Virus record (IMG/VR): IMGVR_UViG_3300032323_001633 | Span: 1 to 56,849 of that record | Length of the DNA stretch: 56,849 bases | Strand: one strand, 5' to 3' | Source: a virus | Shown here: positions 1 to 56,849 of the stretch, in pieces | How the letters are laid out: each line of letters starts with the position of its first letter | How positions within the stretch are numbered: position 1 is the first letter of the stretch | Notes under the pieces: generated by a model | Seen by the model: the letters and a program-made list of their open reading frames with translations, nothing else | The model's database searches: none | What the model was told of the DNA's origin: nothing | Position numbers and translations under genes: made by a program

Positions 1-535
1 CTTGTTGGGCTTGTGCATCTTGAGCAGCTTCAAAAGTCCAGCGAGCTGACAATTTACGTGTCTTAGCTTCAACTGTTTGTTTCAAGATTTGAATGCTTAG
101 TTTGTTACCTGCTACGCCTTCTAAAGCTGATGTAGCAGAAGCTCTACCTGCGTCTGAACCAGAATAACCTTCAGCAATCTTGAATGGGCTTAGTGCCTCT
201 TCGCCAGCTGTTGTAGATCCACCTGTTGTTCTGCTGAGTGTATCAGAATAGCGAACACGTAGAGTGTGGATTTGACCAACTGGGCCAGTCATTGGTTGTA
301 CACCAACTAATTCGTTAGCAATAACGGTTGGCATTACACGTCTGATCACTGGAAGGATCACACGATTTAGGGTTGCTACGTTACCGGCGGATGTAGCACC
401 AGCGGTGGCACTTTCTGCGAGATACTTGCGGGTATTCTCTAGAGTGGTTGCCATTACTGAACGCTTGTTACCTTGAAGACCTTCTAATAGGGCCTCTTTA
501 GTCTCCGACCAGCGTGACTCGAGTAATTGTGACAT
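1..535 (-). CDS. 23: Major capsid protein gp23, N-terminal part (cut by window edge)
   Basis: This is the first ~178 residues of the T4-type major capsid protein, which forms the hexameric lattice of the head. The translation starts MSQLLESRWSETKEALLEG and continues through VATLNR, RRVMPTVIANELVGVQPMTGP and GQIHTLRVRYSDTL, all typical of marine T4-like gp23. The sequence L39-A40-E41 followed by S42 matches the (L/I)xE cleavage site of the gp21 prohead protease, so the mature protein probably begins at Ser42. The start is supported by an AAGGAGA ribosome-binding site just upstream that overlaps the gp22 stop. It is the last gene of the minus-strand head module in this window, in the T4 order 20-21-22-23. 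The rest of the protein lies beyond position 1. Confidence 0.96.
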   Translation of the reverse strand, partial: MSQLLESRWSETKEALLEGLQGNKRSVMATTLENTRKYLAESATAGATSAGNVATLNRVILPVIRRVMPTVIANELVGVQPMTGPVGQIHTLRVRYSDTLSRTTGGSTTAGEEALSPFKIAEGYSGSDAGRASATSALEGVAGNKLSIQILKQTVEAKTRKLSARWTFEAAQDAQAQQ

Positions 536-546
536 TATAGTTCTCC

Positions 547-1641
547 TTAAACTTTTAGTCCCGCAAGCCTGCGGATGTCAAATATCTCAGCGGTTTTTTC
601 TTCTTTACCGCTGGATTGAGGTGCCTGTTTATCGCCTGTAATTTCTTTGCCTTCTGATAGTACTTTCTTCGCCGGTGTACCGCCATTCATTACTGCTGGT
701 AGGTATTTGTCGAAAGCTGTACGTAGCTTTTCTGTTTGTGTTGACTCAAGTAGACTTCCCATTACTTCACGTTTATCTCCAGTCAACGGTCCTAGCAATT
801 CGCTCATAACTTCCTTGCGTTGGTTGTTTTCTTTGATAACACGTAGTTCACGATCTTTTTGTGCTACTTGTTCTTGTGCTTCTGCAACAATCTTTACTGC
901 TTCTTCTAATTCGGCTTCTCTAGTCAGCATAACTTTAAGAAGTTTTGCTGTTTCAGATTTCTCATTTAGATGACTTGCAGCGTATTCGCTTGCGAAGCTT
1001 TCAAAAATCCTGCGACCAAAGTCGTTTCTACGAGCTGATTCAATGTCTTCCTTGAGCTGAGTCATTTCAGAACGTAGTCCGTTCTGCACTGTTTCTGCTA
1101 CTTTTGTGGAAGCTGCTGTGATAAAATCTTTCTTGAGATTGTCAAACTTAGCTCTGCTTTCGCGTACTAATTTTACTTTAGTTTCGGCTAGGTCTTTCTT
1201 ATCTGTGTGGAATTCTGCGATTTCTTTCGCCAGGGCATCCACGATAAAGGATTCTAATTTAGCTACATTGTTTGCAACTGTTTTGCGATCTTCGTGTAGT
1301 TCTGCCAATTCTTTGTTAAGATTATTAAAGATGAATGATTCCATTGCTTTGGAATCGTCTTTCATTTTCTTAGCATACTTGGCACGGGCTTCGATAAGTC
1401 CTTGGCGATCTTCTGCCAATTCACCTAACTCTGCCTGTAGACGGTCAGTTAGCATAGCTTCTACAGCTTCTACCATTGCGCCTTTGTCGTGCTCATACTT
1501 CTGAGCAAATTCTTCACGTAGTTCAGCAGTTACTTGGTCACGGCTTTCTTGAATTCTGCTTTCCCAAGCTGATTCAATTTCCGATTTGATTTCTTCGGAA
1601 ATCACATTGTTTTCAAACAATTGTTTTACGATGTCTAGCAT
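547..1641 (-). CDS. 22: Prohead core scaffold protein gp22
   Basis: The 364-residue protein is highly charged and predicted to be coiled coil over most of its length (Glu/Lys-rich heptads, roughly residues 10-290). This fits the internal scaffold around which the prohead shell assembles. The C-terminus contains EIFDIRRLAGL, a signature I associate with marine T4-like gp22. The family is normally degraded by the gp21 protease during maturation, and several (L/I)xE triplets are present. It lies between gp21 and gp23 as in T4. The ATG has an AGGAG motif about seven bases upstream. Short intergenic spaces (11-17 bp) suggest cotranscription with its neighbours. Confidence 0.93.
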   Translation of the reverse strand: MLDIVKQLFENNVISEEIKSEIESAWESRIQESRDQVTAELREEFAQKYEHDKGAMVEAVEAMLTDRLQAELGELAEDRQGLIEARAKYAKKMKDDSKAMESFIFNNLNKELAELHEDRKTVANNVAKLESFIVDALAKEIAEFHTDKKDLAETKVKLVRESRAKFDNLKKDFITAASTKVAETVQNGLRSEMTQLKEDIESARRNDFGRRIFESFASEYAASHLNEKSETAKLLKVMLTREAELEEAVKIVAEAQEQVAQKDRELRVIKENNQRKEVMSELLGPLTGDKREVMGSLLESTQTEKLRTAFDKYLPAVMNGGTPAKKVLSEGKEITGDKQAPQSSGKEEKTAEIFDIRRLAGLKV

Positions 1642-1658
1642 GTGATTCTCCTACTGGG

Positions 1659-2297
1659 TTATTTGAGACCCCTGATGATTTTCATCAGACTCTCTGCTAA
1701 GTATTTCTGTGCCTTTGGGTCGCCTTGGACTTCCTGTGCTATCTGGTATGCCTTATAACCGCCTGTGTTATTGATTAAGTGTTCGTATACTGGTGTAGGG
1801 TAAGCGCCTGGGGCACTTGGCTGTGCTACAATGTCTACTGTAATAATTTCAAAACCTTGTACTTTTCCGCTGCTGTCAACTTCGCCGGATCCCCTGGAGC
1901 TTACACCCAGTTTAACTCCCGACTCTAACATGGTCTGAATCAACTGACCCATTGGAGTTGGGAGGATTTTAAGTTTTCCGTAGCCGTTAGGACCATCCAT
2001 CCACATCTTGGTTATCATGTGACTCACACGATCAAGATTGATTTTTAAATCCTGAGGATGATCAACTTCTCCAAGAACGGAGTAGCCACCAGCGATCTGT
2101 TCATTGAGCGTTTTGACAGCCCTGCCAATTTCTTCAGAAGAGTAAACACGCTGATTTGCATTACGGATGTCTCCTTGAATGCAAATGCCGTTTAGATGCA
2201 GCGACTTTCTGCCGTCGCTGCCTTCGTCGCGCTCCAAGACAATCTTAGCCTGGTCAAAACTCAAATGTTCTGATAGAGTAGTTTTCACCTTTGTCAA
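1659..2297 (-). CDS. 21: Prohead core protease gp21
   Basis: This serine protease of the herpesvirus-assemblin-like fold cuts the scaffold, core proteins and capsid protein after (L/I)xE during head maturation. The visible motifs are the N-terminal LHLNGICIQGDIRNANQRVY segment, the His-containing GEVDHPQD (catalytic His about residue 99) and GVSSRGSGEV (catalytic Ser about residue 154). The length of 212 residues matches T4 gp21. The listed start is TTG at 2297, with the likely AGGA motif almost touching it. A GTG three codons later (2288) has the same motif at about ten bases, so it may be the real start (MKTTLSEHL). It lies between the acidic core protein and gp22. Confidence 0.94.
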   Translation of the reverse strand: MTKVKTTLSEHLSFDQAKIVLERDEGSDGRKSLHLNGICIQGDIRNANQRVYSSEEIGRAVKTLNEQIAGGYSVLGEVDHPQDLKINLDRVSHMITKMWMDGPNGYGKLKILPTPMGQLIQTMLESGVKLGVSSRGSGEVDSSGKVQGFEIITVDIVAQPSAPGAYPTPVYEHLINNTGGYKAYQIAQEVQGDPKAQKYLAESLMKIIRGLK

Positions 2298-2303
2298 GTC
2301 CTA

Positions 2304-3131
2304 TTACCTACGACCACGGAAAAGACTTTGCTTGTTGTCAGCGGATTCTTTTGAACCTGCTTTTTCAGCACCGTGTCCTGGCTCTTTCTTAGAAAACGCA
2401 TTACCGTTCTTAGCACCAGGAACATTAATATTACCTAAATTGTCTTCTTTAGCTTTGTTACCTGCTAGGCCACCTGCTGTACCTTTATCACTTGTGTCTT
2501 CTTGACCAAACTTTAAAGATGCACCGCCCATATCATTCTTGCTAAACTTTAGACCGCCGCCGTTGCCGTCAGCTTTTTCAGCAGCGCCTTTCTTTTCTGC
2601 GCCGTGACCTGCTGGAACTTTCTCAACATACTCACGTACAGTTGCTAGGTCCATGTCGTCTTTCATTTTTTCATCGCCCATGTCGCCCATGTCGTCCATG
2701 TCGCCCATGTCGTCGCCGCCTTTGAGTTCGTCAAATTTAGCTTGTAGTTCGTCAACAATGCTGTCTAGATCTTGGAAAAGTTCTTCTTCAGATTTTTCTT
2801 CACCTTCTTCGTCATCCATTTCTGCATCTAGATCACCTTCTAGGTCATCAGTAGGGTCTCCGCCCATTGCAGGCATTTCGTCATCGCCTTCAATGGCAAT
2901 GTCTTCAAATTCTTCGTCGACTTTGTCTTCGTCGTCTTCTTCAGAAGATTCTTCTACTTCTTCTTCATCTTCGTCTTTTTCTTCTTCTTCAGCGATTTCG
3001 CTGTCGATTAAAGATTCATAAATTTCGCGAGATGCTGTAACAACATACTCGTGGAATAATTCTTCTGCTTTAGCTTGATCGTCGTTGACCAAATGCTCAA
3101 GCATCTGTTGTAATAATTTATTGTCGGCCAT
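2304..3131 (-). CDS. Acidic prohead core protein (gp67/gp68 position)
   Basis: The 275-residue protein has a short helical N-terminus (MADNKLLQQMLEHLVNDD), then an extremely acidic stretch (about residues 45-145, long Glu/Asp runs), tandem GDMDDMG units near residues 140-155, and a Gly/Lys-rich C-terminus ending SLFRGRR. T4 has two core proteins, gp67 (very acidic) and gp68, in this exact place between gp20 and gp21, so a prohead core or scaffold role is likely by position and composition. I cannot align it to either with confidence. The reading frame is open 14 codons further upstream, but the ATG at 3131 has a GGAGA motif six bases away and is chosen. An IAE triplet before the acidic region could be a gp21 cleavage site. 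Confidence 0.75.
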   Translation of the reverse strand: MADNKLLQQMLEHLVNDDQAKAEELFHEYVVTASREIYESLIDSEIAEEEEKDEDEEEVEESSEEDDEDKVDEEFEDIAIEGDDEMPAMGGDPTDDLEGDLDAEMDDEEGEEKSEEELFQDLDSIVDELQAKFDELKGGDDMGDMDDMGDMGDEKMKDDMDLATVREYVEKVPAGHGAEKKGAAEKADGNGGGLKFSKNDMGGASLKFGQEDTSDKGTAGGLAGNKAKEDNLGNINVPGAKNGNAFSKKEPGHGAEKAGSKESADNKQSLFRGRR

Positions 3132-3163
3132 GGTATTCTCCTCAAATGGTATGGGCTGTTGTA

Positions 3164-3171
3164 TATTTAAC
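3164..3171 (-). promoter_or_regulatory. Weak candidate late promoter box (GTTAAATA)
   Basis: On the minus strand this reads GTTAAATA, which keeps the TAAATA core of the T4 late consensus TATAAATA but misses the first two bases. It lies 32 bp upstream of the chosen start of the acidic core protein, a normal distance. It also forms part of one arm of a hairpin. Confidence 0.35.
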
Positions 3172-3196
3172 ACGGAGATTACAAACCGGTGTTAAA
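3166..3196 (-). other. Intergenic hairpin over a stop codon
   Basis: An inverted repeat pairs 3166-3175 (TTTAACACGG) with 3186-3196 (CCGGTGTTAAA), with one bulged G and a ten-base loop. It covers the stop codon of the 218-residue gene at 3192. No U-run follows on the minus strand (UAUACAAC), so it is not a standard terminator. It could be a processing or attenuation site between that gene and the acidic core gene. Confidence 0.45.
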
Positions 3197-3848
3197 TGGT
3201 AGTTTTTTGATTGATTTGATCTGAATATATAGTATCAGGAAAACTTCTACTAAATTCGTCGTAGGTGATATGACTTAGGTTAGGTAACGTAGGGCCTAGC
3301 TTATCTGGTATAAATGCCCCAGGTTCTATTACCCTAAAAAAATGTGTGTGACGGAATTCTTTGATTACTTTTTCAGTTTGGCTTAACCAGTTTCCGTGGT
3401 ATGTAGCTGCGTCTGTTGATTTTTTATAATTGAATGTATCTGCGTACACATTGTTAAATTTACCATTTAATCCCTGATAATCAAAACCAAAAATATAGAT
3501 GGTCTTGTGTTCTTGGGTAGCTGCAAACCATAATGCAGTGGGTCCTGAGCTCCAGCCTTTATGGGGGCTAAAGAAGTTTATATTGTGTTTGGTTTGTATA
3601 CCTTTGTTGGGATTTGTCCAGACCTGATGTTTTTTGTGGTAGCCGGATTCAATGATTTCGTTGACCATCTTTACATCTACAGCTATTAGATAATTTGGTT
3701 CAAACTCACGATATTGTGCATTGCACCCGTAAGTCACACCTTTGGTCATTAGAGAACGAACGTCTAGACACTGTCGGCTGGTGCCGTTGCCTATAACAAA
3801 TCCAGGATTATTGTGCAGGTGCTGCTTCTTCGCCAACTGGAGTTCCAT
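3192..3848 (-). CDS. Uncharacterised protein with GNGTS nucleotide-sugar-like motif
   Basis: The 218-residue protein begins (after about 15 residues) with FVIGNGTSRQCLDV, followed by TYGCNAQYREF, a Trp-rich centre and TIYIFGFDYQG. A glycine-rich GNG-S loop, a Cys-Asn-x-x-Tyr segment and a late FGFDY strand recall the layout of sialyltransferase-like and DUF115-like enzymes. The resemblance is at motif level only, so activity is not established. It sits inside the head module between the 83-residue gene and the acidic core gene, an odd place for an enzyme. The ATG at 3848 overlaps the upstream gene by 41 bp; a TTG a few codons later is an alternative start. A virion-protein modification role is possible but unproven. 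Confidence 0.7.
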   Translation of the reverse strand: MELQLAKKQHLHNNPGFVIGNGTSRQCLDVRSLMTKGVTYGCNAQYREFEPNYLIAVDVKMVNEIIESGYHKKHQVWTNPNKGIQTKHNINFFSPHKGWSSGPTALWFAATQEHKTIYIFGFDYQGLNGKFNNVYADTFNYKKSTDAATYHGNWLSQTEKVIKEFRHTHFFRVIEPGAFIPDKLGPTLPNLSHITYDEFSRSFPDTIYSDQINQKTTI

Positions 3849-4059
3849 ACATTTGTCTTATAAAGTCCAGTTCAGATTGAGATTCTAATTGATGTGCTTC
3901 GCTTTGAAGCCTCAGTTGATTGATTTGACGCAGTGTAAGACGTATCTTTCTAGTGTCTTTTTTGTCAACAACACTGCTATCTCTGCTGGACTCGTATCTG
4001 CGATCTTGAGCAAAGTCGTTGTTTTTTTCGTTAAAGTAAAAGAATTCGTTAAGAAGCAT
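3808..4059 (-). CDS. Small conserved head-module protein (83 aa)
   Basis: The protein starts MLLNEFFYFNEKNNDF and has a basic, helical centre (KIRLTLRQINQLRLQSEAH) followed by ELDFIRQMYGTP. I associate this pattern with small conserved proteins found next to gp20 in marine T4-like phages, where T4 has gp67. The frame stays open further upstream inside gp20, but the Met at 4059 is preferred because it lies directly after the gp20 stop. No Shine-Dalgarno motif is seen. Instead an AATAAATA late-promoter box ends four bases before the ATG, so the message may be leaderless or translation may depend on gp20. Function is unknown; a core or portal-associated role is inferred from position. Confidence 0.75.
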   Translation of the reverse strand: MLLNEFFYFNEKNNDFAQDRRYESSRDSSVVDKKDTRKIRLTLRQINQLRLQSEAHQLESQSELDFIRQMYGTPVGEEAAPAQ

Positions 4060-4063
4060 AATG

Positions 4064-4071
4064 TATTTATT
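4064..4071 (-). promoter_or_regulatory. Candidate late promoter AATAAATA
   Basis: The minus strand reads AATAAATAC, seven of eight matches to the T4 late consensus TATAAATA. The box overlaps the gp20 stop codon and lies only four bases from the next ATG, so a transcript from it would start at or near that ATG. It could instead serve the whole downstream head operon. Confidence 0.5.
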
Positions 4072-5767
4072 ACTGAACTGGTTCTTCTGGTGCTGCTTCT
4101 GCGCCTGGTTCTGCAGCAGCTGCCATATCCAACGGAGCTTCTGCTTCCTGGGCACCAGCATCTGCAGCCATGCCTCCAGGAGTTACACCTATGCCTCGTA
4201 GCTGACTCTGCGCATCAGCAGGTGCTTTGAGATTGGCACCGTTTTCTTCTCTCCACAATCTTTCGTTTTCTTTAACTTCGTCCTCAGTCATTCCTAAGAA
4301 ACGCTTCATAGCAAAGCGTTTGCTGAGATGTGGAATCTGCACTACCTGTGCAAATGTGGCTGCTCGAGCTGTATCAAGTTCTGATTGACGATAAGCAGCA
4401 AAGTTTTGTGGCTGATTAAATTTAAGTTCAAATAGTCCGTTGTCAATGTTAACACCTTGATCATTGAGCCAAAGTTTAAACTCAAGATCAAATGTTTCAA
4501 CTATAATGCTCTGCAGACGTTTGCAGTATTCGTTGAATCGCAGTTCTTGTATGTAAGCTGTGCCTACTTTACCATCACTAACAGTGTTGGCCTGCTCATC
4601 GATCGCTGTGGGCAAGTACGAAGCAGGAATACGTAAAGCACGGAATAACTTGTTGGTAAAATAACGCAAGTCTGTAATTTCACCTAGGTTTGTACCGCCT
4701 GGCAGTGTTTCAACTTTTGATCCTCGACCTTCTGCTGTCTGTGGGAAGAAATAGTCTTCGTTTACACTTAGAGGATTATAACTGGCGTCTATGACGTTGG
4801 CTCCGCCACCGGTTGAGCTAGGAATACGTCTTTGTTGAATTTCGTTTTTAACACGTTCAACAAAACTCATAGCCATGTGTGCCGGCATATTTCCTACGTC
4901 AACGTAGAAAATACGTCTTTCTGGAGCACGTTGGATACGATAGATAATGATAGCATCTTCCAGCAATTCTTTCTGCTTGTAGACTTTAAACACAGATTCT
5001 AATAGACTGTTACCAAAAGGATAATTGTTGTCTAGACCTTCTGACAATGAAAGATGAATAACATGTTTGGCATCTATAGTAATTTCATTAGTTTGATTGC
5101 TAAATCTTGTGCCTACTGAACGTGCTGCATCGCCTGCAAATCCTCTGCCGCCGCCGCCACCGCCGGTTGTATATGAACTGGTGCCGCTAGGAGCTGTGTT
5201 TGTGGTGTTGTGCGGTGTAGTGGCTATAAATTCTTTGAAGTTGAAGTTGAGATCGCGAATCACATACTGTTCAGGAATTTTGCCTTCTGATTCGTTGACA
5301 ATTATCTTAGTGACTTTAGAAGCATCTACAAACAACCATTTTTTAGTTTCTGGATCTCTAACGAAAAAACAGTCACCGTATTTGAATGTGTTACGCAGTA
5401 TCCGAAAGATTCTAGTTTCAAAACTATTCTGTTTGGTCCACTTCTGTAGACTGTCTTTGAGTATTTTTACTTCTGTAGCAGTAGGCTCGCCACGGAAAAA
5501 TGTGTGAAACGGTGTGGCATTTTCTTTGTCTTTCTGTGTGCAAAATTCTGTAAGTATGTCCAAAGCAGCATTGACTTCTGAGTCCATGTCCATGGTATCA
5601 TACTGCATATATCGTTCTACACGATTGGGACTACCTGCGTAAACATCTGGTAGATAGCTGGAATAATTAGCACGAGCAGGACCTGGACGGCCGCGACCAC
5701 TGATTGGACTCATGCTGCCGCCAGTGTTGTCTATGTTAACAGGGGTGAAGTATTTTTTCCAGCTCAT
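4070..5767 (-). CDS. 20: Portal vertex protein gp20
   Basis: The portal is the dodecameric ring through which DNA is packaged and to which the tail joins. The 565-residue translation has the T4-type gp20 features: MSWKKYFTP start, NRVERYMQYDTMDMDSEVNAALDI near residue 45, RIQRAPERRIFYVDVGNMP near residue 285, and RALRIPASYLPT near residue 380 followed by the long helix. A glycine-rich loop (TTGGGGGGRGFAG, about residues 203-215) looks like an insertion. The C-terminus is Ala/Glu/Pro-rich. The start overlaps the stop of the upstream tape-measure-like gene by four bases, implying coupled translation. Confidence 0.96.
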   Translation of the reverse strand: MSWKKYFTPVNIDNTGGSMSPISGRGRPGPARANYSSYLPDVYAGSPNRVERYMQYDTMDMDSEVNAALDILTEFCTQKDKENATPFHTFFRGEPTATEVKILKDSLQKWTKQNSFETRIFRILRNTFKYGDCFFVRDPETKKWLFVDASKVTKIIVNESEGKIPEQYVIRDLNFNFKEFIATTPHNTTNTAPSGTSSYTTGGGGGGRGFAGDAARSVGTRFSNQTNEITIDAKHVIHLSLSEGLDNNYPFGNSLLESVFKVYKQKELLEDAIIIYRIQRAPERRIFYVDVGNMPAHMAMSFVERVKNEIQQRRIPSSTGGGANVIDASYNPLSVNEDYFFPQTAEGRGSKVETLPGGTNLGEITDLRYFTNKLFRALRIPASYLPTAIDEQANTVSDGKVGTAYIQELRFNEYCKRLQSIIVETFDLEFKLWLNDQGVNIDNGLFELKFNQPQNFAAYRQSELDTARAATFAQVVQIPHLSKRFAMKRFLGMTEDEVKENERLWREENGANLKAPADAQSQLRGIGVTPGGMAADAGAQEAEAPLDMAAAAEPGAEAAPEEPVQ

Positions 5768-8565
5768 GCTTTGTATAGATTCTTGTTAAGGCCTTTAGTA
5801 GCCATTACATTTTCATAAGTGTTTGTAGTGGTCTGCGCCTGCAGTTTTATTAATTGTGCCATCTTAGTATTTAACTCCGCGAGCAGTGTAGAAGGTGATT
5901 CTTGAGATTTTTTATTTTGCTCTTCTTTTTCTTTAGCTGCTGCATCTTCTTTGGCTTTGGCTTCTGCATCTGTTTTGGCTTTGGCTTCTGCTTCAGCTGT
6001 TTTCTTTTCAGCATCTGCTTCTAGAGCCTTTTTACCGCTGTCTACATTGGAAGTTTTAGTAGCCGGCTGTGATTTAGCCAATGCTTCTGCTTTGGTCAGT
6101 GCTTCTAATTTCTTCTCAGCTGCTTCGATTTTTTCCGCAGCAGCTTTCTTTTCGGCACCAGTTTTTGCTGCTGCTAATTCTTTGTCAGCAGCGTCTTTTT
6201 CTTTGCCAATTTCTTGTTTTTTAATACCAATTTCTACAGCACCACCTTGCTTACCACTGAACTGTTTCAACAATTCTTCCGGACCTGCACTGTAATCTAA
6301 TAATTTTTCTTGAGCTTTGACCGCAGCTTCTTTGGCTTCTGCTTCTTTTTTTGCTCCAGCTGTGAGTCTGTCGGAGGTGAGTTTTTGTTCTTTGAATTTT
6401 TTACTGTCTTCTTTAAGTCCGTCTTTCTGTGCTTGTTTAGCTTCGTCATTGTTGGTTTTACGCAATGATCTTTCTTCAGCTCGATCTTTTTTTCGTTGAT
6501 CAGATGCAGCCTTGCGTTCAGCATATTCTGTTTCACTGATACCTGCTAGGCCTTTGGTTAATTTTCCTATAGCAAATAAAATTTGGTCCATTAAATCGTC
6601 AAAGAATGATCCTACATCTTGAACAATATCCATAAACTTTGCCAATCCATTAACTACGCCCTTGACAACAGACCAAAGACCTCCAAGTATGGCTACTACT
6701 GTTTTGATAATTGGTGTAAACATAAAATCAAACACCTTAATTAGCACTCCTATGGCTGTACCTAAGACTTGGAATACTTCTCCTATAAATGCACCTACTT
6801 CGATTAATATCTCACCAAACCCTCCAGTGCTTTCCGAAACTCCAAATAAGTTGCCCATCAGTTCTTTGAACGGTTGAATAATCTGCATCACGCCATTATA
6901 CAGTCCGTCAAACGCTAATATTGCGCCTCTAACTATTCCGCCTAGAACAGGAAACACAGCATTCATAATACCGTCAATGAATTCTACTGTGCCGCCTAGT
7001 CCCGAAGAACCAAATTTTTCACTGAGGTAAGATATCACCGGAGCTAATAGCAAACTCATGCCTTCCCATATCTTCATGGCCACCGACACCACAAGATTGA
7101 AAGCAGGTACCAAATATTTTTCTGCAAGATTAGCTACTGTACCAAACGCACTAATCAAATAGTCTAGTATGCCACTGTTAGCCAGCAGCATTTTAAACTT
7201 GTTACCTACTTCCGCGATTGCAGCTTGGAACTGCTGCATCTTTTGATTCATTTTGTCTGTTTCAGCAGCAGCTTTTTTCTGTTCTTCTGTGGCTTGCTTC
7301 AACCCGTCGGCGTTTATCTGTTGTGTAGCTGCTAATGCGTTAACAGTGCCGCCTAACTCAGCACTGGCAGCTCCCGCATATTTTATGTTCTGTAGATTTT
7401 TTGCACCTTCTTGTTTCATCAAGTTGTTTAAGGCGTTGCGTTCTTCTAAGGTTACTGCTTCGCCTCGCTGCATTTTTTGATTCATTCTCTGCAGCATGGC
7501 CGCGCTCTGAGGCATCATTGCCATGAGCTTTTGATTTTCTTCCGTTGTGGCTGTGCCTGTAGACATAATGTCTTTGGCGAATGTTTCGAGTCCTTTAGGC
7601 AAGCCGCCGGTTACTGCTAAGAAACTGTTTCTCACTCCCTCGCCTAACCCCGACATAGATGCTTGGAACTGTGCATCCTTGGCCATTGCTGCCATTGATT
7701 CTTCTACTTGTGCTCTTGATTGCCCTGTAGCTTTAGCCAGCGCATCCATTTCTTTTAGATAGGTTTTAGCACCTTGTGCTAATTCTGCATTAGATTTTTT
7801 ACCTTGTAGACCTTGAGACTTCATCAATGCACCGTAACTGGCCAATCCTTGATTGATATCCTGTGTACTGAATCCCAACGCATATAATTCACTGCTGGTA
7901 CCGCGCAGTTGTTTTGATACTCGAGCAAAATTACTTGCACCGCCTTCTGTGGTAGTTCCAAACGCAGTCATGGCATTACCGTTCTTCTGAATCATTGATC
8001 CAAACTCTGCCATTGACATACCTGCCTGAGAAGCAGCTGTGGCAAAATTGCTGATACTGCCTCCAAATGTAGCACCGGTCTGTGACACAGCTACAAAAGA
8101 TTTAGTTACGTCATCAGCTGCACCTGCCACCGCACTAAACAGCTTACCAAATATTGGAATACTGCTAAACATTTGGGCAGCACCAGTAGCACTACCATCT
8201 AACCTTGACAATGATTCAACTGCTCCTGTCACAGTATCACTAAACTTTACATAAGCACCAGCGGCCTGTATAGCTGTATCTTTAAGTTTACCTATGCCGG
8301 ATACAGCCATGCCGGCCATGAATCCCACGCTTTTAAAAGATTTACTAACCGCAGCAGAAGCAAGTCCTAACGCACCGCCACCTGCTCCGCCGCCACCTCC
8401 GCCACTTCCTGGGGGGCCACCTCCACCACCACCACCTCCAGGACCGCCACGGCCACCTCCACCTCCACCACCCATTGCAGCAAGTATGGCCTTGAGAGTG
8501 GCTTCAGAAGCTGCGTTTTGAGCTTCAACTTGCCCAATTCCTGGGATGTCGATCATTACTGCCAT
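5764..8565 (-). CDS. Putative tail tape-measure protein
   Basis: The 933-residue protein has a short N-terminus, a glycine/proline tract (about residues 33-67), helical Ala/Gly/Ser/Gln-rich segments with repeated phage-tape-measure-like wording (GATFGGSISNFATAASQAG, EFGSMIQKNG), three long hydrophobic stretches (about residues 465-515, 530-550 and 590-660) and a Lys/Ala/Glu-rich coiled-coil C-terminus (about 690-900). This composition fits a tail-length ruler whose hydrophobic segments enter the host membrane. T4 uses gp29 for this, but I cannot align the two. The place, directly upstream of gp20 in the head operon, differs from T4. The ATG at 8565 has AGGA about twelve bases away; a second Met four codons in is an alternative start. 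Confidence 0.75.
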   Translation of the reverse strand: MAVMIDIPGIGQVEAQNAASEATLKAILAAMGGGGGGGRGGPGGGGGGGGPPGSGGGGGGAGGGALGLASAAVSKSFKSVGFMAGMAVSGIGKLKDTAIQAAGAYVKFSDTVTGAVESLSRLDGSATGAAQMFSSIPIFGKLFSAVAGAADDVTKSFVAVSQTGATFGGSISNFATAASQAGMSMAEFGSMIQKNGNAMTAFGTTTEGGASNFARVSKQLRGTSSELYALGFSTQDINQGLASYGALMKSQGLQGKKSNAELAQGAKTYLKEMDALAKATGQSRAQVEESMAAMAKDAQFQASMSGLGEGVRNSFLAVTGGLPKGLETFAKDIMSTGTATTEENQKLMAMMPQSAAMLQRMNQKMQRGEAVTLEERNALNNLMKQEGAKNLQNIKYAGAASAELGGTVNALAATQQINADGLKQATEEQKKAAAETDKMNQKMQQFQAAIAEVGNKFKMLLANSGILDYLISAFGTVANLAEKYLVPAFNLVVSVAMKIWEGMSLLLAPVISYLSEKFGSSGLGGTVEFIDGIMNAVFPVLGGIVRGAILAFDGLYNGVMQIIQPFKELMGNLFGVSESTGGFGEILIEVGAFIGEVFQVLGTAIGVLIKVFDFMFTPIIKTVVAILGGLWSVVKGVVNGLAKFMDIVQDVGSFFDDLMDQILFAIGKLTKGLAGISETEYAERKAASDQRKKDRAEERSLRKTNNDEAKQAQKDGLKEDSKKFKEQKLTSDRLTAGAKKEAEAKEAAVKAQEKLLDYSAGPEELLKQFSGKQGGAVEIGIKKQEIGKEKDAADKELAAAKTGAEKKAAAEKIEAAEKKLEALTKAEALAKSQPATKTSNVDSGKKALEADAEKKTAEAEAKAKTDAEAKAKEDAAAKEKEEQNKKSQESPSTLLAELNTKMAQLIKLQAQTTTNTYENVMATKGLNKNLYKA

Positions 8566-8593
8566 GGCTTATTTTTTCCTGGATAAATGCGCA

Positions 8594-8601
8594 TATAAAT
8601 A
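8594..8601 (+). promoter_or_regulatory. Late promoter TATAAATA upstream of gp26
   Basis: A perfect match to the T4 late promoter consensus, followed by C as in many T4 examples. It lies 32 bp upstream of the gp26 ATG and would be used by RNA polymerase carrying the gp55 sigma factor encoded in this window. Confidence 0.85.
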
Positions 8602-8616
8602 CACTTGCGTATTATA

Positions 8617-8624
8617 TATTTACC
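8617..8624 (-). promoter_or_regulatory. Candidate late promoter GGTAAATA (divergent)
   Basis: On the minus strand this gives GGTAAATA, retaining the TAAATA core. It lies about 51 bp upstream of the tape-measure gene and would make the 68 bp gap a divergent late control region. The opposite strand also carries the gp26 ribosome-binding site (GGAG at 8624), which may explain part of the match. Confidence 0.35.
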
Positions 8625-8633
8625 GGAGATAAA

Positions 8634-9497
8634 ATGGACCAAATTCCTAATCAGAGCCAGCAAAAAAAGAACCCGCTGAGCAGCTTTTATAGACAGCCAA
8701 AGATCTATGTCAAACTACCAAGCAAAGGTGAGTTCTATCCACCTGGCAGTTTAGATGTTAGCGCCAACGGAGAATATCCTGTTTATGCAATGACTGCCAA
8801 AGATGAACTGCTGTTCAAGACTCCGGATGCACTGTTAAGCGGACAAAGCACTGTAGAACTGATTAAAAGCTGTATTCCAGCGATAACTAATCCTTGGGCA
8901 ATGCCAAACATAGATCTAGACTTTGCGCTAATATCCATACGTATTGCTACCTACGGTGACAAGATGGAAGTGGGTTGTAACTGTCCTCACTGTGAAGCTG
9001 AAAACAATTACGACATCGATCTCACTGCTTGGTTTAGTGTGTTTAACAATTTCCATTATGAAAAAGATATCCCAATAGATCAACTAACGGTACATGTGCG
9101 CCCGTATACCTACAAAGAAGTTACAAAAACTGCAATCCAGACCATGGAGCAGCAGAGAATATTCCAGATCATCAATGACGATACTTTATCAGACGAAGTC
9201 AAACTGGAAAGATTTGGTACAAGTTTTATCAAACTCACAGAACTCACAGTGGATATTATCGCAGACTGTATCACTGCCATAGATGCACCAGAAGGCACCG
9301 TTACTGATCAAGCCATGATCAAAGATTTTATTGCGAACTGTGCCAAAGATGTATTTGAAAAAATACAGAAACATGTGGTACAGATGAAAGACAATATTCA
9401 GTTTGAAGCACAAAACGTTACCTGTGGAGAATGTAATAAGTCATTTAGCTTGCCTATTACAATGGATCAGGCAAATTTTTTCGCCGTAAAATCTTAA
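8634..9497 (+). CDS. 26: Baseplate hub assembly protein gp26 (T4_baseplate family)
   Basis: The 287-residue protein has the hallmark opening YVKLPSKGEFYPPG, then MTAKDELLFKTPDALLSG, and two pairs of metal-binding cysteines: CNCPHC near residue 119 and CGEC near residue 268. Together these resemble a zinc ribbon split by a helical domain. These features match the T4 baseplate gp26 family as found in marine phages. In T4, gp26 is needed for assembly of the central baseplate hub. It has its own perfect late promoter and a GGAG motif six bases before the ATG. The gp51-like gene follows immediately, as expected for two hub assembly factors. Confidence 0.88.
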   Translation: MDQIPNQSQQKKNPLSSFYRQPKIYVKLPSKGEFYPPGSLDVSANGEYPVYAMTAKDELLFKTPDALLSGQSTVELIKSCIPAITNPWAMPNIDLDFALISIRIATYGDKMEVGCNCPHCEAENNYDIDLTAWFSVFNNFHYEKDIPIDQLTVHVRPYTYKEVTKTAIQTMEQQRIFQIINDDTLSDEVKLERFGTSFIKLTELTVDIIADCITAIDAPEGTVTDQAMIKDFIANCAKDVFEKIQKHVVQMKDNIQFEAQNVTCGECNKSFSLPITMDQANFFAVKS

Positions 9498-9505
9498 CGT
9501 TATCC

Positions 9506-9709
9506 TTGCCGGAGATTTTACGAGAATCTGATCGCTTAGATAAAGAAGGCAAGGATCTCAAAAAAGAATGCATGAAATTGTGTTGGTACATGCGTGGACT
9601 CAGTTTTGCTGAAGTTATGCACATGAGCTGGGACGAGCGAGAAATAATTGCAGAGATTGTTAAAGAAAATCTCGAAACTACAAGAAAAACAGGATTGCCT
9701 TTCTTTTAA
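9506..9709 (+). CDS. 51: Baseplate hub assembly factor, gp51-like
   Basis: This short protein (67 residues from a TTG at 9506) contains CMKLCWYMRGLSFAEVM, WDEREIIAEIVKENLE and TTRKTGLPFF. A small helical protein ending in KxTGLP(F/L) directly behind gp26 is the usual form of gp51 in marine T4-like phages. In T4, gp51 acts catalytically in hub assembly and is absent from the virion. No ATG is available in frame after the gp26 stop, so TTG or another non-ATG start nearby must be used; the exact N-terminus is uncertain. The last four bases overlap the convergent gene at 9706. Confidence 0.75.
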   Translation: MPEILRESDRLDKEGKDLKKECMKLCWYMRGLSFAEVMHMSWDEREIIAEIVKENLETTRKTGLPFF

Positions 9710-10131
9710 AGTGTATTTCTATAAGACTTTAGAGCAAATAAGTCTTGACTGTCAAGAGGTCTACCTTGCAGAACTTTGTCAACGGTAGAACCTAATTCTT
9801 TATCGCTGATATCCCCACGATAAGTTCTTAATTTTTGTAGACTTGCGGTGTCTAAAGACTTGCCGGACATGGCTTGATCGATCAACGTCTTAAGTTCGTT
9901 ATTGTCAGTGGGTGCTGAATCAGATTTAGTTTTAGATGATTTTGTTCCAGAGGGCTCAAACCATCTCGATGGAGTTAATAGTTTATCCATCTTATCTTTG
10001 CCAGTGTCATATTGTTGCTTGACGTTGGTACCATCCAACCATTGTGATGGGTCTAATAGTTTTCCCATCTTAGACTTGCCTTTCTCGTAGGTCGCTGGTC
10101 CAACTTCTACTACAATATCACGTATTTTCAT
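9706..10131 (-). CDS. Internally duplicated small protein, candidate packaged protein
   Basis: The 141-residue protein is unrecognised. It contains two internal duplications. Residues 15-31 (YEKGKSKMGKLLDPSQW) and 41-57 (YDTGKDKMDKLLTPSRW) align without gaps, and residues 83-105 and 116-138 also align without gaps, sharing the frame G-(KR)-x-L-D-(ST)...L...L-(RK)-(ST)-YR. The N-terminus MKIRDIVVEVGP resembles those of the two genes upstream on the same strand. The start overlaps the previous stop as ATGA, so translation is coupled. The gene converges on the gp51-like gene with a four-base overlap. A structural or internal virion protein is inferred from context only. Confidence 0.75.
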   Translation of the reverse strand: MKIRDIVVEVGPATYEKGKSKMGKLLDPSQWLDGTNVKQQYDTGKDKMDKLLTPSRWFEPSGTKSSKTKSDSAPTDNNELKTLIDQAMSGKSLDTASLQKLRTYRGDISDKELGSTVDKVLQGRPLDSQDLFALKSYRNTL

Positions 10132-11300
10132 TTTCTAAATACGCTGATTGTGCCTTGTGATAATCCAGTTTCAAACATTTTTTGCTTGTGCATTTCCACA
10201 CGTTGAGCTAAGGCTTCCGACAATGCATTTCCGTAATTATTTTTACTGGCATTCTGTTGTTGCAGTGTATTAGCCATCTGTCCAAAAACTTTATTGCCTG
10301 TGGATTTTGCTGCGGCTGCTGCTTGACGCTTTTCACGTTTAGCAATCGCGCCAGGTGTTTGACTAACTTGACCTGCTACCTTGCCACCTGTTTTCTTAGG
10401 TGGAGGTTGGTTAGGATTATCTGCGGCTGCTGTGTTTGTTGCACTAACTGGTGCATTAGCCATTGTGTTAGCTGGAGCTGGTGCTGCTCCTGCTGCTGGT
10501 GCTGCTCCTGCTGCTTTATCAGCAGCATCAGATGCGTCCCTGTCAGCCTGAGATTGAAATGGTTGTCCTGTATTACCATCAAATCCAAAACCAGTACCGC
10601 CGGCTGCTGGGCTGGCACCTGGTTTAGCTGCAGGTGCCGCTGGTGCTGCTCCTGCTGCTGGTGCTGCTCCTGCAGCTGGTGCTGCTCCGCCTGCTGCTGG
10701 TTTAGGATCAGGAGTTGCCATTGATTTTTGTAGCAACTGTAAAATTCTCTGCTTGCCTTTCTTATCTAACTTATCTACGTTAGCTTTTACTTGTGCATAT
10801 ACCGTTTGACCTGCTTTAGCAGTAGACTGTTGATCTACTGCTGCGGTTGTTTTAGCCAAAGCAGCACCTGCTGCGCCTGTCTGTGCTGTTGCTGGTGCGG
10901 TTCCTTTAGGACCTTGTGCATTAATATCTTGTGCTGAGGGTGGTGCGCTGCCCGCTGTTGGTGCTCCGCCTGCTGCTGGTGCTCCACCTGGTGCTGCTCC
11001 CGCTGCTGGTGCTGCTGCTCCGCCTGCTGCTGGTGCTGCTCCTGCTGCTGGTGCTTCACCGCCGGCATCGTATCCAGGCTGTCCTTTATTAGGATCCGGA
11101 TCGTCGCCTACAAATGCTTTGCCAGCTTGATAACCTTTCTTCATAGCACGACCTGCACCTACCACTCCGCCTGCCACTGCTCCAACACCTTTGGCAAGTC
11201 CGCGAGCGGCGCCGCCTACAACAGATCCAATTTTATTTAAGATTGGACCTTCTTCTATTTGCTGAAGTTGTGATTCAGTTAAAATTTCGTTAATTCTCAT
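10128..11300 (-). CDS. Ala/Pro/Gly-rich protein, candidate internal virion protein
   Basis: The 390-residue protein opens MRINEILTESQLQQIEEGP, then a glycine-zipper-like stretch (about residues 25-60: VVGGAARGLAKGVGAVAGG). Long Ala-Pro-Gly tracts built on the unit AAGAAP follow (about residues 80-120, 200-230 and 262-276), with a short ordered segment between them (QVKANVDKLDKKGKQRIL, about residues 170-187). The C-terminus is helical. That ordered segment resembles the C-terminus of the neighbouring 504-residue protein. LTE at residues 7-9 and IEE at 15-17 fit the gp21 protease rule. The function is unknown. Start and upstream stop are separated by a single base. Confidence 0.72.
   Translation of the reverse strand: MRINEILTESQLQQIEEGPILNKIGSVVGGAARGLAKGVGAVAGGVVGAGRAMKKGYQAGKAFVGDDPDPNKGQPGYDAGGEAPAAGAAPAAGGAAAPAAGAAPGGAPAAGGAPTAGSAPPSAQDINAQGPKGTAPATAQTGAAGAALAKTTAAVDQQSTAKAGQTVYAQVKANVDKLDKKGKQRILQLLQKSMATPDPKPAAGGAAPAAGAAPAAGAAPAAPAAKPGASPAAGGTGFGFDGNTGQPFQSQADRDASDAADKAAGAAPAAGAAPAPANTMANAPVSATNTAAADNPNQPPPKKTGGKVAGQVSQTPGAIAKREKRQAAAAAKSTGNKVFGQMANTLQQQNASKNNYGNALSEALAQRVEMHKQKMFETGLSQGTISVFRK
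10632..10700. repeat. GCT/CCT/GGT codon repeat tract
   Basis: Short, nearly exact repeats of the minus-strand codons for Ala-Ala-Gly-Ala-Ala-Pro lie inside the 390-residue gene. A smaller tract of the same kind is at 10471-10515. Such tracts can expand or shrink by slippage or recombination. Confidence 0.75.
10951..11058. repeat. GCT/CCT/GGT codon repeat tract (longest)
   Basis: About 108 bp of repeated GCTGCTGGT and GCTCC units encode an Ala/Pro/Gly-rich tract near the N-terminal third of the 390-residue protein. The unit is the same as in the two tracts further left. Confidence 0.78.
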
Positions 11301-11301
11301 A

Positions 11302-12816
11302 TCAAGCGGTTCCTAGTTGTTTGGTAAGGTAAGCAATCATGCGTTTTCTATCTTTAGTATTTAACTGCGCAATTGCCTTTTTAACTTCTGCATATCCGCC
11401 AGTTGCTGCTTGAGCTTCTGGTGCAGCAGAAATTTTTAAATCTGTATAGACTTTTTTCACTACATCATCGCCAACTCCAGCAGCAGTTAACACTTTAGCT
11501 ACTTCTTCGCTGTCTGTGGGAGATCCAGCTTTTTGCCAAGCTGAATTTAATTTATCAGCAGTGAATTTAGTTGTTAAATTCTTGCCAACAGTTTTTAATT
11601 TATCCATGCCTTTAGCAGCAGCACCTTTGATAAAGTCCATCGGACCTTCGTCTAGTTGTTGATGTGTGCAGACTCTATTGAAGATCATATAAATTTGACC
11701 TTCACTTAATTTTTTACCTGTGGCAGCAAATCCTTCTTTTGGTGCTGGAGTTGCTGCTTTTTCTCCGGCGGCACCTGCTGCTTGTCCTGCTGCTGCTCCA
11801 CCAACAGCTGTCGCTGCCTGTGTTAGGCCTTTGATCCACTGCAACAGACTGTCGTTGTTAAATGCCATTTCTTTGGCAAATCCTGCAACATCCTTCATTC
11901 GTGCTTTGTAATCTGCAGAATGAACCAATCTTCCAAGATCTTGAAGTTGACCAAATGCTGAAGTATCGCCATTTTGTATACCATTTACAGCTGCTCTGAT
12001 CGCAGATGCAGCATCTGCATCAACAACAACATCAAACCCTTGAGTCATTTCTTTCATTTCCATGCCGCCCAAGCGCAATTCTCTTGTTGCCTTGAAACTT
12101 ATTTTTTCAAGCCCGTCGGCGATTTCTATTGATTTTTCACGCAGGCCAGCGGCCCACTTACCAATACCAGCCATTGCGGCTGCTGAGATGCCCGCAACAA
12201 TACCTGCTGTTGCTCCACGTCCGATCGCAGTTGAAGCTTTTTGACCTTGCAGCAAACGGTCAGCAATGTTAACAATACCTACAGCAATCGCAGTTCCTGT
12301 GCCAATGGCCAACACGCTTGCACCTATGCCGCCTGCGACTGCAACACCTAATGCTGCGGCAACAGATCCTGCAATGCCCAGTAAGAATTTGTGTAGTTTA
12401 GGATTATTCTTGGCATACTCACCGTACTTGGCCAAACTGGCTGCTAATTTTGGATTCTTTGCTGCAATCGATGATTTGATCTCTTCAAATTTTTGATCAA
12501 AGGCTTTTACAGGTGTGCTGCTCTGTAACATGCCCCCAAACTTATTAAACCAAGCATCGCTGATTTTGCCAGGAGCATCTTTAACTTTGCCAAGCAGTGT
12601 ACGATCAGAGCCTTTTTCAATAGTCGTGAATAGCTGTTGTATTTGATCAGGTGTTAGTGCAACTTCACAAAGGATAGGATGTATTTCTTTTTCCCATTGA
12701 GTGAAGTAGGTATCACCTTGACCAATGCTTTCAAATATACTTCTACGAGAAGTATTTTCAATAACATCAAAGTTTGATGATAGATTATTGTTTTCTATTA
12801 GATTTTCAATGCGCAT
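11302..12816 (-). CDS. Large protein with membrane-active-looking glycine zipper, candidate internal virion protein
   Basis: The 504-residue protein starts MRIENLIENNN, with an ordered helical domain (about residues 40-150) and a strongly hydrophobic Gly/Ala region (about residues 148-220, containing AALGVAVAGGIGASVLAIG and TAGIVAGISAAAMAGIG). A soluble domain, an Ala-rich linker (about 340-370), LSEGQIYMIFNRVC, and then QQLDEGPMDFIKGAAAKG near residue 388 follow. The C-terminal helix VKKAIAQLNTKDRKRMIAYL resembles a segment in the 390-residue neighbour. The gene has its own late promoter at 12840, so it is a late protein. I do not recognise a family. A packaged or injected, membrane-active protein is a hypothesis based on the glycine zipper and the possible gp21 sites (LIE 6-8, LDE about 388-390). 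Confidence 0.72.
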   Translation of the reverse strand: MRIENLIENNNLSSNFDVIENTSRRSIFESIGQGDTYFTQWEKEIHPILCEVALTPDQIQQLFTTIEKGSDRTLLGKVKDAPGKISDAWFNKFGGMLQSSTPVKAFDQKFEEIKSSIAAKNPKLAASLAKYGEYAKNNPKLHKFLLGIAGSVAAALGVAVAGGIGASVLAIGTGTAIAVGIVNIADRLLQGQKASTAIGRGATAGIVAGISAAAMAGIGKWAAGLREKSIEIADGLEKISFKATRELRLGGMEMKEMTQGFDVVVDADAASAIRAAVNGIQNGDTSAFGQLQDLGRLVHSADYKARMKDVAGFAKEMAFNNDSLLQWIKGLTQAATAVGGAAAGQAAGAAGEKAATPAPKEGFAATGKKLSEGQIYMIFNRVCTHQQLDEGPMDFIKGAAAKGMDKLKTVGKNLTTKFTADKLNSAWQKAGSPTDSEEVAKVLTAAGVGDDVVKKVYTDLKISAAPEAQAATGGYAEVKKAIAQLNTKDRKRMIAYLTKQLGTA

Positions 12817-12839
12817 GAATGATCCACTGTATGATTGTT

Positions 12840-12847
12840 TATTTATT
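12840..12847 (-). promoter_or_regulatory. Late promoter AATAAATA upstream of the 504-aa gene
   Basis: The minus strand reads AATAAATAAAC, seven of eight to TATAAATA. It lies 23 bp upstream of the ATG at 12816 and directly after a terminator hairpin. This is the arrangement expected where a late unit begins behind the end of an earlier one. Confidence 0.75.
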
Positions 12848-12849
12848 GT

Positions 12850-12871
12850 AAAAACGAGCTTACGCTCGTTT
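12850..12871 (-). terminator. Rho-independent terminator ending the gp55-gp46 unit
   Basis: The minus strand forms an eight-base-pair stem (AAACGAGC with GCTCGTTT, loop GTAA), whose 3' arm runs into a five-U tract. It would stop transcripts coming from the gp55/gp47/gp46 genes before the late 504-residue gene. The next bases are the late promoter. Confidence 0.75.
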
Positions 12872-12969
12872 GCGTTTTCGCTTGTCGCTCAACGCGATTG
12901 TCTTCTTCTTAATTGATTTACATTGTAATTGCGAAGCAATTCAAGTATTATGCAGATTGTTCAGTCACA

Positions 12970-12990
12970 CTTTGCCCAGGCCGGGCAAAG
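12970..12990. repeat. Perfect 8-bp inverted repeat
   Basis: CTTTGCCC and GGGCAAAG are separated by AGGCC. No T-run follows on either strand, so it is not a standard terminator. It is flanked by the imperfect ATTATGC repeats. Confidence 0.7.
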
Positions 12991-13024
12991 ATAAGAGCAT
13001 TATGCGAGTTGCACAGTACACTCT

Positions 13025-13040
13025 AGCGTTACAGCGTTAC
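13025..13040. repeat. Tandem 8-bp repeat AGCGTTAC
   Basis: Two exact adjacent copies of AGCGTTAC lie inside the non-coding gap, close to the inverted repeat. Confidence 0.7.
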
Positions 13041-13306
13041 AGAGGCGGTCATCCGGTACCTCGAGCTGCGTCTTTATACGACGGCGGTGTATACATTTAC
13101 GCTAACAAATGCACACACGTAGGGTATTTCTCCCTTCTTTTTGCCTTGTTTTTCTTTTCAAATAACCAAATCGCAGGTCTTAGTAGCGATCGTCATCCTT
13201 TCGGGTAGTGGTTAAGCACCTTTGCGGCAAGGTTTTCCATCCCTGTGTACACGTAGACCAGGTTTAGAGCGCACGAAATTAAGCCTGCGCCAGCCAAAAA
13301 ACCGCT

Positions 13307-13741
13307 TTATTTTGCCTGAGATTGTTCTAATAGACGCTGTCTGAGTATATTTGAACCGCCTACTCTGACGTTTATAATGCCATTATAGTAGTCGTCGGAT
13401 TCTAAAACCCTGCGTTCAAATTGCTCTCGTGCTTCTAAATATGATAGTTCTGCCTTGGATTTGCAAAGGTAAAGTATTTCTCTTGTGAAGTTTTCCGGAC
13501 CTAATGATTGGACGTCTGCGTTTAACCTGTCAGATGAACCATAGTATTCGCGCCAATCGCTTTCTACTACACTTCTTCTTTTAAGTTTTTTGCCTTTGAG
13601 TGGGGGTTTAGTACGTTTAAATTGTGCTAATTTCTTGCCTATGTACTTCTGTCCGGTGATTTTATTCGTGATTATATAAACAAAGCCAATATAGCCTTCT
13701 GGGATTTCGTCTACTGGTTGATTTTGAAACGTCCATTGCAC
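13307..13741 (-). CDS. GIY-YIG endonuclease, SegE-like
   Basis: The 144-residue protein has the GIY-YIG nuclease core: GFVYIITNKITGQKYIGKK (about residues 19-37; the GIY part appears as FVY and the YIG part as YIGKK), an Arg-rich stretch, WREYYGSS, then LSYLEAREQFERRVL carrying the expected catalytic Glu. The layout matches the SegE-type free-standing nucleases of T4-like phages, which cut DNA and can act as homing endonucleases. It lies at the end of the gp46 operon, 11 bp after a small gene and next to the non-coding gap. The start has an AAAGAG motif. Whether it still homes is unknown. Confidence 0.88.
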   Translation of the reverse strand: MQWTFQNQPVDEIPEGYIGFVYIITNKITGQKYIGKKLAQFKRTKPPLKGKKLKRRSVVESDWREYYGSSDRLNADVQSLGPENFTREILYLCKSKAELSYLEAREQFERRVLESDDYYNGIINVRVGGSNILRQRLLEQSQAK

Positions 13742-13752
13742 TCTTTAATTAG

Positions 13753-13971
13753 TTAAAGCTTCTTGCCTCTCATGCCTTTTCTGGATTCTTGCTGTGCCTT
13801 TCGTTTGGCCTGTATTTCTACTCTTATGATTGATGCCTCTGTGCGTATTTCTGATAGCCAGTGTCGTGCCTTGATGCCTGCTTCGTTGGATTTTTTGTGG
13901 TGAAAACGATCCTGCCATTTAAAGTATTCTTGAAAGGCATGGATCATGCGATCGTGTGCGTCTGAACTCAT
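13753..13971 (-). CDS. Small conserved basic protein downstream of gp46
   Basis: The 72-residue protein is helical and basic at its C-terminus (AKRKAQQESRKGMRGKKL). It has an aromatic N-terminal part (FQEYFKWQDRF) and a centre reading KARHWLSEIRTEASIIRVEI. I associate small proteins of this kind with the gp46/47 region of marine T4-like phages, but no function is known to me. The ATG overlaps the gp46 stop as ATGA, so it is translationally coupled to gp46 and may act with the nuclease complex. Confidence 0.78.
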   Translation of the reverse strand: MSSDAHDRMIHAFQEYFKWQDRFHHKKSNEAGIKARHWLSEIRTEASIIRVEIQAKRKAQQESRKGMRGKKL

Positions 13972-15746
13972 GCTACAATTTCTATATCATTGGAATAGCT
14001 GGTGAATCCGTTTTCTTTGATCACTTTGAGTACGTGATTAACACGGCTGGTCAAGTCATCTCTATGCGAAATTAAAAACACGTTCTTGTCACGCTCACGA
14101 GTCATGCGTTTCAGCACAGCAATGCTAGATTCAACACCACTGGCATCCATGCCTGAATCCACAAGTTCGTCAATGAACAACAAGTTAATACTGGTGTATA
14201 GGTTTTCCCATACATCACGGAACGCCCATGACAACGATAGAATCAATCTGTTACGTTCACCGCGGCTTAGATTATCAAAATCTAGATCCTGTCCTAGTTG
14301 TGTGATAATCACAGTTAGGTCATTTTGGAATTCCACTGTGTGCGGCAGACCAATCTTGTCCAAATAGTAAGTCAATCGTTGATTCAAGAATGCAAGATTC
14401 TGATCAATTATTCGTTTGCGAACAAAACTATCTTTGTTAGTCAACAGTTTATGCAAAAACTCTTGATGATCCTTAACACGCACCAACTCGTTGAGACCGT
14501 TCCAATCTATTTCCTGTACCGCTGTTTCTTTGAGTTCAACAATCTGATCATCGTACGGATTTTCTTCCGCAGTCTTGATAGTGATATCACGTTCTAGACT
14601 GCCCAGAGTGTTTTTATGATTTAATGCTTGTTCTAAACTGTCATAGGTCACTGCAGGACATGCACCTAGTTCTCCTAGCAGAGATATAGCTTCAGTGATC
14701 ACACTGAGCTCTTCAAGATGTTCGTTGATAGCACCGCGGCTTTCTTCAATTTGTGTAGACTTAGCAGACATGATTTCTGTGTGCTTGGAATCGTGAAGCT
14801 CTTGACCGCAGGTGTGACACTTGTGTTCTGTTAGACTAACTAATTCTCGTTCCAGCTTTTCTAAAATACGCTGTTCTTTTTCCAAAGCCGACGTCTGTTT
14901 AGCACTCAGCGATGCTAGACTCTCGTGTTCTTTTTTGTTTGCATTCCAATCTGCTAAAGCTCGCTGATTGAGAATTTCTTGATCGATGTCTATGTCGCTG
15001 AGTCTATCTATGCTCTTAAGCAAATTAGTCAGTGAAGTTTCTTTTTGTTCTTCCCACATACGCTGTTTGCGTATCAACGATTCTATGCTCTGTTGTATTC
15101 TTTCGTTACTGGCTTTGACGGTTTCAATTCTTGTGTTTTCTGTCGCAATGCTGTCTTTGCTGATCTTAATTGCATCTTTGAGAGCTTCTGCTTTTTCTGA
15201 CAGTATGGTAATGCCCAACAACTGTTCAATAATAGCACGTTGGTCTGCAGCCTTCATGCTTAAGAACGGTTCTGTGTAGGTGTTTAAAGCAATAAGATGC
15301 TTGAACATTTCGTGTTTCATGCCAAACACTTCTTCAATGGCCTTTTGTGTTTCTCTGCTGTCACCTTGACTTTCGTCAAGATCGTTGAGCTCCTGTTCCT
15401 GATCGTTGATGCTGAATCTCAACAGATTAGGTTTACGGCCTCGTTCAATATGATACTTGACACCATCTTTTTCAAACGTAACAGTACACAGCATGCCTTT
15501 GCTGTTGATTTTATTGATAAGATTGTCACGCTTGATGTTAGTCAGTGCCTGCCCGTAGATAGCATAGCTGAGACCGTTGATGATAGTGGTCTTACCTGTG
15601 CCATTGCGAGCTCCGCTATCATCACCTCCTAGGTCTAAGTTCTCGCCTAGTACCAAAGTAAGTTGTCCGCGATCGAAATCTATGGCCTGGGTTTGATTGC
15701 CCACGCTCATAAAGTTGCGTACTGTGAGATTATTGATTTTAATCAT
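13968..15746 (-). CDS. 46: Recombination endonuclease subunit gp46 (SbcC/Rad50-like ATPase)
   Basis: The 592-residue SMC-like ATPase pairs with gp47 (Mre11-like) to process DNA ends for recombination-dependent replication and host DNA breakdown. Visible features are an extended Walker A loop (ending ARNGTGKTT, near residue 48), two coiled-coil arms, the zinc hook CHTCGQE near residue 310, the ABC signature LSRGERNRLILSLSWAF near residue 492, and Walker B LLFIDELVDSGMD near residue 520. Length fits T4 gp46 (560). The ATG overlaps the gp47 stop as ATGA. Confidence 0.97.
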   Translation of the reverse strand: MIKINNLTVRNFMSVGNQTQAIDFDRGQLTLVLGENLDLGGDDSGARNGTGKTTIINGLSYAIYGQALTNIKRDNLINKINSKGMLCTVTFEKDGVKYHIERGRKPNLLRFSINDQEQELNDLDESQGDSRETQKAIEEVFGMKHEMFKHLIALNTYTEPFLSMKAADQRAIIEQLLGITILSEKAEALKDAIKISKDSIATENTRIETVKASNERIQQSIESLIRKQRMWEEQKETSLTNLLKSIDRLSDIDIDQEILNQRALADWNANKKEHESLASLSAKQTSALEKEQRILEKLERELVSLTEHKCHTCGQELHDSKHTEIMSAKSTQIEESRGAINEHLEELSVITEAISLLGELGACPAVTYDSLEQALNHKNTLGSLERDITIKTAEENPYDDQIVELKETAVQEIDWNGLNELVRVKDHQEFLHKLLTNKDSFVRKRIIDQNLAFLNQRLTYYLDKIGLPHTVEFQNDLTVIITQLGQDLDFDNLSRGERNRLILSLSWAFRDVWENLYTSINLLFIDELVDSGMDASGVESSIAVLKRMTRERDKNVFLISHRDDLTSRVNHVLKVIKENGFTSYSNDIEIVA

Positions 15747-16753
15747 AGGTCGTTATAAATTTCCAACAGTAATTTTTTATCATAGGTATCGCTGTCTATG
15801 TTATTGATCTGATTCATCACGATAGTATCCACAGATTCGAATGTGATATCGATGGGATTTACTGCGCTTTCTACTTCTACTTTTTCTGGGATCAGCATCA
15901 ACTCACGCAGATTGTACTGCGGCATGAATTGTTCTTTGATAAAGTTTGCTTCTTCGAATGTAATAGGCAGGTCAATAGTAACTCGACAATGCATCTTTTC
16001 ACGAAGCAGTTCGTCAGGCCTATCGATGATCTGACTGAGTTTATAAGTTCTATATATAGGCTGATCGGGCCAACTATGATATTCGGGCTTACCGCCCCAT
16101 TCTAGTATCATCATACCGCGATCGTCGTCACCTGCATCCGCATAGTTATGCGGAAAGGCATTGCCTATATAGACCACGTTGCCTTTTTGTTGTCGCTTGT
16201 GAAAGTGTCCAGTAAACACCAATTCTTGATTTTGAAAGTGTCCGGTCTGTAATTGACCGTGATCGGGCATCTGCACCATGGCATTCATGTAAAAATGCGG
16301 CAGTTCAAGATGGCCGAATATGTATCTGCTTTTCAGTTGTTTTACTGTGGTCCACTCGTCACCAATCAGCCAAGGCATGATAGTTACATCGCCTTCTGTG
16401 TACAGTTCACGTATAGGCACGATGTTAGGAAACAGGCGCATAAACTCAACAGAGTTGATTTCACGCTTGTCTTTGTAGAACAGATCGTGGTTGCCTAGAA
16501 TAAAATAGACTTTTTCAAAACTTTGACTGAGTTTTTCTAAGTTTGACACGGTATAATTCATAGTACTCACATCAGTGGTACTGCGATTATGATGCCAATC
16601 ACCTAGAAAAATTGCAGTTTCGCAACCTTGTGCTTTGGCAGTATCACAGAACCAAGACACAAAATTTTCACAGTCCTGGTTGTGTGTACGACTACCGCTT
16701 TTAAGGCCGAAGTGAATATCGGTAAAACATGCTGCTTTTTTGAATAGACTCAT
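15743..16753 (-). CDS. 47: Recombination endonuclease subunit gp47 (SbcD/Mre11-like nuclease)
   Basis: The 336-residue metallophosphoesterase carries the five expected metal-binding motifs: DIHFG near residue 12, GDWHHNR near 46, GNHD near 82, GHLELPH near 147, and GHFHKRQ near 180. It forms the nuclease half of the gp46/gp47 complex. It lies between gp55 and gp46, with the gp46 start overlapping its stop. An AAAGAG motif lies well upstream of the ATG, so the ribosome-binding site is not strong. Confidence 0.97.
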   Translation of the reverse strand: MSLFKKAACFTDIHFGLKSGSRTHNQDCENFVSWFCDTAKAQGCETAIFLGDWHHNRSTTDVSTMNYTVSNLEKLSQSFEKVYFILGNHDLFYKDKREINSVEFMRLFPNIVPIRELYTEGDVTIMPWLIGDEWTTVKQLKSRYIFGHLELPHFYMNAMVQMPDHGQLQTGHFQNQELVFTGHFHKRQQKGNVVYIGNAFPHNYADAGDDDRGMMILEWGGKPEYHSWPDQPIYRTYKLSQIIDRPDELLREKMHCRVTIDLPITFEEANFIKEQFMPQYNLRELMLIPEKVEVESAVNPIDITFESVDTIVMNQINNIDSDTYDKKLLLEIYNDL

Positions 16754-16790
16754 AGATTAATAATACACTCTTTAGATTTAGAAGTCAAGC

Positions 16791-17645
16791 TCAATCTTCA
16801 ATAAGCGGAATAGATGAACTAATACTAACCGGTCCAGAACTTTTGCCAACCCCACTACTGTTCTGTCTCGTCCAACTCGGATTCATGCCATTCATTTCGA
16901 GAATGTCGTCTCGAATGTTTTGATTGCGCTTCTCAAGGTTGATAATTCTAACGAATGAATTAGTGACAGCAGCAGTATAGTAAGCAAAAGGATTATCAGA
17001 TTTACTTTCATCGAATTGTAGTCCTATTTGAGTTAGTTGAAGAATGGCTTGACCTTTCATTTCGTCGTTGTAGGTGTAGCCTCTGACGTTGCCTCGAGTA
17101 GCATATCGTTCGCACAGCTTGATAAACATGCGAGCCAAATTGTTGGTCATTTGACCGTGGTCCTTAGCGAATTTTCCTTGATCAAGATCTCCCTGCCAAT
17201 GACTTTTGCCCACGCACACAAGATTATCGTTGGCATCATACTTCCAATGCTGAAACGGTGGAAAGTTAACCTTGTCATGACTGTCAGCAGTATTTTTCAG
17301 CGTCTTCTTACGACCCGGTGCTAATGGCACATGGGTAAAGGTCATCACACGAAATACCAAGTCCTGTTTCTGTACCTTGCGATAGTCTACTTCAAACTCT
17401 TTTGCTGGTATTTTTTTACCAGCCGCTGCCACAGCTGCTTCGTGTGCAGCCTTTGCCATTTTAGATGCTCTATTTCTTTTGGCTTCTGCAATAGTGCGTA
17501 TATTGAGTTTTTCCAAGGTTGTAACGATTAGATCGTATTCGCTATATGCGGGATCAGTGAAACTACAATAGGTATTTTTACTGAGATGTATCTCTCTCAA
17601 TAAATCTTTATTAGTTAGATACTTAATTTTAGGTACGATTGTCAA
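16791..17645 (-). CDS. 55: Late-transcription sigma factor gp55 with an extra N-terminal domain
   Basis: The C-terminal half carries the gp55 core: MTNNLARMFIKLCERYATRG, MKGQAILQLTQIG, NPFAYYTAAVTNSFVRIINLEKRNQNIRDDIL (about residues 165-250). This phage sigma factor recognises TATAAATA-type late promoters together with the sliding clamp. The protein is 284 residues, against 185 in T4. The extra N-terminus begins YLTNKDLLREIHLSKNTYCSF, followed by an Ala/Lys-rich helix and an aromatic segment (FQHWKYDANDNLVCVG). I do not recognise this part with certainty. The start is TTG at 17645, supported by GGAGA eight bases upstream; no ATG competes nearby. Confidence 0.9.
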   Translation of the reverse strand: MTIVPKIKYLTNKDLLREIHLSKNTYCSFTDPAYSEYDLIVTTLEKLNIRTIAEAKRNRASKMAKAAHEAAVAAAGKKIPAKEFEVDYRKVQKQDLVFRVMTFTHVPLAPGRKKTLKNTADSHDKVNFPPFQHWKYDANDNLVCVGKSHWQGDLDQGKFAKDHGQMTNNLARMFIKLCERYATRGNVRGYTYNDEMKGQAILQLTQIGLQFDESKSDNPFAYYTAAVTNSFVRIINLEKRNQNIRDDILEMNGMNPSWTRQNSSGVGKSSGPVSISSSIPLIED

Positions 17646-17669
17646 TTAGAATTCTCCGAGGTTAGTTAT

Positions 17670-17678
17670 ATAATAGCA
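17670..17678 (-). promoter_or_regulatory. Candidate extended -10 promoter for the gp55-47-46 unit
   Basis: The minus strand reads TGCTATTAT, an extended -10 element (TGn followed by TATTAT), about 25 bp before the gp55 start. No good -35 box is seen at the usual distance, which extended -10 promoters do not require. It would give host-sigma-driven expression of gp55 and the recombination genes. Confidence 0.4.
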
Positions 17679-17690
17679 CATTTTTATCAT

Positions 17691-17698
17691 AATAAATA
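17691..17698 (+). promoter_or_regulatory. Late promoter AATAAATA for the baseplate cluster
   Basis: Seven of eight matches to TATAAATA, 28 bp upstream of the gp48 ATG. It is the first late promoter of the long plus-strand tail cluster and sits back to back with the gp55 gene. Confidence 0.75.
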
Positions 17699-17726
17699 GT
17701 CTATATGACAAGGAAATCTGCTCAAA

Positions 17727-18992
17727 ATGGCACGTAAGTCTTATCCTGAAACACCGCAAGAAGAAGCTAACAGAATCAATAGTGCCAGTGGTGATCCCAC
17801 CGGTATTACTGCTGCACAGGTAGCTAATAATAGATCTCTCAATGAAAGATTGACAGCATCGTTTGGATTTGGGGGATCAGGCAAACCTTCTTCAGGTCCC
17901 GGCAGCAATCCTACAGCACCTTTTTCGCAGCTGGTGGCAGGCATTTCAGAAGGCATAAGCCAAGCCACTAACGAAGGGCAAGCAGCATTGCAAGATGCTT
18001 CGTCTATGATGGAAAAAGTAAAACTTGATGACAAAGTTTCCGACTTAGCAGCTGGTGCTAAATCAGGCTTAAGCCAGTTAGCTGGAGATGCAAAAAACTT
18101 TGGTAACAGTGCTATGGGCGGTAACGTCACAGTGAATAGTGCAGTAAGCGGCGCTGTAGACAAATTAAGATCAGTAGCAGGATCAACCAGTAACATAGCA
18201 GCAGATATCTCCGGAACAATTAACAAACTCACTGGTGGTAATCTTGCAGGCGGACTAATGAAAGCTGCCGGCAGTATCAGTGGTGCAGCAGGTATGCTCA
18301 ACAACATACTTAGTCTTAAAAGAGGAATCAACATTCCAAAGGGAGCGCAAGTTTTCATGCCACAAGGGCAGGCAATACAGTTGAAAGCAGGCAGTAAAGA
18401 TGACTGGCGTGTGCGTATAAACTGTGAGTGGAACACTTTTAACAGTCCTTTATTTTCAGTTCTTAAAGAAACCGGAGGGGTAGTTTGGCCATACATGCCT
18501 AACATCACAGTTAGTACTAAAGCAGAATACAATACTATTCCTATTACCCATGCCAACTACTCGCAGTACAGTTATAAAAACAGCGTAGTGGATGATATTT
18601 CGATCAGCGGAGAGTTCAGTTGCGAAACCAAAGCAGATGCTGCATACTGGATAGCTGCTACAACATTTTTCAAGACTGCTACAAAGATGTTTTTTGGGCA
18701 AGGCGACCTTGCCGGTAATCCACCTATAATCTGTAATCTCACAGGATACGGCAGTCATGTATTTGACAAAGTACCTGTGATTATAAAATCGTTCTCGGTG
18801 GATTTTAAAGATGATGTTAATTACATACAGTGCGATCCGTTTAACAATCAGAAATATACATGGGTGCCAATCTTGAGTACTATCACAGTAGTAGTTGCAC
18901 CTGTGTACAGTAGACAAGGACTGAGAAAATTCAGCCTCCAAGACTACGCTAGAGGCACAATGTCCGGCGACAAGCAGGTAGGATACATTTAA
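17727..18992 (+). CDS. 48: Baseplate tail-tube cap protein gp48 (gp54-like possible)
   Basis: The 421-residue protein has a Ser/Gly/Ala-rich N-terminus (about residues 1-205). An ordered C-terminal domain contains QVFMPQGQAIQL, KDDWRVRINCEWNTFNSPLF, a central beta-rich segment and FDKVPVIIKSFSVDFKDDVNYI. Its position directly before gp53 and the C-terminal domain fit T4-like gp48, the cap that starts tail-tube assembly on the baseplate. gp54 has a related fold, so the choice between 48 and 54 is not certain. An AAGGA motif lies 12 bp upstream of the ATG. The stop overlaps the gp53 start (TAATG). Confidence 0.75.
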   Translation: MARKSYPETPQEEANRINSASGDPTGITAAQVANNRSLNERLTASFGFGGSGKPSSGPGSNPTAPFSQLVAGISEGISQATNEGQAALQDASSMMEKVKLDDKVSDLAAGAKSGLSQLAGDAKNFGNSAMGGNVTVNSAVSGAVDKLRSVAGSTSNIAADISGTINKLTGGNLAGGLMKAAGSISGAAGMLNNILSLKRGINIPKGAQVFMPQGQAIQLKAGSKDDWRVRINCEWNTFNSPLFSVLKETGGVVWPYMPNITVSTKAEYNTIPITHANYSQYSYKNSVVDDISISGEFSCETKADAAYWIAATTFFKTATKMFFGQGDLAGNPPIICNLTGYGSHVFDKVPVIIKSFSVDFKDDVNYIQCDPFNNQKYTWVPILSTITVVVAPVYSRQGLRKFSLQDYARGTMSGDKQVGYI

Positions 18993-19291
18993 TGGCCAAC
19001 TACGCAAAAACCAGTCCGTGGTCAGACACAAGACAAAACACTTTTTATCTTGATCTGTTAGAGATACGACCAGTGCCGTCCGAACCAGATGATTTTAGAT
19101 ACGTGATAGAAAATCAATATAGACACAGACCTGATCTATTGGCCTATGACATTTACGGAAGTGCAAAACTATGGTGGGTATTTGTACAGCGGAACATGAG
19201 TGTGTTAAAAGATCCTATCTATGATTTTGAACCAGGGGTAGTGATATTCCTTCCTAAGAAAACAAATCTACAAAAGTTTTTAGGAGTCTAA
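18992..19291 (+). CDS. 53: Baseplate wedge protein gp53
   Basis: The 99-residue protein contains RYVIENQYRHRPDLLAYDIYG, LWWVFVQRN and DPIYDFEPGVVIFLPKK. These features match the gp53 family, a wedge component with a LysM-like segment that in T4 joins neighbouring wedges. It is shorter than T4 gp53 (196), as is usual in marine relatives. Start and stop are tightly packed with neighbours (TAATG overlap before, directly adjacent ATG after). Confidence 0.9.
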   Translation: MANYAKTSPWSDTRQNTFYLDLLEIRPVPSEPDDFRYVIENQYRHRPDLLAYDIYGSAKLWWVFVQRNMSVLKDPIYDFEPGVVIFLPKKTNLQKFLGV

Positions 19292-21712
19292 ATGGTAGCA
19301 AGATTTATTCCTGACGGGTTTGGTATATCATTTAAACCTGACGGCTCAGCAGTCATCGCTACTCCTATAACTGGTTCTATTCCAATAGGGTACGCATTTA
19401 GAAAGACCGAGGAAGTGCCACCGAGACCGAGTGATCCAATCAAAGACGGTGCGTCAAAACAAGAAACAAAATCAAACACCACAGCTGCGTCAGCAAAGAA
19501 AAATCTTCCCTCACTGGTTAAAAATCCCATGGAAGTTTTTGCCAGCTCTAACATTTTGTGGACTATGGCCTGCTTGACTCCTGAACAATTTAACGATCCA
19601 AAATTGTATCGAAATAGTCCCAGCGCATTAAAGAATTTAGTGTTTTCGTCTGCTGGCAGATTTGATGCAGATAGGGTATCTACATTTTTTGGATCTCCTG
19701 AATACTATGTTAATAACTTTGTCATGCAGACTGTGATAGGAGCCAACGAAGCCACAGGCAACAGTAATGCTGTGAAATTCTCGTTTGATATCATCGAACC
19801 ACACTCTATGGGACTGCTGTTACAGAGTATGCAGACAGCAGCAATCAAGGCAGGGTACCTCAGTTACTTAGATAATGCACCTTTTGTGTTGAGAATGGAT
19901 ATTCAAGGTTTCAATGAGTTAGGGCAGAATTTATCTCAGATCAAACCAAAGTACTTTGTGATGAAACTGTCCTCTACGAAGTTCACAGTCAACGAAGGTG
20001 GCAGTGTTTATAAGGTAGAAGCAATACCTTATAATCATCAGGCTTTTTCAGATTCTGTTAATACTACTTACAGTGACGTCAAGATATCTGCCAGCGGTAA
20101 CGGTCACGTGTTTGATCTCTTATCAGGCAGTGATACCAGCCTCATGGCCTATCTTAATAAGAACGAAGAAAAACTTAAGGCTGAAGGAAAAATCACAGAA
20201 AAAGATGAGTATGTTATACAGTTTCCAATACTTTCCAGTGACTGGCAAAGTTCAGCAGGTAATCAAGCAGAAATAAAAAGAGCCACAGTTGATCCCAATG
20301 ATCCTTCAGCATTACTAAAAACTGCGGTCCAGGCTTCTATAATTAAAACAGATCCGCAGTTGTTAGATAAGAACAGCATAGCATCTGCCAGTTTGGGATT
20401 TGATCAATCATCAGGTGGACGAGCAGTTTTTAAACGTGCCGGTGATCAATACGATGAAAAAACAGGCGTATTGAAACGAGACGGCATGACCATAGATCCT
20501 AAAACTCGAGCGTTTCAATTTGGACAGAGCCAATCGCTGACTTCGATTATTAATCAAGTGATTCTCAGTTCGGAATACGCTACGAATGCCCTAGAACCTA
20601 AATTTCTTACTCCGCAGGGATTTATCAAATGGTTCAAGTTAGACATACAGATTGAACTGCTGAAATTTGACAAGTTGACAGGCGACTATGCTAAGAAAAT
20701 CACATACAGAGTAGTACCGTATTTGGTGCATCAAAGTATATTTGCTAATGCTACATCGGCTCCGATAGGTTACGCTGAATTAATGAAAGACGTGGTTAAA
20801 GAATATCAATACATCTATACAGGGCAAAACGTTGACATCCTTAGTTTTAACATTGAAATCAACAATTTGTTCTATGCAGGTGCTAATCCCAAGCCAGAAG
20901 CAGAGGCTGCAAATACCGGCAATCAAGATCAAAAAGCAGCGGAAGTTCGACCTTCTTCCACCAGAACAGGTAAAGGCCAAGCCACCGAAGTGCAATCGGC
21001 ACAAACAGGCCGCGCTAGACCTAAACGTGATCCTAGACTGTTGAAAGGATTTAAGGGCGGATCAGAAAACAAAAGCGTAGAACAAAACGTAGCTGAAAAT
21101 TTTCAAGATGCATTTATCAGCGGTAGCAGTGCAGACATGGTAACTATTAATCTTGAAGTTCTAGGCGATCCCTACTGGTTAATAGATTCGGGTATGTCTA
21201 ACTATTTTACAGGTGCAGCCAGTCCTACTGCTCAGATTACCGACGACGGCACAATGAACTATGAAAGCGGTAATGTTTATATCTACATATCACTGAGAAC
21301 TCCGGCAGATATCAACACATTGACCGGATTGTATGACTTTTCAGTTGCAGGTAAGGAAAGTCCGTTTGGCGGTATATATAGGATCGTCAGTTGCGAGAAT
21401 CAATTCACCGACGGTAATTGGAAACAGAAATTAAAATGCATAAGAATGCCTGGACCGCAAGGCCCGGAAGTTAATGAAACTATAACCGGAGATAACGCAT
21501 CTGTGGTGGACAAAGCATCAACTCCTGCTATTGAAATAGGCGACAAAGAACCGCCCAAAACATCTCCAGTTGATACCAGCACCGCTACAAATGTAACTGG
21601 CGCTGATTCAGCCAACAGCACATCAGGTGGTCAACGGGCTACAACTACTACATCTAACCAGCCAACTCGAGTGGTAGGATTTAGATATTACAGAGACTTA
21701 GGACAAAATTAA
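19292..21712 (+). CDS. Large baseplate structural protein between gp53 and gp5 (hub candidate)
   Basis: The 806-residue protein has an N-terminal segment (VARFIPDGFGISFKPDG), a mixed alpha/beta region with NPMEVFASSNILWTMACLTP near residue 80, ordered beta-rich regions up to about residue 535, a charged disordered linker (about 540-615), and a C-terminal domain with LEVLGDPYWLIDSG and IYRIVSCENQFTDG followed by a Thr/Ser-rich tail. In marine T4-like phages a large virion protein is often found here. T4 gp27, which forms the hub trimer with gp5, has no other obvious counterpart in this window, so a gp27-like role is inferred from the gp5 neighbour. I cannot prove it from sequence. Confidence 0.75.
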   Translation: MVARFIPDGFGISFKPDGSAVIATPITGSIPIGYAFRKTEEVPPRPSDPIKDGASKQETKSNTTAASAKKNLPSLVKNPMEVFASSNILWTMACLTPEQFNDPKLYRNSPSALKNLVFSSAGRFDADRVSTFFGSPEYYVNNFVMQTVIGANEATGNSNAVKFSFDIIEPHSMGLLLQSMQTAAIKAGYLSYLDNAPFVLRMDIQGFNELGQNLSQIKPKYFVMKLSSTKFTVNEGGSVYKVEAIPYNHQAFSDSVNTTYSDVKISASGNGHVFDLLSGSDTSLMAYLNKNEEKLKAEGKITEKDEYVIQFPILSSDWQSSAGNQAEIKRATVDPNDPSALLKTAVQASIIKTDPQLLDKNSIASASLGFDQSSGGRAVFKRAGDQYDEKTGVLKRDGMTIDPKTRAFQFGQSQSLTSIINQVILSSEYATNALEPKFLTPQGFIKWFKLDIQIELLKFDKLTGDYAKKITYRVVPYLVHQSIFANATSAPIGYAELMKDVVKEYQYIYTGQNVDILSFNIEINNLFYAGANPKPEAEAANTGNQDQKAAEVRPSSTRTGKGQATEVQSAQTGRARPKRDPRLLKGFKGGSENKSVEQNVAENFQDAFISGSSADMVTINLEVLGDPYWLIDSGMSNYFTGAASPTAQITDDGTMNYESGNVYIYISLRTPADINTLTGLYDFSVAGKESPFGGIYRIVSCENQFTDGNWKQKLKCIRMPGPQGPEVNETITGDNASVVDKASTPAIEIGDKEPPKTSPVDTSTATNVTGADSANSTSGGQRATTTTSNQPTRVVGFRYYRDLGQN

Positions 21713-23307
21713 TGGCAGAACTATCCAGATCGTCAGTTGGCGACTCAGACAGAAGTGGCGGCCTTACTACTGGCATTTATATTGCTAGGGTGATTAGCCA
21801 CCTTGATCCATCATTTATGGGATCAATTGAAGTGACTCTGCTGAAAGACCAAGCCAATACCGCAGGCGATGACAGTCAGACTTTTATTGTAAAATACGCA
21901 TCGCCGTTTTTTGGTTACACTCCGTTTGAGTTTATGGGAAATAATGATGGAACTAAATCAACCATCGACGGATTCAGTGACACACAAAAATCATATGGTA
22001 TGTGGTTTGTACCACCGGATGTGGGTGTCAACGTATTAGTACTGTTTGTAAATGGAGACCCCGCAGCAGGCTATTGGTTTGCTTGTGTACCGGGTATTAA
22101 CATCAATCACATGGTACCAGCTATAGCTGGTAGCACGGTAAACAGTCTTGATGCTGAAGATAAAAAACGATACGGTAATACCTCACTGCCGTTACCTGTG
22201 GCCGAAGTTAACAAACGAATTAACGGAGAAACACAAGAGATTGATCCAGAAAAATTTCCTAGAGTAGTGCATCCTATTGCGGATAGATTTCTTGAACAGG
22301 GACTGTTAGAAGATGATGTTAGGGGATTCACAACATCGTCACCTAGACGAGAAGCTCCTAGCATGGTATTTGGTATTTCTACTCCCGGCCCACTTGATCG
22401 TAGAGCCAGTGCAAAAAAACAACAGATAGGTAAGTCAGACAGCCAAGCTACTGTGCCAGTGAGCAGATTAGGTGGCACACAGTTAGTGATGGATGACGGC
22501 AACGATAGATTTCACAGGGAAAAATCAGCTGCTGAAGGCCCAGTAAAATATATCGATCTATTAGATCCTGTTAATCAACGAAAAGGCGATGCAGGATCTG
22601 CAACTATTCCAGCCAGTGAATATTTCAGAGTGAGAACTAGAACTGGACATCAGATATTGATGCACAATTCAGAAGATTTGATTTATATTGCTAATGCTCG
22701 TGGCACGGCATGGATTGAGCTTACCAGTAACGGCAAGATAGACATATTTGCCGAAGACAGCATTAGTGTGCATACTCAGCAGGATCTCAACATACGTGCT
22801 GCTCGAGATATAAACTTAGAAGCAGGCAGAAACATCAATATGAGAACTGAATCAGGTAAGTGGCATGTGGAAATAGCCACTGACATGGAGTTTCTAGTTA
22901 ACGCAGATGCTAAACTCACAGTAGGTGCTAATCTTGACATATTAGTAGGAGCCAAGACTAAAATATCTACCAACAACGATTTAGATATTGCATCTGGAGC
23001 AGAAACTAAGATCAGTTCTACGTCAGATATAAATCTTGGAAGTGGTGCTGAAGTTAAACTTAACGGCACTAAAATCAATTTCAATGGGCCGAACAATGCA
23101 GAAACTGCTGAAGCCGCAGACTTTGTGAAACCGTATGATCTTAGAGATAACCCTGCTACCAGCACAGCAGCAGGTTGGGACAAACGTTATCAAGCTGGTA
23201 TTGTGAAAAGCTTCATGAAGCGTATACCTATGCATGAACCTTGGGCACTGCATGAGCATAGAGCACCAGATTTATTAACACCAGATAAAACAGATAGGAA
23301 TACTTAA
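21712..23307 (+). CDS. 5: Baseplate central spike protein gp5, without lysozyme domain
   Basis: The 531-residue protein has an N-terminal OB-fold (about residues 15-135, GIYIARVISHLDPSFMGSIEV, PPDVGVNVLVLFVNGDP). A linker follows, then a C-terminal triple-stranded beta-helix built of short repeats such as DLNIRAARDINLEAGRNINM (about residues 330-450). T4 gp5 has a lysozyme domain between these parts; no lysozyme catalytic pattern is visible here. The C-terminus has a His-rich motif (RIPMHEPWALHEHRAPD) that might hold a metal at the spike tip. The gene overlaps the upstream stop as TAATG and precedes gp25. Confidence 0.9.
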   Translation: MAELSRSSVGDSDRSGGLTTGIYIARVISHLDPSFMGSIEVTLLKDQANTAGDDSQTFIVKYASPFFGYTPFEFMGNNDGTKSTIDGFSDTQKSYGMWFVPPDVGVNVLVLFVNGDPAAGYWFACVPGININHMVPAIAGSTVNSLDAEDKKRYGNTSLPLPVAEVNKRINGETQEIDPEKFPRVVHPIADRFLEQGLLEDDVRGFTTSSPRREAPSMVFGISTPGPLDRRASAKKQQIGKSDSQATVPVSRLGGTQLVMDDGNDRFHREKSAAEGPVKYIDLLDPVNQRKGDAGSATIPASEYFRVRTRTGHQILMHNSEDLIYIANARGTAWIELTSNGKIDIFAEDSISVHTQQDLNIRAARDINLEAGRNINMRTESGKWHVEIATDMEFLVNADAKLTVGANLDILVGAKTKISTNNDLDIASGAETKISSTSDINLGSGAEVKLNGTKINFNGPNNAETAEAADFVKPYDLRDNPATSTAAGWDKRYQAGIVKSFMKRIPMHEPWALHEHRAPDLLTPDKTDRNT

Positions 23308-23309
23308 TT

Positions 23310-23747
23310 ATGGCCACAAGACTATACAATCAACAAACAGCAGCACAGCGTTCTGCTACAGTGACTCAGAATCAAGGTCAATTTACCTACAAAGGATTCA
23401 GTTCTAAAGAAGCTAACAAGAACTTCAAACTCTATGATATCAATCTTGTCAAGCAAGATTTAATCAATCACTTTTATATTCGCAAAGGCGAGAAACTAGA
23501 GAATCCAGAATTTGGCACAGTAATCTGGGACATGCTGTTTGAGCCATTTACGCCAGATGTTAAAGAGATCATAGCCAAGGATGTGGAAGCTATTATTAAC
23601 TATGATCCTAGATTTGCAGTCACTGAGATTAATATAGACAGCACAGATCAAGGCATGCGGATACAGGCAGATTTAGTGTATATTCCATTTAATATCACAG
23701 AACGAATGACTATGAATTTTGACAAAACCAACAGTGTAATTAACTAA
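23310..23747 (+). CDS. 25: Baseplate wedge protein gp25
   Basis: The 145-residue protein shows the gp25 pattern: a disordered N-terminus, then LYDINLVKQDLINHFYIRKGEKLENPEFGTVIWDMLFEPFTP. Next come YDPRF and a beta-rich end (QGMRIQADLVYIPFNITERMTM). gp25 is widely conserved in contractile machines and starts sheath assembly from the baseplate. It sits between gp5 and gp6 as expected. Confidence 0.95.
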   Translation: MATRLYNQQTAAQRSATVTQNQGQFTYKGFSSKEANKNFKLYDINLVKQDLINHFYIRKGEKLENPEFGTVIWDMLFEPFTPDVKEIIAKDVEAIINYDPRFAVTEINIDSTDQGMRIQADLVYIPFNITERMTMNFDKTNSVIN

Positions 23748-23776
23748 GCAGTTTATTTTTAAGGGTAAATATTGGT

Positions 23777-26700
23777 ATGACTACAACAAGCAGACAAAAC
23801 AATCTCATACTGAATCAAGATTGGACCAGGATCTATCAGACATTTAAAAACGCTGATTTCCGTAGCTACGACTTTGAAAATCTGCGTAGAGTTATTATCA
23901 CATACCTTCGTGAAAACTACCCAGAAGACTTCAACGACTACATAGAATCTTCAGAATACATGGCATTAATAGATGCCGTGGCGTTTCTAGGACAAAGCCT
24001 AGCATTCCGCATAGATCTTGCCAGCAGAGAAAATTTTATTGAATTAGCTGAGACTAAAGAAAGTGTGCTGCGTATTGCCCGCATGCTCAGCTATAATGCC
24101 AAGCGAACTGTAGCTGCCAGCGGCCTGTTAAAATTTACCACGGTGTCAACTACTGATACTATAATAGACAGCAATGGCAAGAATCTTGCTCAACAGTTAA
24201 TAACATGGAATGATCCTACAAATGTTAACTGGTTGGAACAGTTCCTTACGGTGTTGAACAGTGCCATGGCAGACAATACAGAATTTGGTCGCAGCCAGGG
24301 TTCGGCTACTATACAAGGCATTCCTACAGAACAATATAGATTTCGTACAGTGACCGCAGATGTGCCGTTATTCTCGTTCTCTAAAACTGTGGCCAGCAGA
24401 AGTGTAAATTTTGAAATAGTTAGCACCGCTTTTAAAAACAGTGAGAACATTTACGAAGAGCCACCGGTACCAGGTAACCAATTAGGATTTGTCTATAGAA
24501 ATGACGGGTCTGGACCAGGCAGTGCTAATACAGGATTCTTTTTACTGTTTAAGCAAGGCACATTAGAATTAGCAGACTTTGCAGTAGATGTGCCAACCAC
24601 TAATGAAAAAATTGCCGTAGATGCTGGCAATATCAATAATGACGATGTATGGTTGTTTTCTTTAAATTCACAAGGTGCTCAATTAGAAGAATGGACCAAG
24701 GTCTCATCACTGGTAGGCAACAACATTGCATATAACAGCGTAACGCAAGACATACGTAACATCTATGCTATCAATACCAAAGAAAATGATAATATTGATC
24801 TTGTGTTCGCCGACGGTGTCTATGGTAATCTGCCTCAAGGCGCTTTTAGAGTTTTTTATAGAACCAGCAATGGATTATCGTATACCATATACCCTAACGA
24901 GTTGAGAGGCATTAATATTTCTATTTTGTATAGAAATAAAAATAATGTTGAGCATACTCTAACAATAGGCCTGGCATTACAGAGCACTGTGGCTAACTCT
25001 GCTGCATCAGAAGACATTGATAACATTCGTGCCAATGCTCCTGCAGTTTATTACACTCAGAATAGAATGATCACAGCAGAAGATTATAATCTTGCTCCAT
25101 TGTTGGGATCACAGAACATAATAAAAATTAAAGCAGTGAATAGAACCAGCAGCGGCATCAGTAGAAATTTTGATATTCTCGATGCTACTGGAAAATACAG
25201 CAGTATAAATGTGTTTGGAGATGACGGATACATTTACAAACAACAAGATGAATCTATACTGTCATTTAAATTCACCAGCAGAATAGATATTATAAATTTT
25301 ATTAGACGTAATATAGAACCGGTATTTACTGATACCGAAGTTTACAATTTTTATTTTACAAACTTTGACAAAATATTGTTCACAGACGTTAACACAACAT
25401 GGCAATCAGTCACTACATCCACCAGTACAGGTTATTTTAAAAATATCATAGATAATTCTCAACTTAGAGTAGGAAGTTATTCTACCAGTAATTTGAAATA
25501 TGCTTTGATTAATGCATCTGTGAAATTTGTACCACCTGCGGGATACAGATTTAAAAAAGGCAAATTAGTTATAACAGATACTAACGATGCTGATCAAACA
25601 GAATATATCTGGACAAAGATTGTCAAAATCACAGGCGACGGCAGCTATGTTAAAGGGTTAGGCCCAATTACTCTTAACGAAATAGTTCCAACAGGAGCTA
25701 TTGCTCAACGTATAGTTCCGAGATTTGTCAGCGATTTGCCAGTCGCTCTAGAGACTGAAATTGTTAATCAAGTATTTGATACTCAAACGTTTGGTCTACG
25801 ATACGAGAACACAGAATCTCAATGGAAGCTGATAACGTCTAGTAATTTAAATCTCACAAATGATTTTACATTAGGTAAAGCTGGAGATACAACTAACACC
25901 AACATCGATAGTTCGTGGATTATAGCGTTTGTTAGACGGCCCGACAGCTACACAGTGAGAATTAGAAAACAGTCTTATATTTTTGGAAGTGTAAATCAAA
26001 ATAGATTTTATTTTGATAGCAATGAAAAACGCTATAACGATCAAGTAGGTGCAGTAGTTAAGGATCAAATTACGGTGTTAGGTATCAATACTGCAAAAGA
26101 TTTTATTACCCAACTAAGAAAGGATGTTCCTTTTGAAGTCAGCGACACAATAAAATTTGATGACGGATACGAAAGCACATCTGAAATTAAATTGAGTTTC
26201 AGAGATTCGGACGACGACGGCGTGATAGATAATCCAGAAGCATTTGAAAACATTGTTGGTCTAAATCAGGATTTAAATTTTTTATTTTTCCTATCGTCAA
26301 ATGATATATACGGAACAAAAATTCGCACACTGATAGATAATTCAACGGATTTAATTTTAATTAGACCAAAAGAAGCTGGAATTGATTTCAACGATACTGC
26401 ATCTTATCCAGATCAACAGTTGATATATTTCTATGATTCTGCTGAAGACATAGTAAAGCGGGTCGATCGTACTACCAACACATTAATTATCGCTAACGAA
26501 TATACAGCTGCAATTGGCAGAAGAAATTTAAAATTTCAATACTTGCATAATGCCAGCGTGGATCGAAGAATAGACCCTTCAACCAGTAATATCATTGACA
26601 TCTATTTGTTGATTAGAAATTACGATGAAAGTTACAGAATATATCTTGCAGGCGGAACAACTGCAGAGCCAGTGGCTCCTACAAGTGAAGCATTAAGAAC

Positions 26701-27166
26701 CACATTCGGTACCGCACTGTCGTCGATTAAATCCATCAGTGATGACATCATATATCACCCTGTGAAATACAAAACTTTATTTGGCTCTAAAGCAGAACCG
26801 CAATTACAGGCAGTATTTAAGATTGTAAAAAATCAAAGTCGGTCGATTAATGACAACGATCTCAAAGTCCGAGTAATCACTGCTATTAATGATTTCTTTG
26901 ATATTAACAATTGGGATTTTGGCGATAGATTCTATATGGGTGAATTAACCACATATATCTTAAACACAGTAGCCCCAGATCTTGCTAACATTGTTATTGT
27001 TCCAAGACAACCTGCTCAATCATTTGGTAGTCTCTTTGAAATACAAAGTCGATCAGATGAAATATTAATCAGCGCAGCCACTGTAGATGATATAGAAATT
27101 GTCACAGCTATCACAGCATCTGAAGTAGGCGCAAGCATCAATTCTATGGTATCAACCACTTACTAA
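23777..27166 (+). CDS. 6: Baseplate wedge protein gp6
   Basis: The 1129-residue protein carries a baseplate J-like core: FRSYDFENLRRVIITYLRENYPEDFNDYIESSEYMALID near the N-terminus, ASRENFIELAETKESVLRIARMLSY near residue 80, and ITAEDYNLAPLLGSQNIIKIKAVNRTSSG near residue 435. The C-terminus (KVRVITAINDFFDINNWDFGDRFYMGEL) is typical. gp6 forms the core of each wedge with gp7. It is larger than T4 gp6 (660), as in other marine relatives. A GGTAAATA box is present six bases before the ATG, but the AAGGG there may simply be the ribosome-binding site. Confidence 0.93.
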   Translation: MTTTSRQNNLILNQDWTRIYQTFKNADFRSYDFENLRRVIITYLRENYPEDFNDYIESSEYMALIDAVAFLGQSLAFRIDLASRENFIELAETKESVLRIARMLSYNAKRTVAASGLLKFTTVSTTDTIIDSNGKNLAQQLITWNDPTNVNWLEQFLTVLNSAMADNTEFGRSQGSATIQGIPTEQYRFRTVTADVPLFSFSKTVASRSVNFEIVSTAFKNSENIYEEPPVPGNQLGFVYRNDGSGPGSANTGFFLLFKQGTLELADFAVDVPTTNEKIAVDAGNINNDDVWLFSLNSQGAQLEEWTKVSSLVGNNIAYNSVTQDIRNIYAINTKENDNIDLVFADGVYGNLPQGAFRVFYRTSNGLSYTIYPNELRGINISILYRNKNNVEHTLTIGLALQSTVANSAASEDIDNIRANAPAVYYTQNRMITAEDYNLAPLLGSQNIIKIKAVNRTSSGISRNFDILDATGKYSSINVFGDDGYIYKQQDESILSFKFTSRIDIINFIRRNIEPVFTDTEVYNFYFTNFDKILFTDVNTTWQSVTTSTSTGYFKNIIDNSQLRVGSYSTSNLKYALINASVKFVPPAGYRFKKGKLVITDTNDADQTEYIWTKIVKITGDGSYVKGLGPITLNEIVPTGAIAQRIVPRFVSDLPVALETEIVNQVFDTQTFGLRYENTESQWKLITSSNLNLTNDFTLGKAGDTTNTNIDSSWIIAFVRRPDSYTVRIRKQSYIFGSVNQNRFYFDSNEKRYNDQVGAVVKDQITVLGINTAKDFITQLRKDVPFEVSDTIKFDDGYESTSEIKLSFRDSDDDGVIDNPEAFENIVGLNQDLNFLFFLSSNDIYGTKIRTLIDNSTDLILIRPKEAGIDFNDTASYPDQQLIYFYDSAEDIVKRVDRTTNTLIIANEYTAAIGRRNLKFQYLHNASVDRRIDPSTSNIIDIYLLIRNYDESYRIYLAGGTTAEPVAPTSEALRTTFGTALSSIKSISDDIIYHPVKYKTLFGSKAEPQLQAVFKIVKNQSRSINDNDLKVRVITAINDFFDINNWDFGDRFYMGELTTYILNTVAPDLANIVIVPRQPAQSFGSLFEIQSRSDEILISAATVDDIEIVTAITASEVGASINSMVSTTY

Positions 27167-27167
27167 T

Positions 27168-30100
27168 ATGGCCAATAAATTTTTTCCTAACAGTCAATTA
27201 CCTATACGTAGATCAGTAGAACTGCTGCCGGTAGTTTTTCAAACTCCTGCAAACGATAAGTTTTTATCTGCGGTAGTTGATCCATTAATCCAGCCCGGAG
27301 TATTAGACAAAGTTGTTGGATATATTGGTCGTAGATACGATAAAACTTTTAACGGCAATGATGTTTATGTTGACACCGACGCTACACTGCGCAGCAGTTA
27401 TCAACTAGAACCAGGGGTAATATTTAAGAATCACGATAAGATAGAAAATTTCTATGACTATGTTGATGTTAAAAACCAATTGAAATTTTTTGGTAATACC
27501 ATTGAACGTGATGACAAAGTAACTGGTCAAACTCATTACACTTGGGATCCTCCTATAGACTGGGATAAGTTTATCAACTATAGAGAATACTACTGGGAAC
27601 CACTAGGACCACGTAGTATTAAAATTTCAGGCCAAAGTGCAACAGTTACCAGCACATATAAAGTTGTTTTAGGAACTACTAAAAATTCATTTGTATTCAC
27701 CCCTGACGCATATACAAATAATCCCACGCTGACTCTATACAGAGGGCAGACCTACAAATTTCGAGTGAATGCCCCGGGTGAAGGTTTAGTTATTCGCACT
27801 AATTTCGATGCCGGTAGTTTATTATTTCAGCCCAGCAGAAGTTACCCACAAGGTAGCGTGGTGGTATATGATTCGAAACTATGGAGAGCTATACGAGATG
27901 TTACAAGTCTAGATACAAGTTCAATAACCATAGACAGCGAAGACTGGCAATACATAGAACCAGCCAGTGCGGCCAACTCATTAGATTACAATAAAGGAGT
28001 GGTAAACAACGGAATTGAAAACGGCATATTGACCTTTGATGTGCCATACGATGCTCCGAACACGCTTTATTATCAAAGCAAAATTACGCCAGATGCCTTT
28101 GGTCGATTCATTATCGCAGACATCGAAGAAAATACTTTTGTCAACGCAGATATAGATATTATCGGAAAAACCACATACACCAGCGGTAACGGTGTTGAAT
28201 TTAGTAACGGCATGATTATAGAGTTTACAGGTAATGTTACTCCTGAAAAATATCTCAATGATACTTGGTTAGTAGAAGGAGTAGGTACTGCTATTACACT
28301 GACTAGATTCAGTGACCTTGCAGCGCCCGCACTTAGCATAGAAGTGCCTGAAGTATTATTTGATAATGAAGGATTTGATACACAGCCATTTGACGATGCC
28401 ACAGAGTATGCTGCGGCAAAAGATTATATAACCATTGCAAGAGATAGCACAGACAATAATCCTTGGTCAAGATACAATCGATGGTTTCATAGATCTATTT
28501 TAGAAAAAGCATATCAATTAAGCGGTCAAGATTTTCCAGCTAATGAAACCGCCAGAGCCAAACGACCGATCATAGAATTCCGTGCTGGCCTGCAATTATT
28601 CAACCACGGTGTAGTCGCTAAACAAAGTGTGGATTACATAGATACCGCAACTACTGATATTTTTTCTATCATTGAAGGATCTAGAGGCTACAACATTGAC
28701 GGTGAATTTTTATTTGATGGAGCAAGAATATTAGTTGTAGCCGATCAAGACAAATTAGTCAACAATAAAATATACACTGTGGAATTTATTACTCATAATA
28801 ATTCTAAACAGATACATCTCAGAGAAAGTGTCGACACAGAATCGATCCTCGGACAATGCGTTACAGTAAGACGGGGAGTAATTAATAAAGGCATAATGTT
28901 CCATTTTAACGGAACTAATTGGGTACCCAGTCAACCTAAGACTGCTGTGAATCAAGAACCAAAGTTTGATGTCTTTGACAGCAACGAAATAAGTTTCAGC
29001 GATCGTACCACCTATCCAGACTCAGAATTTACAGGTTCGAGTATATTAAGCTACAAGCCAGGCAATGCAAGAATTGATAAAGAACTAGGTATTAAACTCA
29101 GTTATCTCAATATTGATAACATCGGTGATATAGAGTTTGACTATGATTGGGACATTGATACGTTTCGTTATACTGTTAATAATCTACCGGTAGACAAAAA
29201 AATATCTACAGGATTCTATAAATTAGGATCTAATTATGCTAATGGCTGGCAGCAATTAAATTCTAAATATCTACAACCTATAATCGACAATCAGATTGTA
29301 GGTGCCGTAACTGACACGTTAACATTTTCTACAATAAGATGGGAAAGTTTAACCACTGACCCCGAAATACACTTCGATCTTAACGGCGCAAAATACACAG
29401 GCACATGGACGAGAAATCTTGGTACCTTTGTATTCAGTAAACAATTTTCAGTGAAAGATGTTGTGGTAATTAAAATTATCACCGATGTTGACCCGGATCA
29501 AGGATACTATGAAATACCTGTTGGACTAGAAAAAAATCCTTTCAACACAGCTATCGCATCGTTTACTTTAGGGCAAGCTGTTGATCATATATCCAGTGCC
29601 GTAGAATGGGACAGCGAATTCCAAGGTCTATTGCCCGGTGCATCTAATCTTCGAGATCTCGAAAATTACAGACTATCTGCTAAAAGATTTTTAAAACACA
29701 GCGGTAATACACCGTTGGCTGTAATGGCGCTGTGTGATAAGACTCACAACATAGTTAAAGCAATTCAATACGCAAAGAAAGAATACACAGATTTTAAAAA
29801 CAATTTCTTGCAGAGAGCTATAGAAATTGATTACAACGATCAACTAATTGATTTTGTAGATGATATTATTAACAGTCTAACCGCAGTTAAAACAGCGCAA
29901 GATGCGTTTGCTGATTCGGACATGATTGGTGCAGGAGCATATACCGCATTAACAACAGTGGTAGAAGATATCGGTATCACTACATTTACATTGTCAGAGC
30001 GATTTGATTTGAACACACTCAGCAGCAGAGCTGTGTATGTGTATCTTAATGGAACTCAGCTACTGAATAGCCGAGATTATGAGTTTAGTCCTGCGTTCAG

Positions 30101-33100
30101 TTTTGTAAAAATTACTAAGCCTTTGACAGAAGGCGACACTATTGAAATCAGAGAATATCTCAGCACTTCTACGAATTTTATTCCGCCTACTCCTACATCT
30201 ATGGGATTGTATAAAAAATACACTCCTGTAAAATTTCTTGATGACACGTACAAGGAACCTAGATACGTTATTCAAGGCCATGACGGCAGTATTACAGCAG
30301 CGTTCGGAGATTTTAGAGACGACCTGTTGTTGGAATTAGAATTACGTATCTACAACAACATCAAACAACAATACGATCCTGCGGTCTTTGATATAGACCA
30401 AATATTAGCCGGCTATTACGGTGTTGGCGAATATTCTAAAAATCAGTTAGATAGGATTGTGGTACAAGATTTTCTAAAGTGGATTCAAAACACTAACATC
30501 AATTATACCTTAAATGAATATTTTGACAGCGAAAATTCATTTACTTATACCTATTCAAATATGTCAGATCCCACCAAGACCAAGAATATTCCTGGCTGGT
30601 GGAGAGGAGTATATCAGCATTTCTATGACACTGATCGCCCACATCGCTGTCCTTGGGAAATGTTGGGATTCAGTGAACAGCCTACATGGTGGCAGACTGA
30701 ATATGGATCAGCTCCATACACCAGCAATAATTTAATCTTATGGGAAGATCTCGAAGCTGGTATCATTCGTCAGGGCGTTCGAGCCGGAAGATACGATAGA
30801 TACAAACGTCCTGGATTGATTTCACATATTCCTGTTGACGGCGATGGTAAATTGCTGAGCCCGTTAGATTCTAATCTTGCTCAGGATTTTTCGCTGATTA
30901 ACAACCGTGGACCGTTTGTGTTAGGAGATGTGAGCCCAGTAGAGTATGCATGGAGATCCAGTTCGGAATGGCCGTATGCAATTATCACAGCTATGTGTCT
31001 CATGAAACCGTTTGAATATATTCCTGATAATTTTGATAGATCTAGAATTAAAAAAAATAAATTAAATCAATACACAAATACAATTACAGAATTATTTGTA
31101 ACTATCGCAGATATCGCACCGTATGTAACAGATCCTATAGCAGTGGGATTGGTAAAATATCTAACCAGTTACACCACAGCTCAAGGATTATCTAAGGATA
31201 GTCTGCAGACTAAAATAGAAAAGTTAGATGTGGCTTTGAGTTTTAGGATGAGCGGATTTGTGGATCAACAGCAGCAAAAATATCTCTTAGATTCTAAAAA
31301 TCCCGCTTCTACCGCTTCCAGCATCTTTATTCCTCCTGAGAATTATGACATTGTGTTTAACGTTAGCAGTCCAGTAGCTTCTGTTAGTTACAGTGGTATG
31401 AGACTGGAAAAAACTTCAGGCGGATGGATAGTAGCAGGTTACGATGATATTCATCCGTACTTTAATTACCATCAAGCTCAGGCCAGCAGTAAAGATCCTG
31501 TAATTTCTGTAGGCGGGGTTAGTGAGTCATTTACAGATTGGGTCGAAGATAAAAACTACAACAACGGTGTGTTAATAAGATACCAAAGTAATTTTTATCG
31601 TGCTTTAAAAACCCATCGTAGTGCAGGGGATTTTGATCGCAGCTTATGGCAGAAATTAGGAGATGTACCTAAGATAGGTGCTGTTGAAGCACTACGCAGA
31701 CGAGTGTTTAATACTATTACTGTAAAACAAATCAGTTATGGTACACTCTTGACCAGTATACAACAGGTAGTAGATCTACTGTTAGGCTATGAAAGCTATC
31801 TTAAAACACAAGGCATTGTGTTTGATAATTATGATCCGCAAAACGCCACCAGCCAAGATTGGCTCAGTGCTGCTAAAGAATTTATGTTCTGGACCAAGCA
31901 CAACTGGGATTCTGGTGCTATAATAGCTCTAAGTCCTTCCGCACAAAAATTAAAAATTTCTATCCCAGTAGGAACACCAGACAATCTGCTTGACGGATTC
32001 TACGATTATCAGATACTGAAAGGTGACGGAACACCGTTGGCTCCGAGATTCCTTAACGTCAACAGAAGTTTTCAGAATTTAGATATAGAAACTACAAACA
32101 CCACAGACGGCATTTATTTTGCAAGCCTACACTATGTAATTAAAGAACACGTTACAGTGTTTGATGATCGCACAGTATTCAATGATATTATCTACGATAA
32201 GTCCACAGGTTATCGTCAAGGTCGCATTAAAATGCAGGCCTTCCGCACAGTAGACTGGGACGGTGATTATACCAGCCCAGGATTCATATTCGACAATGTT
32301 GATATACAGACTTGGCAACCTTTCCGGGATTACAAACTGGGAGATATTGTTTCTTACAAATCGTATAATTGGACCAGCCTTGTAAATCAATTAGGTACAG
32401 AAACATTTAACAATGCCAACTGGACAAAATTAGATTCAACACCGATCAAACAATTGGTATCGAACTTTGACTATAAAATTAAACAGTTCAGCGATTATTT
32501 TGAAACTTCGTCCCAAGGACTTGATCAAAGTCAGCGAGATTTAGCTCGACACGCTATTGGATATCAATCACGAGATTATCTCCAAAATCTCGCAGAAGAT
32601 CCTGTAAGCCAATTTCAACTGTATCAAGGATTTATTAGAGAAAAAGGCACAGCAAACAGTATAACTAAAATTTTCAACAAGCTGAGCAGATCGGGATCTG
32701 ACAGCGTTGTACTTAATGAAGAATGGGCTTTCCGCCTTGGGCAGGTCGGCGGTACAGATCAATTTTCAGAAATTGAAATACAACTAGAAAAGAACAAATT
32801 TAAATTAAATCCTCAACCTCATCTAGTCATCGCCAGCGAACTACCGACGGTATCGGATCAATATTATAGATTCACTGCTAACGATTTTACAATTTCACCA
32901 ATTCCGTACACATCGGATATTTTACCTACCACATCGGAGATTGTGCCGGAATTTACTGCCGGGTATATTAGCTCAGGACAATACCAGCATGTGATCGGTA
33001 GATTAGATCAGCTGACAACTCTCGACATAACCACGGTTAACGAAAACGATCATATCTGGGTAACTTTTTATCAAGACAGCTGGCAGGTACTTCGAGTCAA

Positions 33101-36100
33101 CGAATCACCACTGTTATATGTCACTGAATTAGTGCGGGTAGACGACACTGTAGTCACCTTAACATTAAACAGACCGCATTCAGTATCCGTCGACGATTAC
33201 ATAGGGTTCCGTGAAATAATCAATCTCAGCGGATTTTTTAAAGTCAGTGCAGTGACCAACACTACAGTGACAGTTGAGGTTAGTGCAGACATTGATGATC
33301 CTGAATTAGACGCCAGCACCACAGTTAATATTCAGTTATTGACCACAGCAAGATTTGCAGACTACGCCGCAGTTGATCAACATCCGGCAGCACTTCTAAA
33401 AAATAAATCATTAGTATTTGTAGACAACAATGGTGATGATCTATGGGAAGTAGTGGAGAAAAATAAATTATATACCGCAAAAACCATAGCAGACTTTGGT
33501 ATCACAACTCCGGTATCAGCAGGATCTAAAGTCATTTATGACAACAATAACAAGCATGTAATCAGCAGTATTCCAGGTTCGGGATTTGTTAATGTGCATG
33601 TGGAAACACCTTCAGGGCTGATATTAAAACAGATCATAGCACCACCAATAGGTTTCTTCGACATAGCGTTGGGATCATTCGGTGAAAAGATGGCTGTTAG
33701 TCCTGACGGCAAATATCTTGTGATAGGAGCACCGTTAGCCAGCGGTGTTGTGAATAGATATATGGGCGAATGGCAGACCGAATTTACCTACGAACAAGAT
33801 GACATCGTATTGTACGGTGGCAGACTTTACAGAGCTTTAAATGCCAACGGAAACTTTGTAGGGTTAGGCGACGGCAGCACTCAAATAGCCATAAACTCCG
33901 ACGACTGGGTTCCGCACACCGCAGTGATACCTGCTGCAACCTCAGGACGTAATCCTGGATATTACCAGCAAGGTATGGTAGCTGTTTATGAATTTATCAG
34001 CGGAAGATATATCAATGTTACCGCATTTGTCTCTCCGAGACCCACAGACAACGAAAAGTTTGGATCAGAAATTACCATAGGTGTCAACGGCACCGAATAT
34101 TATATGGCAGTATCTGCCATAGGATCCTATAACAATACCGGTCGAGTATATCTTATCAAGTACACAGGCACAGAGTGGACACACATGGAAAATCCTCTGT
34201 ACAAAGGCACATACAATCTACTTGATTCATACAGACAAGGTGACATAGTATGGCAGGCTGCACAAGATCCTATTTCTGAAACAGTACGAGGCAATCTATG
34301 GCAGAGTCTAGACGGGTCAACGTCAGACGGTAGCACTATAACTTTAGAGTCACAGAATTGGCTCAAAGTCAGCGATATATCCACGCACTGCTCTTTGCCC
34401 ACTAACATCTCTGTGGAAGACGATGGCTCTACCATGGAGTTTACAACCACAGGTCTTTTAACCAATACACAAAAAGCAGAATTAGTCAAGCAAGGCGATC
34501 AGTTTGGTTTTTCTATGGCCATGAGCAGAGATGGCAGCATATTAGTTATTGGTGCGCCCGACAGTGATGGTCAATATTTTGCAAATTATCGAGGGCTATG
34601 GCGCGGCGATGTAGAATATGTCGAGGGCGAAGTAGTTCGTCACAGAGGCTCTCCAGGTGATTCATATCAGTACTATCAGCTTGGCGACGGTTTTTTAGGC
34701 CCAGACAGCACTTACCGTAGCTACAACGAAGATCCATCCGACAGTGCAAATTGGCAACAGGTAGGAGACAGTACCACAACCTCCAGCGGTAAGATATTTG
34801 TATATAAGAAATCTGCATATGATTCATATGAATTCACTCAGATGATCAACGCAGGAACTCTCTCATCGTTCACTGACATAGATTCTGGATTAGTAATCAG
34901 CACAGGGGATCAATTTGGGTTCAGCATGGATATAGATGCCAACGGTACAATGTTGGCAGTTTCAAGTCCTCGAGCAGATATAAATTATCAAGACCAAGGT
35001 GCAGTATACATTTTAGAATTAGATCAATCAGTAACTGAATTCCGCGTTAAACAGCGTTTACAGAGTTACGAAATTTACACCAATGAATATTTTGGATTTG
35101 CTGTATCAGTAAGCCCAGATGGAGCGAAGGTTGCTATAGGAGCGAGAAATTCTAAAACACCATTTCCTGTAAATTTTGATATATTAGAAGGCACAACATT
35201 TGATAATGCAAGAACAAGATTTTATGTAGAACAAGGATTTACTGGCGGAGTATACGTATTTGATAAAAAAGATCAGGTGTTTTTCTTAACAGAAAAACTT
35301 GACAGCGATCTTCAAGCAGACGAATCATTTGGTCACAGCATTGATTGTATAGGTACAAAATTATTAGTAGGATCTCCGTATTATAAAAACGCAATTACAA
35401 ATACCTATCAGGGTATAGTGCGCTTGTTCACTGCAGATGCTGCCGGTTCTAGCTGGACAATATTAGCGAATCAAACGCCGTTAGTAGATCTTAGAAAAAT
35501 TAAAAAAATTGAACTTTATGACAATGTTGCTAATGTTAAAATAGCAGATTTAGATTACATAGACGCTGCGAAAGGAAAAATACTTAACATTGCCGAACAG
35601 GAATTAAAATATAAAACTCCATACGACCCTGCAGTCTATACTGTAGGTACAGCAGAAGTGGTAGTGGATACTACTATAAACTGGTTGGAAAAAAATGTAG
35701 GCAAGTTGTGGTGGAACACTGGCACAGCTAAGTTTCAATATGCAGAACAAAAAGACTCTGCTTATAGAATAGGTAATTGGAATCAACCAGTGCTGGGATC
35801 TAGCATTGATGTATATGAGTGGGTAGAAACAGTACTGCTGCCCAGTGAATGGGCTGCGTTGGCAGACACTAACGCTGGGCTATCTCAAGGAATCAGCGGA
35901 CAACCGTTGTATCCTAACAATGATGTGTACAGTGTAAAATTCTTCTTTAGTCCTACTACCGGTGACGTTTCAGAAACACTGTATTACTATTGGGTACGTA
36001 GCAAAGCTGTAACTCCATCCAATATGCCTGATCGCATAAGATCAGCTGCTGAGGTGGCTGATCTAATTGCCAACCCAGCTGGAACCGGTCTTGCATTCGT

Positions 36101-39100
36101 GGCATTTTTGCAGGCAGATAAATTCTTAAGTTATAATTTTAAATCAATAATGCAGTCTGATACTGCATTGATAAATCTACAGATTAGAAAAAATTTAGAA
36201 TCGCAAGTTCCTATTCACAACGAATATCAACTGTTAACTGAAGGAATAGCAGATAGTTTACCTTCTGCAAAATTAGAAAACAAATGGATTGACAGTCTTG
36301 TTGGTTCCGATATCTCTGGCAATCGTATTCCGGATGCAGCACTGCCTGCAAAACAAAAATACGGGATACAGTATAGACCGCGTCAAACTATGTTTGTTGA
36401 TAGAATATTAGCATTGAAAATTGTTATAGAATATATCAACGGCATTTTACAAAAAGAAACATTTGCAGAAACTATAGATTTTACCAATCTCAACAGTGTA
36501 GACACCGTTCCCAGCATCGAGTTAAATTTATATGATGTAGCAGTAGATACCGATGTTGATTTGCAGGCAGTAGGTACAACAAATATCAAACGTGCAATTC
36601 TACGAGCTAACCTAATCAACGGAGAACTAGACACTGTAGATATTGTGGATCCCGGATACGGATACAAACCTAGAGAATTGTTCGATCAAGAGCTGCCGGG
36701 TGTCTATCTCGGTCCTCCAGTGACTATATCGGGTGATGGTATAAACGCCACCGCAGTTTGTCATATAGATAGTCAAGGTCGAGTTATTCAAGCTGTAGTG
36801 ACTAATCGTGGTAAAAAATACAGCAGTATGAACATCCAAGTTAGGTATTTTTCTGTGTTAGTAAATGCTGATAGAACTTTAAATAATTTCTGGAGTATAT
36901 ATTCTTGGGATGACTCACGAAAAGTATATTTCCGCAGCAAATCGCAGTCGTTTGATACTACAAAATATTGGACTACTGTAGACTGGAAAAAAGAAGGGTA
37001 TGATAATAATCTTAAAATTATCAAAGAATTTATCAGTATCTATGAAATTGTCGACGGCCAAATTAAAGTCGGAGAAGTTATCAGAGTCAAAGAATATGCA
37101 GCCGGTGGCTGGGCAGTGTTTGAAAAAATATCAGACACTGCTGCAGAGTTTTTAGATCGATATCTATTGATCAGCAGACAGAATGGCACCATTCAACTGA
37201 ACTCATCGTTATACGATACAGCTACTATCGGGGTAGGATTTGATAATACACAGGCATTCGATACCACCACATATGATATCGAAAATGCTCAAGAATTGAG
37301 AAATATTTTTACAGCAATTAAACAAGATGTGTTTATCGGTAACTATTCTGTAGAGTGGAACAAATTATTCTTTGCTTCTATACGACACGTTTTAAGTGAA
37401 CAGCAATATGTAGACTGGATATTCAAAACAAGTTTTTTAAACGCCACACACAATGTTGGAGCTTTTGAACAAAAAGTCAATTACAAAAATGACAATCTTG
37501 AAAGCTACCAGGAATATATCCACGAAGTAAAACCATTTAGAACTACAGTGAGAGAATATGTCAGTCGTTATGATACACCGGAAACATATGCATCTGCTGC
37601 TACAGATTTTGATTTACCGCCGGTGTATTCAGTATTTGACGGCCGTGCTAATCCTGTAAATTCTTCCTCAACAGAAATATCTCAGTATCCGTGGAAATGG
37701 TGGGCAGATAATAATGCGTATTCGGTAACAGCTATTGAAGTGTATCAGCAAGGCGCTGGATATAATACCGCACCTAAAGTGTTGATTGAAGGAACAGGTA
37801 CCGGTGCCACTGCTAGAGCATTTATTTCTAATGGCAAGGTTTCTGGTATACAGGTGTTAACTACAGGCTCTGGTTATACTTCAGCACCGACTGTTAGATT
37901 AGTGGGAGGAAATCCTACTATCTCTGTGCAAGCCAAAGCTGTGGCAATAATAGGTGACTCACAGGTTAGAACGTTTGATGTTTCGGTGAAATTTGATAGA
38001 ATTTCAAAAACTGGAATCTACAATACGTTTTCGCAGACACAGACATTTACTGCCACAGGAAGTTCTGCGGTGTTCTTATTAAATTATGCTCCGACCAACG
38101 ACAAAAGTAAAATTACTATAACACGGACATCGTTTGCGACTAAAAAAACACAGGTAGTATTATCCAGCGAATATACTATTAGTTTGTATTATCAGACCAC
38201 TGACAGCTATTCTCTATTACGAGGCAAGTTGATATTTAATGTAGCTCCTACGAAAGATGACACAATCACAGTAAGCTATGATAAAAATGTCACGCTTTTT
38301 GATGCAGTGAATAGAATCAATCAATCCTATGCACCTAAAGCTGGCATGGTCGGAAAAGAACTGAATCAGTTAATGACTGGTATTGATTTTGGCGGAGTAC
38401 AGATACAAGGTACTACCTTTGACGTCACTGGTGGATGGGATGCTCTACCTTGGTTTACTGACAACTGGGATTCAGTTGAGACCAGCGCAGATTATTATTT
38501 TATAGTTGATGGCATACGATCTTTTGTTGACTCTACAGCGATATATTTGAAAGATGAAATTGTGGAAGTCAACGGCATATTGTACAAAGCACTAAAAAAC
38601 AGTGTTGACACCGCAGGCAATGTTATTATTCCTATTATTTCACAGGAGTGGCAGTTATTCTGGGAAATATTCACAGTGAGACTACCTTATGTACCTGCTG
38701 TAGGTCAAAAAATTAATATCTACATCAAGCGCAAAAATACTAATATCACAGTTCGTATAGATGACGAGTTTTACACAGCTAATAATGATTCTAGCACAGG
38801 CGTAAATCCAACAGCAGAAATGCCAACGTTTGTCGGCGACGGCGTTAGCAATGGAATTCAAATTGGCCAATATCTATTAGTCAACAATGAAGACACATTA
38901 ATTTTCCGTCCTATAGAAAGTGACGGTAGTGTTTCAATAAATGATAATAATATTTTAGATACTAGACTCAGCGGTGGATCGCTGTCGGCTATTAGCAATG
39001 CCTATGTCACTGCCGCAGGCACTACAGCAGAAGAAATATCTATCACCGGTGGTAAGTTTATAGACCCTACAGTGGTACCAGCACCCGAAGAAAATGTTCC

Positions 39101-41129
39101 AGGACAGGTTATAGAAAGTGTTTCAATCAAAGTATATAACAACACAACATCTGGCGCAGCACCGCTGCATTCTAACGTAAAAATTGCTGACGGCACAACG
39201 ACTCAGTTTTCTATAGGGCAGGCTGTATTAGAAAATAAATCAGTTTTTGTTTATGTAGACAACATATCAAAGACTGTAGACACTGATTATACAATCAATC
39301 TACAAACCAATACTGTAAATTTTGTTGTAGCCCCATTGGCAGATAAAATAGTAGAAATACTCAGTATAGGTATTGGAGGTGTGGGTATTTTAGATTATCA
39401 GAGCTATATCGCAGATGGAACTACAGGTTTATTTTTAACCAACGCTAATTATGATAACACCAGTAACATATTTGTAAGCGTGAACGGAACTCAAGTAGAT
39501 GTGGGATTCCGTAATAGCACAAATGTAATTGATGCTGTGGGTAAAACTTTGGTTGAATTTGGAATCACACCACAGGTGGGCGATGTGGTAAAAATTGTAT
39601 GTTTAGAAGCCAGCACGGATGCAGATAGCTCAGGACTATCATTAGTACAGATCAATACACAAACTTTTTATTATGAAGGCAGCACAAGAAGTTTCAACAT
39701 CGATGGTCTTAGTGAATTAGCTCGAGGGTCGTTGTTGAGTTCTGTGTTGGTAGAAGTTGACGGACACTTATTGAAAGGACCTGACACAGTGTATGCTGTC
39801 TATAACGGATCTAACAATGTTATCCAACTTGGTGTAGATCCAATTGAGGCCGGCGGCAGCATATTACCAGCAAATCTAAAAGTTCTAATTAATGATCAAC
39901 TTAGATCATTTATTGTAGACTATACATTAGATGGCCCTGCTAAGGTACTAACGTTGAATCCTTTAAAATTATCAATAGGCGATAAAATTACCGTTGTTAA
40001 TGATTTAAGAGCAGAATATTCTATAGACGGGAATACTATTGCAATTTCTGCAGTCTATCCGATGGTCAGCGTTAATGAAACAGACAACGTTCCAATTGTA
40101 GTGACTTGGTTCGGCGAATATCCATCTATGAATATCATTCAAGATGAAAGTACCGGTAGTCGTGTTCAGTATCAATTATCAAGACCTCCTATCTCTGTAA
40201 GCTATGTGTGGGTATACAAGAACGGTATACGCCTTAGCCAAGACAAGGATTATTATGTGATTTTACCGAGAGCGGTAGTTTACCTTACAGTAGATTCATT
40301 GCCTTCCGATGAAATCAAAATTGTTAATTTCAGTAATGATATTTTTAAATTACCATCAGCATATGAAATACATAAAGATATGTTGAATGTATATCATTAT
40401 AACAGATTTTCAAAAGACAAATGCAAATTAGCTCAACCGTTAAACTACTTTGATACTAACATATTAGTTACAGACGCTACTGGGCTGTCGCAACCCATTA
40501 CTACTAGAAATTTACCGGGAGTCGTGTTTATAGATGGAGAACGCATCGAGTACATGGTTAAATCGGGTAATACACTAAGTCAATTGCGTAGAGGGGCTCA
40601 AGGCACAGCTATAGCACAAATACATGCCGAGGGCACAGCAGTAGTTGACGTAGGATACAGTGAAGTAATACCATATAACGAAACTCAGCAGAGAACAGAT
40701 TTTACCAGCGACGGTAGTACACTGCTGATAGGGCCACTAGATTTTACGCCTCAAAAAGCATCAAGAAGCGGTACCTGGTACAGAAACACTATCCCATCTA
40801 CTTACGGTCCTTGCGATCAAATAGAAGTGTTTGCTGCAGGTCGAAGATTGAAAAAAGACCCACAGTCTGTGTATGTAGAAGCCAACGGTGCTGCCAGTCC
40901 AGCGGCAGACGAAACACAAGAAGCAGAATTCAGCGTAGACGGAGCTGCGGCTCAGATAAGACTAACAGCAGCATTGCCAGCAGGCACACGAGTGACTGTG
41001 TTGAGAAGACAGGGTAAAACATGGCATAGCAGAGGAGAAACCACAGCTACTAACGGTGTTAGTTTAATAGATTCTGATACAGCTATAGCAAAATTCATTG
41101 TGGAAAAGACCACCGCGATACCTGAATAA
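27168..41129 (+). CDS. 7: Giant gp7-like baseplate protein with FG-GAP propeller and carbohydrate-binding-like modules
   Basis: One open frame of 4653 residues follows gp6 directly. The N-terminus (MANKFFPNSQLPIRRSVELL, YIGRRYDKTF, DVYVDTDATLRSSYQLEP, WDPPIDWDKFINYREYYW) is the gp7-type start of marine T4-like phages; T4 gp7 itself is 1032 residues. Residues about 2165-2760 hold six FG-GAP-like blades (FGEKMAVSPDGKYLVIGAP near 2168; others near 2298, 2446, 2583, 2642 and 2721), suggesting a beta-propeller. At least seven segments follow the pattern Y-x2-GD-(IV)-V-x-Y-...-(LY)-Y-(RK)-A-L...W, like small chitin/carbohydrate-binding modules. Near residue 3525 a GAGYNTAPKV / GSGYTSAPTV pair occurs. 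The C-terminus has IDGERIEYM (near 4456) and VFAAGRRLKKDP (near 4556), modules I associate with many marine virion proteins. No separate gp8 gene is seen. Likely role: wedge core plus host-surface contact. Confidence 0.88.
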   Translation: MANKFFPNSQLPIRRSVELLPVVFQTPANDKFLSAVVDPLIQPGVLDKVVGYIGRRYDKTFNGNDVYVDTDATLRSSYQLEPGVIFKNHDKIENFYDYVDVKNQLKFFGNTIERDDKVTGQTHYTWDPPIDWDKFINYREYYWEPLGPRSIKISGQSATVTSTYKVVLGTTKNSFVFTPDAYTNNPTLTLYRGQTYKFRVNAPGEGLVIRTNFDAGSLLFQPSRSYPQGSVVVYDSKLWRAIRDVTSLDTSSITIDSEDWQYIEPASAANSLDYNKGVVNNGIENGILTFDVPYDAPNTLYYQSKITPDAFGRFIIADIEENTFVNADIDIIGKTTYTSGNGVEFSNGMIIEFTGNVTPEKYLNDTWLVEGVGTAITLTRFSDLAAPALSIEVPEVLFDNEGFDTQPFDDATEYAAAKDYITIARDSTDNNPWSRYNRWFHRSILEKAYQLSGQDFPANETARAKRPIIEFRAGLQLFNHGVVAKQSVDYIDTATTDIFSIIEGSRGYNIDGEFLFDGARILVVADQDKLVNNKIYTVEFITHNNSKQIHLRESVDTESILGQCVTVRRGVINKGIMFHFNGTNWVPSQPKTAVNQEPKFDVFDSNEISFSDRTTYPDSEFTGSSILSYKPGNARIDKELGIKLSYLNIDNIGDIEFDYDWDIDTFRYTVNNLPVDKKISTGFYKLGSNYANGWQQLNSKYLQPIIDNQIVGAVTDTLTFSTIRWESLTTDPEIHFDLNGAKYTGTWTRNLGTFVFSKQFSVKDVVVIKIITDVDPDQGYYEIPVGLEKNPFNTAIASFTLGQAVDHISSAVEWDSEFQGLLPGASNLRDLENYRLSAKRFLKHSGNTPLAVMALCDKTHNIVKAIQYAKKEYTDFKNNFLQRAIEIDYNDQLIDFVDDIINSLTAVKTAQDAFADSDMIGAGAYTALTTVVEDIGITTFTLSERFDLNTLSSRAVYVYLNGTQLLNSRDYEFSPAFSFVKITKPLTEGDTIEIREYLSTSTNFIPPTPTSMGLYKKYTPVKFLDDTYKEPRYVIQGHDGSITAAFGDFRDDLLLELELRIYNNIKQQYDPAVFDIDQILAGYYGVGEYSKNQLDRIVVQDFLKWIQNTNINYTLNEYFDSENSFTYTYSNMSDPTKTKNIPGWWRGVYQHFYDTDRPHRCPWEMLGFSEQPTWWQTEYGSAPYTSNNLILWEDLEAGIIRQGVRAGRYDRYKRPGLISHIPVDGDGKLLSPLDSNLAQDFSLINNRGPFVLGDVSPVEYAWRSSSEWPYAIITAMCLMKPFEYIPDNFDRSRIKKNKLNQYTNTITELFVTIADIAPYVTDPIAVGLVKYLTSYTTAQGLSKDSLQTKIEKLDVALSFRMSGFVDQQQQKYLLDSKNPASTASSIFIPPENYDIVFNVSSPVASVSYSGMRLEKTSGGWIVAGYDDIHPYFNYHQAQASSKDPVISVGGVSESFTDWVEDKNYNNGVLIRYQSNFYRALKTHRSAGDFDRSLWQKLGDVPKIGAVEALRRRVFNTITVKQISYGTLLTSIQQVVDLLLGYESYLKTQGIVFDNYDPQNATSQDWLSAAKEFMFWTKHNWDSGAIIALSPSAQKLKISIPVGTPDNLLDGFYDYQILKGDGTPLAPRFLNVNRSFQNLDIETTNTTDGIYFASLHYVIKEHVTVFDDRTVFNDIIYDKSTGYRQGRIKMQAFRTVDWDGDYTSPGFIFDNVDIQTWQPFRDYKLGDIVSYKSYNWTSLVNQLGTETFNNANWTKLDSTPIKQLVSNFDYKIKQFSDYFETSSQGLDQSQRDLARHAIGYQSRDYLQNLAEDPVSQFQLYQGFIREKGTANSITKIFNKLSRSGSDSVVLNEEWAFRLGQVGGTDQFSEIEIQLEKNKFKLNPQPHLVIASELPTVSDQYYRFTANDFTISPIPYTSDILPTTSEIVPEFTAGYISSGQYQHVIGRLDQLTTLDITTVNENDHIWVTFYQDSWQVLRVNESPLLYVTELVRVDDTVVTLTLNRPHSVSVDDYIGFREIINLSGFFKVSAVTNTTVTVEVSADIDDPELDASTTVNIQLLTTARFADYAAVDQHPAALLKNKSLVFVDNNGDDLWEVVEKNKLYTAKTIADFGITTPVSAGSKVIYDNNNKHVISSIPGSGFVNVHVETPSGLILKQIIAPPIGFFDIALGSFGEKMAVSPDGKYLVIGAPLASGVVNRYMGEWQTEFTYEQDDIVLYGGRLYRALNANGNFVGLGDGSTQIAINSDDWVPHTAVIPAATSGRNPGYYQQGMVAVYEFISGRYINVTAFVSPRPTDNEKFGSEITIGVNGTEYYMAVSAIGSYNNTGRVYLIKYTGTEWTHMENPLYKGTYNLLDSYRQGDIVWQAAQDPISETVRGNLWQSLDGSTSDGSTITLESQNWLKVSDISTHCSLPTNISVEDDGSTMEFTTTGLLTNTQKAELVKQGDQFGFSMAMSRDGSILVIGAPDSDGQYFANYRGLWRGDVEYVEGEVVRHRGSPGDSYQYYQLGDGFLGPDSTYRSYNEDPSDSANWQQVGDSTTTSSGKIFVYKKSAYDSYEFTQMINAGTLSSFTDIDSGLVISTGDQFGFSMDIDANGTMLAVSSPRADINYQDQGAVYILELDQSVTEFRVKQRLQSYEIYTNEYFGFAVSVSPDGAKVAIGARNSKTPFPVNFDILEGTTFDNARTRFYVEQGFTGGVYVFDKKDQVFFLTEKLDSDLQADESFGHSIDCIGTKLLVGSPYYKNAITNTYQGIVRLFTADAAGSSWTILANQTPLVDLRKIKKIELYDNVANVKIADLDYIDAAKGKILNIAEQELKYKTPYDPAVYTVGTAEVVVDTTINWLEKNVGKLWWNTGTAKFQYAEQKDSAYRIGNWNQPVLGSSIDVYEWVETVLLPSEWAALADTNAGLSQGISGQPLYPNNDVYSVKFFFSPTTGDVSETLYYYWVRSKAVTPSNMPDRIRSAAEVADLIANPAGTGLAFVAFLQADKFLSYNFKSIMQSDTALINLQIRKNLESQVPIHNEYQLLTEGIADSLPSAKLENKWIDSLVGSDISGNRIPDAALPAKQKYGIQYRPRQTMFVDRILALKIVIEYINGILQKETFAETIDFTNLNSVDTVPSIELNLYDVAVDTDVDLQAVGTTNIKRAILRANLINGELDTVDIVDPGYGYKPRELFDQELPGVYLGPPVTISGDGINATAVCHIDSQGRVIQAVVTNRGKKYSSMNIQVRYFSVLVNADRTLNNFWSIYSWDDSRKVYFRSKSQSFDTTKYWTTVDWKKEGYDNNLKIIKEFISIYEIVDGQIKVGEVIRVKEYAAGGWAVFEKISDTAAEFLDRYLLISRQNGTIQLNSSLYDTATIGVGFDNTQAFDTTTYDIENAQELRNIFTAIKQDVFIGNYSVEWNKLFFASIRHVLSEQQYVDWIFKTSFLNATHNVGAFEQKVNYKNDNLESYQEYIHEVKPFRTTVREYVSRYDTPETYASAATDFDLPPVYSVFDGRANPVNSSSTEISQYPWKWWADNNAYSVTAIEVYQQGAGYNTAPKVLIEGTGTGATARAFISNGKVSGIQVLTTGSGYTSAPTVRLVGGNPTISVQAKAVAIIGDSQVRTFDVSVKFDRISKTGIYNTFSQTQTFTATGSSAVFLLNYAPTNDKSKITITRTSFATKKTQVVLSSEYTISLYYQTTDSYSLLRGKLIFNVAPTKDDTITVSYDKNVTLFDAVNRINQSYAPKAGMVGKELNQLMTGIDFGGVQIQGTTFDVTGGWDALPWFTDNWDSVETSADYYFIVDGIRSFVDSTAIYLKDEIVEVNGILYKALKNSVDTAGNVIIPIISQEWQLFWEIFTVRLPYVPAVGQKINIYIKRKNTNITVRIDDEFYTANNDSSTGVNPTAEMPTFVGDGVSNGIQIGQYLLVNNEDTLIFRPIESDGSVSINDNNILDTRLSGGSLSAISNAYVTAAGTTAEEISITGGKFIDPTVVPAPEENVPGQVIESVSIKVYNNTTSGAAPLHSNVKIADGTTTQFSIGQAVLENKSVFVYVDNISKTVDTDYTINLQTNTVNFVVAPLADKIVEILSIGIGGVGILDYQSYIADGTTGLFLTNANYDNTSNIFVSVNGTQVDVGFRNSTNVIDAVGKTLVEFGITPQVGDVVKIVCLEASTDADSSGLSLVQINTQTFYYEGSTRSFNIDGLSELARGSLLSSVLVEVDGHLLKGPDTVYAVYNGSNNVIQLGVDPIEAGGSILPANLKVLINDQLRSFIVDYTLDGPAKVLTLNPLKLSIGDKITVVNDLRAEYSIDGNTIAISAVYPMVSVNETDNVPIVVTWFGEYPSMNIIQDESTGSRVQYQLSRPPISVSYVWVYKNGIRLSQDKDYYVILPRAVVYLTVDSLPSDEIKIVNFSNDIFKLPSAYEIHKDMLNVYHYNRFSKDKCKLAQPLNYFDTNILVTDATGLSQPITTRNLPGVVFIDGERIEYMVKSGNTLSQLRRGAQGTAIAQIHAEGTAVVDVGYSEVIPYNETQQRTDFTSDGSTLLIGPLDFTPQKASRSGTWYRNTIPSTYGPCDQIEVFAAGRRLKKDPQSVYVEANGAASPAADETQEAEFSVDGAAAQIRLTAALPAGTRVTVLRRQGKTWHSRGETTATNGVSLIDSDTAIAKFIVEKTTAIPE

Positions 41130-41132
41130 ATA
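41125..41132 (+). promoter_or_regulatory. Candidate late promoter AATAAATA at the end of the giant gene
   Basis: Seven of eight matches to TATAAATA, followed by C. The box overlaps the stop codon of the giant gene and lies 25 bp before the chosen start (41158) of the next gene, a normal spacing. Confidence 0.65.
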
Positions 41133-41157
41133 CATGATGGAACAAAAAGAGATCAAA

Positions 41158-41808
41158 ATGCCAAATAATCAAGACCAGCAAGCAAATACCTCTCAATCCC
41201 GCCCAAATGAAACCGGCGGATTTCACTTCGAAGGGCATATCAAAATACACGATCCCGAAACCAAAGAAGTTTTTGTGGATAAACGTAATGCTATTCACTA
41301 TGAAAACATGAGCGTGGCCATGGTTAACAGTCTTAGCAATCAAGGATACGGTACAGTATATCAAATGATTTTTGGTACAGGCGGAACCACAGTAGACCCT
41401 ACGGGGCTTATCACATATCTTACTCCTAACACAGTGGGAGTGAATTCTAGCTTATATAATCAAACCTACCAAAAAGTAGTGGATCAAAATGCCATTGAGA
41501 ATCAAGACCCCATTCGAAATAAAATGCAGATACGGCACATCAGTGGAGCTACCTATAGCGATATTTTGATTAGCTGTTTGTTAGACTACGGTGAGCCGTT
41601 GGATCAAGAAGCGTTCGATAACAGTGTGGACATGAACGGTTCGTTTGTATTTGATGAACTGGGATTAAAAAGTCTTGGACCAAATACCTCAGATGGAAAG
41701 CTATTGACACATGTGATATTCCACCCTGTGCAAAAAAGTTTGAATCGATTACTGCAGATAGATTATACTATACGTGTGCAGAGTTTAACCGGATTTGCTG
41801 AGGTCTAA
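41158..41808 (+). CDS. Conserved marine T4-like virion protein
   Basis: The 216-residue protein contains HFEGHIKIHDPETKEVFVDK, NAIHYENMSVAMVNSL, IFGTGGTTVDPTGLITYL, MQIRHISGATYSDILISCLLD and HVIFHPVQKSLNRLLQIDYT. I recognise this pattern from structural proteins that follow gp7 in marine T4-like phages, but a T4 equivalent is not clear; it may take the place of gp8 or another peripheral baseplate part. Met at 41158 is chosen because the late promoter box at 41125 and an AGAGA motif seven bases upstream both point to it. Frames starting at 41098, 41134 or 41137 are possible but would overlap the promoter or the giant gene. Confidence 0.8.
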   Translation: MPNNQDQQANTSQSRPNETGGFHFEGHIKIHDPETKEVFVDKRNAIHYENMSVAMVNSLSNQGYGTVYQMIFGTGGTTVDPTGLITYLTPNTVGVNSSLYNQTYQKVVDQNAIENQDPIRNKMQIRHISGATYSDILISCLLDYGEPLDQEAFDNSVDMNGSFVFDELGLKSLGPNTSDGKLLTHVIFHPVQKSLNRLLQIDYTIRVQSLTGFAEV

Positions 41809-41810
41809 TC

Positions 41811-43928
41811 ATGCCATACATAGTTAATTTTACAGACAACGAAAACAAAAGTCCAATTACAGTATTTGACAATACTTCTAGCACAGATACCAGTCTTACA
41901 TTCCCCGGCCGCAATGTCACTGGCTACGGCCAGATTATCGCAGAAAACTTTTTATCACTGCTGGAAAATTTTGCATCAACTAACCAACCAGTGAACCCAG
42001 TAGAAGGTCAGTTATGGTATGACAGTACTGGAGGTCAGCAGACTCTAAAGATCTGGGATAACACTGCATGGAAAGCAGCATCTGGTATACAAAAAGGTGT
42101 AAGCCAACCTGCTGTAGAAGACAGCAAAGTAGGAGAACTATGGGTAGACACTACAAATCAACAGCTACGCATATTCACCGGCACTAGATGGATTTTAGTT
42201 GGTCCGGTTGAAAGTTCAGTAGGCGGATTGAGATACGGTCCAGTTATAGAAAAAATTGCCGACTCAGACAACGTAGATAGATTTATATTGGTATTTTTTA
42301 TCGCTGATATTCCGGTCATTATATTCAGTAAAGACAGCTTTACTCCTAAAACTATCATCACTGGTTTCGACACCATTCGGTCAGGAATAAACATCAGTGC
42401 TCCTGCTACTTCTGGAGAAATAGCAAATTTCGTAGGAGGGTTTTTACCTATACTCAATGGCACAGCTAAAAATGCTCAAGCATTATCAGTCGGCGGAGTA
42501 GAAGTACCTGCAGGAAATTTTCTTAGAAAGGACACTGTTAACGTCACTGATTTTGAAATAAAAATAAAAAACAACAACGGCGTCTCTATAGGAATCGATG
42601 AAACATTCAAGTTGCTGTCTACAGAATCATCAAGCAGCATTTATAATTCTGCAGCAGGCAGTTCGATTGATTTGCAAACCAATAGAAACGGAATTCCTGC
42701 AACTATAATTAGAGTAATCGATAACCGAGTGGGAATCAACCAAGATAACCCACTAGAAGCATTAGATGTATTAGGTAATATCAAACTCACTGGAACATTA
42801 ACAACTACAAATACCACAGCCAGCACCAATTTAAATAACGGCAGTATACAGACTTTAGGTGGCGTGGCAATTACTAAAAATCTAATAGTAGGTGACGGTA
42901 TAGATGTTACTGGAACACTGCAAACCAACACCATACAGCCAAAAATAACCAACACTTATGATTTAGGCACGTCTCTGAGAAGATTTAATAACGTCCGTGC
43001 TAAAACAATCACTGCAGATATCATACAAGGTGTGTTGGAAGGTAACATCAGCGGTAACGCCAACACGGCCACTTCATTGAGCACAGTGACCAGTTTTCAA
43101 TTAGCAGGCGACGTTGTGTCTCCTGCAATATTATTTGATGGACAAATAGGTGCTGCGACCAAAGTCTTCAATGCCACACTGACCGCCAACATTATCGCGG
43201 CCAAGTCAGAACCTTCACCTAATCGAGGTAAAAAGGGCGATTTCTTATTAACCTATAGACCTAGTGAAAGCACGTTAGCCAGTTCCGGCCTCTTGAAACA
43301 AACCAGAGAACGGTTTATGGCTGATTTAGCTGTGCCGATTGGTGCAATATTGCCTTATGCTGGTGGAACCACACCTGACGGTTATCTCTTGTGTGATGGT
43401 AGTGAAGTTGAAAGATCAAAATACGGAGATCTATTTGACATTGTTGGTGTTACTTTTAATGGCGCCGCACCGTTAGTAGGAGTGGGCACTTTTAGATTAC
43501 CAGATTTACGAGGTAGATTTGCCCTGGGTAGAGACAACATGGACAACGCAGGTACTGTACCTTCGAGTGCAGGACCGTACGTAGATGCAGGTGGTGGTGT
43601 CGCAGGCCGCGTACCTGACGTGCAGGCTACAATTCTCGGAGGCTCGGCGGGATTAAGTTCAGTTCCTCTAACTTTGGCCAACCTACCCGAGCACAGTCAT
43701 ACATTATCAACATCTACGCAAGACTATTCTGCAGTTGCATTAACAACAACACTCGATCCGTTGGCTACTTCTGGACTTGGACCAACAGCACCTGGTCAGG
43801 CGCAGTATCTCAAAGACAGCGGCAACGTTAAAAAACCAGTCGGAGTAACTCTCGGGACTGCTGTGGGATTGATGAATCCGTTTTTAGCAATAAATTATAT
43901 AATCAGATCCGGCCCACCGGCATTCTAA
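41811..43928 (+). CDS. Tail fibre protein with N-terminal anchor module and tail-collar domain
   Basis: The 705-residue protein starts with the module shared by three later genes (NVTGYGQIIAENFLSLLENFA, GQLWYDSTG and a WILVGP end, about residues 1-128). A beta-rich shaft follows. Near residues 500-580 lies a phage tail-collar domain (PIGAILPYAGGTTPDGYLLCDGSEVERSKYGDLF, then FRLPDLRGRFALGRD). A His-containing segment (LPEHSHTL) and a C-terminus FLAINYIIRSGP complete it. Tail-collar proteins include T4 gp12, the short tail fibre; this gene occupies a similar position. The start follows the previous stop by two bases with a GAGG motif. It is likely an adhesin or a connector. Confidence 0.85.
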   Translation: MPYIVNFTDNENKSPITVFDNTSSTDTSLTFPGRNVTGYGQIIAENFLSLLENFASTNQPVNPVEGQLWYDSTGGQQTLKIWDNTAWKAASGIQKGVSQPAVEDSKVGELWVDTTNQQLRIFTGTRWILVGPVESSVGGLRYGPVIEKIADSDNVDRFILVFFIADIPVIIFSKDSFTPKTIITGFDTIRSGINISAPATSGEIANFVGGFLPILNGTAKNAQALSVGGVEVPAGNFLRKDTVNVTDFEIKIKNNNGVSIGIDETFKLLSTESSSSIYNSAAGSSIDLQTNRNGIPATIIRVIDNRVGINQDNPLEALDVLGNIKLTGTLTTTNTTASTNLNNGSIQTLGGVAITKNLIVGDGIDVTGTLQTNTIQPKITNTYDLGTSLRRFNNVRAKTITADIIQGVLEGNISGNANTATSLSTVTSFQLAGDVVSPAILFDGQIGAATKVFNATLTANIIAAKSEPSPNRGKKGDFLLTYRPSESTLASSGLLKQTRERFMADLAVPIGAILPYAGGTTPDGYLLCDGSEVERSKYGDLFDIVGVTFNGAAPLVGVGTFRLPDLRGRFALGRDNMDNAGTVPSSAGPYVDAGGGVAGRVPDVQATILGGSAGLSSVPLTLANLPEHSHTLSTSTQDYSAVALTTTLDPLATSGLGPTAPGQAQYLKDSGNVKKPVGVTLGTAVGLMNPFLAINYIIRSGPPAF

Positions 43929-43941
43929 TAGGTAAAATAAC

Positions 43942-45756
43942 ATGGCATATCAGATTAACAAAACAGACGGAACTATAGTTGCTACAGTTGCAGACGGTCA
44001 AATTGATGATCGATCAACTGCAATTACTTTAATCGGAAAAAACTACAGCGGGTTTGGAGAAATATTTAATGAAAATTTAATTCAAATATTAGAGAACTTT
44101 GCAGACTCAACTCCACCGGACAATCCTATTAGAGGTCAAATATGGTTTGATTCCAGCCAGTCTAAGCTGAAGGTATATAATGGGTTGGATTTTGTTCCAG
44201 TAAGTTCTGCCACTATTTCCAGTTCGCAACCGACAACATTGGCCACAGGTGATTTGTGGTATGATAATGTAAGACAACAATTATTTTTCTTTGATGGTAC
44301 GTCAGCAATACTAATGGCCCCATCATACAGCAGTGCTCAAAGTCGTAGTGGCCTACAAGTCGACACTATTCTTGACACACTTAATCAAACCAGAGTTATT
44401 ACCAGTTTGTACAACAATGGTATTTTGTTAGGTATATTTGCCAAAGACAGCTTTACACCAAAAGTCGCTATCATAGGATTTACAGGCAGTATTGAACCAG
44501 GATTTAATGCAGGTACATTAGCAAATTTTAAAATACGTGCTACTTGTACTAACAGCGACAGTCTCGGTGGAGCAGTAGCCACCACTTATGTTCGAACAGA
44601 CAGCTCAAATGCCATTAATGGTCAACTTCAAATAACTGTAGACTCGGGAATAATATTAGGATCAGCAGGTCAAGGATTACTGTTTGTAAATAGTGGCGAT
44701 TTTGTTTTAGCGAATTCCTCTCAGGATAAGAATATCACACTCAGTGTGAATAAGGCATCCACTCAGGAAAACGCTGTAGTGATAAATGCTTCTGAAAGAA
44801 CCATAGGATTATATCCTACCATTGCTGCAAGCACAGTTAACGTCGGTGGAGATTTAGTAGTAGCAGGTAACCTCACAGTGGAAGGGACTACAACTACATT
44901 AAACACCAGTGTTTTTACAGTAGAAGATAAGAATATTATAATTGCCAATGTGGCCAGTCCTACTAATAGTACAGCTGACGGTGCAGGCATAACAATCAAA
45001 GGCTCCACAGATAAAACTATTGCTTATTCAAATTCCAGTAACTGGTTGGATGTATCAGAAACAGTGAATTTAGCAGCTGGTAAAGCATTGTACATAGGTG
45101 GTACCAAAGTTATAGACGGTAACAGTCTTGGATCCGCAATCACAAGTATCCCAGGCGTGAGTTCATTCGGTACACAAAATGTGTTAAATGTTGGACCGGG
45201 TGCTCCGGCCGTTACACGTATGAGATTGGAAAATAATAGAATCTCTACAGTGGCATCTAACTTTGATATTGAATTAGAACCAGACGGTACAGGAAATGTA
45301 GTACTAATAGGATCGCCGAGAATCACAGGAATGGCTAATCCGACGTCTGCTCAAGATGCTGCTACTAAAGAATACACCGATAATAGAATAGAATCAAGAC
45401 CGTTGATTTTCTCAATTGATATATCTGATGGAAAATCTAATACATATATAATTGCTAATATTTTAAACAATCTTGCTCCTGTGTCCGAATATCGCGCAGG
45501 CACATATGCAAGAATGTTATGTAGTTTAATCAGTAATAATGCACAGTCGCTGGAGATTAATTCGCTGCCACCAGCATTGTCAACATCTGCATTCTTAACT
45601 AATCTTGGTGGTGCCAGCAGCTTGGCTATTACTAATATAAGTTTTCCAACAGCCACTATTGCAGCAGCCAGTGTGTCTGTGACAAGAATAATTAAATTGT
45701 TTCAAATAGTAGGAGGCGTGTGGGCATGGCAATCAGACACAGTGCTTCCTCCATAA
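43942..45756 (+). CDS. Tail fibre protein with shared N-terminal anchor module
   Basis: The 604-residue protein opens with the shared module (MAYQINKTDGTIVATVADGQ, NYSGFGEIFNENLIQILENFAD, GQIWFDSSQSKLKVYNG, about residues 1-130). A segment LGIFAKDSFTPKVAIIGF then matches one in the previous gene (VIIFSKDSFTPK), so both share a second domain. The shaft contains GDLVVAGNLTVEGTTTTLNTSVFTV, a common fibre shaft unit. The C-terminal part (about 470-604) ends IVGGVWAWQSDTVLPP and may be the tip. A host-binding or virion decoration role is inferred. Confidence 0.8.
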   Translation: MAYQINKTDGTIVATVADGQIDDRSTAITLIGKNYSGFGEIFNENLIQILENFADSTPPDNPIRGQIWFDSSQSKLKVYNGLDFVPVSSATISSSQPTTLATGDLWYDNVRQQLFFFDGTSAILMAPSYSSAQSRSGLQVDTILDTLNQTRVITSLYNNGILLGIFAKDSFTPKVAIIGFTGSIEPGFNAGTLANFKIRATCTNSDSLGGAVATTYVRTDSSNAINGQLQITVDSGIILGSAGQGLLFVNSGDFVLANSSQDKNITLSVNKASTQENAVVINASERTIGLYPTIAASTVNVGGDLVVAGNLTVEGTTTTLNTSVFTVEDKNIIIANVASPTNSTADGAGITIKGSTDKTIAYSNSSNWLDVSETVNLAAGKALYIGGTKVIDGNSLGSAITSIPGVSSFGTQNVLNVGPGAPAVTRMRLENNRISTVASNFDIELEPDGTGNVVLIGSPRITGMANPTSAQDAATKEYTDNRIESRPLIFSIDISDGKSNTYIIANILNNLAPVSEYRAGTYARMLCSLISNNAQSLEINSLPPALSTSAFLTNLGGASSLAITNISFPTATIAAASVSVTRIIKLFQIVGGVWAWQSDTVLPP

Positions 45757-45774
45757 TGAATTAGGAGCGGCTAA

Positions 45775-48366
45775 ATGGCCTATGTAATTAATAAGTTTAG
45801 TGGCGAAGAACTAATAGTGCTCGATGACGGCACGTTAGATACCACTACCAGTCTCGGCTTGGTAGGTAGAAACTATGTGGGCTATGGCGAAACACAGAAT
45901 GAAAATTTTCTGTTTCTCTTAGAAAATTTTGCCAACACAGCTCCGCCTTCCAGACCAATCACTGGACAGATATGGTTCAACACCACAGATGACACTGCTT
46001 ATGCCTATGACGGCGCCCAGTGGAATCCTATAGGATCGGCAGCAGTCAGTGCCACAACTCCGACTAACAGTAATGCAGGTGCATTATGGTTAAAAACACC
46101 GGTTAACCAGCTATTTGTTTATACTGGCACAGAATGGAGATTTATAGGTCCTGAAGCTGTAGAAGGGTTTGGCTCAACAAGAGCCAGGGCAGGATCGTTG
46201 GATAATACCGCAGGCGATCCGAGACCTGTGATCTTTTTAGAAACCAACGGCACACCATTTGCTATCTGTACTGCTTCGGCATTTATTATTAATCCTAATA
46301 ATTCGGTTATTGGATTTAGCAATGTTCTACAGGCAGGAATAAATTTATCTGAGACTGCTAAAATCAACGGCAGTATCACTGGCAACGCAGCCACAGCAGA
46401 TCAATTGGCCACAGCAAGATTAATTAATGGTGTGCCATTTAATGCTTCGTCGAATATAACGGTCACCGCCAACACTACTAATACGTTGAAAAAAGGCACC
46501 TACATTGTAGGAGCTGATTTTGATGGTAGTGCAGAACGCACATGGAGTGTCGACGCTTCTTCTGCAAATTTAATAGGCAAAGTAGTAGCACGAAATTCAG
46601 AAGGAGGATTTTCAGCTGGTACTATCAGCGCATCCTTTGTAGGTGATCTCACAGGAAATGTCACTGCCGGCAGCGGAGTAAGTGCATTCAACATCGTTCA
46701 GGCTAATCAGTTTGTTGGCGCACAGCTTACCGGCAATGCCGCCACAGCTACAAGATTAGCCACAACAAGAACTATAAATGGTGTGAATTTCGACGGCAGC
46801 AACAATATTACTGTTCCTGCCAGCGCAGAAACACTGACAGGAAATTCCATTAATAACTCTGTGACATTGAGCGGTTTGACACAGGTGGGAACATTGAGTT
46901 CTTTAAATGTCAGCGACAGCGGTATATTTCTAGGCAGCGGAACGCAACTTAGAGTATTTGTAGACTCTAGTGTTCCGACAATTAGATCAACTACTGGTCG
47001 ATTGAATTTTGATATGGGCGGCAGCGGACCGGATATCAATTTTGTGGATTCTGCAACTTCATTGAGTCTTGGTGGACCTAATGCTCCGGCAGTGATAGGC
47101 GATAACAACACTAATCTTGGTATTACTGGATATAAATTCAACGGTATTTATGCTAATAATTTATTTGGAAATGCCGCCACAGCCACTTTATCTACTAATG
47201 CTACTAATCTTGTTGGTGGCGGGCTGGGTGCTATTCCAGTTCAACAATCTGTAGGGGTCACAGGCTTTTTAGGATTAGGTGCAGATAATTCAGTATTGAG
47301 AGCAAGAACAGGTGGCCCGGCGTGGGAACCATTGATCTTAGAGCAGCTAAACAAAGGCAGCTTTATCAATATGCTCAATTCCACTACCAGCGGTAGTGTG
47401 AATTTCTTTAATTCTTCAGTGCCAGTAACAATATCTGTAGATGCCACCTCCACCAACACAGCCAGTAAAGTAGTAGCACGTGATGCCAGCGGTAATTTCT
47501 CAGCAGGCACCGTGTCAGCAAATTTAAGTTTACCTGCCAGTGGTTTAATAAGTTGGCCAAATGACCAATATGGCGGTAGTGGTGATATTGCAAGAATTGA
47601 AACCTACTCCGGTGGTGGCGAAGCTCTACGGTTGCGGTTGTATGTAAACAATGATGCAGATGACATCATTGAGTTAGATGCTGCTGGCGGAGTTTTAGTA
47701 ACCAGAGGTAATATCACAGCTGCTACAGCACCAACATCAGGCAGTCATATAGCCAATAAAACCTATGTTGATCAAGCAATAGCAAATGCAAGCTACTATG
47801 ATATATTTTCTAATGGAGTTCAAAGCCCAGGACCGCAATCCTTCCCGCAACGAACCATACGAGGTTTTTCAGCATATTCCAGCACTGATTTTCCCGGAGC
47901 ATATTTTGGTGGTATCACAATAAACGGACCTAGTGGTGTGTATTCGGGACAGATTGCTTTCAATTGGAATTCTGAAGAAACTGCTCCTACAGGATTATAT
48001 TTCAGAGTCAACGATGATACCAGTAACACGGCTGCGTGGAGTCCTTGGAAACAAGTAGCTACCACTGATAGTGATTTAGTTTTTGTCTCAGGTGCCGCTT
48101 ATAGTCAGGCAGGGTTTACTAATCAAGTTGGGTCGTTTAATGATGGTGCTAACTATTTTGATGTATTTCCTCCCTTCGGAAAATCAATGGCAAATTTGAG
48201 AGCTTTTATTCCGTCAATTCATGTGATACACTTTGCAGGCGGAGTAAACGGAGACGATAGCCTTAGATGCACCTATACATATTTTGGTGACAGAATAAGG
48301 GTATATGTGCAAAACACAGAACAGCGATCTACGCCAGCAGCAAACTATTTGGCCATTTGGAGATAA
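45775..48366 (+). CDS. Long tail fibre / receptor-binding protein
   Basis: The 863-residue protein has the shared N-terminal module (MAYVINKFSGEELIVLDDG, NYVGYGETQNENFLFLLENFAN, about residues 1-130). Fibre repeats of the form GNAATA..LAT.R.INGV.F occur at about residues 203-225 and 320-342, and a related GNAATAT segment near 465. Such repeats are typical of phage side-tail fibres. The C-terminus (about 735-863) contains LYFRVNDD...WSPWKQVAT and a final domain ending NTEQRSTPAANYLAIWR, similar to tip domains of enterobacterial phage tail fibres. A chaperone candidate gene follows directly, as with T4 gp37/gp38 and lambda Stf/Tfa. AGGAG lies about eight bases before the ATG. Probably the main receptor-binding fibre. 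Confidence 0.85.
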   Translation: MAYVINKFSGEELIVLDDGTLDTTTSLGLVGRNYVGYGETQNENFLFLLENFANTAPPSRPITGQIWFNTTDDTAYAYDGAQWNPIGSAAVSATTPTNSNAGALWLKTPVNQLFVYTGTEWRFIGPEAVEGFGSTRARAGSLDNTAGDPRPVIFLETNGTPFAICTASAFIINPNNSVIGFSNVLQAGINLSETAKINGSITGNAATADQLATARLINGVPFNASSNITVTANTTNTLKKGTYIVGADFDGSAERTWSVDASSANLIGKVVARNSEGGFSAGTISASFVGDLTGNVTAGSGVSAFNIVQANQFVGAQLTGNAATATRLATTRTINGVNFDGSNNITVPASAETLTGNSINNSVTLSGLTQVGTLSSLNVSDSGIFLGSGTQLRVFVDSSVPTIRSTTGRLNFDMGGSGPDINFVDSATSLSLGGPNAPAVIGDNNTNLGITGYKFNGIYANNLFGNAATATLSTNATNLVGGGLGAIPVQQSVGVTGFLGLGADNSVLRARTGGPAWEPLILEQLNKGSFINMLNSTTSGSVNFFNSSVPVTISVDATSTNTASKVVARDASGNFSAGTVSANLSLPASGLISWPNDQYGGSGDIARIETYSGGGEALRLRLYVNNDADDIIELDAAGGVLVTRGNITAATAPTSGSHIANKTYVDQAIANASYYDIFSNGVQSPGPQSFPQRTIRGFSAYSSTDFPGAYFGGITINGPSGVYSGQIAFNWNSEETAPTGLYFRVNDDTSNTAAWSPWKQVATTDSDLVFVSGAAYSQAGFTNQVGSFNDGANYFDVFPPFGKSMANLRAFIPSIHVIHFAGGVNGDDSLRCTYTYFGDRIRVYVQNTEQRSTPAANYLAIWR

Positions 48367-48368
48367 TA

Positions 48369-48725
48369 ATGTATTACGTGTGTATCGAAAATAATAATGT
48401 AATAAGTGTATTAAATTACAGGCCGAACGTTCCTTCTTCTGTAACGATAACTGAAATCACAGATGCCCAGTATGGTCAAATAGAGGCTACCACTCATAAA
48501 TTTGACGTAGGGACAAAAACTGTAATAGCAAATCCAGATTATAGTCAGGCGGCAAAAGAACAACAACAGAAAAATGCTGTAGAAAGAGAATTTTTAAACA
48601 GTACAGATTGGAAGATTTTACGGCATATCAGGCAGAAAGCACTGAATATCGCCACAAGTCTATCAGATGCAGAGTATACGCAACTTGAGCAGCAGCGTGA
48701 AACCGCAGCAGCTCGTATAGTATAA
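48369..48725 (+). CDS. Putative tail fibre assembly chaperone
   Basis: The 118-residue protein starts MYYVCIENNNVISVLNYRPN and ends with NAVEREFLNSTDWKILRHIRQK...LSDAEYTQLEQQRETAAARI. A small beta-rich N-terminus with a helical C-terminus built around (L/F)xxTDW is seen in tail fibre assembly proteins of the Tfa/DUF4376 type. Its place right behind the long fibre gene supports a chaperone role for the fibre tip. An ATG at 48357 is possible but would overlap the fibre stop; 48369 has GGAG seven bases upstream. Confidence 0.65.
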   Translation: MYYVCIENNNVISVLNYRPNVPSSVTITEITDAQYGQIEATTHKFDVGTKTVIANPDYSQAAKEQQQKNAVEREFLNSTDWKILRHIRQKALNIATSLSDAEYTQLEQQRETAAARIV

Positions 48726-48729
48726 CAGC

Positions 48730-48737
48730 AATAAATA
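48730..48737 (+). promoter_or_regulatory. Late promoter AATAAATA
   Basis: Seven of eight matches to TATAAATA, followed by C. It lies 22 bp upstream of the next ATG, with an AGGGG ribosome-binding site between them. Confidence 0.75.
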
Positions 48738-48759
48738 CAAGATATTAGGGGCTAACAGC

Positions 48760-50562
48760 ATGGCATATGAAGTCAATAAATTTAACGGTGTGTTTTTAAC
48801 GTCTGTAGCTGACGGCACTATCGACACCACTACTGATCTAAGATTAGTTGGTAAAAATTACGCAGGCTACGGAGAAGTGCAGAATGAAAATTTTGTACAT
48901 TTATTAGAAAATTTCGCTAATACTACAGCTCCACCAAAATCCGTTACCGGACAAATTTGGTTTGATACAGCTGCCAAAAAACTGAAATTCTATGATGGTG
49001 CCAGATTCAAAGTTGCAGGCGGTGCTGAAGCCAGCGCCACTGCTCCTAGTGGGTTAGTGGTAGGTGACTTCTGGTGGGACACAGGAGCCAAACAACTATA
49101 CACCTACACCGGCACAGAATTTACCCTTATCGGTCCGATCGCAAGTCCAGACTTAGGTACTTCAATAATAAGCCCTTCGGTGGTCTACGGTACTATCAGC
49201 ACCGCAGAAGGACCGCATACCATATTAAAAGTTATATCAGACAACAAAACCATTGCGGTGGTCAGCAAGACTGCATTCACTTTAGACAACAGCAAAAATG
49301 CCATTGATGATTTCACGGTAATTAAGAAAGGTATTACACTGGCTAAATCACAGACAGGTGTATCCACTGACGATTTTACCTTTTGGGGAACAGCATCAAA
49401 TGCTGCTAAGTTGGGAGGATTCACTGCTGACCAATATATTAAAACAGGCGAAAGCGCATTTAATTCAGAAGTTAGCTTTAAGGATCCCGGATTTCAAGTT
49501 GGCGACGGTAACGATCTTAGAATCCGTGTAGAAGGCGGCAATGATGTTATTGTTGAAAACCGTCTCGGTAACGATATTACTTTTAGAATCACAGTCGCTG
49601 AAACCACAGACGAAAGAGATATTGCGATTATAAGACCCACTGGCGTAGTTCCTGGAGTTGGAAATGCATATACTTTGGGATCATCTGCGTTGGCGTGGAG
49701 CGATGTGTATGCTACTACATTTAGAGGTGCATTAGTAGGCGCTGTCACAGGTAATACCACAGGCAGTCATAAAGGTAATGTATTAGCCGACGACAACAAC
49801 GTTATGATCAATGCAGCTACTAAGCAGATAGGATTTGCTGGAGCAAATATTGTAGGGACATTAACTGGATCAATTACAGGTTCAGCTACCACTGCGGCAG
49901 ATGCAGGTACTCTTAACGGATTAGCAGGCAGCGCCACAGTTCCGGGTACATCGGTGGCCACTGTAGCAGTGCGAAACAGCAGCGGCAACTTATTAGCAAA
50001 TCAATTTGTAGGCATAGCTGACAAAGTAGATAGAACATTTCTTGATCGCACAGACGCTAGAGCAGATCCTACATGGTTTGATGGCACCGCCAGCACTCAC
50101 TATAGAACTGCTAGACTCACAGCCACTGCTTACAGTATAGTAGGCAGAGATGTTAGTGGTAATATTACTGCTAACATTTTTAACGGTACAGCTACCGCAG
50201 CTCGATATGCTGACTTAGCAGAGAAATACTTGGCCGATGCAGAATATGAAGCAGGCACAGTGGTTATGATTGGCGGCGAAAAAGAAGTTACAGCATGTGC
50301 ATGGGGTAAACGTGCAATCGGTGTAGTAAGTACAAATCCAGCATTTATGATGAACAAGGATTTAGCAGGCGGAACATATATTGCTCTAAAAGGGCGTGTG
50401 CCAGTTAAAGTGATTGGTCGGGTGAAAAAAGGTGATGATCTAATTGCAACTGACGGCGGTTGTGCAATGATCGCAGTCCCTCACTCCAGCGGTGTGTTTG
50501 CAGTGGCTTTAGAAAGCAACGACAACGAAGGCACCAAGATCATTGAGGCATTGGTACTGTAA
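48760..50562 (+). CDS. Tail fibre protein with C-terminal YADLAEKY module
   Basis: The 600-residue protein opens with the shared anchor module (MAYEVNKFNGVFLTSVADGT, NYAGYGEVQNENFVHLLENFAN, about residues 1-130). A shaft with VPGVGNAYTLGSSALAWSDVYA follows. From about residue 482 the C-terminal module begins YADLAEKYLADAEYEAGTVV and includes KRAIGVVSTNPAFMMN and YIALKGRVPVKVIGRVKKGD. I associate this with the ends of many marine virion fibres; it may be related to peptidase-type chaperone domains that mature fibres, but that is not shown here. It has its own late promoter and ribosome-binding site. Confidence 0.8.
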   Translation: MAYEVNKFNGVFLTSVADGTIDTTTDLRLVGKNYAGYGEVQNENFVHLLENFANTTAPPKSVTGQIWFDTAAKKLKFYDGARFKVAGGAEASATAPSGLVVGDFWWDTGAKQLYTYTGTEFTLIGPIASPDLGTSIISPSVVYGTISTAEGPHTILKVISDNKTIAVVSKTAFTLDNSKNAIDDFTVIKKGITLAKSQTGVSTDDFTFWGTASNAAKLGGFTADQYIKTGESAFNSEVSFKDPGFQVGDGNDLRIRVEGGNDVIVENRLGNDITFRITVAETTDERDIAIIRPTGVVPGVGNAYTLGSSALAWSDVYATTFRGALVGAVTGNTTGSHKGNVLADDNNVMINAATKQIGFAGANIVGTLTGSITGSATTAADAGTLNGLAGSATVPGTSVATVAVRNSSGNLLANQFVGIADKVDRTFLDRTDARADPTWFDGTASTHYRTARLTATAYSIVGRDVSGNITANIFNGTATAARYADLAEKYLADAEYEAGTVVMIGGEKEVTACAWGKRAIGVVSTNPAFMMNKDLAGGTYIALKGRVPVKVIGRVKKGDDLIATDGGCAMIAVPHSSGVFAVALESNDNEGTKIIEALVL

Positions 50563-51497
50563 TGACTTCGGGTACAAATATACTGGCATCCCAGTTTGTC
50601 ACCATACAAGACAAAGCCCAATCTATATTAGGCGCAGGATCTGGCACCAGAGGCTACGGTCAAACTGTACAATCTGCTGATGTGTTTATCGGCAATACTG
50701 TAACCAAAGCACAATGGGATGCTCTACGATATGATATTATCAACATTCGATTACATCAAGATGGAGTTGTGCCACTAATCGCTACAGTAAATGTAGGTGA
50801 TCCTATTGGGTATGGGGTGAGTTCTCCTAATACCAACTATGACATTCTGATGGAACAGGCAATAGCAAATAGATTTAATATCGCTGGAAATCAATCAGTG
50901 GTTGCTGCCAAAGGTAATGTTACCTACACCAGCGCATGGAGCACACAAGCTCAGACGGTAGTGACAGTGACATTTTTAACTGCTGCTGATGCAAGATACT
51001 TTTTTAACAGCGGCGGAAAAATTAGAGCAGTTTCTCAACTCACAGGTGGTTCAGCTACTCCCCAAGTGAATGCTTGGAAGAATTTTTTAGCCAGTGTAGG
51101 CACAGTGTCTTTTGGAGCTGATACAGGGCCATTTGTAAATTTTTATACATTAACTAATTCCTATCAAACGTTTTATACCAACAGTCTCAGTACTCCATAT
51201 TCCGCTAACAGTTATAGATTAGAAGCCAGCTGTAATGTATCTAATAATTCTTCCGGAACAGCAACACAGGTTTTGATCAGGATCACTCTTTTAGATTCGT
51301 ATACTGATCCAGTTCCGGCGCCCGTACCTACAACTGGTTTTGTCCCATCGGCTGCAGGATTCCCGCCAGGCGATACAGTAGACGGAACTTTAACAATTTC
51401 TGTACAAGAATTAAAAGCATCAGGACAGTTACAGCCAAGTGGAACATTTACAATAACCAGCCCGACGTACTCACTTTCTGCTGTCTCTGCCAGTTAA
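50562..51497 (+). CDS. Virion-associated protein, paralogue of the next gene
   Basis: The 311-residue protein begins ILASQFVTIQDKAQSILGAG and contains VTKAQWDALRYDIINIRLHQDG. A central segment TAADARYFFNSGGKIRAVSQLTGG (near residue 142) and LDSYTDP...VDGTLTISVQELKASG follow. The whole length aligns with the first half of the next protein, which shares these blocks. It starts by overlapping the previous stop (TAATG). I do not recognise a family with known function; proteins with an (D/E)AR(Y/W)FFNSGG motif occur in marine phages. A fibre-associated or adhesin role is inferred from position. Confidence 0.75.
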   Translation: MTSGTNILASQFVTIQDKAQSILGAGSGTRGYGQTVQSADVFIGNTVTKAQWDALRYDIINIRLHQDGVVPLIATVNVGDPIGYGVSSPNTNYDILMEQAIANRFNIAGNQSVVAAKGNVTYTSAWSTQAQTVVTVTFLTAADARYFFNSGGKIRAVSQLTGGSATPQVNAWKNFLASVGTVSFGADTGPFVNFYTLTNSYQTFYTNSLSTPYSANSYRLEASCNVSNNSSGTATQVLIRITLLDSYTDPVPAPVPTTGFVPSAAGFPPGDTVDGTLTISVQELKASGQLQPSGTFTITSPTYSLSAVSAS

Positions 51498-51513
51498 TTA
51501 AGTAAATATTCCT

Positions 51514-53421
51514 ATGCCAGCTGTCAATAGCAAGATAATCCAAGCAGATTACAACGATATCAGAAACAAGATGGTAACCATTTTAGGTAGTGGTTCCGGC
51601 AATTTCGGATGGGGCCAACAGGCACGAATCAACAGTTCTGCAGTAGCGGAAGGCAACACAGTCACTATCAACGAATGGGCTAACCTTCGATACGATGTGA
51701 TTAATGCCTACAAACATATCAACGGTTCCAATCCCACCACAGCTCAAGTAGCTGAGGGCAACACCATTAGATATACCTCAAACTTTACACCAGACACCGG
51801 CACACTGGATGTGCCACAGAAACAGTATGATGATTGGGCCAACAATATCACCACAAATAGATTCACCGTGGCAGCAGGAGAAAGTGTAGTTACTGCTGCT
51901 ATATCACAGACAAAAACTGATGCATGGAACGGCACTATAAGTTGTGTGATTGGCTTTTATTTTGGCAGCGCCAACGAAGCTCGTTGGTTTTTCAACAGCG
52001 GTGGGCAGATACGAATTAGTGCAGCCAGAACCGGTGGCACAACCAGTGCTCAAAATACAGCATGGTCGAATCTGTTAACAGCGGTAGGCACACAGATTTT
52101 TGGAGCAAACACTCCCGGCACAGGTACCACACCCGGTGACGGATTAAATTGGTATCGTTGCACCAGTACATTTCAAACATATTATACCGGCACAGCCTCT
52201 AGTCCGTATGGTGCTAACAACATACAGTTACAGGCTCGAGTCACTGACGTTGCTAACAACGCCACAGGCACAGCTGCCTACGGAGAAATTCGAGTGGTAT
52301 TCACCGACGGATATGTTGATGCAGTAGTAGGAATCCCACCTAGCAGAGCGTTTGGACCAGATAATGTACCGCCAGCTGATTTAGTAGACGGCACACTCTC
52401 AGTATCATGTAATCTACGGTATGCAACAGGAATCATGGTCCCCACTAACGCAGTGTTTACAGTGACTCAACCGACGTTAGGTATAGGGGCAATATCAGCT
52501 GATTATACACCGCCTGCAGGGTTGGCTACTTACTCGCCGTCGATATTTTTTGACAGTTTGGTGCTTGAGCTTAACACCTATCTCAGTGAGTATACATCAC
52601 CTATTTCTGGATCTGCGTATAGGTTAGATGGTCAAACCATAGCGGGCTACACAGGCGAGTTTGATCAATATGTGGCCAATGGCAGTGCTCCTGGTCTAGC
52701 TGCCCTCTTTCAAGCTCCCGGGGGCAATTGGACTATTCCAGCCAATGATTCAAACTTTTTTAATGACTATGTCAGTAGCTTTGCTGGGTCGGGTCCTACT
52801 CCTGGCCCAAGTATTCGATATCAAGTAGCCAAAACTACTACGGTATACGACGGTGATTTTTATGTGAAAACTTTCGGCTACGGTGATCAGGATATTCCAG
52901 CCGATCAGCGAAATCCGGGAGTATACGTTTTAAATGATGACCCAGCACCGGATCCAACTGAACCGGTCTACTATCCCGCAGGCAATTATCTTACCAGTCG
53001 TCCTCTAACAGCATTTGGTTATCGTCCAGGATCTAACAGAACCGTAGGTTGGGGTAAAACTGGGAGATGTGCGCCAAACAGTACGCAGACAGTGGCTGTC
53101 GGATTTATCTATGAAAATGCCACAGTCAACACATTCCAAGTGTATGCATATCGAAGATTTTATTATGCAGGCGCACAAAATGTATGCGATCTATATCTGC
53201 TGATAGGGCATCCTAGATGGAACTCAGTGTTTGGGACTGTAACATATTCAGCTACTGATTTCGGCCAACAACAATCTGCGCAATTGAAAGCGAGTGGCAG
53301 CACAAATATATTAGCTGTGACAATGCTATTAAGCAGCGGTGCTGCTGATATCCCAGTAGGACAACTTCAATCTGTAGTACAGAATCTAACCTTCCGAATG
53401 AGGCGATTCTTCTATTTTTAA
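51514..53421 (+). CDS. Virion-associated protein, paralogue with extra C-terminal domain
   Basis: The 635-residue protein repeats the blocks of its neighbour: IIQADYNDIRNKMVTILGSGSG, VTINEWANLRYDVINAYKH, SANEARWFFNSGGQIRISAARTGG (near residue 155) and VDGTLSVSCNLRYATG. It then carries about 300 further residues: a linker domain (SPIFFDSL region on) and a beta-rich C-terminal domain (NRTVGWGKTGRC to RMRRFFYF). That domain has two cysteines and many aromatic residues, which would suit ligand binding. An AGTAAATA box ends six bases before the ATG, so transcripts from it would be leaderless. Confidence 0.75.
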   Translation: MPAVNSKIIQADYNDIRNKMVTILGSGSGNFGWGQQARINSSAVAEGNTVTINEWANLRYDVINAYKHINGSNPTTAQVAEGNTIRYTSNFTPDTGTLDVPQKQYDDWANNITTNRFTVAAGESVVTAAISQTKTDAWNGTISCVIGFYFGSANEARWFFNSGGQIRISAARTGGTTSAQNTAWSNLLTAVGTQIFGANTPGTGTTPGDGLNWYRCTSTFQTYYTGTASSPYGANNIQLQARVTDVANNATGTAAYGEIRVVFTDGYVDAVVGIPPSRAFGPDNVPPADLVDGTLSVSCNLRYATGIMVPTNAVFTVTQPTLGIGAISADYTPPAGLATYSPSIFFDSLVLELNTYLSEYTSPISGSAYRLDGQTIAGYTGEFDQYVANGSAPGLAALFQAPGGNWTIPANDSNFFNDYVSSFAGSGPTPGPSIRYQVAKTTTVYDGDFYVKTFGYGDQDIPADQRNPGVYVLNDDPAPDPTEPVYYPAGNYLTSRPLTAFGYRPGSNRTVGWGKTGRCAPNSTQTVAVGFIYENATVNTFQVYAYRRFYYAGAQNVCDLYLLIGHPRWNSVFGTVTYSATDFGQQQSAQLKASGSTNILAVTMLLSSGAADIPVGQLQSVVQNLTFRMRRFFYF

Positions 53422-53440
53422 TTCAGCACATACCTACTCC

Positions 53441-53448
53441 TATAAATA
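53441..53448 (+). promoter_or_regulatory. Late promoter TATAAATA
   Basis: A perfect match to the T4 late consensus, 28 bp upstream of the ATG at 53477. It begins the transcript of the small protein and glycosyltransferase genes. Confidence 0.82.
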
Positions 53449-53463
53449 AACTACGCAGTTTAT
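53446..53463 (+). other. Hairpin between late promoter and ribosome-binding site
   Basis: ATAAACT (53446-53452) pairs with AGTTTAT (53457-53463) around loop ACGC. It overlaps the end of the late promoter box, and the AGGAGA ribosome-binding site follows at once. Only part of the stem would be present in a transcript starting about six bases after the box. Confidence 0.5.
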
Positions 53464-53476
53464 ATTAGGAGAATGT

Positions 53477-53827
53477 ATGCAACAGCAGCTGAAAGCAGCT
53501 TTGGATTTTGCCAATTATCAACAGACTTTTTCTATCCAGAAAAAAATCCTCAAAGAAAGATCCGAAGCCAAACTCAACTATGGCCACAGTGGTGGTATAT
53601 TTCGCATTGACAGAGATCTGTTAACCTTTGTAGAAATGCTGTGCGCCAAAGGCAGACTCACAGACATAGTACTGCTCGACGTTAACCAAAATCCCGTGTT
53701 GATCAGTGATGTACAGACATTCTGTGATGAAATATTCAGCAGATATTTTGAAGTCACTAATGAATATTTCGCTCAATATCAGCAGATCAAAAAAAGCAGA
53801 TCTGTGGAAAAATTAATACAGTCATGA
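53477..53827 (+). CDS. Conserved small protein upstream of glycosyltransferase genes
   Basis: The 116-residue protein contains MQQQLKAALDFANYQQTFSIQ, KKILKERSEAKLNYGHSGGIF and IDRDLLTFVEMLCAKGR. It is mainly helical with a charged C-terminus. I have the impression of similar small proteins in marine T4-like phages but know no function. It is the first gene behind a perfect late promoter, with AGGAG five bases from the ATG. The stop overlaps the next start as ATGA. Confidence 0.78.
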   Translation: MQQQLKAALDFANYQQTFSIQKKILKERSEAKLNYGHSGGIFRIDRDLLTFVEMLCAKGRLTDIVLLDVNQNPVLISDVQTFCDEIFSRYFEVTNEYFAQYQQIKKSRSVEKLIQS

Positions 53828-54684
53828 CCAAAGGCATTTTGATCTATGCGTATAACAATCGCACAGTGGATTATGCTTTGCTCAGCATAATCAGCGGCGG
53901 CCTAGCCAAAAAACATCTTGAGGTGCCAGTGAGTTTGATCACTGATGCTACTACTATTGATTGGATGAAACAGAGTCTAGTTTTTGATTTAGCCAACACT
54001 GTATTTGACCAGATCATATTGACTGAAAAACCACAAACTGGAAATCAACGATTTCTCAGAGATGGCATTGACGGACAGATGGTTCCGTTTACCAACACCA
54101 ATAGACATTCAGCTTGGGAGCTGACTCCATATGAACGAACACTGTTGATCGACAGTGATTATTTCATACTATCTGATAACCTCAACAGCTATTGGGATGT
54201 TGATCAAGACATCATGATAGGGGAATCTATCAACGATATTTACAGTCAACACAGATTAGGATATCTCGATGTCAACATTTCCGAAACCGGAGTAAAACTA
54301 TATTGGGCCACCACAGTGATGTTCACTAAAAATCCTGCGTCTAAACTGTTTTTTGACACAGTGGAGTATGTCAAACAAAATTATCTATATTATGCTGACG
54401 TGTTTAGATTCGATCACAGACAGTTTAGAAACGACATTGCCTTTAGTGTTGCTAAACATCTGTTAGATGGGTTTGAAGAATCTGCATTAGGCAGACTGCC
54501 AGCGGTATTATCAGCGTTAGACAAAGACATTTTATACGAAGTTGATGGATCTACATTGAAATTTTTAGTTGACTACAAATTAGACAATACATATTGTGCT
54601 GCTGCTGTTCGCGGATTAGATATTCATATCATGAATAAACAAAGTATTGTGAGACACAAACAGCAGTTATTGGAGATGATATGA
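53824..54684 (+). CDS. Glycosyltransferase-like protein (GT-A type, DSD motif)
   Basis: The 286-residue protein begins GILIYAYNNRTVDYALLSII, the opening strand and helix of a GT-A fold. LTPYERTLLIDSDYFI (near residue 100-115) supplies the metal-binding Asp-x-Asp. A further segment WATTVMFTKNP suits the acceptor side. It is not a full match to any family I can name. The start overlaps the previous stop as ATGA, and the stop overlaps the next start in the same way, so three genes are coupled. Substrate and acceptor are unknown; virion fibres or host surface glycans are possibilities. Confidence 0.8.
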   Translation: MTKGILIYAYNNRTVDYALLSIISGGLAKKHLEVPVSLITDATTIDWMKQSLVFDLANTVFDQIILTEKPQTGNQRFLRDGIDGQMVPFTNTNRHSAWELTPYERTLLIDSDYFILSDNLNSYWDVDQDIMIGESINDIYSQHRLGYLDVNISETGVKLYWATTVMFTKNPASKLFFDTVEYVKQNYLYYADVFRFDHRQFRNDIAFSVAKHLLDGFEESALGRLPAVLSALDKDILYEVDGSTLKFLVDYKLDNTYCAAAVRGLDIHIMNKQSIVRHKQQLLEMI

Positions 54685-55520
54685 ATTTTGGATATCTCCT
54701 AATAGTTGCAGAACATGACACAGTTGATTATCTCAGCATGGCCTATGCCCTTGCACTCAGTATCAAGAACACTCAAAAGCCAGGCTACGACAAAGTAGCA
54801 TTGGTAATAGATGATCAATCGAAATTACAAAAACTTAAAAGCCCGTGGGTGTTTGATCATGTTATAGAATGGAACCAAGAAACATTTTGGGACGGACGTA
54901 GCTGGATGGATCAGCTGACCCCGTTTGACCACACTGTATGTTTGGATGCTGACATGTTATTCATGCGAGATTATAGTCATTGGATTGATTATCATATTGA
55001 AAACTCCCAGCTGTATATTGCCAACAAGGTTCATACATATAGAGCACAGATAGTCACCGATAGAACTTACCGCAAATGCTTTGATAAAAATCATCTGCCT
55101 GATGTATATTCTATGTGGACATTTTTCGCTAAAGATTCTCAAATGGTTCGAGAGTTTTTTGACCTGGGCAGACACATTATTAAAAATCCTGTGGAGTTTG
55201 CCAATGTGTTTTTGTCAGAATACAAACCCAAGGTTGTAGGCACAGACGAAGCGTTTGCTCTAGCAGCAAAAATCCTGGACATATCGGATCAAATAGCATA
55301 TCCATTAGAGTTTCCTAGGATTGTTCACATGAAACCCATGATACAGAACTGGCCTTGGCCTGCAGACACTTGGAGCAATCATGTGGGATTTTATCTTGAC
55401 AAAAAAGCACAATTAAAAATTGGCAATTACCAACAGCATGACATTGTACATTACGTAGAAAAAGATAAAATCACCGATGAAGTCATTAACATCTTAGAGG
55501 AAATAGCATGGAAACTATAG
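54681..55520 (+). CDS. Glycosyltransferase-like protein (GT-A type, DAD motif)
   Basis: The 279-residue protein begins GYLLIVAEHDTVDYLSMAYALALSI and carries TPFDHTVCLDADMLFMRD near residue 90, a clear Asp-x-Asp, plus VGTDEAFALAAKIL near residue 190. Its layout parallels that of the previous gene, so the two are probably distant paralogues. The ATGA overlap with the previous gene indicates coupled translation, and its end overlaps the next gene by 13 bp. Confidence 0.82.
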   Translation: MNFGYLLIVAEHDTVDYLSMAYALALSIKNTQKPGYDKVALVIDDQSKLQKLKSPWVFDHVIEWNQETFWDGRSWMDQLTPFDHTVCLDADMLFMRDYSHWIDYHIENSQLYIANKVHTYRAQIVTDRTYRKCFDKNHLPDVYSMWTFFAKDSQMVREFFDLGRHIIKNPVEFANVFLSEYKPKVVGTDEAFALAAKILDISDQIAYPLEFPRIVHMKPMIQNWPWPADTWSNHVGFYLDKKAQLKIGNYQQHDIVHYVEKDKITDEVINILEEIAWKL

Positions 55521-56134
55521 AAACCATAGAAGATTTTGAAAAATGGATAGCGGAGTATAAGCCCGCACCTACGGTTTACGCCGCAGTGTTTGACCCCACT
55601 ACTGGCAAGGTTATTAGCATTGGTCCCGATTATGCTTTTCCCAACGAAATCAATAAGGTCGTTGTAGATAGTCATTTAGCTGAATCTATAATCAATGCGG
55701 AGATACAGATAGAAAACTGCATGATAGACATCAGCTCAGGAAATTTAGAAATTGCAGAATTGAAAACTTTAATCAAGCTCGATGATGTACTGCATAGAAT
55801 TATTTCAACAGAATATTCCGCAGTCACAAAACCGGATGTATACTTAACATACACTAAACGAACTAAAACATTAAAAATACAATTGTCACAGGAATTCGGC
55901 GGAACAAAAAAATCAAAGACTGAAGGCCAACGAAGAAACTTTGTCTGGGATGGCAGCACTGAAATGAATTTTTTAATCACCGCATATAACGATCCTAACA
56001 TATTGTATCAGAATCATGTTATCACGATCAATGATCTTATCGGTAAGACTGTGACGGTGAAAAATATTGACTTTGACCAGTTCAGTGTATATACAAGACG
56101 ATTGTTTAAAAATTACGTGATAGAATATAAATGA
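55508..56134 (+). CDS. Unrecognised protein between glycosyltransferase-like genes
   Basis: The 208-residue protein begins METIETIEDFEKWIAEYKPAPTVYAAVFDPTTGKVISIGPDYAF. It contains KPDVYLTYTKRTKTLKIQLSQEFGG and ends RRLFKNYVIEYK. It looks like a small beta-rich domain followed by an alpha/beta segment; no catalytic motif is seen. It overlaps the previous gene by 13 bp and its stop overlaps the next start as ATGA. It is probably functionally linked to its glycosyltransferase-like neighbours, but I cannot say how. Confidence 0.78.
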   Translation: METIETIEDFEKWIAEYKPAPTVYAAVFDPTTGKVISIGPDYAFPNEINKVVVDSHLAESIINAEIQIENCMIDISSGNLEIAELKTLIKLDDVLHRIISTEYSAVTKPDVYLTYTKRTKTLKIQLSQEFGGTKKSKTEGQRRNFVWDGSTEMNFLITAYNDPNILYQNHVITINDLIGKTVTVKNIDFDQFSVYTRRLFKNYVIEYK

Positions 56135-56849
56135 AAACAGTAGAATTTGATGTAGTTTTTTTAAGCTACGACGAACCTAATGCAGATCTTCACTATGCTG
56201 ATCTCTGCGCCAAGGTGCCTTGGGCCAAGCGTATTCATGGAGTAAAGGGCAGTGACCATGCTCACAAAGCCGCAGCTGAATTATCAGAAACAGATTGGTT
56301 CATCACAGTGGATGCAGATAATATTGTTGATCCTTCATTTTTTAATTTAGATCTCAATATGGACGATCCTAAGATACAGGTATATGGCTGGTGTGGTCGC
56401 AACAGTATTAACGGTTTACGCTACGGCAACGGCGGATTAAAAATCTGGAAGAAAGATTTCGTCCTTAACATGAAGACTCATGAGAACTCGGATAGCGAGC
56501 GAGGTCAGGTAGATTTTTGTTGGGAAGATGGATATCGCAATTTTCCCAGAGTTTACAGTGAAAGCGTTATCACAGGATCACCGTTTCAAGCGTGGAGAGC
56601 AGGATTCCGCGAAGGTGTTAAGATGACCTTACTTGACGGAGTACGTGTACCACCTCAAGAAATTCGAGAACAGATTTGGTGGCATAATATTCATAGACTG
56701 CGTATGTGGTCCACAGTTGGTGCTCATGAAGAAAACGGTATGTATGCAGTCTATGGTGCTAGATTAGGCACATGGTTGGCAAATTGCACTGAATGGAATT
56801 ATGTAGAAGTGCGAGATTTTGAAATTCTTAGAGGTATCTGGGAGCAGTA
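56131..56849 (+). CDS. Glycosyltransferase-like protein, N-terminal part (cut by window edge)
   Basis: About 239 residues are visible. The start is MKTVEFDVVFLSYDEPNAD, a strand and loop typical of GT-A glycosyltransferases. A clear Asp-x-Asp follows in DWFITVDADNIVDPSF (near residue 65). Later segments include GGLKIWKKDFVL, WEDGYRNFPRVYSESVI and a Trp-rich C-terminal part. The GT2-like pattern is stronger here than in the previous two proteins. The ATG overlaps the previous stop. The 3' end lies outside the window. Confidence 0.8.
   Translation, partial: MKTVEFDVVFLSYDEPNADLHYADLCAKVPWAKRIHGVKGSDHAHKAAAELSETDWFITVDADNIVDPSFFNLDLNMDDPKIQVYGWCGRNSINGLRYGNGGLKIWKKDFVLNMKTHENSDSERGQVDFCWEDGYRNFPRVYSESVITGSPFQAWRAGFREGVKMTLLDGVRVPPQEIREQIWWHNIHRLRMWSTVGAHEENGMYAVYGARLGTWLANCTEWNYVEVRDFEILRGIWEQ

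Follow-up and report, generated by a model that had tools for sequence, protein, structure and literature searches.

A giant wedge-position protein of jumbo phages carrying a predicted integrin-type beta-propeller with carbohydrate-binding-like insertions

We analysed a stretch of 56,849 bases, an IMG/VR virus record that we call the window, and found that it encodes a 4653-residue giant protein whose domain architecture is new within a known family; the feature is real and widespread. On balance, we favour the reading that this is a wedge core protein of jumbo phages with a swappable site, occupied here by an integrin-type propeller that is decorated with carbohydrate-binding modules (CBM) and would serve in adsorption or in the docking of fibres. 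The features on which the analysis draws are listed below; residue numbers are those of the giant.

23310..23747, plus strand: gp25-type wedge subunit (phrog_43, 4.2e-16; gp25 annotation syntenic in CBB)
23777..27166, plus strand: gp6-type wedge subunit, directly upstream of the giant (phrog_10646, 1.5e-285; phrog_219, T4 gp6 family, 1.4e-21)
27168..41129, plus strand: giant virion (wedge) protein, 4653 aa (PHROG_10938, E 9.9e-302)
27825..27962, plus strand: CBM5/12-like module, residues 220-265 (own HMM, E 1e-18)
30168..31157, plus strand: most conserved scaffold domain, residues 1001-1330 (75-92% identity in bins; common to all jumbo relatives)
31536..31670, plus strand: CBM5/12-like module, residues 1457-1501 (own HMM, E 2e-14; Foldseek matches to chitin-binding domains, e.g. 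1ed7)
32307..32444, plus strand: CBM5/12-like module, residues 1714-1759 (own HMM, E 7.8e-16)
32445..32753, plus strand: gp7-like helical core motif IGYQxRDYL...FYxGFIRxKGTxxS, residues 1760-1862 (kept in all relatives)
33486..35528, plus strand: predicted seven-bladed integrin-type FG-GAP beta-propeller, residues 2107-2787 (Pfam FG-GAP_2, AlphaFold2, Foldseek)
33486..33662, plus strand: degenerate FG-GAP repeat 0, the first blade, residues ~2107-2165 (model strands 2122-2157; clear repeat in relatives L151 and L265)
33765..33920, plus strand: CBM5/12-like module A, in a propeller blade, residues 2200-2251 (Pfam CBM_5_12, best stretch 2201-2226; own HMM, 1.4e-17)
34206..34376, plus strand: CBM5/12-like module B, in a propeller blade, residues 2347-2403 (own iterated HMM, E 4.1e-15)
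34581..34772, plus strand: probable third, divergent CBM-like insertion, residues ~2472-2535 (HMM-recognised counterparts in relatives)
35529..36467, plus strand: scaffold restarting past the variable site, residues 2788-3100 (start matched in 8/8 jumbo relatives, P 6e-4 to 6e-12)
36600..36848, plus strand: GxGY-type module, residues 3145-3227 (phrog_438, E 1.7e-12; a mobile module, not gp8 itself)
37365..37613, plus strand: C-terminal core motif DWxFKTS...EVKPYRTxxREY, residues 3400-3482 (kept in all relatives)
38538..38654, plus strand: CBM5/12-like module, residues 3791-3829 (own HMM, E 1.6e-6)
41101..41808, plus strand: conserved small virion protein after the giant (phrog_11259, 5.5e-72; PA5oct counterpart detected by mass spectrometry)

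The open frame, its family and its neighbours

The giant is encoded by one unbroken, ATG-started frame and is 4.5 times as long as T4 gp7 (1032 aa), in agreement with an earlier note on this DNA, which had described a single protein of 4653 residues, over four times the T4 length. The same note had allowed for a frameshift or an assembly join, and the extreme length could indeed suggest several genes fused by error; nevertheless, the entire frame is open in about 30 independent IMG/VR contigs (4.6-4.7 kaa), collinear with the window at 64-90% identity, which refutes an artefact and leaves it a vanishingly small probability. These contigs are among the 58 loci of near-constant length, showing 63-93% identity, that a search with residues 2101-2901 retrieved. 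Using the conserved scaffold as a query, we retrieved 583 related stretches and retained the top 80, in which frames reach 5242 aa.

Judged by its sequence, the window gene is a jumbo-phage member of the PHROG_10938 giant structural proteins, the profile matching in four stretches that cover most of the scaffold. A length of this order is nothing unusual in the family, whose cultured jumbo members measure 3.3-4.6 kaa: PA5oct (3857 aa), Atu_ph07 (4449), Phosso (4555), SCTP-2 (3807), RaK2 (3326), Vibrio phage 2.275.O (3771), CBB (3340) and Munch (3342). These giants show 22-29% identity with that of the window over the full length, and all eight lie directly behind a large gene, for which most of the records give a wedge-subunit annotation. 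The Atu_ph07 giant is gp180, and AP-J-162 gp58 is a further member. In the window, the giant comes after the gp25-type and gp6-type genes, in this order, and before a conserved gene of 0.7 kb and a set of four fibre-like genes; gp25, gp6 and giant also follow each other in PA5oct, CBB, Munch and others, as well as in cyanophage S-PM2. Additionally, PA5oct gp355, which belongs to the family, is tagged ESI-MS/MS in its record and is therefore a virion protein. Together, the gp6-giant order in jumbo phages and S-PM2 and the PA5oct tag support the wedge role proposed in the earlier note.

The four fibre-like genes (41811-50562) have in common an N-terminal domain of ~90 aa (phrog_14394, 15511, 8309) and differ in their remainders, as if their proteins docked at equivalent sites. 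Elsewhere in the window, a gene on the minus strand (5767-8565) adjoins the portal gene and encodes a 933-aa protein with no PHROG match.

A predicted propeller with modules inserted in its blades

The segment spanning residues 2107-2787 is predicted to be a seven-bladed integrin-type beta-propeller. Pfam FG-GAP_2 matches the whole protein at 2e-16 and the region alone at 2.7e-22, the latter scoring 79.1 bits against a cut-off of 23. The six FG-GAP segments of the earlier note were located, starting at residues 2171, 2298, 2446, 2583, 2642 and 2721 (nt 33678-35528), but the count has to be corrected to seven, given the degenerate repeat at ~2107-2165 and the seven clear repeats of the distant marine relative L265, which contains no CBM insertions. 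In the relative L151, the first repeat is a plain FG-GAP where the copy in the window is degenerate. Five copies conform to the strict FG-GAP pattern, within residues 2171-2660, and the sixth, from 2721, is looser; 1000 residue shuffles of the giant gave a mean of 0.004 strict copies and a maximum of 1, versus the 5 observed.

AlphaFold2 modelling of residues 2075-2830 with 51 relatives (pLDDT 80.3, pTM 0.81) predicts a propeller whose strands form seven blade sets, and Foldseek comparisons of the model with the PDB retrieved integrin alpha at the top, with alphaM (E 6.3e-12) followed by alpha5, alpha4 and alphaX, at a probability of 1.00. The integrin-like propeller that had been suspected from the letters, and for which structure prediction on residues 2100-2800 had been proposed, is thus supported. 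The whole-query TM-scores to integrin alpha are modest (0.38), probably in part because the CBM insertions have no counterpart in integrin, and phmmer with the whole giant yielded no matches in the PDB. The resemblance to the propeller of the integrin alpha headpiece, its best PDB match, extends to the seven FG-GAP blades and to the presence of insertions, an I domain in alphaM and alphaX and CBM5/12-like modules in the window; however, identity is 10-16%, there are no complete calcium loops and there is no beta subunit. The DxDxDGxxD loop is complete in none of the repeats of the window sequence, the nearest being DIDANGTML in repeat 4. Calcium-binding loops of this type are not a requirement for FG-GAP_2 propellers. 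In BFVD, the viral structures that match the propeller best belong to giant viruses of eukaryotes, among them Mimivirus LCMiAC01 and Terrestrivirus.

From profile comparisons, the propeller carries two or three CBM5/12-like modules within its blades. Pfam CBM_5_12 scores 55.5 bits on the giant, against a cut-off of 26.2. The copy of the third insertion in the window is itself not significant, with counterparts recognised by HMM in relatives L104 (residue 2463) and L116 (2664). A Foldseek search with the model of residues 1001-1900 gave no significant match (best E 0.06) and no baseplate gp7; its high-probability matches were CBM-like only, among them the chitin-binding domain of chitinase A1 (1ed7, E-value 0.2). 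The modules may bind a polysaccharide such as chitin, and those at the conserved scaffold positions 220, 1457 and 1714 may have a structural role.

The variable site and the gp7 position

We found no FG-GAP repeats in the giants of the eight cultured jumbo relatives (0/8), which have other sequence at the site. Their fillings measure 234-1562 aa, and the scaffold restarts right past the site in all eight. The site of the Atu_ph07 giant (L006, about 20870-25555) holds ~1.5 kaa rich in GxGY-type repeats and no propeller. A LamG-like filling suspected by eye in SCTP-2 and RaK2 was discarded, because Pfam retrieved nothing for SCTP-2 and an E of 0.074 for RaK2. Conversely, our FG-GAP HMM found at least one match in each of the 112 environmental giants that measure 2900 aa or more, a partly circular result since the HMM was built from the same set; with the independent Pfam FG-GAP_2, relatives L116, L132 and L152 are above the cut-off and L161 is below it.

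In a tree of residues 1001-1900, a single branch, with a support of 100, separates all the propeller bearers from the rest, while the placement of SCTP-2 and PA5oct is unsure because some outgroup branches are long. For this sample, the tree points to a single origin of the propeller, in a clade of environmental giants. Divergence is faster in the propeller than in the scaffold, with identities of, for example, 43% versus 68%, 61% versus 75% and 28% versus 59%; the length of the propeller is constant among close relatives and its decoration is variable. In a 281-kb relative, FG-GAP repeats are confined to the giant. The undecorated propeller of L265 is in a 35%-identical giant (NZHE01000016.1) from a MAG labelled Rickettsiales, a label that is a weak hint of the host or else a binning error.

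Related propellers also occur as proteins of their own in the same wider phage group. Atu_ph07 gp320 (L264:7019-8200) is a separate FG-GAP propeller of 393 aa, annotated as 'hemagglutinin' and adjoining tail sheath genes, and a likeness to human integrin was reported for the AP-J-162 hemagglutinin gp213 (PMC11242549). These stand-alone propellers (375-393 aa) lie outside the wedge protein, and gp320 is without CBM insertions.

The earlier note assigned the N-terminus to the gp7 type, and this likeness was not confirmed: alignments of T4 gp7 and gp8 compared with the giant family in hhalign matched no part of the giant, although the gp7 alignment has little depth (Neff about 2), and the gp7 profile phrog_964 found no match in jumbo phages and missed S-PM2 as well. 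There is, nevertheless, a helical motif, NFxxxxxxFxxYF...IGYQxRDYL...FYxGFIRxKGTxxS, that is near-invariant across the giant family. Its KGT part aligns with residues 193-218 of the S-PM2 protein, and the latter with residues 732-755 of T4 gp7; the match between the giant and S-PM2 is weak (27.9 versus a maximum of 22.3 in 60 column shuffles, P-value 0.0016). Modelled alone, the motif helices have low pLDDT, which would be expected of helices that need gp6 in order to fold. Since this weak motif, at 1760-1862, is the sole signal and the T4 profiles are silent, the gp7-like part would be near residue 1800 and not at the N-terminus. In all, gene order speaks for the giant as the gp7 counterpart, and sequence does so weakly.

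S-PM2 p084 (L087:7073-16216) occupies a comparable position, between gp6 and gp8. It has 3048 aa and contains a YHYH domain; its two core motifs are over 1.5 kaa apart, and large insertions lie behind its KGT motif. T4 gp7 also follows gp6, yet it has 1032 aa and no propeller, and the giant shows no detectable overall sequence similarity to either protein. Marine T4-like phages may generally have enlarged proteins at the gp7 position.

That there is no separate gp8, as the earlier note stated, holds at profile sensitivity: phrog_977, which detects S-PM2 as a positive control, gives no match in the window or the genomes of related giants, except for a weak, short match elsewhere in Atu_ph07 (E 0.008). 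Neither does phrog_977 match the giant itself, and a gp8 fusion was rejected because phrog_438, of the cyanophage gp8 family, matches the mobile GxGY insert alone, a module recurrent in many phage proteins. The giant might replace gp8, a suggestion for which there is only this absence of evidence.

Proposed role and significance

In the reading that we favour, the gene product would be the jumbo-phage counterpart of the gp7-position wedge protein, with a conserved scaffold (~residues 1-1880 and 2790-3480) that would join gp6 and gp25 as a part of the wedge. The two scaffold parts would be separated, just past the short helical core motif, by a tolerant insertion site, filled in a large clade of uncultured phages by the predicted seven-bladed propeller; in the subclade of the window, CBM5/12-like modules would have entered the blades, comparable to the I domain in some integrin alpha propellers. 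The propeller would most likely jut from the wedge rim and serve in adsorption, either by binding polysaccharide on the surface in the first reversible contacts or by positioning the fibres there before the baseplate opens. We infer the rim position, the ligand, the adsorption role and the host contact; as a predicted function, a host- or fibre-binding platform is plausible.

Several observations argue for this reading. The faster divergence of the propeller, its CBM-like insertions and the presence of other material at the site elsewhere point to an exposed, recognition-type domain, and a scaffold that flanks other fillings in propeller-free jumbo relatives suggests display at a variable site. 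The 'hemagglutinin' annotation of the stand-alone propellers of Atu_ph07 and AP-J-162 (PMC11242549) is consistent with recognition. Wedge-borne adsorption has a precedent in Bacillus phage Vp4, whose wedge protein Gp119 is enlarged by carbohydrate-binding modules and was shown to bind cells (PMC11406892), although Gp119 has 831 aa, different CBM folds, another wedge type and no propeller. In T4, gp7 and gp8 form a platform for gp6, and domain A of gp7 swings outwards during the baseplate change (PMC3004832); by analogy, and as speculation, a domain borne by the giant could also move on triggering.

Other observations weaken it. The four ordinary fibre genes downstream would be the more usual receptor binders, CBM5/12-like modules also occur at scaffold positions 220, 1457 and 1714, the canonical calcium loop is incomplete in every repeat, and homology to gp7 is weak, with blank T4 profiles and no baseplate gp7 in the fold search with residues 1001-1900. 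The main rival casts the propeller as an internal platform, docking tail fibres or doing the jobs of T4 gp8 and gp9 without touching the host, which we consider unlikely while granting it an appreciable chance. It would account for the lack of a detectable gp8 in the window and its relatives, for the constant length of the propeller in near relatives and for the common docking sites that four consecutive fibre genes with one N-terminal domain would need; however, propeller-free jumbo relatives are likewise without a recognisable gp8, so that the propeller is not needed as its substitute, and faster divergence with variable decoration fits an exposed module better. An even less probable rival places the giant among peripheral tail or fibre proteins, as one encoded beside the wedge genes and not the gp7 counterpart. 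GxGY and CBM modules are typical of such proteins and the T4 gp7 profile match is not significant, but this improbable alternative has to face the constant gp25-gp6-giant order in PA5oct, CBB, Munch, others and S-PM2, and a helical KGT motif that the giant has in common with the S-PM2 protein, the copy there matching T4 gp7 as well.

A bolder version of the adsorption reading, which we put forward tentatively and hold to be rather doubtful, is that surface-recognition domains are exchanged at a site in the gp7-position protein of jumbo phages that is dedicated to them; in one clade, this site would have captured a propeller of the kind seen in relatives as a separate 'hemagglutinin', which later gained lectin-like modules in its blades, making the wedge a fibre-independent primary adsorption device.

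For T4, the wedge core (gp6, gp7) counts as machinery, with recognition being the task of the fibres. In the open-access literature we did not find FG-GAP repeats described in a baseplate wedge, nor a propeller joined with CBM-like blade modules in a wedge-position protein; the large size and the integrin-like phage propellers were each known. Here, a protein at a core position, conserved across jumbo phages, carries a predicted integrin-like propeller and insertions of carbohydrate modules at a fixed site, an architecture which suggests that contact with the host surface, or the holding of the fibres, falls to a core protein of the baseplate itself. If the propeller is exposed, these phages would recognise cells through the wedge itself, and the site in the giant offers a defined place to study how baseplates acquire recognition domains.
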